Below, piece by piece: positions 1-64,000 of a stretch of 64,000 nucleotides of DNA (the stretch's first letter is position 1; each line of letters opens with the position of its first letter). The notes below the pieces were generated by a model. That model saw nothing but the letters and a program-made list of their open reading frames with translations. It did no database searches and had not been told where the DNA came from. Both the position numbers and the translations under genes were made by a program. Origin of the DNA: Artemia franciscana (lineage: Eukaryota > Arthropoda > Branchiopoda > Anostraca > Artemiidae); the NCBI RefSeq assembly GCF_032884065.1, contig NW_027062662.1:186001-250000 (forward strand), in the 5' to 3' direction.

Positions 1-875
1 GAGAAGGAGCGTAGGTAGCTGTGTTGGCCTCAGGCATCTTGATGCTGTGGTGACTTATTAGTAGTATTATTTTCATTTCATATTCAAAAAATAATTTCCT
101 GTTCAAATTTTGTTACAAGTATACACAGTGTATTTTCAAGATTTGAAAAAAGCTGAATAACTAATTATTTTTTTGGTTAAACAAAGCTGGGGGCTTCATT
201 TACCAGAAAGGGCAGAAGCCTTAAGAGGGGCATGGGTGCAAAAAGTGGGGGTTAAGTGAGCATAGAGGGCAAAAAGTTGTGGTAAAAGGTAGGGGCGAGC
301 CACAGACGATCAGGGCGTCTGAGGATCAGGGTTAGTCCCCCTCATGTTTTGAAGTAAAAAATTGACATTGAGTATTTTGAGGTGCAAGGGCTGCCAAGGG
401 ATGCCAAAGTGCCACAATAGACTACGAGGAGTGGAGTTGCCCATGGTGCCAGGAGTGTTCTGAGCCATGATGAGCAATGGGTTACAAAGTACCAACGACT
501 AGGTATTGTAATGGTCCAAAGAGTGCCACGAGCCGAAGAACTGCAATGGGCTATTGATTGTAATTAATTTCCCATCATCTCCCCAAAAAGTTTTATCATT
601 TACTTCAATGGATTGGTCCCATAGAAAATTTTCATCGAGCCTTACATTCGTAATAATGGCTTTGTTACGACAACACAGCTTAAGAATATTCATTGATAGG
701 CTTTGCAAAAAAAGTATATTTGCAATAAACTGTATTCCTGTGAGGGTTGCGCCAATCGACAAATAGTGATAGACTTCTGGATTTCCTTTTCCATCTAATA
801 AACTCATTTTCACACCAACAAATTCCCAAACCAACAGCTGCCCGCTGGTAATACAGGGAAACTTTGAACAAACTA

Positions 876-968
876 TTAAAACACATGCCGGAAAAGACAT
901 GTTACCATTAAACCAATAAAGATGAAAACAGTAATGGCTATTGGTGGGTTAGTCTCAATAGAGGTCAT
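876..968 (-). CDS. possible 30-aa single-span membrane microprotein
   Basis: A short ATG-initiated frame of 30 codons on the minus strand. About nine polar residues (MTSIETNPP) are followed by an uninterrupted hydrophobic stretch (IAITVFIFIGLMVTCLF) and a short RHVF tail before TAA. That layout suits a single-pass membrane micropeptide with an outside N-terminus. No family is recognised. Just downstream a second minus-strand frame of 133 codons (499-900) overlaps it in another register, so the short frame could also be the frameshifted end of a longer exon. The region is AT-rich and no promoter or splice context is evident. Chance is a real alternative for an ORF of this size; only the membrane-like composition raises it above noise. 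Confidence 0.2.
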   Translation of the reverse strand: MTSIETNPPIAITVFIFIGLMVTCLFRHVF

Positions 969-1179
969 ATTATTTGTACTGGTTCCAATCTATCAAAAAG
1001 AGTTTTAAAAGACATTGAGAGAACTATTTATGAACTTTATCGTCCATAAATAGTCGGTCCACGTATCGGTTTTATTTTCAACATCCCGAAGCTTGAAGTT
1101 TACCTTAACCCCTACCCCTCTTTTGTCTTCCCTCATTTCACAGTTGAGTAGAGTAAATATTAATTATTACCTTTTTCAG

Positions 1180-1572
1180 GTTACGTTCTGTCTATGTTTT
1201 CTTTCCACTTTTATTGCTTGTCATATCCGAAGGTTATTTCCCAATGAAGCAGGCGCGATTTCTACTACACAAACCGTTCAGCTTTGAAAGAGAGCATATA
1301 CAAGTTCCAATGCCTGTGGTTGAATTAAAGAGATTGAACACACAAATTATTTCTCTCTCCTTTTCAATACTGTTCACCTCTCTGACTTCATATACTAAAA
1401 CAATAGTGCATCCTACCTGTTATCAGCTTTTGTCATCTGTATTGCCAGTTTGTCACAGAAAGAAGAGACAATATTTCTGGGACGATTTTCCGCAAGCAAG
1501 AAATTCTCCGCTTATGGCAGAGTCTGTAATACTCCACGCTATGCCTCAACCTTATGCAGTTAAATATGTAAG
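1180..1572 (+). CDS. exon of putative secreted Thr-rich protein, N-terminal part
   Basis: A 393-nt frame is open from a good acceptor (pyrimidine run plus CAG, AG at 1178-1179) to a donor AG|GTATGT at 1572/1573. It begins with a hydrophobic stretch (VFFPLLLLVIS) that looks like the core of a signal peptide, so the start codon probably lies in an upstream exon not found here. Later come a Ser/Thr-rich strand-like segment (SLTSYTKTIVHPTC), a second Cys, and a furin-type polybasic site, RKKR, at about residue 92. A charged segment (QYFWDDFPQARN) follows. The exon ends after two bases of an Arg codon, which the exon at 5939 completes. The layout resembles uncharacterised secreted proteins of branchiopod crustaceans, an impression from memory. 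A shorter exon starting at 1407 after CAATAG is possible. Confidence 0.55.
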
Positions 1573-3798
1573 GTATGTATCAAATATTGTCAAAAATTAA
1601 AGCCCCATTTTATTTTATGTAAAGGTTACCATCTAGAAATTACTATTAACAAATAGACAAAACTTCAACCCCTCCCCCCAAAAAAAATCATCACCACAAA
1701 CAATAGTGGATGTTGATATAGATGAACAAACAAGTCCCAAAATAAGCTGAAATTCAAATAAATAATCAAGTCAAAATTGAAACAAATAGAAATTACCACA
1801 AGCACGGCATCGACCTACTCACACTCCGTCCATATGCCTTCAATGGTTGGTATATTACTTTCACTTAATTAAAAACAGTTTTTAGATTTTTTTTATAATT
1901 ATAATATTTGAGAAACAAATTGTTCCCCTTCAATAAAATCTTAAATCTGAGATTGCCATGAATCCCAGAAATAAATTTTATCATATATTAACACTTAGTC
2001 TATTTTCAATATTTTTTCCGATTCTTAATTATTCCAATTCTATACTTCTTCAATAAACTTGGTTATTAGAGTGATTTTTACTTATTTTCTATTTTTGGGC
2101 AAAATTTTGAAAACCAAACCGTGCTGTTCAAAACGTACAGGTTTTCAATAAAACACAAAGGACATAATAGCCTTTAAAAAGCCTACGGTTGGGGAAGGGA
2201 CAGTATTCCTGGGTACACCTATAATCAATATCATTCTATTAGAACAGAGAAATAGAGATAGTTAAAAATTGAACTATTAAAGAAAGTTGAAATTTTGTTT
2301 TGAATAAAGCTTTAAGACCATTCCGGACTCAAATCCAAATTGTTATCGAGTTACCAACCTCAATCTTAATCCTGGAATCAGAAATCAGAAAAGAACGGAA
2401 CGTAAGTGGTAAACCATCGTAAATTGCTTAAAACAATGATGCCCAACCACCTAAACAGTTTAACAGAGAGAATAGAAAGCGATATCCATGCCAGAGGGGA
2501 AAGTGAATGGGGGAAATAGTAGAAAGTGAAGTACTCAAACTAATCAACCATTTAAAAAAAGATCAACCTTAAAAATACTTCAAAAATATAATTACAAACT
2601 TAGAAAAACTATCTATACTCCAGCCAATAATAAGAAGGTTATCTGTAGGCTATATATGCTACATATGGGACCTAGGCGACCCAGAGAAACAATTTGGATG
2701 TATATTATCCATTTTTCAGAGAAATGTATCAAAAAAATAGATAAGTTAACATTAAGTTAGCACATGCAGCTGCACACAATTTCCTTTAAATTTGCCTAGC
2801 AGTCAATAATTGTAATTAGGGTTAATTCTTTATCCAGAGACGTGCTAATATACAAAATTGTTTGAATTGGATATATGTCTAATATAGTATATTTATGTAT
2901 TCAACCAGATTGCCGTCTTCTTTATGTTAAATTTTTATATATTATTCACTTCTGGTAACAAAGAATAAAAAAAGGTAAATTTTTGTAAAATCATCTTTGT
3001 AATATTTACTTTCTATAACTTTTTTTTTCTGTTGAAAAACTCCTTGTTGCCTTTTTTTAATGTACCCAACTACAAATATATCTGTAGAAAAAAATTACTT
3101 ACAATTTAATACAAAAGCCAAAGTGAAAAAAAAATTCCAATAGAAGAAATTGAATTAATTGCTTCACTCGAATGGATGAGATCAAAACAATGAAAACTCG
3201 TCGTTCGGCTTATTTAAGTCGCTTACTTTTTCGTGACTGCAAAACAAAATCTGCATTTATGACCAGCCTGAAGATTCAATTGGCCAATTCGGTCATTTTT
3301 ACTTACTTTTTTCTTGTTGCCGCTTCATTTTCATTTTCTAAAATAGATTTGTTAAATTCACATATTTCCGACATGTTTTTCGTCATTTGCTTTCAATAAT
3401 CTGTCTTTACTAACATTAAACTACTCATATAATTCTCAATAGAAAGAACAACAACTTATTACTGCTATCAAATGCATTTCCCCTGCGAATTATGGCCCCC
3501 AAAACCTACTATTTATTTTGTTTTTTCTTCCTCTACCGATTTACCCTAGCCTTTCAATTCAAAATTTTAATAATTTTAAGTTATATACGTAAAAATAAAT
3601 ATTACCAAATGTTCAAATAATTAAAATTCTATATGCTTGTTACGGTTTATAAGGACTCTGAAATTTATGAAGACCATGATTTTCCCAATCTCTCCCAAAC
3701 ATCCTTCTAAACATAGCGTTTGATTTTATAAGCAAAATCTTAAATCTACCAAATATATTTGAACGAAGCGCTCTTGTATCAGTATTCTAATAGTATTA
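1573..3798 (+). other. intron, AT-rich, nothing recognised
   Basis: First part of the intron between the exons at 1180 and 5939. It is AT-rich with many short homopolymer runs. A 75-codon frame at 3172-3399 has no recognisable motif and no splice context. The flanking exon phases already match, so no extra exon is needed here. Confidence 0.5.
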
Positions 3799-5548
3799 TC
3801 AAACAGTTCGTGGTAACGAACTGTAGTAAGGAGCGACCCGGCTCAATAGTAACCAAAACTCTAAAGAATTGAATTTTGATATCAATAGCTACATCAAAAG
3901 AATCGCATTTTAACGCTGATTTTAAATATATAAGTTTCATCAAGTTTAGTCCTACCCATCAAAAGTTACGAGCCTGAGAAAATTTGCCTTATTTATGAAA
4001 ATAGGGGGAAACACCCCCTAAAAGTCGTAGGATCTTAACGAAAATGACACCATCAGATTCAGCGTATCAGAAAACCCTACTGTAGAAGTTTCAAGCTCCT
4101 ATCTACAAAAATGTGGAATTTTGTATTTTTTGCCAGAAGACAAATCACGGGTGCGTGTTTATTTGTTTGTTTTTTTGTTTTTTTTTTTTTTTCCCCAGGG
4201 GTCATCGTATCGACAAAGTGGTCCTACAATGTCGCAAGAGGGCTCATTCTAACGGAAATGAAAAGTTCTAGTGCCCTTTTTAAGTGACCAAAAAATTTGG
4301 AGGGCATCTAGGCCCCCTCCCACGCTCATTTTTTTCCCAAAGTCAACGGATCAAAATTTTGAGATAGCCATTTTGTTCAGCATAGTCGAAAACCATAATA
4401 ACTATGTCTTTGGGGATGACTTACTCCCCCACAATCCCTGGGGGAGGGGCTGCAAGTTACAAACTTTGACCAGTGTTTACATATAGTAATGGTTATTGGG
4501 AAGTGTACAGACGTTTTCAGGGGGATTTTATTTTATTTGGGGGTGGGGCTGAGGAGAGGGGGCTATGTTGGAGGATCTTTCCTTGGAGGAATCTGTCATG
4601 GGGGAAGAAAAATTCAATGAAAAGGGCGCAGGATTCTCTAGCATTACTATAAGAAAACAATGAAAAATAAACATGAAAACGTTTTTTCAAATGAAAGGAA
4701 GAAGTAGCATTGAAACTAAAACGAACAGAGATTATTACGCATATGAGGGGTTCTAAAAATACTTTAGCATAAAGAGCGAGGTATTTAGGAGGAGATAAGT
4801 ACCTTGCTCTTTATGCTAAAGTATTTTTAGTAATTTCAACTATTTATTCTACGGTCTTTCTGATTCAGGGGTCATTCTTAAAGAATTGGGACAAAACTTA
4901 CGATTTAGTGTAAAGAGCGAGGTATTAACGAGGGTACAAACCCCCTCGTATACATAATAAAAAAATAAGGTTATGAAAGTTGGTTACGTAAGTTAATTCT
5001 TAAGTTACGCATATTTTTTACTAATAAAAACGTTCGTTAAAATTAAAAGTTCTAGTTGCCTTTTTAAGTAACCGAAAATTACAGGGCAACTAGGCCTCCT
5101 TCCTCACCCCTTATTTTTCAAAATCATCTGATCAAAACTAAGAGAAAGCCATTAAGCCAAAGAAGGAATTAATATGCAAATTTCATTTTAATAATTTATG
5201 TGCGGAGAGCCAAAACCAAACATGCATTAATTCAAAAACGTCCAGAAATTAAATAAAAAAAAACAATTTTTTTTAGCTGAAAGTAAGGAGCGACATTAAA
5301 ACTTAAAACGAACAGAAATTACTCCGTATATGAAATGGGTTGTCCCCTCCACAATCCCTCGCTCTTTACGCTAAAGTTTGACTTTTTGCCACAATTCTAC
5401 TTTTTAAAACAATTAAAAGCTTTAGCGTAAAGAGCGAGGGATTGTGGAGGGGACAACCCATTTCATATACGGAGTAATTTCTGTTCGTTTTAAGTTTTAA
5501 TGTCGCTCCTTACTTTCAGCTAAAAAAAATTGTTTTTTTTTATTTAAT
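3799..5548 (+). mobile_element. 1.7-kb Helitron-like non-autonomous element, copy 1
   Basis: A full-length member of the family that recurs throughout the window. It starts TCAAACAG within a perfect 8-bp palindrome (CAGTTCGT, loop GGTA, ACGAACTG) and continues GTAAGGAGCGACCCGG. The base before it is A. The last 300 bp form a giant hairpin: arms 5248-5371 and 5426-5548 with a loop of about 54 nt, ending ATTTAAT. Inner modules with AAAGAGCGAGG and GTAAGGAGCGAC words recur several times, and a T-run (about 4170-4192) sits at one third. There is an extra local palindrome at about 4755-4835 that only copy 2 shares. The hairpin loop is in the flipped orientation relative to copies 3, 4, 7, 8, 9 and 10. 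No coding frame is convincing. It lies in an intron of the Thr-rich gene, in sense orientation. Confidence 0.85.
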
Positions 5549-5938
5549 ATCCTTTAAGTATGCACAGCCTAATTTCCACCTAATGTTTCCCATAGAATTT
5601 TAACCAACATATATTTGCTAAACGCACTAAACAAAGTCACTTGCAAATAGAAATGTCAATTAGAGAGATTTGATAAATTTTTTCTAAAAATAAATATCCT
5701 TGTCTTTGTTTGTAATTTTGACATGTTAAATTAGTTCTCTTTTTCGACTTATTTCACTCGCATTCCTATGATCTTCAACATCAAATAATTTTCTCTCTCT
5801 TGTTATTTGAATAATTCTTTGTCATAACATATTTTTATATCTTCTGCAAAACTTAGTAATATAAGGCTGCCAAAAACCACTCTTGACTTTATCAATTAAT
5901 TAATCATTTCTGAATTTTGATTTAAAAGTAATTTTTAG

Positions 5939-6104
5939 GCCTACTGATCTTTTCACAAATCACCCAGCTTACAGTCCGTATGGTGCACTAGGATACCGAG
6001 ATGACGAAGACAATGACCCAATTCAACCTAGTTTCAAGATTGCTGCACCCAAACAGGGAATATTCCTCCTGCAAACAATGGTTGTTTCAACTCATATAGC
6101 TACC
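5939..6104 (+). CDS. internal exon of putative secreted Thr-rich protein
   Basis: The exon follows a T-rich acceptor (AG at 5937-5938) and ends at ACC|GTAAGT. It is open only in the frame that begins with one base completing the Arg codon left by the exon ending at 1572, so the phases agree exactly. It encodes 55 residues, including PTDLFTNHPAYSPYG, an acidic DDEDND patch and PIQPSFKIAAPKQG, then a hydrophobic FLLQTMVV strand. Composition is exon-like (Pro, Tyr, Asp, Gln) and unlike the AT-rich surroundings. It ends in phase 0, matching the exon at 13336. It is closely bracketed by two sister mobile elements, 390 bp upstream and 31 bp downstream. I do not recognise a named domain. Confidence 0.65.
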
Positions 6105-6135
6105 GTAAGTTTCTATTAATTGAAGATATTAGCAG

Positions 6136-7785
6136 TCAAACAGTCCGTGGTAACGAACTGTAGTTTCATCAAATTTAGTCTTTGTCATCAAAAGTAACGA
6201 GCCTTCTGCTCGTAACTTTTTTTTCTTATTTTGGAAAATAGAGGGAAACACACCATAAAAGTCATAGAATCTTAACGAAAATCAAAACATCGCATTCAGC
6301 GTATCAGAGAACCCTATAGCAAAAATTTCAAGCTCCAATCTACAAAAATGTGGAATTTCGTATTTTTTGCCAGAAGACAGATCACGGGTGCGTGTTTATT
6401 TGTTTTTTTGGTGTTTTTTTTTCTTTTCCCAGGAGTCATCGTATCGACCAATTGGTGCTAGAATGTCACAAAAGGGCTCATTCTAACGAAAATGAAAAGT
6501 TCTAGTGCCCTTTTCAAGTGACCAAAAAATTGGAGGGCACCTAGGCCCCCTCCCACGCTAATGTTTTTCCCAAAGTCAACGGATCAAAATTTTGAGACAG
6601 CCATTGTGTTCCTTATAGTCAAAAACCATAATAACTATGTCTTTTGGGATGACTTACTCCCCCACAGTCACTGGGGGAAAGGGCTTCAAGTTACAAACTT
6701 TGAGCAGTGTTTACATATACTAATGGTTATTGAGAAGTGTACAGACGTTTTTAGGGAGATTTTTTGGTTTGGCGTGGGGTTGAGGGGATGGGGCTATGTG
6801 GGAGGATCTTTTCTTGGAGGAATATGTCACGGGGGAAGAGAAATTCAATGAAAAGGGCGCAGGATTTTCTAGCCTTACGATAAAAAAAACAATGAAAAAA
6901 TAAACATGAAAAAGTTTTATCAATTGAAAGTAAGGAGTAGCATTAAAACTTAAAACGAACAGAGATTATTACGCATATGAGGGGCTCTAAAAATACTTTA
7001 GCATAAAGAGCGAGGTATTTAGGAGGAGATAAATACTTCGCTCTTTATGCTAAAGTATATTTAGTAATTTCAACTATTTATTGTACGGCCTTTCTGATTC
7101 AGGGGTTATTCTTAAAGAATTTGGACCAAACTTAAGATTTAGTGCAAAGATCGAGGTATTAACGAGTGGACAAACCCCCTCATATACATAATAAAAATAT
7201 AAGAATATAAAAGTTTGTTACGTAAGTTAACTCTCAAGTTACGTATATGTTTTACAAATAAAAACGTTCGTTAAAAATTGAAAATTCTAGTTGCCTTTTT
7301 AAGTAATCGAAAAATTGGAGGGCAACTAGGCCTTCTACCCCACCCCTTTTTTCTCAAAATCGTTTGATCAAAACTAAGAGAAAGCCATTTAGCCAAAAAA
7401 AGAATTAATATGCAAATTCCATTTCAATAATTTATGTGCGGAGAGCCAAAATCAAACATGCATTAATTCATAAGCGTTCATAAATTAAATTAAAAAAAAA
7501 TGGTTTTTTTAACTCAAAGTAAGGAGTGACATTAAAACTTAAAACGAACAGAAATTACTTCGTATATGAAATGGGTTGTCCCCTCCACAATCCCTCGCTC
7601 TTTACGCTAAAGTTTAACTCTTTGCCATAATTCTACTTTTTAAAACGATTAAAAACTTCAGCGTAAAGAGGGAGGTGTTGAGGAGGGGAAAACCCATTTC
7701 ATATACGGAGTAATTTCTGTTCGTTTTAAGTTTTAATGTCGCTCCTTACTTACAGTTAAAAAAACTAATTTTTTTTTTATTTAAT
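6136..7785 (+). mobile_element. 1.7-kb Helitron-like element, copy 2
   Basis: Same family and strand as copy 1. It begins TCAAACAG with a one-base change in the palindrome (CAGTCCGT) and then lacks about 110 bp of the usual 5' part, jumping to the TTTCATCAAATTTAGTC segment. The terminal hairpin is present, but its arms now differ: the left reads CCTCCACAATCCCTCGC, the right GAGGGAGGTGTTGAGG. That suggests later mutation or conversion of one arm. The loop is flipped, as in copy 1, and the extra palindrome of copy 1 is also present (about 6985-7065), so the two are sisters. It starts only 31 bp after the donor of the exon ending at 6104. Confidence 0.85.
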
Positions 7786-7839
7786 AGTAAAATAAAGGGA
7801 TTTGCTACAAAAAAAGAAAATTTGTAGGAGCCTGATCTA

Positions 7840-8350
7840 GAATCTCCTAGCAGCCTGAAAATCATGTCAGAAAAGTTGATATATGATAAAATACAACGAA
7901 AATGTGTGAATTAAAGAAACCAAACGGGATGTCGGCCCCAAATCCTAGAAATTCCAAATCTCTGAGAGGAGGACACAAAGACTTCCCCCTAAAAATAACA
8001 AAAGTTAAAATCACGATAATATAGAAAATAATCATTTAAAATATAATAAATGGAGAAAGGAAACGTTAAAAAACCTGATGTATAATAAGACATATCCAAA
8101 AGTGTAAATTAAAGAAATCGAATGAGATGTCAGCCCCAAAACCTAACAGAATACGGGGAAGTTAAGACTCATAGATACAGTGTTCCCCGTCAAACGATAA
8201 AGTGTTAAAATTATGAAAATACTGAAAATAACCAGTTAAAATTGAATAAATAAAACGTTAAAAATGTTGATACACGGTAAAATATAACCAAACAAGTGTG
8301 AATTAAACAAAATTCTATGGGATGTCGGCCCCATAACCATAGAATGGCTA
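7840..8350. repeat. tandem repeat, unit about 197 bp, nearly three copies
   Basis: The word GTGTGAATTAAAG followed by a GGGATGTCGGCCCC motif and CCTAGAA recurs at about 7902, 8099 and 8294, a spacing near 197 bp. Copies are diverged. The array directly abuts the 3' side of the antisense LINE, so it may be that LINE's 3' UTR repeat or an older intronic repeat. Confidence 0.6.
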
Positions 8351-8664
8351 GGGGCCTTATCTCTTTATGAGTGGGTGTGTTTCTTTTTTAACAGTTTTTT
8401 TTACAGTTTTTTATCTAACAATAAATTTCATAAACAAGAAAAACTACTTCAACTCAATCTCCCCCATAAGCCCCCGTAGCCGGGAAAGACAAGAGAAGAA
8501 AACAAATACCAACACAATAAAATACAAACAAAATCCAAGTAAATCCAGTCGCCCTCCTTGATAATCCCCAAAATGACAAGCTAGGCAGGGGTAGCGCATG
8601 ATTTCACCAACTCAATTAAATATCCAACTCAATCCAGAGACATCAACTCCAAGAAAAACCGAAA

Positions 8665-11463
8665 AAAACTTATTTACTAGCTAGAAATTCTCTAACATTA
8701 TTTTTGAACCTACCCAAGGAGTGGCAGTTTTTTGCAAACTCTGGGAGAATATTCCAGATCCTGTTGCAAGCTGCCAGAAGGTTGAAATCTGACCTCACTG
8801 ATGGAGTGTGAAGAATCTTTAAATTTTTGGAACTCGGAGATGATAAGTCGATTGATCAGAAACAAAAGATACATTACTGCATAGGACAGCAGGAAGATGG
8901 CCGTGCAACTGAAAAAAAAATGAAAGAAGAACAAGAAAGAAAATGAAAGATTTCAAATCAAGCAAGGGTTTATGTGAAGATCAGTTAGTGTCCTGAATAA
9001 AAGTCCATGTTTTATCACATAGTTTTGAAAGTGGCTTCAGAGATGAGGCAAAATTTGACATCCATATAGCAGAACAATTTGAAATATCAGACTGAATTAT
9101 GCTGCAGAATAAGATTCTAAGAATTGACTCTGGTAATTTGGGTTTGAACTTTCTATGTATTTCGAGACTCCTGGAGGCTTTCACTTTAATCAGGTCAATA
9201 TGATGCTTGATGGAAAAAATTTTCGTCAAGCAAGATGCCTAGGAATCGGTCGTAACTAACCGTATGTCTACTTAGAGAAGCTCTTGATATGTGTTTTTCA
9301 TTTAAGTCCGGGCATGCCTTTGAACCTCTGGAAAAAAAATGAGAAAACATGAATTTTCTATATTTAAGGCAAAATAATATACACCAAACCACTGGATAAC
9401 TCTTTCAAAATGAGCTCTCATCTTCGAACGAAAATCAGCCTCAGTTCCGCCAGCTGTGACAAGAGTACCGTCATCAGCAAAAGTAAAAAGTGTATCCGGT
9501 AAGAAATACCTCCTGTTACAATTAGTGACGGAAGCTGGTTGACAAAGACGACAGAAACTGGTAAGTTTTACATTTTTAACTGCATTAATAAGACATTGAC
9601 GTAGATTAAAAAGAGTATCGGCCCGGTGACAGGTTTTTGTGGAACACCAAACTCTACTCCAGAAAGGTTAGAACACTGCAGATTAACCGAGATGACTCGA
9701 CCAGGTACAAATGATATAAAACAAGAATAAGCATTCCCTCTTATACCAAAATGTGACAGTTTCCAAACAAGAGTTTTGTGTGTTAATGAGTCGAATACTT
9801 TTCAAACATCAAGAAAAAGAGCAGAAGGTATCAGACCAGATTCAAGAGATGAACGTAAATAGTTCAAGAGAGTTGCACATGCATGCTCAGTTGAGTGCTT
9901 TGCCCTAAAAAAAATTGAAAATCATGAAAAAAGTGATTAGAATTAAGAAAATCAAGAACTCAAGAAAGCACAGCTTTTTCAAAAATTTTACTAAACACTG
10001 ATAAAAGAGATATAGGACGATAATTTGCAGGATCATTTCCTGATCCATCTTTAAAAAGAATAATAACGACGAGCACGATTTAAAGCGCTTGGGAAGACAC
10101 CATTTTCAAAAGAAAGATTAACAAATTTCGTGAAAGCAGAAACGATGACAGGAAGAATGAATTTGACAACCTTAGTCCGAATACGGTTTGGGCCAGAAGA
10201 TGAAGAACTCCTCAAACCATTAACAATTCTGGCTATTTCAGCTTCAGAGACAGTTTCCAATGCCATCGATTTAGAACAAGGCAGTCCAAGATAAGACCTA
10301 ACATTAGGTAGAGAAGAAGAAGGACTTACAGAAGAGGCTGTAGTTTTGCCAATATAAGCAAAATAGGAAGTAAACGTATCTTCAAGTTTTAGCTCATTCT
10401 CTACATTTTCGCCGTCAATCACAACACTTGAAGGGACAGAAGGAGGCAGAGAAGATGGCCCGACAACAGAATTCATTACTTGCCATGTCTTCCTAATGTC
10501 TTTACCGCACTTAGAGAATTTTCTATAATAAAATAACGATTTAACCTTTCGGCAAAGCGAATTGTAAACTCTTCTATAAGCTTTGAAATTAGCACCTAGG
10601 CTCCTCCTAGGCAATAAATCAGAAAAATCATGCATGGAAAAAACAGGAAATGGTCTGAGATATCACTTGTCAATACAGAATTTTTCACCAAGGTCAACGA
10701 TGAAAAAATATTATCAAGCAAAGAAGCAGTACTGTTAGTTATTCGAAATGGAATGCATGCAGAAGGTAATGTTCGACAAGTGAGCATTGTTGAAAGAAAA
10801 TCAAGGACGAGGATGACCTTCCGGTCACATAAATTAAGGTTGAGGTCACCCATAATAACAAGTTTACATTAATAAAGTTGGATTATTTCCAAAACCTCAT
10901 CAAGAATGTGATGGAAAGAGGTAACAGACCCACTAGGAAAACGGTATATATTACCAACACTCAAAGTTTTAGCTTGGGTTTTAATCTCAATAAATATAGA
11001 TTCGAAAATACCTTCTTCATGTCTTGGCAGGTCATGTCTAACAGAGTGCGGAAGATATTCCGAAACATAAACAGCAAGGCCACCTTTCGCCATTCTATTT
11101 CGATTCAAATATTCCATCTTGTGCCCAGGGAGATGCAATAGAGATTCATTTTTCGAATCAAGGAAAGTCTCACAAATACCGACAAAATCAGGATTGACAA
11201 TGCGCACTAGTTTTTTTCAACTCAATAAATAAAAAATGAACATTAAACTGAAGTACAGAGAAACCACCATCTCGCTTGGATACTTGATCTAAATTCGATA
11301 CATACTTACTACTAACTGAAAAATTGGGATTTGGTGGTGATATATTAGACTGATCTACCGAATTATTTATCAAACTAAGAACATCAATTAGGTTATTTTG
11401 AAGATGAAATAGTCGGTCACCCAAGGAGCAGAAGTCACCCGAACCAGAGCCAGACAAATTCAA
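8665..11463 (-). pseudogene. LINE ORF2 endonuclease-reverse transcriptase, broken
   Basis: Read on the minus strand, the order is that of a non-LTR retrotransposon polyprotein. The APE-type endonuclease gives GFSVLQFNV, PDFVGICETFLDS, KGGLAVYVSEYLP, GDLNLNL and SDISDHF (the catalytic His). A linker follows, then RT block DPANYRPISLLSVFSKIFEK near 10000, VPQKPVTGPIL near 9630, and the catalytic F-A-D-D box at about 9465-9480. The C-terminus ends IWNILPEFAKNCHSLGRF and a stop near 8665. In an active element this enzyme nicks target DNA and copies element RNA. Several frameshifts and stops separate these blocks, so it is dead. Family level (CR1 or jockey) is inferred from the WN-LP-type C-terminus. 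Confidence 0.75.
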
Positions 11464-11899
11464 AATACTTACAAACTATGATACATCACGCTCCACTTAC
11501 AACCCAGCTTGGTATCTCCATAACAATGCCATATGGACAGCAACTAGGCAAACAGAACGATGAACTAATTTTTTGAGACAAATTAAACTGCAAGAGAATA
11601 AATAAAGGCCAAAAACAGAGAACTTGGATAAGAGAAAAATTTGTATACAAAATAAAAACAAAGAAAGCATAACTAAATCTCAAAATCAAGGAGAAAAAAT
11701 TATATATCATAACTTACGAAAAAACACTAATAAATATCAAACAAATAAATAAAGAATGAATAAATCACACCATTTACTCATCACCTCCGATTGACACAGT
11801 TGGGGAGGGAACCACAAAGGCTGTGGCTCACAAGTCCTCAATTTGTAACAAAGTCTTACTCTTATAACACTTTTTCGCTTCTATCCATACATTAATCCC

Positions 11900-12450
11900 T
11901 TTTGTTACCACTTGGTTTTCAGCACTTTTTGTGGAAGTATCAGATCATGTACGCAGATTGTAGCCAAATCACGCGGGAGATCAGAAGCGATGCTTTTTCC
12001 AGATCCTTTCAGTTTTACAGCAATTTTTCATTATAGCGTCTTTAGAGCCAAAGTCACGAAAACTGGCACGGCTTTTGCAGTGGACCTTAGTGTTGCCTTA
12101 GTATTAGAGCCTGATGATTTATTTCCATTTAAACGATAGCACATGACAAAGGGCATTGAATTTGCGTTACGGACTTCTATTTCAGCGAGAAACTCACGGG
12201 CAGCATTTTTTGAGTTACTACCTTGAACAGTTGGTATACCGTAAGGTAAAATGTTTTCTTTTTGAAACAAGTTCAACTTGAAGATAAGACTTTCCAGATT
12301 TAATGATTTGGCTTTGAGAACCGTATTTTCTTCTTCAGCTCCAAATTCTCATCTCGCAGAGCCTCAATCCCCTTTTCCTGGCTAAGAACCTTCGTAATAA
12401 GCTCTGTGTGTTTCTGACCAAAGTACGACTTCATGAGAGACATCATAAAA
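11900..12450 (-). pseudogene. LINE ORF1-like nucleic-acid chaperone, frameshifted
   Basis: On the minus strand from about 12450 an ATG-started frame reads MMSLMKSYFGQKHTEL, then a Lys/Glu/Leu coiled coil (ALRDENLELKKK). A frameshift leads to FQKENILPYGIPTVQG, the position of the GIPE-type motif of L1/CR1 ORF1 proteins. After it come AAREFLAEIEV and a conserved basic-hydrophobic block ending VPVFVTLAL. A second shift leads to ASDLPRDL, which fits the C-terminal half of such proteins. In living elements this protein binds element RNA and helps target-primed reverse transcription. Here at least two frameshifts make it non-functional. The assignment rests on motif order, not on any alignment. Confidence 0.6.
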
Positions 12451-12463
12451 TTATTCAATAATC

Positions 12464-13335
12464 TCCCCTAGATTGGTCAATTATCAAATCAAAAATCAAT
12501 TAAACAGATACTTACTGGAAAGGGCCCCGTTTTCACTAAAATAAATCCAGAGAGGTTCGTGTTCAAACAGCACAAAACAGCTAACAAGTATCCTAGATAT
12601 ACAATAGCATCCACTAGCGCGCACTTGCTTCGAATGGAATAAATACTGGCAAGAATTCATTCGTATGAATACAAGTCTTGTATATTTCTTGTAAACGAAC
12701 TGGTATTGGATTTACTTGCTTTTCGAGTGTTCGAATATACCACCTTTTTTTCAGGAGTGGTTTAATTAAGGCATATCTCTTCTAAGTCTATTTCTTCAAA
12801 AATTTCATCAGAATCATTAAAAAATGCTTTGATAAGATTATCTGAGCTCAAGTTTTTTCAAACTAAATTTTTCAAATGTTTAAAAGGATTTGATGTCCCA
12901 CAGTTAAGATAGTTATTACGTATGCATGATTTTTCTAATCAAGAGCCTAGGAGAGGCTATCCCAATTTTTCTCTTTGCAGGAACTGTTAGATTAGAGGTC
13001 CTTTTGGGATATTTTGCAAACTCATAAACAAAATAATTCCTAGAAGTTTTTTTGTAATGCATATGCATAGCGAATGTATCTATTTCAATAAAAAGATGTA
13101 GAACACAATCTTTTTTCTTTTCCATTATTTATATCTCCTTTTTCTTTGGATAATTGCTTAGCATTTTTTTCCTACTTTTTAATTCCAGCGTCTAAGAAAA
13201 TATTACGGGTTCACATCCTTTTCCCTCTTTTAGATAAAATATGCTTCAGTAGCTGTTTTCTTAACATATGTTTACTTTAACTATTAGTATTTCTATTATT
13301 GGTTGTTATGAAAGTTATCAACCCTCTTTTTTCAG
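12464..13335 (+). other. end of intron upstream of terminal exon
   Basis: AT-rich sequence with no recognised element. The final CCCTCTTTTTTCAG at 13322-13335 is a strong polypyrimidine tract and acceptor for the terminal exon. A minus-strand 69-codon frame (12916-13125) has no motif. Confidence 0.5.
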
Positions 13336-13500
13336 ACTACACAGACACAGACGGCAGGAACAACAGTGACCCATATTCTTCCTTGTATACCCTTGTCAGG
13401 AGTTAAGGGGTGTTTGTGCAACCCATCAGTTTACCTTACCTCTTCGAGTACAGATTCCAGTACCAGCACATTTTCTAGTTCATCTTCCTCCGCGGATTAG
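13336..13500 (+). CDS. terminal exon of putative secreted Thr-rich protein
   Basis: The exon starts in phase 0 after a strong acceptor and ends at TAG 13498-13500, giving 54 residues. It follows in frame from the exon that ends in phase 0 at 6104. The sequence is Thr-rich (TTQTQTAGTTVTHI), then a small cysteine cluster (LPCIPL, GCLCNPS), then a Ser/Thr tail (STDSSTSTFSSSSSS) ending AD. The Thr strand plus paired Cys echoes the segment before the RKKR site in the first exon, which suggests an internal duplication. Ser and Thr runs could be O-glycosylated if the protein is secreted. The role is unknown. The three exons would give about 240 residues before any missing N-terminal exon. Confidence 0.65.
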   Translation, partial: TTQTQTAGTTVTHILPCIPLSGVKGCLCNPSVYLTSSSTDSSTSTFSSSSSSAD

Positions 13501-14520
13501 TGATTCTGTTGAAACTGAACGAAAAAACTTTAATTTATCTTATTTATTAATAATCTTACATTTTTATATTAGTGACTTTCTTAAAAGCTATTACTACCTA
13601 TAGTTTGTTATAGTTGGCACAATTTATGTATGCAACTAGGTTAATGTCTGTGTATTACACAGACTGTGTAAGACGAAAGAAAATTCTTGAGCTTGAAAAT
13701 TCGCTGCTATGAAAATAATTTTTTTTCAACATCTACATATCCAGACACGCTAAAACAAATGTATCATCAGCTCTAGCATTAAATGAGTTTTAAATTTATT
13801 TTAATTTTTGTTCTTATCTTTGCTAGTTTAACACTTGGGTTATAATCATTTATCATATGAACACAGAAACGCTGTCATTAGCAGACATGGGACAGTATAT
13901 GTTTCTAGAAGTCTATATTTTCCTCTTATAGGGCCAAACTCAATTCTTAGGTCAAGTAAAGAAACAAAACAGAAAAAATCGAAAAACAAAAAACAACAAA
14001 CAAAGTTAAAAGCTAATTAACTTAACATATATATTTTATTTCCATAAGTCATGTGTCAATGCTGAAAACAATTACTAAAGTTGTAAATAACAGTCTTTAT
14101 CATTTTCTTCAGTCCATTTTGTTAATAGTTTGGTCTTGAGTGCAGGTGTGATCCGGCTAGAATAGCTCTAATAAATGTTTGTACCACGTTCATGCTGTAA
14201 ACCGAAAGACCCATGCAGGAACATACCCAGGATGTTTTCGGGCAGGCTTAGCAAAAATGACAAATATTTTGGAAGACGCAATAGCAAAAACAAAAAAAAT
14301 TATGCATAAAGTGATTTAGAAATATGCAGAAATTTAAAAAATATTACGGTTTACTGGGAACCCGGTTCCTAATACATATCGGGGTATGTCCCTAAAAACA
14401 CAAATTATTCTTCAGTTCCCCTGATAGACAACAACAAGGAAGTTTATCTTAGCTTCTAGTAATTATATCCTGCGAAACAGCACTGTCCAAGTAAATAGCG
14501 AAGTGGGCATAAAGTATTAT

Positions 14521-14524
<4 letters not shown>
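13501..14524 (+). other. likely 3' UTR and following intergenic DNA
   Basis: AT-rich sequence after the TAG at 13500 with no gene. The first clean AATAAA on the plus strand is at 14170-14175 and could serve as the poly(A) signal, giving a 3' UTR of roughly 0.7 kb. This is only a consensus match. Confidence 0.35.

Positions 14525-14610
<86 letters not shown>
14525..14610. repeat. (AT)n microsatellite
   Basis: An uninterrupted alternating AT tract of about 86 bp. Confidence 0.97.
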
Positions 14611-14612
<2 letters not shown>

Positions 14613-14679
14613 AAGTTGTGATAAACTTATTTTGTAAAGCATAGTTAAAAGGTCTACTCATGAGTTCTTTTGGATGTCA

Positions 14680-14890
14680 GCCCTCCTCCTTAAAGCCCTC
14701 AGGGTAAGGGTTATAAGTGATTCTTGTTGCCTACTGTTAATATATAAGGTTCTTATGAAAGGGGATAACGTATATGCTTTGGTGGGGGCTCATTCGATTT
14801 AAAATTCGAAGTTCTGCTGCCCTTTTTAAGATTCAAAAGTGATCGACGGGAAATCCTATCCCCCTCCCCCGCCCTCCAAAAGAAATAGCT
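14680..14890 (+). other. possible very old relic of the 1.7-kb element
   Basis: CTGCCCTTTTTAAGATTC followed by a CCCCCTCCCCCGCCC stretch recalls the element's AGTGCCCTTTTTAAGTGACC and CCCCCTCCCACGCT words in the same order. Similarity is weak and limited to this block. The flanks to 15800 show nothing else. Confidence 0.25.
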
Positions 14891-15804
14891 ACAAGTAGTG
14901 TCCCTGTGTGCAGTCCGAGCGGGGTACTACCCCATCATCCCGATCGGGGCCATTTCCCGATGTGCCATTGGAGTTGCTAGTACCTCGTATCCAGTTAAAA
15001 ACTTCTACGAGATATAACATTTTCTTGGAAACGTTATATTTCTGTAAAATTCTTCAACGAGCATAACAAAAACCCCTATACATATGGTGTTATCATTACT
15101 TCCAGTTGATAAGGGAAATCCATCGAAATCCATGCAGATGTTCTTTCTGAAATAATGCTTTCATTTCGAGCGCAAACCTTATGTTATTGAATAATTGAAG
15201 TGATTTTGAGGAGACCTGATGTCTAATAAACGAAGTTTTGATATGTATTCTAATATACAATGGTAGAGATGTTTCTGTACTATAATGATATCGAGCCTAT
15301 TATTGATTATTGATAATTCATTATGACTATAACCTGTGAGGTATCATTTATGTAATGTAATGATCTTTGAGTACATCAGTTTTCCATTACCGTACTTGCA
15401 CACTAGTTTGGGACCCACATTCTCATCCAGGCCCCAGTACCCCCACCAGGTCTCCAAGTCCCTGTCCGAGGCTCTAGTTCCCCTAAAAGGGATCCAATGA
15501 CCCCCCTCCCCTTAACCCAAACCATATTTTTAACAGAATTTGTTGAGCTTGAAATTTCTTATTCGGCCACCCCCATAGTACTCTATGGTTGGATATCGAC
15601 AGTATACGGTTTATTATATATTTTGATCAATATTAGTAAGGCACTGGAAGGATAAACACTAACACCATATTAAAAAAGGTAAAGATGAAATATTCGAAGA
15701 AAGTATGAGCACATGATAAAGTTAACGTAGTATTGAATGCTGAAAAGGAAAAATATTTGAACTATGAAACAATCATTAATTGATATCACATTAGAAATTC
15801 ATTC

Positions 15805-16050
15805 GTGCGTTGTTATGATAGGGAAAGAATAAATTCCTTTGGGGTATCGAAAAATATCAACATTGCTGATGGTGGTTGTGCGAGAGTGACATTTCTGGAG
15901 AAGCTAGGGCTCAAACGTAATGCAAGTCTGAAAATAATAGTTCAGGATGAGGGCAGATTTCTTGCTTATGGTTCTGGTAAGATGTTACCCATTGATAGAT
16001 TTTATCGTCATCTTTCCGGTATTAGAATTCAAATGAAAGCAAAGGGGTAA
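15805..16050 (+). CDS. unrecognised 81-codon open frame
   Basis: A frame open from a stop at 15781 to TAA at 16050, with no ATG near its start. Its translation has balanced composition (INIADGGCARVTF, LEKLGLKRNASL, VQDEGRF) rather than the Phe/Lys/Asn-rich look of random AT-rich frames, so it may be a decayed exon or a transposase or RT fragment. No catalytic motif or family is recognised, there is no convincing splice site at either end, and no neighbouring gene supports it. An overlapping minus-strand frame (15985-16227) looks like noise. Confidence 0.25.
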   Translation: MRCYDRERINSFGVSKNINIADGGCARVTFLEKLGLKRNASLKIIVQDEGRFLAYGSGKMLPIDRFYRHLSGIRIQMKAKG

Positions 16051-16573
16051 AACAAAGGCATACTGCTGCACTAATGTCATAATAAATATCATGTCTATGT
16101 GCCAAAACTGCAAAATAAGTAAAAATAATTTGGTAATAGACAGTGAAATCAGAAGTAAAATAAAAATTGAATCAATACACAGAATAACAACAGGGCTATA
16201 AAGATGCATCACCGAAAAACAAAGCACCTACAAAAAAACACTATCATCGAAGATTTACCAACAGATAGTCAATGAGCCCAATAAAACCAATGATGACATG
16301 TGCAATAAATTTATAACTGTATTCTTGTTAAAACTCATGTATTACTCCAAAAATAGAATAAGTGACATGCCAAGAGAAAATATAATGAAGTAGTTTATGG
16401 AGAAAACTCAAATCATTCATTTTCTTATGGTGATATTCTACATACCATTATTTCGAAAAAAAATTATTCATTACCTTGTTATGTCTTTATTAATCTTAGG
16501 GTATGCTAGCAAATCGAACATTTAGAATGTCTTTGAAAAAGCCAGAAATGTATGAATAGGAACAAAGAGAAAG

Positions 16574-16594
<21 letters not shown>
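16051..16594. other. AT-rich spacer, nothing recognised
   Basis: No coding frame, repeat or element is seen before the GA/CA-rich array begins. Confidence 0.5.
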
Positions 16595-18451
<1,857 letters not shown>

Positions 18452-18551
18452 NNNNNNNNNNNNNNNNNNNNNNNNNNNNNNNNNNNNNNNNNNNNNNNNN
18501 NNNNNNNNNNNNNNNNNNNNNNNNNNNNNNNNNNNNNNNNNNNNNNNNNNN
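18452..18551. other. assembly gap of 100 N
   Basis: Exactly 100 N, the usual placeholder for a scaffold gap of unknown size. The GA/CA array is on the left and the 84-bp satellite on the right, both hard to assemble. Order and distance across it are not shown by the sequence. Confidence 0.99.
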
Positions 18552-18713
18552 CGAAGAAGATTATCTGGTCTATAGAAAAAAGAAGACATAAACCAAATTG
18601 AATTAAAATTGAAATCGCCCAAAATACTTTTGATTAATTTTGAATTCACTCACAGTACTTTTGACCGAAGAGGACTTTCCGATCTACAGGAAAAAGAAGG
18701 TATAAATAATTAT

Positions 18714-18885
18714 GTAATGTAAATAGAAACACTGCCTTTCCATATAACACAAACACAACTTAGAAACCAACGTACGACGGCCCTGGGACGTAGGGCCTAA
18801 ATATTCACTGAATTACATTCCATTGTCTTGAAAAATTTCTCTGTTGTTTTGTAAGTTTTGTTTGTTTGAATGATTTGATCTATAG
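18714..18885 (+). repeat. satellite spacer island, class A
   Basis: Non-unit sequence beginning at a TGTAAATAGAAAC word, with ACTGCCTTTCC, AACTTAGAAACCA, GACGGCCC and GGGCC, and ending TTTGTTTGTTTGAATGATTTG before units resume. Confidence 0.7.
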
Positions 18886-19189
18886 GAAAAAGGAGACACA
18901 AAACAAAAAAGGATACGTCTTGAATTCGCTCAAAATACTTTTGACCGAAGATGATTATCAGGTTTAAACAAAAGGGATTAAATTTGAATTCGCTCAGAAT
19001 ACGTTTGACCGACGATATTTATCTGATCTATAAGATAAACGAGTCATTTACCAAAAAAGGATTAATTTTGAATTTACTCAGAATAATTTTGACCCAAGAG
19101 GATTAGCTGATCTATTGGAAAAAGACATAAACCAAAAATGGATTAACTATGAATTCGCTCAGAATAATTTTAACCGAACAGGATTATCT

Positions 19190-19375
19190 GATGTAAATAG
19201 AGACGAACACCACACTGCCTTTATATAAAAGAAAAAAATAGCTTAGATTCAAGCTGAAGACCGCCCTTTGTTGGGGCCGAAATAGTCACTAAATTTAATT
19301 TCACTGTCTTGAAAAATTTCCCTATTCTTTTGTAAGTTGTCTTTGTTTGTATTATCTTATCTACAGGAAAAAAGA
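19190..19375 (+). repeat. satellite spacer island, class B
   Basis: Starts GATGTAAATAG like class A, but continues TAGCTTAGATTCAAGCTGAA and CCGAAATAGTCACTAAATTT, ending in TGTATTATCTTATCT. Confidence 0.7.
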
Positions 19376-22061
19376 GACACAAACAAACAATGAATTAATT
19401 TTGAGTTCACACGGAATACTTTTGACTGAAAATGATTATCGTATCAATAGGAAAAAGGAGACTTAAACCTAAAGTGAATTAATTTTTAATTCGCTCAGAA
19501 TAGTTTTGACCGAAGAGAATTATCTGATCCATCAGAAAAAGGAGACATTAACCAAAAATGAATTAATTTTGAATTCGCTCTGGATACTTTTGACCGAAGT
19601 GAATTATCTGATCTATCGGTAAAAGGAGACATAAACAAAAAAGGATTAATTTTGAAATTGCTCAGAAAACTTTTTACCGAAGAGGATTATCTGATCTATA
19701 GGAAAATAGGAGACGTAAACTAAAAAATTATTTAAATTCGAAATCGCTTAGAACACTTTTGACCGAAGAGGTTTTTCTAATCTACGTTCTATAGATTCTA
19801 TAGGAAAAAGGAGATGTAAACCAAAAATGGATTAATTTTGAATCCGCTCAGAATACTTTTGACCTAAGAGGTTTATCCGATATATAGAAAAAAGGAGACA
19901 TAAACCAAAAATGGATTAATTTTGAATTCGCTCAGAATATTTTTGACCGAAGAGAATCATCTGATCTACAGTAAAAAAGAAGACATAAACTAAATATGAA
20001 ATAATTTTTAATTCACTCAGAATACTGTTAACTGAAGAGAATTATCTGATCTTTCGAAAAAAGGAGAAATAAGCAGAAAATGGATTACTTTTGAATTCGC
20101 TCAGGATACTTTTGACCGAAGAGAATTATCTGATCTATCAGGAAAAGGAGACATAAACGAAAAATGAATTAAATTTAAAATCGCTCAGAATACTTTTGAC
20201 CAAAAAGAATATTCTGATCTTTAGGAAAAAGGAGATATAAGCCAAAATTGACTAATTTTGAATTTTTTCAGAATACTTTTGACCGAAGAAGATTATATGA
20301 TCTATAGGAAAAAGGAGACATGAACCAAAAATGGATTAATTTTGAATTCACTCAGAATAATTTTGACCGAAGAGGATTTTCCGATCTATATGAAAAAGAA
20401 GACATAAATCAAAAATTGATTAATTTTGAATACGCTCAGAATACTTTTGACCGAAGAGAATTATCTGAACTATCGGAAAAAGAAGACATAAACAAAAAAT
20501 AGGTTAATTTTGAAACCGCTCAGGATACTTTTGACCGAAGAGGAATACCTTAACTATAGGAAAAAGGAGACATAAACCAAAAAATGAATTAAATTTGAAA
20601 TCACTCAGAATACTTTTGACCGAAGAGGTTTTTGTGATCTATAAGAAAGAGGAAATATAAACTAAAAATGGATTAATTTTGAATTCGCTCAGGATACTTT
20701 TGACCGAAGAAAATTATCCGATCTATCGGAAAAAGGAGACATGAATAAAAAATGAATTAAATTTGAAATCGCTCAGAATACTTTTGACTGAAAATAATTT
20801 TCTGATCTATAGGAAAAAGGAGATATAAACCAAAATGGGCTAATTTTGAATTTTCTCAAAATACTTTTGACCGAAGGAGATTATATGATCTATAGGAAAA
20901 AAGGAGACATAAACCAAAACTGGATTAATTTTGAATTTACTCAGAATACTTTTGATCCAAGAGGATTTTCCGATCTATAGGTAAAAGAAGACACAAATCA
21001 AAAATAGATTAATTTTGAATTCGCTCAGAATACTTTTGACCAAAAAGTATTAACTGATTTATAGGAAGAAGGAGACACAAACCAAATATTGATTAATTCT
21101 GAATATATTCAGAATAGTTTTGACCGAAAAAGATTATCTGATCTATACGAAAAAGGAGAAATAAGCCAAAAAAATTAATTTTGAATTTGCTTAGAATATT
21201 TTTGACCGAAAAGAATTATCTGATCTATAGTAAAAGAGGAGACATAAACTAAAAATCGAATAATTTTAATTCGTGCAGAATACTCTTGACCGGGATTAAT
21301 TATCTGATCTATCGGAAAAATTAGACATGAACCAAAAATGGATTAATTTTGAATTCCCTCAGGACACTTTTCACCGAAAAGAATTATCTGATCTATTGGA
21401 AAAAGGAGACATAAACCAAAAAATGAATTATATTTCAAAATCGCTCAGAATACTTTTGACCGAAGAGGTTTTTCTGATCTATAGGAAAAAGGAGATATAA
21501 ACCAAAAATGGGCTAATTTCGAATTTTCTCAAAATTCTTTGACCGAAGAAGATATATTATCCATAGGAAAAAGGAGACTTAAACTAAAAATGGATTAATT
21601 TTGAATTCACTCAGAATACTTTTGACCGAAGACGATTTTCCGATCTATAGGAAAAAGAAGACATAAGTCAAAAATATATTAATTTTGAATTCGCTCAGAA
21701 TACTTTTGAACGAAAAGGATTATCTGATCTATACGAAGAAGGAGACATAAACCAAAAATGGATAAAATTTGAATTCCCTCAGAATACTTTTGACCGAAGA
21801 GGATTATCTGATCTATTGGAAAAAGGAGACATAAACAAAAAATGGATTAATTTCGAGTTCACTCAGAATACTTTTGACTGAAAATGGTTATCTCATCTAT
21901 AGGGAAGAGGAGACATAAACCGAAAATGGATTAATTTTGTATTCGCTCAGAATACTTTTGACAGAAGACGATTATCTGATTTATAGGAAAATGAAGACAT
22001 AAAACAACAATTGATTAATTTTGAATTCACTCAGAATATTTCTGACCGAAAAGGATTATGT

Positions 22062-22195
22062 GATGTAAATAGAAACGAAGATCACACTGCCTTACTATAT
22101 AAAACAAACACAACTTAGAAACCAGTCTACGATGGCCCTTGGACATAGGGCCTCAATATTCACTGAATTTAATTCTAGTGTCTTTGCTCTTGAAT
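22062..22195 (+). repeat. satellite spacer island, class A, shortened
   Basis: GATGTAAATAGAAACGAAG, AACACAACTTAGAAACCAG, then GATGGCCCTTGGACATAGG. It lies about 3.35 kb from the first class A island and has lost its 3' third. Confidence 0.7.
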
Positions 22196-22819
22196 TTGCT
22201 CAGAATATTTTTGACCGAAGAGGATTATTTGATCTATAGTAAAAAGGAGACATAAACTAAAAATGGGATAATTTTTAATTCGCTCAGAATCCTTTTGACC
22301 AAACAGAATTATCTGATCTATCGGAAAAATGAGACATAATCCAAAAAATGGATTAATTTTGAATTCGCTCAGGATATTTTAGACCAAAGAGAATTATCTG
22401 ATCTATCGGTAAAAGGAGACATAAACAAAAAAATGGATTAATTTTGAAATCGCTCAGGATACGTTTGATCGAAGAGTAATATCTGATCTATTGGAAAAAG
22501 GAGACATAAACCAAAAACTTAATTAAATTTGAAATCGCTAAGAATACTTTTGACCGAGGAGGTTTTTCTGATCAATAAAAAAAGGAGACATAAACCAAAA
22601 ATAGATTAAATTTGATTTTCTTCAGAATACTGTTGACCGATAAGAATTTTCTGATCTATAAGAAGAAGGAGACATGAGCCAAAATGGGCTAATTTTGAAT
22701 TTTGTCAGAATACTTTTGACCGAAGAAGACTATTTGATCTATTGGAAAAAGGAGACATAAACCAAAAATGGATTAACTATGAATTCGCTCAGAATATTTT
22801 TGAACGAACAGGATTGTCT

Positions 22820-22990
22820 GATGTAAACAGCGACAAAGACCAGACTGCCTTTTCATATATAAAAAAAAACTTAGATTCAAGCTGAAGCAGGTCCTTTGAT
22901 AGGCGCTAAAAAGTCACTAAATTTAATTTCATTGTCTTGAAACATGTCTCTATTGTCTCTAAGTTATATTTGTTTGTATTATCTGACCTA
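22820..22990 (+). repeat. satellite spacer island, class B
   Basis: GATGTAAACAGCGACAAAG, then CTTAGATTCAAGCTGAAG and AAAAAGTCACTAAATTT. It lies about 3.63 kb from the previous class B island. A shorter related piece is at about 23430-23500. Confidence 0.7.
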
Positions 22991-25652
22991 TAGAAAAAAG
23001 GAGATATAAACCTAAAATGGATTACTTTTAAATTCCATGGAGTAATCCAAAAATGGATTACTATTTACTGAAGAGGATTAACTGATCTATAGGAAGAACG
23101 AGACATAAACCATAAATGGACAAAATTTTTATTTGGTCATAATACTTTTGACCGAGGTTTAATTGATCTATAGACAAAAGGAGACATAAACCAAAAATAG
23201 ATTAATTTTGATTTTTTTCAGAATAGTTTTGGCTGAACAAGATTATCTGATCTATATGAAAAAGGAGACATAAACAAAAAAGTATTATTTTTATTAATTG
23301 TCAAAATGATTAATTCACTCAAAATACTTTTGACCGAAGAGGATTATCTGATCTATAGAAAAAAGGAGACATAAACCAAAAATGGATTAATTTTGAACTC
23401 GCTCAGAATGCTTTTGACCGAAAGGGACAAAATATACAATGAGTTTAATTCTACTGCCTTGAAAAATATCCCTATTGTTTTAAGTTGTATTTAATTGGAT
23501 TATCTGATCTATAGAAAAAGGAGACATAAACCAAAAATGTATTAAATTTGAATTAGCTCAGAAATCTTTTCACCGAATAAGATTATCTTATGTATAGGAA
23601 AAAGGAGCCATAAACCAAAACTGGATTAATTTTGAATACCCTCAGAATACTTTTGACCAAAGACGTATATCTTCTCTATTATAAAAAAGGAGAAAAAAAC
23701 CAAAAATGGATAAAATATGTATTCGGTCAGAATATTTTTGACCGAAGAGGTTTAATTTATCTATAGGAAAAAGGAGACATATACCAAAAATGGATTAATT
23801 TTGAATGCTCTCAGAATACTTTTCACCGAAGAGAATTGTCTGATCTATAAAAAAAAGGACACATAAACCAAAAATGGATGAATTTTTAATTAACTCAGAA
23901 TACTTTTGACCGAGGAGGATTATCTGGCTTATAAAGAAAAAGAGACATAAACCACAAGTGGATTAAATTTGAATTCACTCAGAATACTTATGACCAATGA
24001 GGATTATCTAATCTATAGGAAAAAGGAAACGTGAACCAAGAGCGAATTAACTTTTGAACTCTCTCAAAATACTTTTCACCGAAATAAATTATAATCTATA
24101 GGAAAAATGAGACATAAGCCAAAAATTGATTTATTTTGAATTCGTTCAGATTACTTTTGACCGAAGAGGATAATCTGAACTATAGAAAAAGGAGACATAA
24201 ACCAAAAATGTGTTAAATTTGAATTCGCTCAGAACAATTTTGACCGAAGGGGATTATACGATTTATATGTAAAATAAAGACATAGACCGAAAATAGATTA
24301 ATTTTGAATCCGCTCACTATAATTGTGACCGATGAGGATTATTTGATCTATAGGGGAAAGGAGACATAAACCAAAAATAGATTAATTTTGAATTCGCTCA
24401 GAATACTTTTAACCGAATTATTCTTCGGCTATATGTTTTATAGGGGACATAAAAGGAGATATAAACCAAAAATGAATTAAATTTGAATTCGCTCAGAATA
24501 ATCAAAACCAAAAATGTGAGTCATTAACCAAACATTGAATAATTTTGAATTTGCTCAGAACAATTTTGACCCAAGAAGATTATCTGATCTATAGGAAAAG
24601 GAGACATAAACCAAAAATGGATTAATTTTGAATATCCTCAGAATACTTTTGACCGAAGACGTTTATCTTCTCTATAGGAAAAAGGAGACAAAAACCAAAA
24701 ATTAGATAAAATTTGTATTCGGTCAGAGTACTTTTGACCGAAGAGGTTTAATTGATCTATAGAAAAAAGGAAACATAAACCAAAAAAAGATTAATTGAAT
24801 TCGCTCAGAATACTTTTGACCGAAGAGGATTATCTGATCTACAGGAAAAAGGAGACATAACCATAAATGGATGAATTTTGAGTTCATTCAGAATACTTTC
24901 GAAGGAAAAGGTTTATCATATCTATAGGAAAAGGAGACATAAAACAAAAGGTTTATTTTCAATTGGCTCAGTATAATTTTGACCCAAGAGGATTATCTGA
25001 TCGATGGGAAAATAGAAGACATAAACCAAATATGGATTAACTATGAATTCGCTCAGAATACGTTTGACCGAAGAGGATTATCTGATCTATTGGAAAAAGG
25101 AAACATAAACCAAAATTGGATTAATTTTGAACACCCTCAGAATACTTTTGACCGAAGACGTTTTTCTTCTCTATAGGAAAAAGAAGACAAAAAGCAGAAA
25201 TGGATACAATTTGTATTCAGTTAGAATACTTTTGACCGAAGAGGTTTAATTGATTTATAGAAAAAAGGAAACATAAACCATAAATGGATTAATTTTGAAT
25301 TTTTTCAGAATAGTTTTGATCGAAGAATATTATCTGATCGATATGAGAAAGGAGACATAAATAAAAAAAAAGAATAATTTTGACTTTTCCCAGAATACTT
25401 TTGACCGAGGAGGATTATCTGGTTTATAAGAAAAGGAGACATAAACCAAAAATGGATTAAACTTGAATTCACTCAGAATACACCTGACCGAATAGGATTC
25501 TCGCATCTATAAGAAAAAGCGACAAAAACCAAAAATTGATTAAATTTGAATACGCTCAGAATACTTTTGATTGAAAAGGATTATCTGATGTATGGGAAAA
25601 ACGAGACAAAAAATTAATTCCCTCAGAATACTTCTGACCAAAAAGGACTATG

Positions 25653-25835
25653 TGATGTAAACAGCGACAAAGACCACACTGGATTTTAATATAAAAAAAA
25701 CTTAACTTAGAAACAAGCTGAAGACGGCCCTTGGACATAGGGCTGAAGTATTCCATGAATTTAATTCCACTATCTTGAAAAATGTCCCTATTTTGTTGTA
25801 AGTTTTGTTTGTTTGAATGATTTGATCTATAGGAA
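25653..25835 (+). repeat. satellite spacer island, class A
   Basis: GATGTAAACAGCGACAAAG, CAAGCTGAAGACGGCCC, TTGGACATAGGGC, ending TTTGTTTGTTTGAATGATTTG like the first island. The unit after it shares the odd variant GACACAAAACAAAAAAGG with the unit after the first island. Confidence 0.7.
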
Positions 25836-26278
25836 AAAGGAGACACAAAACAAAAAAGGATTCATCTTGAATTCACTCAAAATACTTTTGACCGAAGAGG
25901 ATTATCTGATCTATAGGAAAAAGGAGACATAAACCTGAAATAAACTAATTCGGTCATAATACTTTTGACCGATGTGGATTATCTGCCTTATAGGGAAAAG
26001 GAGACATAAACCAAAAATGGATTATATTTGAATTAATTCAGAATACGTTTGACAGAAAATATTTATCTAATCTCTAGGAAAGAGGAGTCATTAACCAAAA
26101 ATGGATTAATTTTGAATTCGTTCAGAATACTTTTGACCGAAGAGGATTATCTGGTTTATAGGGGATTATCGGGATTATAGGGATTATCTGGTTTATAGAA
26201 GGAGACATAAAAAAAACGATTAAACTTGAATTCACTCTGAATACGTTTGACCGAAGATATTTATCTGATCTATAGGAA

Positions 26279-27990
26279 ATTAAATAAAAAAAACGAGTTT
26301 TTTTAACTGAAAGTAAGGAGCGACATTAAAACTTAAAACGCACAGAAATTACTTCGTATATGAAAGAGGCTGCTTCCTCATCAACGCCCCGCTCTTTACG
26401 CTAAAGTTTGACTCTTTCTCTCAATTCTTCTTTTTAAAACAGTAAAAAACTTTAGCGTAAAGAGCAGGGCGTTGATGAGGAAGCAGCCTCTTTCATATAC
26501 GAAGTAATTTCTGTGCGTTTTAAGTTTTAATGTCGCTCCTTACTTTCAGTTAAAAAAACTCGTTTTTTTTATTTAATTTCTGAACGTTTTTGAATCAATG
26601 CATGTTTTGATTTTGAATCTCCGCAGAGGAATAATCAAAACGAAATTTGCATATTTTTTTTGGGGGGGGGGGGGTTAATGGCTTTCTCATAATTTTGATC
26701 GAATGATTTTGAGAAAAAAGAGCGGGGGCGAAGCCTAGTTGCCCTCCGATTTTTTGGTTAATTAAAAAGGCAACTAGAACTTTTAATTTTTTACGAATCT
26801 TTTTATTGGTAAAAGATTTAGGTAACTTATAAATTAGCTTACGTAAAGAACTTTTGTATTCTCATGTTTTTATTACATATATAAGGGGATTCGCCCCATC
26901 GTCAGTACCTCGCTCTTTACACTAAAGCTTAAATTTTATCCCAATTCATTAAGAATGACCCCTGAATCACAAAAGCCGTAGAATAAATAGTTGAAATTAC
27001 TAAAAATACTTTAGTGTAAAGAGCTAGGTATCATAAGGAGGTGAGCCCCTTAGATGGGTAATAATTTCTGTTTGTTTTAAGTTTTATTGCTGTTCCTTAC
27101 TTCCAGCTGAAAAAGCTTTTTCACATTTATTTTTTAATTTTGTTTTAAATAATGCTAGTAAATCCTGATCTCCCTTCATGGAAGTTTTCTTCTCCCATGA
27201 CAAATTCTCGATGGAAAATTCCCTCAGCATATCCTCCTCTTCTCAGCCCCTCCCCCCAACCGAAAAAATCCTCCTGAAAACGGCTGTATGCTTTCCAATA
27301 ACCAATACTATATGTAAGCACAGGTCAAAGTTTGTAACTTGTTGCCCCTCCCACGGGGACTTTGGGGGAGTAAGTCGTCCCCAAAGACATACTTATAAGG
27401 TTTTTCGACTACGCTGAATAAAATGGCGATCTCAGAATTTTGATCCGTTGACTTTGGGAAAATAATTAGCGTGGGAGGGGGCCTAGGTGCCCTCCAATTT
27501 TTTTGGTCACTTAAAAAGGGCACTAGAACTTTTCATTTCCGTTAGAATGAGCCCTCTTGCAACATTCTAGGACAACTGGGTCGATACGATCACCCCTGGG
27601 GAAAAAAAAAAAAAACAAAAAAACAAATAAACACGCATCCGTGATCTGCCTTCTGGCAAAAAATGCAAAATTCCACATTTTTGTAGATAGGAGCTCGAAA
27701 CTTCTACAATAGGGTTCTCTGATACGCTGAATCTGATGGTGTGATTTTCGTTAAGATTCTATGACTTTTAGGGGGTGTTTCCCCCTATTTTCTAAAATAA
27801 CGCAAATTTTCGAAGGCTCGTAACTTTTGATGGGTAAGACTAAACTTGATGAAACTTATATATTTAAAACCAGCATTAAAATTCAATTCTTTTGATATAG
27901 CTATTGGTATCAAAATTCCATTTTTTTGAGTTTTGGTTACTATTGAGCCTGGTCGCTCCTTACTACAGTTCGTTACCACGAACTGTTTGA
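26279..27990 (-). mobile_element. 1.7-kb Helitron-like element, copy 3, inside the satellite
   Basis: A full-length copy read on the minus strand: TCAAACAG end at 27990, hairpin end at 26279. Left flank CTATAGGAA and right flank AAGGAGAGATAAACC rejoin into one satellite unit, so this is a clean insertion with no visible target duplication beyond an A-run ambiguity. The terminal hairpin (about 26279-26577) has nearly perfect arms carrying GGCTGCTTCCTCATCAACG and its complement. The loop is in the common, unflipped orientation. A G-run (about 26669-26682) and an A-run (27602-27614 region) are expanded homopolymers. Confidence 0.9.
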
Positions 27991-28448
27991 AAGGAGAGAT
28001 AAACCAAAAATGGATAAAATTTGAATTAACTCAGCACACGTTTGACCGAAGATATTTTTCTGATTGATAGGAAAAAGGAGTCATTAACCAAAAATGGATT
28101 AATTTTGAATTTCCTTAGAACAATTTTGACAGAAGAGGATTATATGATATATAGGAAAAAGGAGACATAAACCAATAATGGATTAAATTTGAATTCGCTC
28201 AAAATACTGTTGACCGAAGAAGTTTATCTAATCTATAGGAAAAAGGAGACATAAACCTAAAATAGATTAATTTTAAATTCGCTCAGAATACTTTTGACAG
28301 AAGAGGATTATATGATACATAGGAAAAAGGAGACATAAACCAAAAATGGATTAACTTTGAATTCGCTCTGAATACTTTTGAACCAAGAGGATTATCTGAT
28401 CTAAATAGTAACGAAGACAATACTGCCTTTCCATGTCAAACAAACACA
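27991..28448 (+). repeat. 84-bp satellite array, forward, continuation
   Basis: Five to six further units after copy 3. The block ends in a truncated class A-like spacer (about 28398-28448), after which unrelated sequence begins. Confidence 0.9.
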
Positions 28449-28459
28449 ACTTTAATAAT

Positions 28460-28785
28460 CGAGAAGTGCCTGAGTTATCCAACACTTTTATTTCTTAGCT
28501 TCATAGATTATAAACGACCTTTTGGTTCTCGTAGAACAGAAAGTTTTAACGAAGGTTTTATTCTTGTATAGTAAACCAGACGAATACATTAAATTGATTA
28601 ATATTATATGTGAGGATAACACTGCTGTAGTTAAGGTAGGAAATGAGGAGGATAACAGCTGGTTTCGTGTTAATTCAGGGGTTAAGATTAGTCTTATTTT
28701 ATCCCCCTTTATATGAATCATTTTGATGAACTTTGTCTTAAACAACACAGGAATGGCAATGGGAAAACACTAAAGAATATTGAGA
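28460..28785 (+). pseudogene. reverse-transcriptase fragment of a non-LTR element
   Basis: The translation gives FLSFIDYKRPF, matching the RT block around the first catalytic Asp (F-I-D-Y-K-K-A-F pattern), then after a frameshift VEQKVLTKVLFLYSKPDEYI, CEDNTAVVKVGNEEDNSWF and RVNSGVKISLILSPFI. A TGA sits where Trp is usual, then IILMNFVLNNTGMAMG. The FADD box that should follow is missing, so only about 100 residues of the palm region remain. It is a different lineage from the four other LINE relics here, closer to RTE-like or endonuclease LINEs of marine invertebrates by pattern. It lies directly after the end of the forward satellite block. Confidence 0.65.
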
Positions 28786-28789
28786 AGGT

Positions 28790-28806
28790 TAAGTTAGGTT
28801 AGGTTA
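28790..28806 (+). repeat. short TTAGG-like run
   Basis: About three copies of the arthropod telomere word TTAGG (TTAAGTTAGGTTAGGTTAG). Probably chance or a small internal telomere-like seed. Confidence 0.5.
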
Positions 28807-29394
28807 GAATAAAAGAAATTGAAAAACTTGTTTTTTTCGAGAATATGTAATAGAAATTACTTTATGAAATTTCTAAGCTTCCCTGATTTTCTCTGTATGC
28901 ATCCTCAAGAATTTCTTATTACATTTCCTTCCATTATTGATAAAAAGTTTCAAACGATGTTGATAGTATAATATCACATTTTTATACAAAGGCCTGCCTG
29001 GTTATCCCTTTCTGTTATGGTCAGCCTGCATACCAGTTAGACGGGTATAGACAAGGCACGGCCAAAGAAGTTAGAATTCACATTGCAAAAAGTACATTTA
29101 ACGGTGATATCAATATTAGGACATGATATTTGGGCAAACCTGGATTTAAACAGGTTTAAGTAAGAGGTATTCCCCCGACTGTTTTAGTTAGATTCTAACG
29201 AGCTCTTTGTATCACTTTGCTCTCTATGTCACAGAGTTCAGGTTCTGTGAAACAGGTTTATTGCTAGAAATACTTTAGAAGATCCAATTTTATTTCCAGG
29301 TGTATTCCATGTTTTAAATGGAATTATTCCAGGAGCCAGTATGAATGAGAAGAGCGTAAACTCAGGCAAGTTGTATAAAACAATTCTAGGCGTT

Positions 29395-29640
29395 TACCCC
29401 CCGGACAATGCCCAGCCAAAAAATACCCCCCTTGGAAAACTCCTACTCCCAAGGAAAATATTCTGTGGAAAATACCCCCCCTAAAAAGCATCCTCGCTGA
29501 AGAAAAATTATTCCCATAAAATTTACTTCCCACTGAAAATTCCCCCGGAAAATACCCCTCCCCCTGCAGGAAACCCCTCTGTAAAAAAATATCTGCATGT
29601 ATCCCAATAACAAATCCGATCTGTAAGCAATAGGCAAATT
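29395..29640 (-). mobile_element. diverged relic of the 1.7-kb element family
   Basis: On the minus strand the block CAATAACAAATCCGATCTG, TAAGCAATAGGCAAATTATA parallels the element's CAATAACCATTACTATATG, TAAGCACTGGTCAAAGTTTG. The adjoining C-rich part is expanded into short repeats of the form GGAAAATACCCCCC. The rest of 28807-30423 shows no gene. A similar G-rich block (GGGGAGTATTTTCCAGGGG) lies at 30160-30310. Confidence 0.45.
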
Positions 29641-30423
29641 ATAAGACCTAAAGGGTGCTTAAACTTCTACAACGGGGCTCTCTGATTTTTTAATATTTTG
29701 GGAGGGAGGGAAATACCTCAAAGGGTGCATTTAATGCTAAAACATCCCAACTCTAGTTGAGCCATCAGATAAATGCCGGAATTAGTTCTAATGGAGAAAC
29801 GAGGGGGGTAGAGGTAGAAATTGATGCATAGTTCCCTGGGCAATAACCAGGATTTTTTGGGGGATGGGGTTCAGGAGGGGTATAAAAAAACTGAAAATAC
29901 GCATCAAAAATGTAAAACTGATATCTACTTCCTTATGATTTCCAAAAATATTTCTGGTCTACACTGTTATTATGAAAGTAAAGAGAAACATTAAACCCTA
30001 TAAGGAGCAGAATGTATTCCTTATAGGAGGGGATTGCCCTCTCTTCATCCATACCTCACCTCATGGTCGCAGAAACTTCGAAGGGTGGTGATTAGATCAG
30101 AAATTTAGATTTCAAGTCCTGTTTTATAAGTCAAAAGTAATTGAGGAACAACCAGCCAAAAGGAGGGGAGTATTTTCCAGGGGGCATTTACCGAGAAGGA
30201 TTTTTCGCGCTGGGTATTTTCTGCCGGGGTATTTCCAAAAAGAGGGGAATATATTCTGAGGGGGAATGTTATCTGAGGGGTATTATCCGTGGAAGGTAAA
30301 CGCCGGTCACCGTAAAAAATGAATACGAAACATTGTTCAAAGTAGATTACAGACAAAATAAGCATAAAGTTATATCAAAATAAACAAATACCAGCATACC
30401 AATAACAATAGTAAACGAGAGCC

Positions 30424-30744
30424 GGAGCGTCCCGGCTCAATAGTAAACGAGACTCTAAAAAACATAATTTTGATACTAAAAAATACATCAAAAGAATCGG
30501 ATTTGTATGCTGATTTCAAATATATAAGTTCCATCCAATTTCATTTTTGTCATCAAAAGTTACGAGCCTGAGAATATTTGCCTTGTTTTGGAAAACAGGG
30601 TGAAACACCCCCTAAAAGTCATAGAATCTTAACAAAAATCACACAATCACATTCAGCGTATCAGAGAACTCTACTGTATAAGCTCCTATCTACAAAAATG
30701 TGGAACTTCGTATTTTTTTGCCAGAAGATCGATGACGGGTGCGT

Positions 30745-30791
<47 letters not shown>

Positions 30792-32094
30792 CAGGTGTCA
30801 TCGTATTGACCAAGTGGTCCTAGGATGTCATAAGAGGGCTCATTCGAACGGAAATGAAAAGTTCTAGTGCCCTTTTTAAGTGACCAAAAAATTAGAGGGT
30901 ACCTAGGCCCCCTCCCACGCTCATTTTTTTCCAAAGTCGACAGATGAAAATTTTGAGATAGCCATTTTGTTCAGCATAGTCGAAAACCTTAATAACTATG
31001 TCTTAGGGGAAGACTTACTCCCCCACAGTCCCCGGGGTAGGGGCTACAAGTTAAAAACTTTGACCAGTGTTTACATACAGTAATGGTTATTGGGAAGTGT
31101 ACAGACGTTTTCCGGGAGAATTTTGGATAGAGGTGAGGGGGCTATATGGGAGGACCTTTCCTTGGAAGAATATTTCATGGGGGAAGAGAAATTCAATGAA
31201 GGGAGTTCAGGATTTTCTAGCATTATTATAAAAAAAAATGAAAAAATAAACATGAAAAAGTTTTTTCAGCTGAATGTAAGGAGCAGCATTAAAAATTAAA
31301 ACGAACAGAGATTATTAAGCATATGAGGGATTCTTTTCCTCCTAAATATCTCGCCCTTTATGCTAAAGTAATTTTAGTAATTTCAACCATTTATTCTACG
31401 GCCTTTCTGATTCAGGGGTCATTCTTAAAGAATTGGGACAAAATTTGAGCTTTATTGTAAAGAGCGAGGTATTAACGAGGGGACGAACCCCCTCATATAC
31501 ATAATAAAAACATAAGAATATAGAAGTTCGTTACGTAACTTAATTCTTAAGTTACGTATATTTTTACTAGTAAAAACGTTCGCTAAAAATTTAAAGTTCT
31601 AGTTGCCCTTTTAAGTAACCGAAAAATTGGATGGCAACTAGGCCTCTTCCCCCATTCTTTTTTCTCAAAATAGTCTGATCAAAACTAAGAGAAAGCCATT
31701 TAGCCAAAAAAAGAATTAATATGCAAATTTCATTTTAATAATTCATGTGCAGAGAGCCAAAATCAAACATGCATTAATCCAAAAACATTCAGAAATTAGA
31801 TAAAAAAAAAATTAGTTTTTTTAACTGAAAGCAAGGAGCGACATTAAAACTTAAAACGAACAGAAATTACTCCGAGTATGAAAGGGGATATTCCCTCCTC
31901 AGCGCCCCGCTCTTTACACTAAAGTTATTTACTGTTTTATAAAGTAGAATTGAGAGAAAGAGTCAAACTTTAGCGTAAAGAGCGGGGCGTTGAGGAGGGA
32001 ATAGCCCCTTTCATACACGGAGTAATTTCTGTTCGTTTGAAGTTTTAATGTCGCTCCTTACTTTCAGTTAAAAAAAACTAGTTTTTTTATTTAA
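30424..32094 (+). mobile_element. 1.7-kb Helitron-like element, copy 4, 5'-truncated
   Basis: Starts inside the GGAGCGACCCGGCTC block, so the TC terminus and palindrome are lost. A T-run of more than 40 bases (about 30747-30791) replaces the usual 12-20 T. The terminal hairpin is intact (about 31790-32094), with arms carrying ATTCCCTCCTCAGCGCCCCG on the left and a matching right arm, and the loop is unflipped. It ends TTTAA before T. The 20-bp tandem repeat follows within 90 bp. Confidence 0.85.
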
Positions 32095-32180
32095 TTCCTT
32101 GAAAGCTTCACCCTAACACTCTTAGCCTGCGTAGTAGCAATAGTTGTGTTAGCATTAGTATTAATACTTTTATAAAAATG

Positions 32181-32684
32181 CTTGACGTTGTAGACTTATG
32201 TTAGACATAGTACATTTAGGCCTGACATAGTCGATTTTGGCTTGATCTAGAAGATTTAGGCTTGAAATATTAGATTTAGACCTGACATTGCAGATTTAGG
32301 CTTAACATAGTAGATTTAGCCTTGAAATAGTAGATTTAGGCCTGACAGAGTAGATTTAGGTCTGAAATAAAAGATTTAGGCTTGATATAATGCGTTTAGG
32401 CTTGACATAAAAGATACAGGCTTGTCATAACAGATATAGGCTTGACATTGGAGGTTTAGGCTTTACTTAGTAAATTTAGCCTTGAAATAGTAGATTTAGG
32501 CCTGACACAATAAATTTAGGCCTGACATAGTAGATTAGGTATATTAGGTCTAGGTTGACATAAAAATTATAGGCTTGTCATAACAGATTTAGGCTTGACA
32601 TATTAGATTCAGGCCTGACATTGCAGACTTAGGCTTAACATAGTAGATTTAGCCTTAAAATAGTAGATTTAGCCCTAAGTCTTA
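32181..32684. repeat. 20-bp tandem repeat, about 25 diverged copies
   Basis: Unit close to TAGATTTAGGCTTGACATAG. It stops exactly where a reverse-oriented satellite unit begins. Confidence 0.9.
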
Positions 32685-32751
32685 GGTCAAAAATATTCTG
32701 AGTGAATTCAAAATTAATCCATTTTCGGTTTATGTCCTTTTTCATTTTTCC
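32685..32751 (-). repeat. 84-bp satellite unit, reverse orientation, left edge
   Basis: Reads GGTCAAAAATATTCTGAGTG then TTAATCCATTTTCGGTTTAT up to TTTTTCCTA, the reverse complement of most of one unit. The LINE tail follows immediately, showing the LINE entered the satellite. Confidence 0.85.
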
Positions 32752-32870
32752 TATCAATCAATCAATCAATTTATTGATACTAAAAGAAAAAACTATTACA
32801 AAAGTAAAGTGGTTACTAGGCCCAAGAAGCTTTGCTTGTAATGGACCACAGCGAACAAGAATAAAACACT

Positions 32871-32920
<50 letters not shown>

Positions 32921-35733
32921 ACTGGAACAAGACAAGTACATTGAATAGATAGGTTATTTAATAGATAGAAGATTTAGAAGGAGATTTAACATATAGCTGA
33001 AAATGATTTTAAAAGAAGAGAAGAGACATACAAATTAGGAAAGGATTAATAAAGAGAGAGAAAAATTATCGAATTAGAAAGACCCGACGAAATAATGCCT
33101 TTGCAGAAAGAAAAAGAGGGACATCCGAAGGGATGGAGTTCCATAACAGAATTGATTGATATACTGGAGACCTCTGGGCTGCTGTAGAAGATCGTTTTGG
33201 TAAAATAGATCGTCGAGAAGAATTACGTAAAGAAGAAAAGTACCTACCTGAGCCTGTCCGTGAGAAAAACTGCTGTAGGGGTGGTGGGAGAGTACCTAGA
33301 AAAGCAGAATGCGCTAAATAAAGAGTATTTTTACCTATAATATGATCCAGCGGAGCTATTCCAGTATCATTATAAAGATCAGAGGAAGGGTAAAGCCAAG
33401 GGAGAAGAAAAGTAGCCTTCACTGCCCTATTTTGGGCTCTTTGAAGTGAGCAGAGAAGAGATTTATTATTATTACCCCAGACAGAGAAGCAATAAGAAGG
33501 CTAAGGATAAATAAAAGCATAATAAAGAGAAACCATAATTTCAGGAGGAAGAAATGAGTTAATCCAGTGCAACATTGAAGACTGGCGGAGGATTAAGGAA
33601 CGGGTGTGAGTTATATGCGGTTTAAAAGAAAGAAAACAGTCAAGATACACATCAAGAAATTTCACCATAGTAGCTTGTGGTATAATATCGTTCCCAAAAG
33701 TCAGGGTGATTGGCTCCTGTACCTTAACAATTATTGGCTCCTGTAAGTTGACAATGGCACTCTTTCGGCTGTTAAGAGCCATACCATTTGACCAGCACCA
33801 ATCCTTTAATTTATCAAGAAGACCTTGAGCTATAGAAGTGGCAGATGGCAGGTCCACTGCAGCAATGAAAAAGTTACTGTCATCAGCAAAAAGAACAGGG
33901 TGAACATGGGGATGAAGACCATCAACAAGATCATTAATGTAAATTAGAAACAAAAGTGGCCAAAACACAGAGCCTTATGGGACACCTTTCAATACAGGCA
34001 AATTAGAGGAAGAAGTACGGTTAACCAAAACATACTGAGATCTTTCTGAGAGGTTGGACCTAAACCATTCTAGTGGGACTCCATACACTCCAAATATAGA
34101 TAGTTTAGACAGAAGAACATTGTGGTCAACCATATCAAAGGCCTTTGAAAAGTCGAGAAATAGACCCAAAACACACAAGCCCTTGTCCAGATTAACACGC
34201 ACAAACTCAGTTGCATCAGAAAGTGCATGCAAGGTAGAGAATAAGGGACGAAAACCATACTGATGGTTAGTGATGAGAGAATTTCCAGTAGTCGAATTAG
34301 TACTAAATACAAATGAAGAGAGTCAACGACACACTACTTTTTCAACAACCTTTGAGATGACGGAAGAAGAGAAATAGGTCTGTAATTTGAAATTAGAGAA
34401 GAATCACCTTTTTTATGCAAAGGTACAACAGTAGCAACTTTAAATAAATGAGGGAAAATACCAGAAGAAAGAGAGAGGTTAGTTATGTGTGAGAGGGGAT
34501 GAGAAACAAACTGACTGATTTTTTTAAGGACATTATTACTCAAGCCAAAACTATCAACTGAACAACTGCTTGGAAGTTGAGAAATAATACTATAAATCTC
34601 ATTAGTACTACATGGGGAAAGGAAAAAAGACTTCTCTGTCACAGGAAAACAACTTACTCTACTCGGGGGTGGAATGAGAACAGAGGGAAGTGTGGTGAAA
34701 TACGAATTGAAGGCACTTGCTAAAGATTTTTTGTCCACAACAGATCCATTAGCTTTCCTATAAAGAGATGGGGAAGATCGTTTGAGTTTCTTGCGGGAGA
34801 GAGCTTCATTAATTACAGTCCAAACCTTGCGCAAATTCCCTTTACACTCATTAATTCGACGCGAAAAATAAAGCTTTTTTGCTAAACGAACTGAAGAAGT
34901 GAGCACATTTTTGTAATGTTTATACTTCAGAAGATCTTCCTGTGTCTTACTTTTACATGCAGCCTTGAACAAAGACGCCTTCATATGGGTTGCATTGATC
35001 AAACCTCTAGACATCCATGGGCATTTAGGTGTAAAATTCCTTGGCCTCTTTCTAAGAGGAAAATGCTTATCCAACAGAGTTCCCATACGACACAAAAATA
35101 ATCTAGTTGCACAATCAGCATCAAGCCTCAAGAACACTAGACCAATCATTACTCTGAAGACTGTGTATTAAATTAGAAATTTCTTTATCTGTAAAAGTTC
35201 TAAAAGAAGACTCGCCTTTCTCATTTACAGTAATCTCTGTTTTAGGCACAAATAGTGATAGATAAATAGGGAAGTGATCAAAAAGATCAGTGAAAACCAG
35301 ACCAGAAGAGAACTTCAAATTAGGAGAATGAGAAGTGAAAATATTATCTATTAAAGTGACAGAATTTCTTGAAGGGTAAACACGTGAAGGAAAAAAAATT
35401 GAAGGAAGTAGCCCAGAAGAATTAAATACATCAAAAAGATGGTCACATTCATCATTTGATCCAACATTTAACATATTACAATTAAAGTCTCCCAAAACAC
35501 AAATCCGTTTTTTAGAGAAAGCCCCCACACCAGGAAGCTGATCAAGCAAATCACAGAACAGATGTGTTGGAAAAGGAGGGGGCTTATAAAACAAACAAAC
35601 AGTATCACATGCAAACTGGCTTTTCAAATCAATAACAAGAGAATAATCTGTCCTACTTTTAGACACCACCGATGTAAACAAGAATTCAAGGTCAGATCTT
35701 CTACAAAATACAATACTAGATTTTATGAACAAA
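32752..35733 (-). mobile_element. 5'-truncated LINE inserted in reverse satellite
   Basis: Read on the minus strand it ends with a (TTGA)n tail (32752-32772) after an AATAAA-like word, and its 5' end at about 35733 abuts a satellite unit. Left and right flanks are parts of the same satellite phase with about 25 bp missing, so the target lost a few bases. An A-run at about 32876-32919 lies in its 3' UTR and would read as poly-U in the element RNA, so it is not a poly(A) tail. Confidence 0.8.
33066..35733 (-). pseudogene. LINE endonuclease-RT polyprotein, broken
   Basis: Blocks in order on the minus strand: the second half of an APE endonuclease (VLGDFNCNML, TLIDNIFTSHSP, VFTDLFDHFPIY), a linker, RT block (LHKKGDSSLISNYRPISLLP), then after a frameshift NHQYGFRPLFST and FLDFSKAFDMVDHNVLLSKL with the first catalytic Asp. 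GVP-stop-GSV at 33975-33977 follows, then the LFADDSNFF catalytic box and the C-terminal SILLWNSIPSDVPLFLSAKA. The endonuclease N-terminus is missing, as expected of 5' truncation. At least two frameshifts and one TAA make it inactive. It is relatively young: the frames of 271, 203 and 155 codons are still open. Confidence 0.8.
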
Positions 35734-36834
35734 GTATTCTGAAAAAATTCAAAATTAGCACATTTTTGTTTGTGTCTCCTTTTCCCTATAGATCAGAAAA
35801 TCTTTTTTGGTCGAAAGTATTCTCGAGGAAATCAAAATTAATCCATTTTTGGTTTATGTCTCCTTTTTCCTATAGATCAGAAAAGCCTCTTCGGTCAAAA
35901 GTATTCTAAGCGATTTCGAACTTAAACATTTTTTGGTTTACGTCTCCTTTTTCCTACAGATCAGAAAATCCTCTTCGGTCAAAAGTATCCTGAGCAATTT
36001 CAAGATTAATCCATTTTTGGTTTATGTCTCCTTTTTCCGATAGATCAGATAATTCTCTTCGGTCAAAAGTATTCTGAGCGAATTAAAAATTAATCCGTTT
36101 TTGGTTTATGTCTCCTTTTTGCTAAAGATAAGATAATCCTTTTCAGTCAAAAGTATTCTGAATGAACTTGAAATTAATTCATTGCTTGTTTATGTCTCCT
36201 TTTTCCTATAGATCAGATAATCCAAACAAATACAACTTACAAAACAATAGTGAAATTTTTCAAGACAGTGATGTTAAATTCAGTGACTATTTCGGCCCTA
36301 TCAAAGAGCGACCTTCAGCTTGAACCTAAGCTATTTTTTTCTTATATGTAAAGGCAGTGTGGTCTTCGTCGCTATTTACATCAGATAATCCTGTTCGGTT
36401 AAAATTATTCTGAGCAAATTCATAGTTAATCCATTTTTGATTTATGTCTCCTTTTTTCCTATAGATCAGATAATCCTCTTGGGTCAAAATTATTCTGAGC
36501 AAATTCAAAATTAATCCTTTTTTGGTAAATGACTCGTTTTTCTTATAGATCAGATAAATATCTTCGGTCAAACGTATTCTGAGCGAATTTAAATTTTATC
36601 CTTTTTTTTTAAACCAGATAATCCAATTCGGTCAAAAGTATTCTGAGCGAAGTCAAAATTTATCCATTTTTGGCTTATGTCTCCTCTTTCCTATAGATCA
36701 GATTATCCTCTTTGGTCAAAAGTATTTTTAGCGAATGTTAAAGACGAATCCATTTTTGTTTTATGTCTCCTATTTCCTATAGATCAGATCTTTCAGAGAA
36801 ACACAACTTACAAAACAACGGGGAAATTTTTCAA
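35734..36834 (-). repeat. 84-bp satellite array, reverse orientation
   Basis: About ten units reading GGTTTATGTCTCCTTTTTCC, TATAGATCAGATAATCCTCT on the plus strand. Contains a class B spacer island at about 36225-36385 (reverse of CTTAGATTCAAGCTGAAG) and the edge of another at about 36795-36834. Confidence 0.93.
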
Positions 36835-36839
36835 GACTT

Positions 36840-37150
36840 CCAAAGTTTGTTTGCCCTTTTTAAGACTCAAAAATGAATTGAGGACAATCAGTTCCCCCAA
36901 GCCTATCACTCCCAAAAACATATCCGATCAAAATTTTAAGAGATTTATTTTATTCAGCCTTGTTGAAAGGTCCAGAAATTATGTCTATAGGAATGTCCAC
37001 CTCCCCACAGTCTTCAGGATTAGGGTTGTAAGCTAGGCAATTCGTTCATTGTTTACACAAAGTATATGTTATTGAGAAAGATGTATATGTTTGAATTTTA
37101 CTTTCCAAGAAGACGAAGGGCACTCAGGTCAGCCTTTCAGAGAATGTTGA
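36840..37150 (+). mobile_element. diverged relic of the 1.7-kb element within satellite
   Basis: TTGCCCTTTTTAAGACTC, CCGATCAAAATTTTAAGAG, CAGCCTTGTTGAAAGG, CCTCCCCACAGTCTTCAGG and TTGTTTACACAAAGTATATG follow the order of the element's central third. Both ends are missing. Strong divergence from the other copies suggests an old insertion. Confidence 0.6.
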
Positions 37151-37314
37151 GGGGAGTGTTCAACTAAATCAAAACATGTGTATAAGAATTGTCAAAAGGG
37201 CGTAACAAGGAATAACTGAGGATATTAATTAGAAAAATTCAGGAAATGATAAGGGATATGATACAACTACCAAGCTAAATCAAATGACGCTATTTGCATG
37301 CAAACGACGTCCAA

Positions 37315-38815
37315 GGCCATCGTACGTTGGTTTCTAAGTTGTGTCTGTGTTATATGGAAAGGCAGTGTGATCTTCGTTTCTATTTACATCAGGTAATCAT
37401 TTATACCTTCTTTTTCCTATAGATCGGAAAATCCTCTTCGGTCACAAGTACTGTGAGTGAACTCAAAATTAGTCCATTTTTGGTTTATATCTCCTTTTTC
37501 CTATAGATCAGGAAAACCTCTTCGTTCAAAAGTATTTTGGGCGATTTCAATTTTAATTCATTGTTGATTTATGTCTTCTTTTTTTCTATAGACCAGATAA
37601 TCCTCTTCAGTCAAAAGTATTTTTAGCAAATTAAAAATTATAACATTTGTGGTTTATGTCTCATTTTTCCTATAGATCATATAATCTGCTTCGGTCAAAA
37701 GTATTTTTAGTAAATTCAAAATTAATAAATTAGTGGATTATAGCTCATTTTTCTTATACATCAGATAATCCTCTTCGGTCAAAAGTATTCTGAGTGAATG
37801 TAAAATTAATGAATCTTCGGTTTACGTCTCGTTTTTCCTTTAGATCAGATAATCCTCTTTGGTCAAAAGTATTTTTAGCAAATTAAAAAATTTGTGGTTC
37901 ATGTCTCCTTATTCCTATAAATGAGATAAATCTCTTTGGTCAAAATTATTCTCAGCAGATTCAAAATTAATCAATTTTTGGTTTATGTTTTCTTTTTCCT
38001 ATAGATCATATATCCCGCATTGGTCAAAAGTATTCTGAGCGAATTCAAAATTAGTCCATTTTTGGTTTATGTCTCCTTTTTCTTTTAGATCAGATAAACA
38101 TCTTCGGTCAAAATTATTCCGAATAAATTCAAAATTAATCCATTTTTGCTTTATATATTCTTTTTCCTATAGATCATATAATCCTCGTCGGTCAAAAGTA
38201 TTCTGAGTGGATTCAAAATTAATCAATTTATATTTATGTTTCTTTTTTCCGATAGATCAGATAATTTCCTTCGGTCAAAAGTATTCTGAGCAAATTCAAA
38301 ATTAATCCAATTTTGGTTTATGTCTCCTTTTTCCTATGGATGAGACAGTTCTCTTCGATCAAAAGTATTTCAAGTAAATTTAACAATCCATTTTTGATTT
38401 ATCTCTCCTTTGCCTATAGACCAAATAATCCTCTTCGGTCAAAAGAATTTTTAGCAAATTAAAATTAATACATTGTGGTTTATGTTTCATATTTTCTACA
38501 GATCAGATAATCATCTTCGGTCAAAAGTATGCTGAGTTAATTCAACATTAATCACTTTTCGGTTTATGTCTCGTTTATTGTATAGATCAGATAGTCCTGT
38601 TTTGTCAAAGGATTCTGAGTGAATTCAAAATCAATCAATTTTCGGTTTCAGTCTCCTTTTTCCTACAGATCATATAATCTTCTTCGGTCAAAAGTATTCT
38701 GAGTGAATTCAAAACTAGTCCATTTTGGTTTATGGCTCGTTTTTCCTATAAATCAGATAAACCTCTTCAGTTAAAAGTATGCTCAGCAACTTCAAATCTA
38801 ATCTATATTTGGTTT
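37315..38815 (-). repeat. 84-bp satellite array, reverse orientation, right block
   Basis: Begins with a reversed class A spacer (about 37315-37395, CGTACGTTGGTTTCTAAG) and continues with about seventeen diverged units to 38815, where a hAT transposase relic starts without a gap. Confidence 0.93.
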
Positions 38816-39058
38816 ACTCAGAAGTAATTAAACTACTTTGTATTGCTGCCACACTTCCTGTGACAACAGCGAGCAATAAGCGTTTGTCTTATAGCCTAGA
38901 AATAGTGAAAAACTACCTACGGTCTGCAACAGGAGACCATCGTTTCAGTCACCTCCTTTTGATGTTTGTAGAGAAGGATTTAGTAAAAAAATTGGACTAC
39001 GACTAGCTTGTTCACGATTTTGCAAAGATGAAACCCCGGCAGTTCCCCTTGTTAACTT
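38816..39058 (+). pseudogene. hAT-family transposase, C-terminal dimerisation remnant
   Basis: The translation reads IAATLPVTTASNKRLSYSL, EIVKNYLRSATGDHRFSHLL and MFVEKDLVKKLDYD, then a TAG, then LVHDFAKMKPRQFPLLT and a stop. The ATLPVTTASNERSFS-type block followed by LR..M...RL..L is the signature of the hAT C-terminal dimerisation domain, here with ER changed to KR. Only about 90 residues remain. The DDE catalytic core and BED zinc finger are absent, since the satellite begins immediately upstream. An in-frame TAG after DYD and the missing core make it inactive. Related domains occur in host ZMYM-like genes, but the truncation favours a transposon relic. Confidence 0.7.
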
Positions 39059-40319
39059 GAGTGTTGTAATATTTTTTTTCTCTTGCTATGTTTTTCCTTT
39101 TTGCAAATATATCTGATTTGAAAGATCTCTGCTGAAGGAAAACCGTGATTTTGGTTACAACCCTCAGCATAACAATGAAGATTACTTTCACCGACGTATT
39201 GTTTACTTAAATAAGAAAGTTTCTCGCTGAGGAAAGCCAGCCTGTAGTCTGGTTGATTTTTCACTTTCAGTTTAACAATAGTCTCGAGGAAACTCGAGGA
39301 AATAATAGCCAAGTAGACAGTACAGCATACGCATGGGAATCTGATTGATAGATAGTTCATTTGGGCTTGGTCTGTTTTTCTGGGTATTTTCAGGCGGAAA
39401 AACATCTTTCTAGCTAATTTATCTTGTATGGGTTGCCTCTTCATGGTAGCATAAGCGATACAGCTATAAAAGTAGAAAAATTGAGCCTTGCAGCGGATTA
39501 ATTTTGACATCCTCTGAATTGGCCACTTTTAGGAGTAAAAAAATTACCCTTTTCGATTGTCTGAAAAGTTGATTTAGAAGAATGCAATTTAGACCAGGAG
39601 TTAATGCATAAAGGCTTGACCTAGATAAGAAAAATTTCAAAAGAGTTGCTTTCTAATGAAAAAATCTTCTTAGGTAGGCTATTTAGGTAGGCTTTGGTAT
39701 GTTCAATTTTGATGGTCTGATGATAATATCAGAATCAACGCGATAGCGTTACCTATAGTTAAGGCCATTAGGCTCCAATTTTTTATTATTTATTATATTT
39801 TCCCGAGAGATATTTCATACGGAAGGGGTGGTTTATAAACTTTGAAGGTGCTCTTTCGATTGGGATACTAACACTTGTAAAAATATTGAAGGTATCTCTA
39901 AGCTAAGCTCTAAAAAATAAATATTGCGCAAAGTGGTATCGGCTAAATAAAAATCAGGTAAAACTGGAGGTGGACCACTTCCACTTTGTCCACTTCCTCT
40001 TAATCACCTTGCAGGGTAGGTATTTTCTTGACCTCGCTTGATGCTAAATGATTAAGCCATTCATAGTCTTTGTGAATTCTGAGATCGCTCAAGAAACTAT
40101 CCAAACCAAACATAGGGGAGCTATATTTACCAGGCTCACTTCTGCACTGTAATCCCCCTCGTGTTTAGTATTCTGAGGGAACGTACATGTGCTGTCATGA
40201 AATTGCCGTGGTAATGCCGGTATGTGAACCTAGAAAATAATAGGAGCTTATTAGCTCATTGAAACACTCTTGGCACATCCTGTGAAAGAATTTATATTAG
40301 GCTAATAGAGAATAGTCAA
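39059..40319. other. intergenic, nothing firm
   Basis: A minus-strand frame of 152 codons (39052-39510) spans the end of the hAT relic. It has no recognised motif, and I do not call it a gene. No repeat or element is seen in the rest. Confidence 0.4.
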
Positions 40320-40528
40320 GAATGCCCCTTCGATTGCATTGAGACCACACTACCAGTTAAGATTTAAATGACCATACATGGACCTCCAAGGGGACCCTTT
40401 CTTTTAACTGGGGCTACACTGCCAGTTAAGAATTTAATGACCATACATGGGCCTCAAAATGAATCTTCCGGTTTTATTGTGACCAGGCTACCAGTTAAGA
40501 ATTTAATGACAAGAAATTAAATGATAAG
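40320..40528. repeat. 69-bp tandem repeat, three copies
   Basis: CCAGTTAAGAATTTAATGAC with ACCATACATGGGCCTC recurs with CCAGTT at 40353, 40422 and 40491, exactly 69 bp apart. The third copy is truncated. Confidence 0.85.
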
Positions 40529-43059
40529 TTGTCCCTCTTTATGTTTCAGGTATTTTAATTTTCTAAATTGTCATACAAAACTTACTGTGGGTGTTGATAT
40601 CTATTGCCGCTGTTCCAAAGAAATCCATCAGCAAATCGTCAATCCATGCTAGGACATTATTTTAATGAGCCTGTAGCTAGGTGTTGCTCGCTGCCTTGAA
40701 AATTAGCCAGTTAATTTTTAATCAATAGATCAAAATCATTATTCAAGAGGGCTAGGGAAAAGACTATACAATTTTATTCCCTTTGAAGAATTTATAATTT
40801 TAAGCTGTAGAAGAAAATATTAATATAAGGCCCACTTAAAGCTTCCGGAACTAACTTTTTAATTGATTTTTAGAAGCATGAATATCTTAGTTATTTCCTC
40901 TTTTATTGACCTAAAAGAATATGTTATTAATCTGAGGAGCAGTGGTACCTCAAACAATTCAGAACTAACAGACCGTGAACCATGACCAGTCATTAATCCA
41001 AAAGGAATGCATGACTTTGTAACGACAGAGGGTAGCATCAATATTCTTAATAGTTTCCAACAAAAATTAGGTTTTAACTAAAAGCACTTCAAAGCTTCAA
41101 AAGAATGGATTATTTTAGAAGCGGCAAGAGCCTAGTTAACTTCCCTTTATTAATGTGAAATGAATATGCCACTTTAGCAGTCGTGGGGATGGGAAATGCC
41201 ATCTCCCCTTTCACTAGCACCAAACATGGCCCCATGCCTTTTCAGTTATTTCTCCTCTTTGTTAGCCAGAACAAAAATATACATTTGACTGAAAAACATT
41301 ACGTTTCACCGCTAGTATATTAAACTTTTCGATAAATATCAAAGAATTTACACTAACATTAGGATTAAAAGCTTGCATGTGGAGGGCCAAAGGGGATGCA
41401 CCATGGCCTTTTATGAGGGACGTAGAAGGACCAACAGCTTTATTATCAAATGGTGCAGGTCTTGAGTGGGCCAAGGAGGGACTGCCAATTTCGCCATGTA
41501 TAGGGACCTTCTCCCGACTTTCCAGAGTGGTTGTTATTGCATCGCTTGCCCTTGACTTTTCACGGGAGGGGGATATTGGTTCAAATTCTTCTTAAAAAGA
41601 AATACAAATTTTACTTTTCCATGAGGTGAAACACTACATCTTCTTTAGTGAAAAACATACCTCGTCCCCTGTTACACACACCTCTTCTATATCGATGCAA
41701 GAAAACCATAGATGTCATGGCCTGTGATGATAAAAGAAACTTTTTTGAATAAAAGTAAAGAAATTTAACCTACCTAAGTATTTTTAATTCCTCTACTAAA
41801 TTTTTTGCTTTTATTCTTGCTATAATATAGTTACAAAAGCCTTATATAATGGTGTTTAAATATTTAAACACGTCCTCCTTCTTTATTATTGTCAAATCTA
41901 TATCTGCTCTCCAGCTTAAATTGCCATGCAAGTAGTTTTATCAAGAAAAGTTTTTTACCATTACCCTCCCCCCGTCTGAGAATTGTTGTGCTTATTTAGT
42001 TAAAAGGTGATGAATTAGGCTCTGGTATACACCTCGAAATACCTTCTCAAGGAAAGTATGTAGACCCCTGTCTCATTTTCCTAGGCCTCTTTTTCAACAT
42101 AGCAAAAAATCAGCTAAACTAGTATTTTATGAGAAATAAGTATTATAGAATACGCTATGCAATCACTAAACATCAGAGTTACAATTAGGGGAGCAGGGGC
42201 TCATTATTGTTGCCAGAGAAGGACGCTTGATTGCTCTTTTTAGTATAATCATTCACTTTATTTAGTATAATATCATTCGCTCCCTTTCACTGATAAAATA
42301 CATTTATGTAAGTTTTTAGGGTGATATTTTCCAGACGAAATCAGCTGGTATATAAGCAAGTCTATTTTCAGTAATTATTAAACGTTTTGTATGGTACGTG
42401 TCCTAAAGTGATTATTTACGATCTGCCTGAATGCATTAATATAGCAGAAAACGGGGGCCTCCCCTCCTGTATAATAGCAGTTGGGCATAAAATCGGGTTT
42501 TACACATTTAAGGGCTTAACAGAAAACTTATGCCTTTTTACCTATTTGCTTGAAAGTGCCTTTAATGAATTTTTGCAGGAAAATAAGGTTATTCTATCAT
42601 TGTGAGAATCATGCAATATCGGGATGGATGGGCTCTTAGATGTTTATCTAATACAGAGAATATAGTAGGATAAATTTAGGTATGCACACCTTTTTGTGGG
42701 ATATATAGAATAAGAGACACGCCAGTTTATTTCTTTGAGACATATCCGTTTTAGAATGATGCGACACTTTCAGAATCACACGCAAAACTAATGAAATATC
42801 CTTTCTAATAGCCATTTTTATAACCCCCTGGGACAATAGAATTACTCAGTTCCCCGTTTGAATAATGGCAGACGAGGCTTTTGTTTTCCAGGGGTGCTTT
42901 GTTCCATAAAATCAATAGTCTCTATAGCAATTTTCCATAATGAAAATGGCTGATAAACTAAAATATATTGGGATGATGCAGGAACTGAGCCCCTTACTTA
43001 AGGGGGAGGCCCTCTGAAAGTTTTCTAAAAAGAGATCATGATTTGGGGGGGGGGAGGCT
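40529..43059. other. intergenic, no gene supported
   Basis: Short frames (41377-41595, 42387-42605, 42648-42836) lack motifs and splice context. There is no element I recognise. After a possible acceptor at 40550 a 35-codon Cys-containing frame reads to TAG, but it is too short to call. Confidence 0.4.
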
Positions 43060-43920
43060 AATGGTTTTTTTAAGAATATTCAAAGACATCCTTTGGTAAA
43101 GATATCCCCTGAAGGTTTTTTAAAGAAACTATTATGTAACAATCTTTGAAATCCTTGGGCAAATAAACCTCTGAGGTTTTTTTGAAATATAACCACGGTA
43201 ATCGCGATTTGGCATAGTTTTTTAAAGAAACCATTAGATAAACCCAAGGAAATCTGATTTTGCGGGCCCCCTGGAGGTATTTTAAGGCCTGATTTAAGGC
43301 CTGATCCTAGAAATCCTGATTTAATGGGGGGCAGGAAGGTTTTTAAAAGAATATTCAAAGAAATCCTGGCCCTCGTAAGCAAATCCTGGCCCTCGTAGGC
43401 TTTTTTTAAGAATCAGAAAAGTATGAGATCATTCTTATAAATCCTGAAGTAAAGAACTCCTGAAGATTTTTAATCATAACATTCTTAGAAATCCTGAAGT
43501 AAAAAAGCCCTACAAGTTTTTTAAGGGACAATTTTAAAAATCCTGAAGTAAGGAAGTCCTGAAGGTCTTTAATCATGACAATCTAAGAAATCCTGGGGGT
43601 AAAGATGTCCTGAAAGGTTATAATCATCACAATCTTAGAATTACTAAGGGTAAAGAAGCCCTGACCCTCACAGGTTTTCTTTTTAAGAATCGGAGAAACT
43701 ATGACATAAATCTTAGAAATTTTTGGGTAAAAATCCAGAAGGATTTTAATAATAAGAATCTTAGAAATCCTGAAATAACGAAGTTTTGGAGGTTTTTAAT
43801 CACAACAATATTATAAATCCTATTGTAAAGAAGCTTTGACTCTCACAGGTTTTTTTAATAGAAACTATCAGGTAAAAATCGAAGAAACCCTGATTTAGCG
43901 GACCCTCTGAAGGTTTTCCC
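43060..43920. repeat. degenerate minisatellite, unit about 60-65 bp
   Basis: About a dozen diverged copies of TTTTTAATCATAACAATCTT, AGAAATCCTGAAGTAAAGAA, GTCCTGAAGG. Some units carry an insertion reading CCCTCACAGGTTTTTTT. Confidence 0.8.
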
Positions 43921-44379
43921 CACATCCTTAGGTTTTTGAAAAAGCATGCACCTGCATCTCATAGAAAACATTTACTATGCCGTATCATGCACCTGTATCT
44001 ATTAAAAAATTAACACCACCTGCGTCTTAAATTACTGCTATCTTAAATTACTAAAGGAAGAAAGGAGTAGTGGCTATTGCTGCCCTTAAAAGCCTTATGG
44101 CATCACTACTACTTTACTGGAAAAAAATGCAAATAATTGTGCGTTATCAGTTTAATGTTCATATGCAGATTTTGTTTCAAAAAATGTTAATAATGCTTGA
44201 TTTGTTGAAGTAATAATAGTAAAAACATTTAAAGTTTACTTTTTTCAGTAAAGTGCAAATTATGTCGTGATCTTGGGAAAACATAGTGGTTTTGATCCAT
44301 ACACATATTAATTTCTGCTTGTTTTGAGTTTGAATAAGTTATTTATTGTAATTTCAACACATTTCGCTTACTGTTTTTG

Positions 44380-44660
44380 AGATATTGAAGCTATGCCGTT
44401 TTGACAACTTGGATGCATATAGTATCTTTCGTTCAATTTTACCTTAGTATTCCTAAAAATTTTAAACTTAATATCCTTAGCCAATCCTGAAATCAGTAAG
44501 CACCCTCTTTACAGTCTGGATGCACCTAATGTCTCTTGATTGTGTGCCTAATTTCCCTCAACATTCTCTGGAAGTTTAATCTTAATACCCTTAGCTGTTT
44601 TTGAGATATTTTAGCCCATTTAGCTCCTGGATGTCCAAAGAGTCATTTGATTTAGTTAAA
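44380..44660. repeat. old repeat with CAGTCTGGATGC words
   Basis: Blocks such as GACAACTTGGATGCATATAG, TTTACAGTCTGGATGCACCT and TTAATATCCTTAGCC recur here, at 45830-45930 and at 50560-50660 (GACAGTCTGAATGCCCATAA). This looks like a degenerate family with a unit near 110 bp. Confidence 0.45.
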
Positions 44661-44675
44661 TCAGAATAATAGTAT

Positions 44676-44890
44676 ATAGCAGTTGAAGTCACAGTGGTCA
44701 CAGAATATAGTTGAAGTCACAGTTGAAGTCATTGTTGAAGTCAGCAGTTGAAGTCACAATTGAAGTCACAGTGGTGCTCGCAATTTGGTCAGTAGCAGTA
44801 GTTGCAGTCACAAAAATCCGCAATTACAGTTGTAGTGACATTAGCAAGTAGCCGTAACCGCAGACACAAATAGTAAGCGGTACAGTTACA
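44676..44890. repeat. short tandem repeat of GTTGAAGTCACA type
   Basis: Irregular runs of a 12-18-bp word (GTTGAAGTCACA) grade into GTAGTTGCAGTCACA. A related block lies at 45600-45790 and a weaker one at 50445-50530. Confidence 0.7.
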
Positions 44891-45109
44891 ATTAAAAGTT
44901 AGTCAAATTGTGTGACAATTTGGCAGTCAATTTTCGAATTATACCTGAAGAGACTTGAATCAATCCATAGTGGTTCACTGAAAATAATTAGAAGCATAGA
45001 TGACTGTCTCTCCCTTGGTTCACTCTAATTTCTGTAATACATAATTTCTGTTTTTAGGTTCTTCTTCAGGTCACTTCCATCTTCTTTCCACTATCTCTTT
45101 AGGTTGGTA

Positions 45110-45600
45110 ACCGAACAGTATGATCAAAACACCCAATCTGGTTTTGACATTCAGATGAGATGAACACCAAGGGTGCGGTCGGATTTTTCTCCAGAGGTGA
45201 CTTGCACTATAGAGTGGAACATGCTTCCACAAAAGTGGAGATGTAAGAACTTACTTGGGTCCTTCAAAAATAACTTTAAAAAATACTGAGTAATAGGTCA
45301 AATACTTAGAAGTTCAACTGGATTAAAATAAGTTTTGTATTTAAAATTGTTTTACAGTTAAATAGATGTGATGAGTGTGCTTGTGGGGAGGGGGGGGGGG
45401 TGAAAAACCTGATAGTTAAAGTAATAACTAGTTAATTGTGGAAGAGGCGCGTGGTTGTCTTGAGAGTAAAATGAGATTTGTTCTGTGTGATAGTGACGAA
45501 TCTTTATGTTTATGGGTCTCAAAGGTGTTTGTGACAGAGTAGTGTCTTTTATGTTATTTTATTTCGTTTTTTTCTAAATAAATTCGGTTGAAATTAAGTA
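45110..45600 (+). pseudogene. LINE 3' end fragment (RT C-terminus plus 3' UTR)
   Basis: One frame reads YDQNTQSGFDIQMR, a TGA, then TPRVRSDFSPEVTCTIEWN, MLPQKWRCKNLLGSF and KNNFKKY with a stop at about 45287. The basic-hydrophobic run followed by W-N-x-L-P and S-F-K-N-N is the C-terminal signature of CR1/jockey ORF2, as in the LINE at 57-60 kb. About 300 bp of likely 3' UTR follow, ending near AATAAATTCGG. Upstream RT blocks are absent, so this is a severely 5'-truncated copy. Confidence 0.6.
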
Positions 45601-46135
45601 ACAGCCGTAAGAAGTCACAGTTTCAAGTACTCACAGACAGAAGTAGTCACATAGTATTTTCAATCGTAGCTGGTTGCAATTAAAGTCTCAAGTAATTACA
45701 TTTGCAATCAGTCGTAGCATTAGTCTTTAGTAGTTGCTGCCACAAGCAGTGTCAGCCACAGTTGCAGTCACTGTAGTAGCAGTAGTAGACTTGATGACTT
45801 CGATTTAATACCCTAAGCCGCTCCCAAGCTATTTCAGACATGCCCTTTTGACAAGCTGAATCCAAACAGTATATTTTTATATAGTTTAAAATATTCATAA
45901 TTATTTTCTAGGTTTTCGCCTTCATACTTTTAGCCTTTTTGAGCACATCCAGAATCAAACATTCCCCTTTCCCAAAATTAAATCGTTTGCGTGAACAATG
46001 GGTAAGTTGCGTAATTTACAGTTCAAGCTCAAAGGGATTTGTGGGATATGTCATCGCTGGAAGTATAGCTATTTGACTTTTGACAATTTGAACAAAATAG
46101 CTATCTTAAATTTTTATTAGTGTTGAAGAAGGTAT

Positions 46136-48612
46136 TTAAAAGGTGCCAAGGGAAGAGATGGCATAAATTTACACAAGACCTGAGTGTTCTTTCTTGGCAA
46201 GAGGCTTATGATGAATATGAAAGTCCATCTGCTGCATTAAATTAATTTACAAGTTTCATTCAACTTTTTTTTTAATCAACATGTCCAATGAGAACAGTCA
46301 AACGGAAGAAACTGACTCCTAAATACCTAAAAACCCAGGGTATCCTGGGTGTAAAAACCCAGTATCCTAAAACCATGGGTAACTCGGGATCTTCTCCAAC
46401 TAATCCAGATAGAAATGACTTGTATGTACTTTATTTGAATTCAAAGTGACAGGAGGTGTTCAATGACTTTAAGAAACTTCGTAAAAAAACTAATTGGCTT
46501 TGAAGATCCTAAAAGATCCTTAGAACACAAAAGGTACGTGGAAAATCATTGATGAATCATTCAATGGTGACAAGAACAATGAAAATCAAGCTAGGCTAAA
46601 AGTTGACAATAGAATAGTTTGTTGAAAGGAAGGAAATTTCTGACGTTTTGGGTGAATATTTTTCAGAGATAGGTGAATCAGAAAGTGAAATTTCATATAA
46701 TGATAGCAGTAAAATTGCCAAATCTTTTAAAGATAAATAAGGTTTGGGAGTGAACATGAACATTGCTAAAAATATTCTAGAGAAGATCAAGCAAATAATA
46801 GGATTGATGAATTCGAATTTGTCTGGAAGCGATGGTCCCAATCTGGAAACATTTAAATTAGTAATGGTATATTTGTTGCCCAGCCTTGTATATTTGATTA
46901 ACTTATCACTGAAAAGGGGAGTAATGATTAAAAGAGACCGTGGTCATCTTTTGCATTAAAGAGGTTTGGAGACAGATCTGTGTAACTAGAGGCCGATTCT
47001 GATTTTGTCTTTGTTTTCAAAGCTATATGAAAAGGTTATGCATAGAAGATTGTCTATTCAGATTTCTCGCGGCAACACTGTTTGAATTCAGAAAAGGCCA
47101 TTTTACAATACATGTAGTCAATCATCTCACAATTTTTGTTAACTCCGCGCTTGAACGTGGTGAAATTCTTATAGGTTTAGTAAAAACTTGAATGATGTTA
47201 TATGGAGGATATTACGAAGAGACTACGTTGTTTAGATGTCCAGAACGTATCTTAGAATTAGTTGGAGTCTTATCTTGGAGGGAGAAGATTTTAAAGTGAA
47301 TACTGATGGCTATAAATAAATATGTTATAGAGTTCGTTGCGCAGTTTCACAAGGTTTGGTGCGTCGGCCTCTACTGTACCTAATTTATGAAAATTCCATG
47401 CAATGTGGCATCCCTGGGACATTAACAATGTCATTTGTTGATGACGCTGTGTTTACATCATCTTGCGAAAATCATTTGATTGAAAGGGCGAATAAATCCC
47501 TAAATGAGCTGGCAAGTTTTACGATATTTTGCTGTCTATGTGTTACCCCTGTTTACCACTGCTGTAATTTCGCGCAAAATCCGGTGACATGCGACAAATG
47601 ACACAAATCGTGTGAAAAACGACGCAAAACCATCCATTTTGCTGCAAAGTCGGATACATTGAATAATTTCAAATCATACGACAAATCGCATGCGTTGTTC
47701 TGATTAAAAAAAAATCATAACCAAAGTCATGCAGCTGATTAAAAAGCTAATTTTGGCTGTTTGGGTGTTCTAGAGTTTATCGCGGCAACGCAAAAATCTG
47801 CGTTTCTTTGTGAATCTCCATCCAATTCTGTTGTGCGTCTGTTCCGCCAGAAAAAAGTCGTGTTGGGATTGACGCAGCAGTGGGAACCAGGAGTTAGGGT
47901 TCTTAAGACGAATTTCCTGACTTCTTGCAGAATTGGTGATGCCATTATTTAAAAAACTACAATTTCTGAATGGTATGCTCTTAAATCAAGCATTTAACAT
48001 TAAACATTTAGATTTTTATCTTGATCGCAATTTGAGCTGGAAACAACACTGTGATGCAGTAGCAGTAAAAGTGGCAAGAGGTTTGGGTCTTATAAGAAGA
48101 CTAAGGAATGAGCTGCCACCAAGAATTCTAGTGGTCCTCTATCATTCTCTTACCAACCCGTATCTGTCTTGCGTTTGTTTCCTGTGGACTAGTTGTTTTG
48201 TGTCAAGTTTTAAAAGAGTTCAAATTTTACAAAATAAAGTCGTTCGTGTCTTAGGAGATTATGTGAGATTTGAAAATAGTACTGTGAGTTGCTTCACTAA
48301 ACTGTTTATAGGTAAATGTTTATAAGTTAAGAGATAATGAACAAACTATTTTGTTTATCAATGTTTGAAACGTTATTTATCGGAGTGCTTTTCGGAATTT
48401 TTTTTTAATCTAACTCTTTTTATCATTGTTATGAAACAAGGCATTCTTCAGGGATAGTGTCTGAGGTTTGGAGCACTCAACGAAGATTTTTGTTTCTACC
48501 TTTTGCAGGGTATAAAGGTGCCAGATATTTTCAGCCAGTTCAAGAGTGGGTTGAAACATTATCTTTTAGGAAGTAGTTAATGGTTTAAGTTTTTTTTGGC
48601 TTTTGTGACTTA
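46136..48612 (+). pseudogene. degraded CR1/jockey-like LINE, RT region
   Basis: Blocks in order on the plus strand: ISDVLGEYFSEIGESE near 46640, GSDGPNLETFKLV and LPSLVYLINLSLKRGV (46830-46920), FRKGHFTIHVVNHL near 47090, a VRCAVSQGLVRRPLLYLIYE block at 47336, and the catalytic box as F-V-D-D at about 47437. Next come KHLDFYLDRNLSWKQH and RVQILQNKVVRVLGDY (48000-48260). Between about 47575 and 47935 lies sequence that does not fit the RT order and may be an insertion. Many stops and frameshifts make it inactive. No endonuclease is found. Its 3' UTR is interrupted at 48612 by copy 5 of the 1.7-kb element, so no tail is seen. Confidence 0.7.
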
Positions 48613-50198
48613 TTAAATAAAAAAAACAAGTTTTTTCACTGAAAGTAAGGAGCGACATTAAAACTTAAAACGACCAGAAATTACTTCGTATATGAAAGAG
48701 GCTGCTTACTCATCAACGCCCCGCTCTTTACGCTAAAGTTTTTTACTGTTTTTTAAAAGAAGAATTGAGAGAAAGAGTCAAACTTAAAGAAAGGGTCAAA
48801 CGTAAAGAGCGAGGCGTTGATGTGGAAGCAGCCTCTTTCATATACGAAGTAATTTATGGTCGTTTTAAGTTTTAATGTCGCTCCTTACTTTCAGTTAAAA
48901 AGACTTTTAGGAATAAAAAGTCAGTTTTAAAAAAACCAGAGGAATAATTAAAACAAAATTTGCATTTTTTTTTTGGCTAAATGACTTTCTCATATTTTGA
49001 TCGAATGATTTTGAGAAAAAAAGCGGGGGGGGGGGAAGCCTAGTTGCCCTCCGATTTTTTGGTTAATTAAAAAGGCAACTAGAATTTTCAGTTTTTTACG
49101 AATATTTTTATTAGTAAAAGATTTACGTAACTTATAAATTAGCTTACGTAAAGAACATTTGTATTCTCATATTTTTATTACATATATGAGGGGGTTCGCC
49201 CCCTTGTCAGATCCTCGCTCTTTACACTAAAGCTTAAATTTTGTCCCAATTCATTAAGATTGACCCCAGAATCACAAAAGCCGTAGAAGAAATAGTTGAA
49301 ATCACTAAAAATACTTTAGCGTAAAGAGCGAGGTATTAGGACGAGGTGAGCCCCTCAAATGGGTAATAATTTCTGTTTGTTTTAAGTTTTAATGCTGCTC
49401 CTTACTTCCAGCTGAAAGAAATTTTTCATATTTACTTTTTCATTGTTTTTTTTAAATAATGCTAGTAAATCCAGCGCTCCCTTCATGGAGATTTTCTTCC
49501 CCCATGACAAATTATCGACGGAAAGTTCCCCCAGCATATTCCCCTCTTCTCAAACCCTCCCCCAACCAAAACAATCCTCCTGAAAACGCCTGTACACTTC
49601 CCAGTGACCATTACTATATGTAAGCACTGGTCAAAGTTTGTAACTTGTTGCCCCTCCCACGGGGACTGTGGGGGAGTAAGTCGTCCCCAAAGACACAGTT
49701 ATAAGGTTTTTCGACTACGCTGAATAAAATGGCTATCTCAGAATTTTGATCCTTTGACTTTGGTAAAATAATTAGCGTGGGAGGGGGTCTAGGTGCCCTC
49801 CAATTTTTTTAGTCACTTAAAAAGGGCACTAGAACTTTTCATTTCCGTGATCTGCCTTCTGGCAAAAAATACAAAATTCCACATTTTTTTGTAGATAGGA
49901 GCTTGAAAGTTCAACAGTAGAGGTCTCTGATACGCTGAATCTGATGGTGTGATTTTCGTCAAGATTCTATGACTTCTAGGGGGCGTTTACCCCTATTTTC
50001 TAAAATAACGCAAATTTTCTCAGGGTCGCAACTTTTGATGGGTAAGATTAAACTTGATGAAACTTATATATCTAAAATCAGCATTAAAATGCGATTCTTT
50101 TGATGTAGGTATTGGTATCAAAATTCCATTTTTTAGAGTTTTGGTTACTATTGAGCCGGGTCGCTCCTTACTACAGTTCGTTACCACGAACTGTTTGA
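48613..50198 (-). mobile_element. 1.7-kb Helitron-like element, copy 5
   Basis: Minus-strand copy: TCAAACAG end at 50198 preceded by A, hairpin end at 48613 followed by T. The terminal hairpin (48613 to about 48905) has GCTTACTCATCAACG and GTTGATGTGGAAGC arms, and its loop is flipped relative to copy 3, which is on the same strand. About 115 bp are missing at 49846, between CCG-T words, including the T-rich tract. Confidence 0.88.
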
Positions 50199-50316
50199 TA
50201 ATTTATACATGAAGTGTGAATACATTTTAGTAGATCATAAGGACGGTATACCACCCAATAGGTTTCCCCAATGACTATTGAAAGATTATGTAATTGTTAC
50301 TTTTTTAATAAATGAT

Positions 50317-50435
50317 TTCTCTCTCTTTCTCTCTCTTTCTTTCTCTCTCTGTCTCTCTCTTTCTTTCTCTTTCTCTCTCTCTCTCCCTCTCTTCCTCTCT
50401 GAGAGAGATTTCATATAGATCTCTCTCTGAGTCTT
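50317..50435. repeat. (CT)n-rich tract with terminal palindrome
   Basis: CTCTCTTTCT runs from 50317 to about 50400, then CTCTCTGAGAGAGAT and ATCTCTCTCTGAG form a short inverted repeat. Confidence 0.9.
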
Positions 50436-50662
50436 ACAAGTTTTTGCAATTGAAGTAGTAGTTGAAGGAGTTTAGTAGGAGTAGTAGCAGTTTTAATTAA
50501 AATGGCAGTGTGAATAGTGTTAGTAGTGGCATTCATATACTACCTTTATGTCAACTGATCTTCCCCTTTAAGTATTCTTTGAAATTTCTAACTTAATATC
50601 CAAATCCATCCTTGAGACATAACCATCTGACAGTCTGAATGCCCATAATGTGTTTGATTTAG

Positions 50663-50787
<125 letters not shown>

Positions 50788-50921
50788 CTTTTAAGTTTAT
50801 TGATAGCCAGGATGCTTCACTGCTGAGCCCCAGTGGTCAGTATGTGGCAGGCTTCAATATATGCATGCTTATTATTACTTGTCTTCTAACCGCTTTTACT
50901 GATATCACGGCATCATTGCAG

Positions 50922-50996
50922 GTTCGTCATATCCACCATGGGAAAGATCTCTTCAAAGCCCTGACATATTTAGATCGTTTTTGTGGCAATTCATAA
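50922..50996 (+). CDS. candidate terminal exon, unidentified
   Basis: After a possible acceptor (CATCATTGCAG, AG at 50920-50921) a phase 0 frame of 24 codons reads VRHIHHGKDLFKALTYLDRF, then CGNS and TAA. Its mixed composition is unlike the AT-rich surroundings. There is no neighbouring exon, no family match and no poly(A) signal support. A chance frame of this length is quite possible. Confidence 0.22.
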   Translation, partial: VRHIHHGKDLFKALTYLDRFCGNS

Positions 50997-51320
50997 TAGT
51001 TTTCTCGCGGTCACGTGTAATTCTTGCTGCCGCTTGTCTTCTAACCGCATATTTCTTTGTTCTCGCTGTGACATATTTTAGCCGCATATTTCTTTGTTCT
51101 TCACTTTCATGTCCAATTCATTCTTCTCCTCGTTGTCGCATGTATTGTAACCGTATATTCTTTAATCTTCACTTTTGTTTTAACTTGTTTTCAGTCTTGC
51201 AGCCGATTATCTTCGAATCAGATATTTCTTTGATTTTCACTTGTTTTTTGACCTGTTGTAGTTTTTGCTGACGCTAGTATTCTGATTGTATATTTCTTTG
51301 TTCTTCATTTCCATTTATCA
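50990..51320. repeat. degenerate tandem repeat around CGCATATTTCTTTGTTCTTC
   Basis: The phrase recurs five to six times with growing divergence at spacings of about 45-70 bp. The 96-codon frame across it is a by-product. Confidence 0.6.
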
Positions 51321-51797
51321 TTACTTTAAACTTTTTTCAATACCTTTTACCTTAGCTGCTTGGATTGGTCAGATCTCACGTTTGATGGTCTAGGGTTTTC
51401 CTTTGTCCTCTAGGTATCATGGCTGCCGGTAGGGGGGAACAGGGGGGACCTTGCCCCCTGGAAATTTTCTATAATAAAGTAGTTATAAGGAAACCAAAGA
51501 AAAAAGAGCTGAATAGGGAAAAAATATGGGAAAAATGTATGTTGCCCTATTGTTTGCTGCCTGCCAATAGATTTCTACCCTTAATAAGGAAAATATAGGT
51601 TCTAATTTGTGAGTGAGTGACCCCTTTCCAGTTTTCCACAAACATTTTTTCCATATGATTTGGTTGGAGCAAAGACAAAAATCAAATTTGTCATAGTAAT
51701 CATTGGTAAGTAAATAACGATCCTTGCCAATAACGAAAGTATAAGAGCCTGACTATTGAAAACATTCAATTAAAGAATCAGCTTTTTATGGTGATCC

Positions 51798-51799
<2 letters not shown>

Positions 51800-51850
<51 letters not shown>
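51800..51850. repeat. (AT)n microsatellite
   Basis: About 51 bp of alternating AT. Confidence 0.97.
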
Positions 51851-51855
<5 letters not shown>

Positions 51856-52042
51856 TACTATTTGAAGAGTTTTTGACAATCGACGGTCGCTGGAGAATTG
51901 AGAGACAGAAGGCTACCCGAACTTCAATTTTGAATCTTGATGTTTTCAATTTCACTTAATCACGGCCTTAAGTTGTTTTCCTTGTGTTCTCTATAATTAT
52001 ACGAACTTTCTTGTGTACTAATAACTGTACTTATTACTAATA

Positions 52043-52556
<514 letters not shown>

Positions 52557-52565
52557 TCCAATTTA

Positions 52566-54399
52566 TTAAATAAAAAAAACAGGTTTTTTTCACTGAAAGT
52601 AAGGAGCAAGATTAAAACTTAAGATGAACAGAAATTACTCCGTGCATGAAAGGGGCTGTTCTCTCCTCTACACCCCCCTCTTTACGCTAAAGTTTGACTC
52701 TTTCTCTCAACTCTACTTTTTAAAACAGTAAAAAACTCTAGCGCAAAGAGTGGGGCGTTGAGGAAGGAGCAGCCCCTTTCATATACGAAGTAATTTCTGT
52801 TCATTTCAAGTTTTAATGTTGCTCTTTACTTTCAGTTAAAAAAATTGTATTTTTTTTTATTTAATATCTGAATGTTTTTGAATTAGTGCATACTTGATTT
52901 TGGCTCTCCGCACATGAATAATTAAAACGAAATTTGCGTATTATTTTTTTGGCTAAATGGCTTTCTCTTAGTTTTGATATGACGATTTTAAGAAAAAGGG
53001 TTGGGGGAGGAGGTCTAGTTGCCCTCCAAGTTTTTGGTAACTTGAAAAGACATCTAGATTTTTTAATTTTAACGAACTTTTTATTAGTAAAAAATATGCG
53101 TAACTTACGTAACAAACTTCTGTATTCGTATATTTTTATTATGTATATGAGGGGGTTGGCCCCCTCGTTGATGTCTCGCTCTTTTCAGTAAAGCATTAAT
53201 TTTGTCTCAAATTTTTAAGGATAACCCCTGAATCACAAGGCCGTAGAATAAATAGTTGAAATTACTAAAAATACTTTAGCGTAAAGAGTGATGTATTTAG
53301 GAGGAGATGAAACCCTCATGTGCGTAATAATCTCTGTCCCTTTTCAAGTGACCAAAAATATTGGAGGGCAACTACGACCCCTCTCACGTCACTTTTTACA
53401 ATAATCGTCCGATCAAAATTTTGAGATATATTTTTTCTTCAGCATGGTTGAAAAGCCCAATAACTGTAACTTTAGAGATAAAAAGACCCTCTACAGCTCC
53501 TGGGGAAAGGTTTTTTAGATTATAAAATTTACCAATTGTTTTATTTGTTATTGGAAAGTATGCATGCATTTTTTCAGTCGGGGAGAGGAGGACGAATTTT
53601 CTGCTGGGAGGATTTTACACGGGGAGAATTCTCCATAAAGAGGAAAATTTCCAGAGGGTGAACTTTTCAAGGGAAGTTTTAAACTGGGTGAATTTGCCAG
53701 AATTCCTGTACGAATTTTTTTTATGTTTCTAACTTTCTATTTACCGATTCAATTATTAGCGTAGAGATGTTAAGGGTAATTGTCCGGGGTAAATTTTTCC
53801 CTGGAGTGAATTGCCAAAAGGATATATCTTTGGCGAGGGGGATTTTTAAGGAGGTAGAGTCTGGTATCCTGGCGTTATTAAAAAACCATCAGAAATTAAA
53901 TATAAAGAAACAACTTTTGGGGAAAAAATGAGCGTGGAAAGGGGCCAAGGTGCCCTCTAATTTTTTTGATCACTTAAAATAGGACACTAAAACTTTTAAT
54001 TTTCGTTATAATGAGCCCTATCAAAAAAACAAACAAATAAACACGCACCCGTGATCGGTTTTCTATCAAAAATTACGAAGTTCCACATTTTTGTAGATAG
54101 GAGGTTGAAACTTCTACAGTATGGTTTCCTGATATGTTAAATGCGATGATGTGGTTGTCGTTAAGATTATATGACTTTTAGGGGATGTTTCCCCTATTTT
54201 CCAAAATAAGGCAAATTTTCTCAGGCCCGTGACTTTTGATGAGTAAGTCGAATATGATGAAACTTGATTTATTTAAAGTCAACATAAAAATCCGATTCTT
54301 TTGATGTATCTATTGGTATCAAAATTCCGATTTTTAGAGTTTTGTTTACTGTTGAGCCGGGTCTTTCCCTTCTACAGTTTGTTACCACGAACTATTTGA
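52566..54399 (-). mobile_element. 1.7-kb element, copy 7, with an inverted central segment
   Basis: Hairpin end at 52566 and TCAAATAG end at 54399, so the element is on the minus strand. Between about 53338 and 53880 the sequence runs in the plus orientation (TCAAGTGACCAAAAATATTG to GTTATTGGAAAGTATGC), then minus resumes at about 53920. The inverted part carries an expanded G-rich zone of short GGGGNGAATTTTCC-type repeats. The hairpin (about 52566-52865) has an unflipped loop. A 20-bp partial repeat of the terminus (TTACCACGAACTTTTTAAT) follows the end. Confidence 0.8.
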
Positions 54400-54514
54400 T
54401 TACCACGAACTTTTTAATTACCCATCAAAAATCCAAACAGAGATCATTGAAATATTGATCTTTTACCAAAAGTATCGTATTCATAAAACTTTACAGTTTC
54501 ATGATATGTAGTTA

Positions 54515-54822
54515 AACAAAAAAGTCTTTTCAAATAAAGTAAGGAGTAAGTTTAGAACTTAAAACAAACATAAATTAATCTGTATATAAGGGGGACTGCC
54601 CCCTCCTCAACATCTTGCTCATTAATCAAAAGTTTTTAGTACTTTGAAAAATCTTGTCTTTCCAATTACAAATTTTATTAATAAATTTGAAAAAAGTCAA
54701 ACTTCACAGTAAAGAGTTAGGAGCTAAGAAGGAGACAGTCCCCTTTATATAAAGAATAATCTGTTCAAATAACTTTCAAATCTGTTCCTTCCTTTCATTT
54801 GAAAAGCTCTTTTTTTATTTAA
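54515..54822. mobile_element. solitary terminal hairpin of the 1.7-kb family
   Basis: Arms AGTAAGGAGTAAGTTTAGAAC...GGGGACTGCCCCC on the left and GACAGTCCCC...TTCCTTCCTTTCATTTG on the right flank a loop of about 60 nt, ending ATTTAA. No other part of the element is present. It is the most diverged hairpin in the window. It shows that the hairpin can exist alone, either as an independent MITE-like unit or as a deletion product. Confidence 0.65.
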
Positions 54823-55320
54823 TTTCTGTTTGTTTTCCAAATCATACCCAGGCCTAACCAAGTTATAATTTGAGGTACCGGTCCCTTAAATCCGTGATTA
54901 ATTGCTTTTAAAATGTATAAATCAGTAATTGTACATTGATTAAAACCGTCCTACGTTTCAATTTGCAATATTAATTTTTGATAAAATTTGAATATGCTTA
55001 AAAAATTGGCGATTAATGGTAATTTTGGTAAATATTCCGTGTTGATATTACTACTAAAGAATTTCGGTTGGATGAAAAGGAGTATTATTTTTAGTATGGA
55101 TAGAAATTCTGGGAGACTTTTTATCTTCTACACAACTGAAGCCATGGCAACCTCTACAAGATGATTTTCTTATCGATAAATACATTACATATATCTCTTT
55201 AAAGACATTATAGTACTTCAAATAAATAGAAAAAGAAAATAAAGGATTAAAAAAGAAAGGATTAGAAAATAAAGCAATTTTAAAAGGATTTAAAATTGCT
55301 GAAATCTAAGCTCCTTGTAG

Positions 55321-55400
55321 TTTTTGCCATTCCAAAGAAGTTTCCTGGCGAGGTTGATGATGGCCTGGCCTTCCACCTCTCTGCTGGTAGATATAGAAAT
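55321..55400 (+). CDS. candidate exon of an unidentified gene
   Basis: An 80-nt segment between a possible acceptor (CTCCTTGTAG) and a donor AAT|GTAAGA. In the only open frame it reads FAIPKKFPGEVDDGLAFHLS and AGRYRN, which looks like real protein (Pro, Gly, Asp, Arg) in an AT-rich setting. It starts with two bases completing a split codon and ends in phase 0. The polypyrimidine tract is weak. No upstream exon was found and I do not recognise the family. It lies alone between element relics and could be a decayed exon. Confidence 0.35.
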
Positions 55401-55522
55401 GTAAGATTTTAACTGTATAAAGAAACAATTTAATTCATTCCTACACCTGCCCTACCTTTTTCAACATTTAACTTAAACCTTATGAAAGGTAAGCAGTTTG
55501 TCCATTAAAATGTTCTTTTTAG

Positions 55523-55576
55523 GAATCTACCCTGCCCTTAACATCAACAAATACTCGCTTCTCATATTATAGCTAA
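55523..55576 (+). CDS. possible terminal exon following the one at 55321
   Basis: After TTCTTTTTAG a phase 0 frame of 17 codons reads ESTLPLTSTNTRFSYYS and stops at TAA 55574-55576. It matches the phase of the donor at 55400, which would make an intron of 122 nt. The acceptor is good, but the frame is very short, so support is slight. Confidence 0.22.
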   Translation, partial: ESTLPLTSTNTRFSYYS

Positions 55577-55739
55577 TACGCAATTAGAATCACTAACATA
55601 GTCTAATTTCATAACAGTTAAAGCGAATCAACTTGGTTGAATCCAGTTCTGCCACCGTGTGGCAGTGTTTCACCGTGTGAAACCTCTATGTTAGGGTTCT
55701 CTTATATGATGTATATAATAAAGGGAATCTCAATAAGAT

Positions 55740-55980
55740 CGCTTGCTTTTAGGGAGGGGGGTTCCCCTTTTTTTCAATCAGGCAAAAATTCTCAGATTTT
55801 TGTTTTTGGGTGGGTAACAAGAAACTGAAAGAATTTTATATATTTAGGTTCAGCATAAAAATCCAATACTGCAGGTGTAGCAATTGTCAAGAGAATTCCA
55901 TTTTTAGCTTTGGTGAATACTCGTCCAAGTCACTTTTTACTTCCAGTTTTTTTTTTCACAAACTAGTTGATTAGATTCTC
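55740..55980 (-). mobile_element. diverged 5' end relic of the 1.7-kb family
   Basis: On the plus strand TTTAGGGAGGGGGGTTCCCC, GGCAAAAATTCTCAG, TATATATTTAGGTTCAGCAT and AGAATTCCATTTTTAGC, then ACAAACTAGTTGATTA, follow the order of the element's reverse-complemented 5' third. Base identity is low. Confidence 0.55.
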
Positions 55981-57232
55981 TTATGACGAATTTTTAGGAA
56001 CCTGTTTATTTTAATTAGTTAAATAGGATAATAAAAACTCTTAGGGTTAATTTGACAGCTGGATAGTAAGTTTAAATTTTATTTTTCTTTCGCTATTCTA
56101 TTTTTTAATGTCTATATATATAAGAGATTTAAGGTCGAGGGGGGGATTGTCCTGTTTTGAAAGAGGTACATTTTACATGGTCATTATAAAATCAAAACGT
56201 GGCATCTGTGTATGCAGGAGGAATTTTGAGTATCTCTGCTCCTTGCGTAAACTATTCTAAGGTGTAGAAAATTACATAAAGACAAGTCTAAATCTGTTAT
56301 AATCTACGGAAATGATAAATCTTTCTGTAGTTTTGGTTTTATCTTGATTGTCTTTTAAGATTAAATACGTAATATTTAAAAATTATTGATGAAATAACTT
56401 GATTCCTTTACCAGGAATCTTGTTTCAGGAATTTGTTTCATTTTACCTGCAATTTAATTGCTCTTTTTATTTGAGATTTTTTCCTAAAAGTATTTAAAAT
56501 AAACTTATTCCTACCAAAAAATTTCCTGAAATATGTTCCCTGTCACCCAACCACCACTGATATTTTGGCATTTGACTCCCCCCGGTTTTTTTTTCCGGTG
56601 CCTTGATAGGTTTTATATTTCCTCTCTTTACTTTCTCTACCTACTCTAAGCATAATGGAACAACTTTAAGTGCGTTTTTTAAATAGACAAATTACACTTC
56701 GTATTTTATACTAAGCTATTTTCCTTTCGTAATGTCGTATGCATTATAGATATAAAAACAATGCTATCACTCTTGGGGAGGGGGGGGGTTGGGTGGGGGG
56801 GCTGGATAATATAATTTATTTTTTTGAAATGCACTCATAAATATGAGTTCAATCACATAATTTCTCTCTGATTTTTCCCAACGTTCTTATACCCTTTTCC
56901 ACTTAAGATTTTTACAAATACCTTTTGTTGGTTTTGTCAATAAAAAATAATTTTATGTATTGTCTTTTCAAAAATTGATAAAACAACAAAAGTACTTTCC
57001 CCCTATATTTCGGATCAAATAAATCCCCATCCCACAGTACCAATTTGTGTATCAGCAATACTGAGTAGCACTGCGTGGAAAATCAGCAGGTTCACCCAGT
57101 ACCCCAGCTTAGTATCAAGCATCAAGGATATCAAAATAAAATTATTTCCACCACTCCCCCTAGACCCATCTTAGATTTATTCATACCTGATTTCCCAATT
57201 TTTACAATTTTTGTTTTGTTTTGTATCTTTTA
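55981..57232. other. intergenic, no gene supported
   Basis: AT-rich sequence with a G-run near 56776-56800. No frame, repeat or splice structure is worth calling. Confidence 0.5.
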
Positions 57233-58150
57233 AGATCTATATGGATATTTATTTAGTAAAATTTATGAAAAAGTTATTTATAAGCGATTGTATAATTTTT
57301 TGGATTCGAAGAAAATATTGTATGATGGCCAGTTCGGTTTCAGAAGTAAACATTCCACTAGTCATGCAGTACGGAATCTTTTAAGTTTTGTTGATACTGC
57401 TTTTGAAAATAACCTAGTTCCATTAACTGTTTTTGTAGATTTCCGTAAGGCTTTTGACACTGTTGAATTTAATACTCTTCTAAGTAGACTAAGCGGGTTT
57501 GGTTTAGGTAATAATTGTGTAGTTTTCATCGTACTTGCATTGCCACATTATTAAAGTTGCTTTATCAGATATATTGAGCAGAGAGTTTGGTGTTAAGTGT
57601 GGAGTGCCATAAGGTTCCGTGCTGGGACCTCTACTTTATCTTATTTACGTTAATTTGCTGGCTCCACAAATTGGAGAGGAGGCGCTGACCTCTTTCATGG
57701 ACGACAATGCAATAACAGTAATTGGTAGTTATTTGGTCGAGGTTGTACATAAGGCTAACTTAGCATTTGAAAGTTTACGCAGTTTTATAGTTGGTAGTCC
57801 CTGGCAGTTAGCGCCTCTAAAACAAATTACATTATTTTTAGTAGAACAGGTAGGTTACTTAACGATAATAATAATAGTAATAGTAATTGTAATAATAGTA
57901 ACATATTTTTCGGACATTTACCCATGAAACAATTTTTTCCAATTAGGTATTTGGGGTTTTATTTAGATAATAATATTAGTTGGAAAAAGCATTGTAGCGT
58001 TATTGGTAGAAAAATGGCTAAGGGTCTAGGATTTCTGAGACGAGTAAAAAAATGTTTCCGTTTAAGATTTTAAAAATCATTTGTTTTCCCCTTGTTCATC
58101 CTTATATAGATTACGGTTGCATTCATTGGGCCAGCAATTTTTTATTCTAA
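57233..58150 (+). pseudogene. LINE reverse transcriptase, 5' half, split by an element
   Basis: Starts inside the RT with LFSKIYEKVIYKRLYNFL and continues YDGQFGFRSKHSTSHAV, then VFVDFRKAFDTVEFNTLLS with the first catalytic Asp, a frameshift, GVP-stop-GSVLGPLLYLIYVN with TAA at 57610-57612, and the catalytic box as F-M-D-D at about 57696-57707. A trinucleotide-like expansion (ATAATAATAGTAATAG) lies at 57860-57900. It then reads YLGFYLDNNISWKKHC-like residues with shifts. Endonuclease and 5' parts are absent. The reading breaks off at 58150, where copy 8 is inserted, and resumes at 59875. The family is close to the LINE at 46-48.6 kb. Confidence 0.75.
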
Positions 58151-59874
58151 TCAAACAGTTCGTGGTAACGAACTGTAGTAAGGAGCGACCCGGCTCAATA
58201 GTAACCAAAACTCTAAAAAATGGAATTTTGGTACCAATAGCTACATAAACAAAATTGCATTTTAATGCTGATTTTAAATATATAATCATCAAGTTTAGTC
58301 TTACGCATCAAAAATTACGAGCCTGAGAAAATTTGCGTTATTTTAGAAAATAGGGGGAAACGCCCCCTAAAAGTCATTGAATCTTAACGAAAATCACACC
58401 ATCAGATTCAGCGTATCAGAGAACCCTACTGTAGAAGTTTCAAGCTCCTATCTACAAAAGTGTGGAATTTTATATTTTTTGCCAGAAGGCAGATCACAGA
58501 TGCGTGTTTATTTGTTTGTTTGTTTTTTTTTTTTCTTCCCAGGGGTGATTGTATCGACCCAGTTGTCCTAGAATGTTGAGAGAAGGCTCGTTCTAACGGA
58601 AATGAAAAGTTCTAGTGCCCTTTTTAAGTGAACAATAAAAATGGAGGGCACCTAGGCCCCCTCCCACGCTAATTATTTTCCCATAGTCAACGGATCAAAA
58701 TTCTGAGATAGCCATTTTATTCAGCGTAGTCGAAAAACCTTATAACTATTTCTTTGGGGACGACTTACTCCCCCACAGTCCCCGTGTTAGGGGGTTACAA
58801 GTTCAAAACTTTGACCAGTGCTTACATATAGTAATGGTTATTGGGAAGTGTACAGGCGTTTTCAGGAGGATATTTGGTTGGAGGCAGGAGCTGAGAAGAG
58901 GGGGATATGCTGGGGTAACTTTCCATCGAGGAATTTGTCATGGGGGAAGAAAATTTCCATGAAGGGAGTGCAGGATTTACTAGCATTACTTAAAAGAAAA
59001 ACAATGAAAAAATAAATATGAAAAAGTTTTTTTTTCAGCTGGAAGTAAGCAGCAGCATTAAAACTTAAAACGAACAGAAATTATTACCCATTTGAGGGGC
59101 TCACCTCCTCCTACTACCTCGCTCTTTACGCTAAAGTATTTTTAGTAAATTCAACTATTTATTCTGCGGCTTTTGTGATTCAGGGGTCATTCTTAATGAA
59201 TTCGGACAAAATTTAAGCTTTAGTGTAAAAAGCGAGGTACTGACGAGGGGGCGAACCCCCTCATATATGTAATAAAAACATGAGAATACAAAAGTTCTTT
59301 ACGTAAGCTAATTTATAAGATACGTATATCTTTTACTTATAAAAAGATTCGTAAAAAATTAAAAGTTCTAGTTGCCTTTTTAATTAACCGAAAATCGAAG
59401 GGCAGCTAGGCTTCCTCCCCCGCTCTTCTTTTCTCAAAATAATTCAATCAAAATTATGAGAAAGCCATTTAGCCAAAAAAAAATAAATATACAAATTTCG
59501 TTTTAATTATTCCTCTGCGGAGAGCCAAAATCAAAGCATGCATTGATTCGAAAACGTTCAGAAATTAAATAAAAAAGAAACAATTTTTTAAATGAAAGTA
59601 AGGAGCGACATTAAAACTTAAAACGAACAGAAATTACTCCTTATATGAAAGGGGCTTTTCCTTCTCAACGCCCTGCTCTTTACGCTAAAGTTTTTTACTG
59701 TTTTAAAATGTAGAGTTAAGAGAAAGAGTCAAACTTTAGCGCAAAGAGCGGGGCGTTGAGAAGGAAAAGCCCCTTTCATATAAGGAGTAATTTCTGCTCG
59801 TTTTAAGTTTTAAAACGTATTAAGTTTAAAACGCTCCTTACTTTCATTTAAAAAAAGTTTTTTTTTTTATTTAA
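58151..59874 (+). mobile_element. 1.7-kb Helitron-like element, copy 8, inside a LINE
   Basis: A complete copy: TCAAACAGTTCGTGG at 58151 preceded by A, TTTAA at 59871-59874 followed by T. Removing it rejoins the LINE RT (SNFLF then HKRIQILQNK) at an A^T site with at most one extra base, so no target duplication is seen. The hairpin (about 59568-59874) has GGGGCTTTTCCTTCTCAACG and its complement in the arms, and the loop is unflipped. Near the right end about 12 bp of a TTAAGTTTAAAACG word are duplicated. Confidence 0.92.
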
Positions 59875-60603
59875 TCATAAAAGGATCCAGATTTTGCAAA
59901 ATAAAAGCATTCGATTGATTGTGGACACAGAAAAGGAGGTTGAATCCAAAACTATTGCTAGCTTTTCCCGGTGTAATGTTGTAAATTTTGATCAGATTCG
60001 TGACTACCAGGCATCATTTTTTGTGTTCCAGAGCATGAAACATATATGCCATAAGTATTTTCATGATTATTTGTCCATGAATTAGGAGCACCATAATTAT
60101 GATACAACAAATTCACAACTTTTAAGCCATGAAAAAAGAAAAACAGTCAGATGATCATATATGGTTCATAATCTGAGGCCTTCTGTTTGGAATAATCTGC
60201 CGGCTAGCATAAGGGAGTCTGTCACTTTATACGGGTTTAAAAATAAATTGAAAGCAATTTATTTAACTAATAGATTTTGAAGGGCGGGAGGTTTTTGATG
60301 TTTTTTTTTCGCTGTTTTTTGGGGTGGGGTGGGGGCTGATACTGGTAAAAAATAATTAATAGGACTATTTTGTTGTATAGTGTTCATGTGTATGTGTTGT
60401 TGTTTTTTATATATAAGATAGGCTAGGTGGATAATCATGAGTTGTTATGTTCAGATATTTATTTACAAGATATAAGTCATAACAGGAATTTGCAGCATAT
60501 GTCCTCAGGATTTTCTTTTTGCTGCGATAATTTATTAGTAGTGTCATTTTTATTTATGTTTATATTGTGGGTAAAAATAAAACCTACCTACCTACCTACC
60601 TGT
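59875..60603 (+). pseudogene. LINE reverse transcriptase C-terminus and 3' UTR
   Basis: Continues the LINE broken at 58150: HKRIQILQNKSIRLIVDTEK, a region with HKYFHDYLSMN and a stop, then VWNNLPASIRESVTLYGFKN and KLKAIYLTNRF with a stop at about 60278. The W-N-N-L-P block is the normal C-terminal mark of this LINE group. The 3' UTR holds a G-rich stretch and ends AATAAAA followed by (CCTA)n at 60587-60602, a tetranucleotide tail typical of CR1-type target priming. At least one stop lies in the last 130 codons, so the copy was inactive apart from the insertion. Confidence 0.8.
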
Positions 60604-61447
60604 TAAAGTTTTGGCTTAACCATTTGAACAGTCAGATTTCATTTATCACAATCTTTGACAAAGAATCTTTGTAATTTAAAAATATATTTAGATCATTGAT
60701 CGAAGTTAGATGATTATTTATTGAGTCTTAATGAAGTAACTAAATTGAATCAGTAGGAAAAATCTGACGGGGTTGAGGGGGGAATGCCAAGAAAGGAAAT
60801 TTAGATCAAAGATACTTTCGAATTAGCAAGGTGTCTTTTAGACTAATTTAAATTTTGAGGGGATACAACAATTTGCTTGAGTTTCAGATTAGCTTTGGCA
60901 TTATGACTGCGATTTTTTTCCATACTTTCTTATGCCTAGTCTTAAATTTCAATATTTCACAAACTAAGAAAGCTAAAAAAAAGGCCTATATCATGGTAAA
61001 GTTTTTCCTGTTTATTTTCGATTGTATATTTTAGCTCAAAAACTAACGGAAAAGTTAAATGAGTAAATAAGTACTTTGGTCTCTATTTTTGGGTTGACAT
61101 TCCTCTGCTATGTCAAAAGAACAACTTTCTAAATTGACGCATGTTCTATTTTTGTTTAAATAAATCACAAAACGCAATTAAGACAGTAAATAAGTAAACT
61201 GATCCGTCATTTTTTCTTTACTATGGGTAGCGATACAACTTTTTCATTTACCAAACAATATTTTACTATTCTTTGTTAATTATTTACCGAACAGAAACGC
61301 GAGTGTGCAATAATGTAAGAATTGCGCGCATTGTTGCCAGTTTACCAGCACAGCTTTACGTTTGGGGCTTTGTGGAAAATTGTTATTTTTTAATCATCCT
61401 TCCGACTTAAAAGGGAAAGGTTTTTAGTATGACAGAAGGACTTCCTT
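60604..61447. other. intergenic, no gene supported
   Basis: AT-rich. A frame of about 40 codons near 61290-61410 (RIARIVASLPAQLYVWG) ends in TAA and has no splice support. Confidence 0.4.
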
Positions 61448-61625
61448 TTGCCAGCGTTCTTAGATTCTTTTGCTCAGCAGATGTACGACTGTCTGAGAAA
61501 AAACAAAATTCGAGGATATTGCGTGCAGTTTTACCACCTAAACGCACTGCTTTGCGGTGCTAGAAATGTAAAAAGTAATATCTTTGTGGTATATTACAGA
61601 CTTGAATGGCGTAAAGTTTGCGTTA
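61448..61625 (+). CDS. unrecognised open frame cut by copy 9
   Basis: An open frame with mixed composition (LPAFLDSFAQQMYDCLRK, GYCVQFYHLNALLCGARN, FVVYYRLEWRKVCV) with no ATG at its start. It runs straight into the TC end of copy 9 at 61626. After the element, at 63333, the frame does not resume. It may be part of an exon or of an older transposon whose remainder is lost. No family is recognised, and there is no acceptor clear enough to use. Confidence 0.22.
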
Positions 61626-63332
61626 TCAAACAGTTCGTGATAACGAACTGTAGTAAGGAGCGACCCGGCTCAATAGTAATCGAAATTCTAAAATACCGAT
61701 ACCAATACTTGATACCGATAGTTACATCAAAAGAATCGCATTTTAATGCTGATTTTCAATATATAAGTTTCATCAAGTTTAGTTTTACCCATCAAAAGTT
61801 ACGAGCCTGAGAAAATTTGCCTTATTTTAGAAAATAGGAGAAATACCCTTTAAAAGTCATAGAATCTTAACAAAAATCACACCATCAGATTCAGCGTATC
61901 AGAAAACCCTACAGTAGAAGTTTCAAGCTCCTATCGACAAAAATGTGGAATTTTGTATTTGTTTGCTACGCGACAGATCACGGATGCGTGTTTATTTGTT
62001 TTTTTTTTTTGCTTTTTTTGTGTGTTTTTTTTTCAAGGTTGATCGTATTGACCCACTGGTCCTAGAACTTCGCAAGAGAGGTCATTATAACGGAAATTAA
62101 AAGTTCTAGTGCCCTTTTTAAGTGACAAAAAACTGGAGGGCACCTAGGCCCTCTCCCACGCTCATTTTTCCCAAAGTCACCGGATCAAAGCTCTGAGATA
62201 GCCATTTTATTCAGCATAGTCGAAAAACCTAAAAACTATGTCTTTGAGGAAGAATTACTTCCCCAAAGTCCCCGTGGGAGGGGCTGCAAGTTACAAACTT
62301 TGATCAGTGTTTACCCATAGTAACGGTTATTGGGATGGGTACAGACACTTTCAGGAGGATTTTTCGGTTGGGAGGAGGAATTGAGGAGAGGGAGTAATGT
62401 GGGGGGAACTTTCCATGGAGGAATTGGTCATGGGGGAAGAGAATTTTCATGAAGGTGGCGCAGGATTTTTAAGCTCTTAAAGAGCAATGAAAAAATAAAT
62501 ATGAAAAGTTTCTTCAACTGTAAGTAAGGAGCGGCATTAAAAATTAAAATAAACAGAAATTATTACACTTATGAGGGTTTCAGCTTCTCTTAATACCTCT
62601 CTCTTTACGCTAAGGTAATTTTATTAATTACAACGGTCTTTCGGTCTTCGTGATTCAGGGGCATTCTTCAGGAATTGGGACAAAATTTAAGCTTTAGTGT
62701 AAAGAGCGAGGTATTGACTAGGGGACGAAACCGCTCAAATACGTAATAATCACATACGAATTTAGAAGTTCGTTATGTAAGTTATTTCGTAAGTTACGTA
62801 TATTTTTACTAATAAAAACGTTCGTAAAATTAAAAGTTCTAGTTGCCTTTTTAAGTAACCAAAAATTGGGAGGGTAACTAGGCCTACTCCCTAGCTCCTT
62901 TTTTTCTCAAAATTGTCCAATCAAAACTACGAGAAAGCCATTTAGCCAAAACCAACTTAATATGCAAATTTCGTTTTAATGATTCATGTGCGGAGAGCCA
63001 AAATCAAAACATGCATTAATTCAAAAAGGTTCAGAAATTAAATTTTAAAAATGTTTTTTTAACTGCAAGTAAGGAGCGACGTTAAAAATTAAAACAAACA
63101 GAAATTATTCCTTATATGAAAGGGGTTGTCCCCTCCTCAACACCTAGCTCTTTACGCTAACATTTTTATTGTTTTAAAAAGTAGAGTTGTGAGAAAAAGT
63201 CAAACTTTATCGTAGGCAGCGAAGCGTTGAGGAGGGGACAACCCCTTTCATATATGGAATGATTTCTGTTCGTTATAAGTTTTAATGTCCCTCCTTACTT
63301 TCAGTTAGAAAAAACTTGTTTTTTTTATTTAA
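61626..63332 (+). mobile_element. 1.7-kb Helitron-like element, copy 9
   Basis: A complete copy: TCAAACAGTTCGTGATAACG at 61626, where one palindrome base has changed, preceded by A. It ends TTTAA at 63332 followed by T. The hairpin arms carry GTTGTCCCCTCCTCAAC and GTTGAGGAGGGGACAAC, and the loop is unflipped. The T-rich tract is broken by GC and GTGTG. Confidence 0.9.
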
Positions 63333-63623
63333 TTCTAGAAAAAAGCGATATTTTTCTCCATGACACCAATGCTCTTAATTATGAAGAATCAGGGTAAATT
63401 TTTCTTTAAGACAATAATTTGTTGCAAATAGTCACTTCCCATATTAAGCAGCCAAAGAAACACAAACAAAGTAAAAATCAATAATCGTAAAAACTGTTGA
63501 TTAAACGCCAATTAAATAAGTAAATAAAAAAAAACTGTAAATGAACGGAACAGCCTAGAGTGACAAGAATTTTACAGATTGTTTCAAAATCTGACGGGTT
63601 TGAAAGAGACACAGTTTCAATTA
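63333..63623. other. short spacer between copies 9 and 10
   Basis: AT-rich, with no feature recognised. Confidence 0.5.
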
Positions 63624-63900
63624 TTAAATGAAAAAAAATAAGTTTTTTTAACTGAAAGTAAGGAGCGACATTAAAACTTAAAACGAACAGAAATTACTTC
63701 TTATATGAAAGGGGCTGCTTCCTCATCAACGCCTCGCTCTTTACGCTACATTTTAACTCTTTCTCTCAACTCTTCTTTTTTTTTAAAACAGTAAAAAACT
63801 TTTGATGTAGCTATTTGTATCAAAATTCCATTTTTTAGAGTTTTGGTTACTATTGAGCCGGGTCGCTCCTTACTACAGTTTGTTACCACGAACTGTTTGA
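63624..63900 (-). mobile_element. 1.7-kb family, copy 10, 277-bp internal-deletion derivative
   Basis: Has both true ends (hairpin-side ATTAAAT at 63623-63629 and CTGTTTGA ending at 63900) but nothing between the hairpin loop and the last 100 bp. The junction near 63800 falls at a shared CTTT. Only the outer hairpin arm survives. It sits at A^T with no visible duplication, so the shortened form may have moved as such. The last 100 bp of the window show nothing further. Confidence 0.85.
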
Positions 63901-64000
63901 TAATTCTTTCTTTTTTATGGCAAACAAGTTTTTGTCTTTTCTTTATGGTAAAAAAACAGTTTTCATCGGGAACCAGTAAGTTTTAGGAATAAATTCGAAT

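Follow-up and report, generated by a model that had tools for sequence, protein, structure and literature searches.

How does a 1.7-kb DNA element that encodes no protein spread through a genome without duplicating its target, and to which class of transposons does it belong? The question is raised by one copy, c3, in the window, a stretch of 64,000 nucleotides from a contig of Artemia franciscana. A sequence-only reading of this DNA had described a Helitron-like family that inserts between A and T, and had left open whether it is a diverged rolling-circle family or a new type.

A protein-less family with fixed ends and two modules

The window contains ten copies or parts of one 1.7-kb transposon family (Table 1). 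In its own orientation the family starts with TCAAACAGTTCGTGGTAACGAACTGTAGTAAGGAGCGACC, that is with 5' TC, and finishes with a T-rich tract and TTTAA. The constant ends 5'-TC and TTTAA-3' of the sequence-only reading are found in the window copies; TGTAA and TTTCA also occur as 3' variants in the family, and all three lack the CTRR of canonical Helitrons, as had been remarked for TTTAA. The copy under study is present on the minus strand as described; its lower limit is 26280 rather than 26279. Pfam searches with 10 of the 24 window ORFs of at least 120 aa detected no Rep/helicase family, and Rfam gave 0 matches over the window at the gathering threshold. Viral and prokaryotic contigs, among which records near the source genome may be absent, also gave 0 matches to a 34-base piece of the 5' end. 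An exact pattern count found 27,661 copies of the 25-nt 5' end in the assembly and 0 of the reversed pattern. The family is therefore a major component of the genome, and its insertions form a vast natural archive of a mechanism that leaves no duplication. Rolling-circle transposons make up 8.81% of the A. franciscana genome according to the part of PMC11492255 drawn on here, a share that may or may not include the present family; the same source gives a genomic GC content of 34.7-34.9%, and that of the window is 34.1%.

The surroundings are rich in other repeats. A large, interrupted 84-bp satellite extends over 18970-28403 and 35731-38816 in opposite orientations and is the host of c3. Twenty-five copies of a 20-bp unit are arranged in tandem at 32180-32672, and at 16600-18250 most of the long open frames coincide in part with long AG-rich simple repeats. 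Decayed LINEs lie at 33501-35792 (minus strand, with reverse transcriptase and endonuclease remnants) and at about 56000-58150 (plus strand, with a reverse transcriptase remnant).

Table 1. Copies of the family in the window and features of copy c3
Feature	Position	Strand	Remark
c1	3799..5547	+	A^T; 97% identity between palindrome arms; loop in opposite orientation to c3
c2	6136..7784	+	G^T; loop inverted
c3, copy under study	26280..27990	-	5' TC at 27990, 3' TTTAA at 26280; inside 84-bp satellite unit, T^T
c4	30424..32094	+	5' truncated
c5	48613..50198	-	A^T; loop inverted
c6			broken host of c7, pieces on both sides of c7
c7	52566..54399	-	A^T; nested in 5' hairpin of c6
c8	58151..59874	+	A^T; flanks rejoin LINE-like reading frame
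c9	61626..63332	+	A^T
c10	63624..63900	-	A^T; 277-nt internal-deletion copy, one palindrome arm
5' terminal hairpin	27965..27986	-	element nt 5-26, 9-bp stem, loop GGTA, z -5.5
13-bp inverted repeat, 5' copy	27952..27964	-	AGTAAGGAGCGAC; element nt 27-39, behind 5' hairpin
Module A block repeated in module B	27422..27538	-	about 80% like module B block
Decayed older hairpin, module A	26870..27121 (approximate limits)	-	consensus 862-1125; resembles terminal hairpin
Module B block	26677..26789	-	about 80% like module A block
Inner palindrome arm	26447..26580	-	99% complementary to outer arm
Outer palindrome arm	26276..26409	-	match extends 4 nt past element into A/T flank
13-bp inverted repeat, 3' copy	26312..26324	-	32 nt from 3' end
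Small A-run/T-run hairpin	26286..26304	-	between inverted repeat and 3' end

The two ends are organised differently. The stem of the 5' hairpin is perfect in five of the eight 5' ends in the window. The 3' copy of the 13-bp repeat is the reverse complement of AGTAAGGAGCGAC and is exact in 21 of 26 3' ends; the remaining five comprise the window copies c7, c8 and c9, the genomic copy L073, which differs, and L077, which is cut off. Its distance from the end is 25-35 nt in the 25 3' ends measured. Most copies contain the small A-run/T-run hairpin, which is gone in L073. Neither this hairpin nor the 13-bp repeat figured in the sequence-only reading. There is no inverted repeat at the very termini of the element.

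The body of the element is composite. In the family consensus, a block at 455-572 recurs at 1206-1321 with 82% identity, and each module has a hairpin. When the hairpin of the Helitron Helraiser is removed, transposition reads through past the 3' end, as an experiment described in part of PMC4778049 found. By analogy, the 1.7-kb unit probably arose when transposition passed a decayed 3' end and continued to the following one.

Target choice and insertion without duplication

Genome-wide, the base before the 27,661 5' ends is A in 19,489 cases (70.5%), T in 5,499 (19.9%), G in 2,551 (9.2%, a count obtained by subtraction and not by direct counting) and C in 122 (0.4%). One common 3' end variant is followed by T in 1,768 and by another base in 10 of 1,778 matches, a count that takes in inner arms of the palindrome, on whose inward side T stands as well. 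The genome-wide counts are not all independent because of these inner arms and because the assembly of 1.27 Gb probably holds some loci twice; flow cytometry puts the genome at 0.93 Gb, as stated in part of PMC8406910. A set of distinct insertions was assembled from 30 loci fetched by their exact 60-nt 5' end, of which 25 differ in their flanks, and seven window copies, c3 being already among the loci as L032. At these 32 distinct junctions, position -1 is occupied by A in 24, T in 5, G in 3 and C in 0 (A excess, p about 1e-6), position -2 by T in 21, A in 10 and G in 1, and position -3 by T in 14, C in 11, A in 6 and G in 1.

T follows the element in 28 of 28 copies with both flanks read, a result that is partly built in because the script that set 20 of these 28 ends demanded TTTAA, TGTAA or TTTCA and then T. 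Inspection of the printed sequences by eye agrees with a T after the element, and the whole-genome count secures it for the TTTAA variant only. All nine window copies with a 3' end (c1-c5 and c7-c10) are followed by T. The preceding base is A in c1, c5, c7, c8, c9 and c10, G in c2 and T in c3, which agrees with the flanks earlier read for c1, c2, c3, c5, c8, c9 and c10. Insertion takes place at D^T, preferentially after A, and strict A^T is rejected: from the proposed A^T site, A as the commonest base before the element and T as the base after it are retained, but T^T and G^T are common genome-wide.

Copies that interrupt a known sequence reveal what insertion does to the target. Three genomic copies are nested in copies of the same family, L055 at AAAA^TC, L049 at ATTA^TTACGC and L035 at TTG^TTTACAT, so that the family consensus serves as the empty site. 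Compared by eye with this consensus, nothing is gained or lost at the three junctions; the hosts differ from it at other nearby bases. The trailing T lies outside the element, since in all three cases the host consensus would be incomplete without this T, and the idea that it is part of the element is out. At the point where c3 lies, 24 of 33 satellite matches have five consecutive A (18 of 24 on the plus and 6 of 9 on the minus strand), and the flanks joined after removal of c3 hold exactly five A (empty site T^T), which bears out the earlier claim that an intact satellite unit remains. Removal of c8, said to rejoin a LINE reading frame, does give an open frame of 83 aa that by eye resembles a LINE C-terminus; Pfam gave no match for the joined 83-aa frame, and the upstream piece of the host matches RVT_1 at 1.1e-9. 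For c7, the host c6 is too diverged in its 5' hairpin to provide an exact empty site.

In the 28 paired flanks, matches of 2 nt occur six times against 4.25 expected from shuffling, matches of 3 nt five times against 1.95, and matches of 4 nt not at all. Four of the five 3-nt matches are TTA...TTA, and in L049 both TTA are native to the host consensus. A consistent duplication of at least 2 bp, which the sequence-only reading had named as contrary evidence, was looked for in these 28 pairs; none is consistent, and the nested sites are clean. Target duplication is ruled out by the nested empty sites together with the lack of any 4-nt flank match, and the absence of duplication claimed earlier holds for the satellite, the LINE-like frame and the three self-nested sites, which are all restored without duplicated bases. 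Helraiser reportedly inserts without target duplication as well. The same is stated for Helitrons in part of PMC4067079.

Concerted palindrome and invertible loop at the 3' end

Nothing in the family is as unusual as its concerted palindrome and the invertible loop within it. The giant 3' hairpin noted from the sequence consists of two arms of about 130-140 nt (about 105 nt in c5). Within a copy, the arms are 99.2% identical in c3 and 97.1% in c1; they agree at 121 of 122 positions in the genomic copy L058 and show no mismatch in L064 (120 identities, 4 gap positions). Six further window copies were measured, and their arms are 80.7-94.3% alike, with c9 at 80.7%. Arm identity between copies is about 80-96%, and c3 and c1 diverge by 11-13% in arms and body. 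In an alignment of ten copies, both sides have changed in 28 of 128 pairs. Doubly changed cells number 57 compared with 17 in shuffles, and 0 of 500 shuffles reach the observed value, in a control that leaves the kinship among the ten copies in. In a tree of the arms, inner and outer arm pair by copy for c1, c3, c5, c8, c9 and L064, with support of 59-98 where given and with the arms of c1 identical at the root. The two arms of c2, c4 and c7 are not sisters, and the nearly identical arms of L058 stand unresolved beside c3.

The loop is readable in 22 of 39 sequences, which represent 18 distinct insertions. Fifteen of these have the common orientation and three (c1, c2 and c5) the inverted one, a ratio that does not support a flip in every cycle. 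The arms of L064 group with those of c1 and c2, yet its loop has the common orientation, and c3 and L058, which stand beside c5, also carry the common form. With such mixed orientations within arm groups, a correct tree implies two or more inversions of the loop. One arm is missing in L033/L057 and in L060, and nearly the whole palindrome in L053/L054. Among 100 listed matches to a 34-mer of the 3' end, about 15 identical pairs on opposite strands, 264-265 bases apart, were counted by eye; these are palindromes in which both arms match there.

The concerted arms suggest fold-back copying of the 3' end. Ordinary chromosomal gene conversion, combined with inverted-repeat recombination, is a live alternative that could produce both the concert of the arms and the inversion of the loop. 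Among the titles and abstract openings listed by literature searches on Helitrons and on Artemia repeats, none mentions a giant concerted palindrome in a Helitron. What is new here is the concerted giant palindrome, the loop in both orientations and the fusion of two related modules. The palindrome gives access to the copying and termination of 3' ends in rolling-circle elements, processes little known for Helitron2-type elements.

Mechanism, candidate movers and relation to known systems

Fixed ends, D^T insertion without duplication, a 5' hairpin, a 13-bp subterminal repeat, a T-rich 3' end and very high copy number characterise this family. It is, in our view, likely to be a non-autonomous transposon that travels as a single strand under a rolling-circle mechanism of the HUH Rep/helicase kind, its termini being arranged as in Helitron2/HINE elements. 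A Rep/helicase supplied in trans would nick at the 5' TC, one strand would be displaced, and the process would stop at the 3' hairpin region. Cleavage would occur at TTTAA^T, a sequence similar to the favoured target YWA^T, and the displaced strand would be joined into the target before T. The giant palindrome may be an inverted duplication of the 3' end which, when single-stranded, would fold back and let one arm serve as the template for copying or repairing its partner; this would keep the arms identical while subfamilies drift apart. Several findings count against parts of this reading: the 13-bp repeat follows the 5' hairpin, unlike in Helitron2, the 5' stem is perfect in only 5/8 window copies, and 3-nt flank matches exceed expectation (5/28 against 1.95). 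Fold-back copying in particular is at odds with the non-sister arms of c2, c4 and c7 and with the low arm identity of c9.

We searched the assembly for the mover with the Helitron Rep profile PF14214, scoring 150 of 7,435 first-look candidates. Thirty fetched Rep domains are 95.4-99.6% like one of ten wider loci and form one family. It is a canonical Helitron with a GC-rich 3' hairpin and with CTAG before T in 10/10 loci; in the eight aligned loci its start reads TCTATATATA or near, beside (AT)n, and since the start adjoins (AT)n its exact 5' end is one that we infer. These ten loci (L061-L070) hold a young element with long open Rep/helicase frames, most copies lying in or beside (AT)n. As partner this dominant Rep/helicase is set aside, as its ends share nothing with those of the present family. 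Among the PF14214 loci read, which belong to this one dominant family, there was no Rep/helicase with the ends of the present family. The check proposed with the sequence-only reading thus met a CTAG family with other ends, and rarer Rep families would be hidden because the dominant one fills the scored list.

The best surviving rival is a narrower form of the preferred reading, to which we assign somewhat below an even chance: the family would be a true Helitron2/Helentron derivative (HINE) whose Helitron2-type Rep/helicase is still in the genome. Two end hairpins, a short inverted repeat with its 3' copy upstream of the hairpin, the T-rich end and the lack of duplication agree with it, but 26 nt separate the 5' repeat from the end, the repeat is not part of the hairpin, and T^T makes up only 20% of sites. 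The motif PH-hydrophobic-H-x-L-x-W, which we take to be typical of Helentron-type Rep proteins, also speaks for it, with 78 pattern matches in the assembly versus 4 for the reversed control. By eye, 36 of the 65 matches displayed read PHVHILIW and 7 read PHVHCLLW, and some of the remainder look like chance; the canonical family reads PHAHILIW, and the Helentron-type motif is absent from it. Judged by their sequence, the PHVHILIW/PHVHCLLW loci possibly represent a second, non-canonical Helitron Rep family. They are leads and not the partner, being candidate Rep genes without a link to the ends of the present family. A comparison of 40 5' ends of the family (listed out of 1,220 candidates, with 27,661 exact ends in all) with 59 of the 78 motif places put the closest pair 35 kb apart, but a linkage could easily escape so small a sample; the other 19 places are on contigs without any of the 40 ends.

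We give a slim chance to a self-templating lineage outside Helitron1, Helitron2 and Helentron, in which the excised strand would fold, one arm would be rewritten from the other and the loop would sometimes be flipped. Parvoviruses replicate by a rolling-hairpin mechanism and have a terminal palindrome in two orientations. The palindrome described here likewise occurs in two orientations, but no viral genes were seen, and 3 of 18 distinct insertions are inverted, not half. If true, such a lineage would join a hairpin terminus like that of parvoviruses to a 5' end and a choice of target like those of Helitrons.

It is very improbable that the family derives from canonical Helitrons and owes its movement to the dominant CTAG-ending Helitron. 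The 5' TC, the favoured A before the insertion, the lack of duplication and the abundance of the canonical family would fit. However, the apparent start of the dominant family, its GC-rich 3' hairpin and its CTAG end have no similarity to the ends studied here, and where the two families occur near each other, in L064, L066 and L068 among the ten 10-kb loci, the present one forms separate insertions.

Single-strand 'peel and paste' transposition by an IS200/IS605-like one-tyrosine HUH element in a eukaryote is very improbable. IS200/IS605-like elements have end hairpins, favoured target bases beside the left end and a target-like cleavage sequence at the right end, and they make no duplication. 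All of these traits recur here, but the high copy number fits copy-type transposition and the two-module structure fits rolling-circle read-through. A cut-and-paste or TTAA-type element with a missed duplication, suggested by TTTAA+T at the 3' end, by the many 5' flanks ending in TTA or TAA and by the five pairs that share three flanking bases, is hardly credible given the restored self-nested and satellite empty sites, the termini without inverted repeat and the lack of 4-nt flank matches.

The preferred reading concerns behaviour, which is that of a rolling-circle, single-strand element, more than membership of a named family. The TC start, the lack of duplication, the empty sites and the asymmetric, hairpin-bearing 3' end sustain the rolling-circle side of the earlier proposal, under which the family may or may not be a new type; as a canonical A^T Helitron it does not stand, with no CTRR, with T^T and G^T common and with different ends in the dominant canonical Helitron. 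We do not file it in Helitron1, because it lacks CTRR and is not strictly A^T, nor in Helitron2/HINE, because the 5' repeat is misplaced and T^T is a minority.

Known systems share parts of this design, as far as the portions of the sources used here describe them. Canonical Helitrons (Helraiser, PMC4778049, and the dominant Helitron of this genome) likewise have a 5' TC, favour A^T and carry a 3' hairpin near the end, but theirs is short and followed by CTAG, and no end sequence is shared. FoHeli1/2 of Fusarium oxysporum (PMC5148889) resemble the family in the TC start, the immediate 5' hairpin, hairpins at both ends, the T-rich 3' end and an A/T-rich target motif; they differ in including putatively autonomous elements of about 5-6 kb and in having the repeat within the hairpins. 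HINE/DINE-1 elements of Helentrons (Thomas et al. 2014, PMC4067079) are also non-autonomous, very abundant and free of target duplication, and their 12-15 bp subterminal repeats and 3' palindrome near the end compare with the 13-bp repeat and palindrome here. They insert at TT or T-rich sites, whereas 70% of the sites here have A before the element, and the giant size of the palindrome is particular to the present family. Helitron2 (Bao and Jurka 2013, PMC3627910) shares the hairpin near each end, the lack of duplication and a short inverted repeat whose 3' copy, about 30 nt from the end, precedes a hairpin. The 5' repeat of Helitron2 is 0-2 nt from the end and inside the hairpin, and insertion follows TTTT; here the repeat occupies nt 27-39 after the hairpin, insertion is at A/T/G^T, and the palindrome is giant.

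Set against the canonical Helitron layout, the family has the 5' TC (the loci were chosen by their exact 5' end, and the junctions fit TC) and no duplication, and departs from it in the missing CTRR and in A preceding 19,489/27,661 rather than all insertions. Set against Helitron2/HINE, it has hairpins at both ends and a 3' repeat at 25-35 nt, within the expected distance of about 20-60 nt from the end and upstream of the hairpin. It departs from that layout in a 5' repeat at nt 27-39 instead of 0-4 nt from the end, and in T preceding 5,499/27,661 insertions where TT or T-rich sites are expected. Helitron2/HINE is the nearest relative in layout, and the graded target choice of the family (A > T > G, almost never C) lies between the canonical A^T rule and the Helentron T^T rule.
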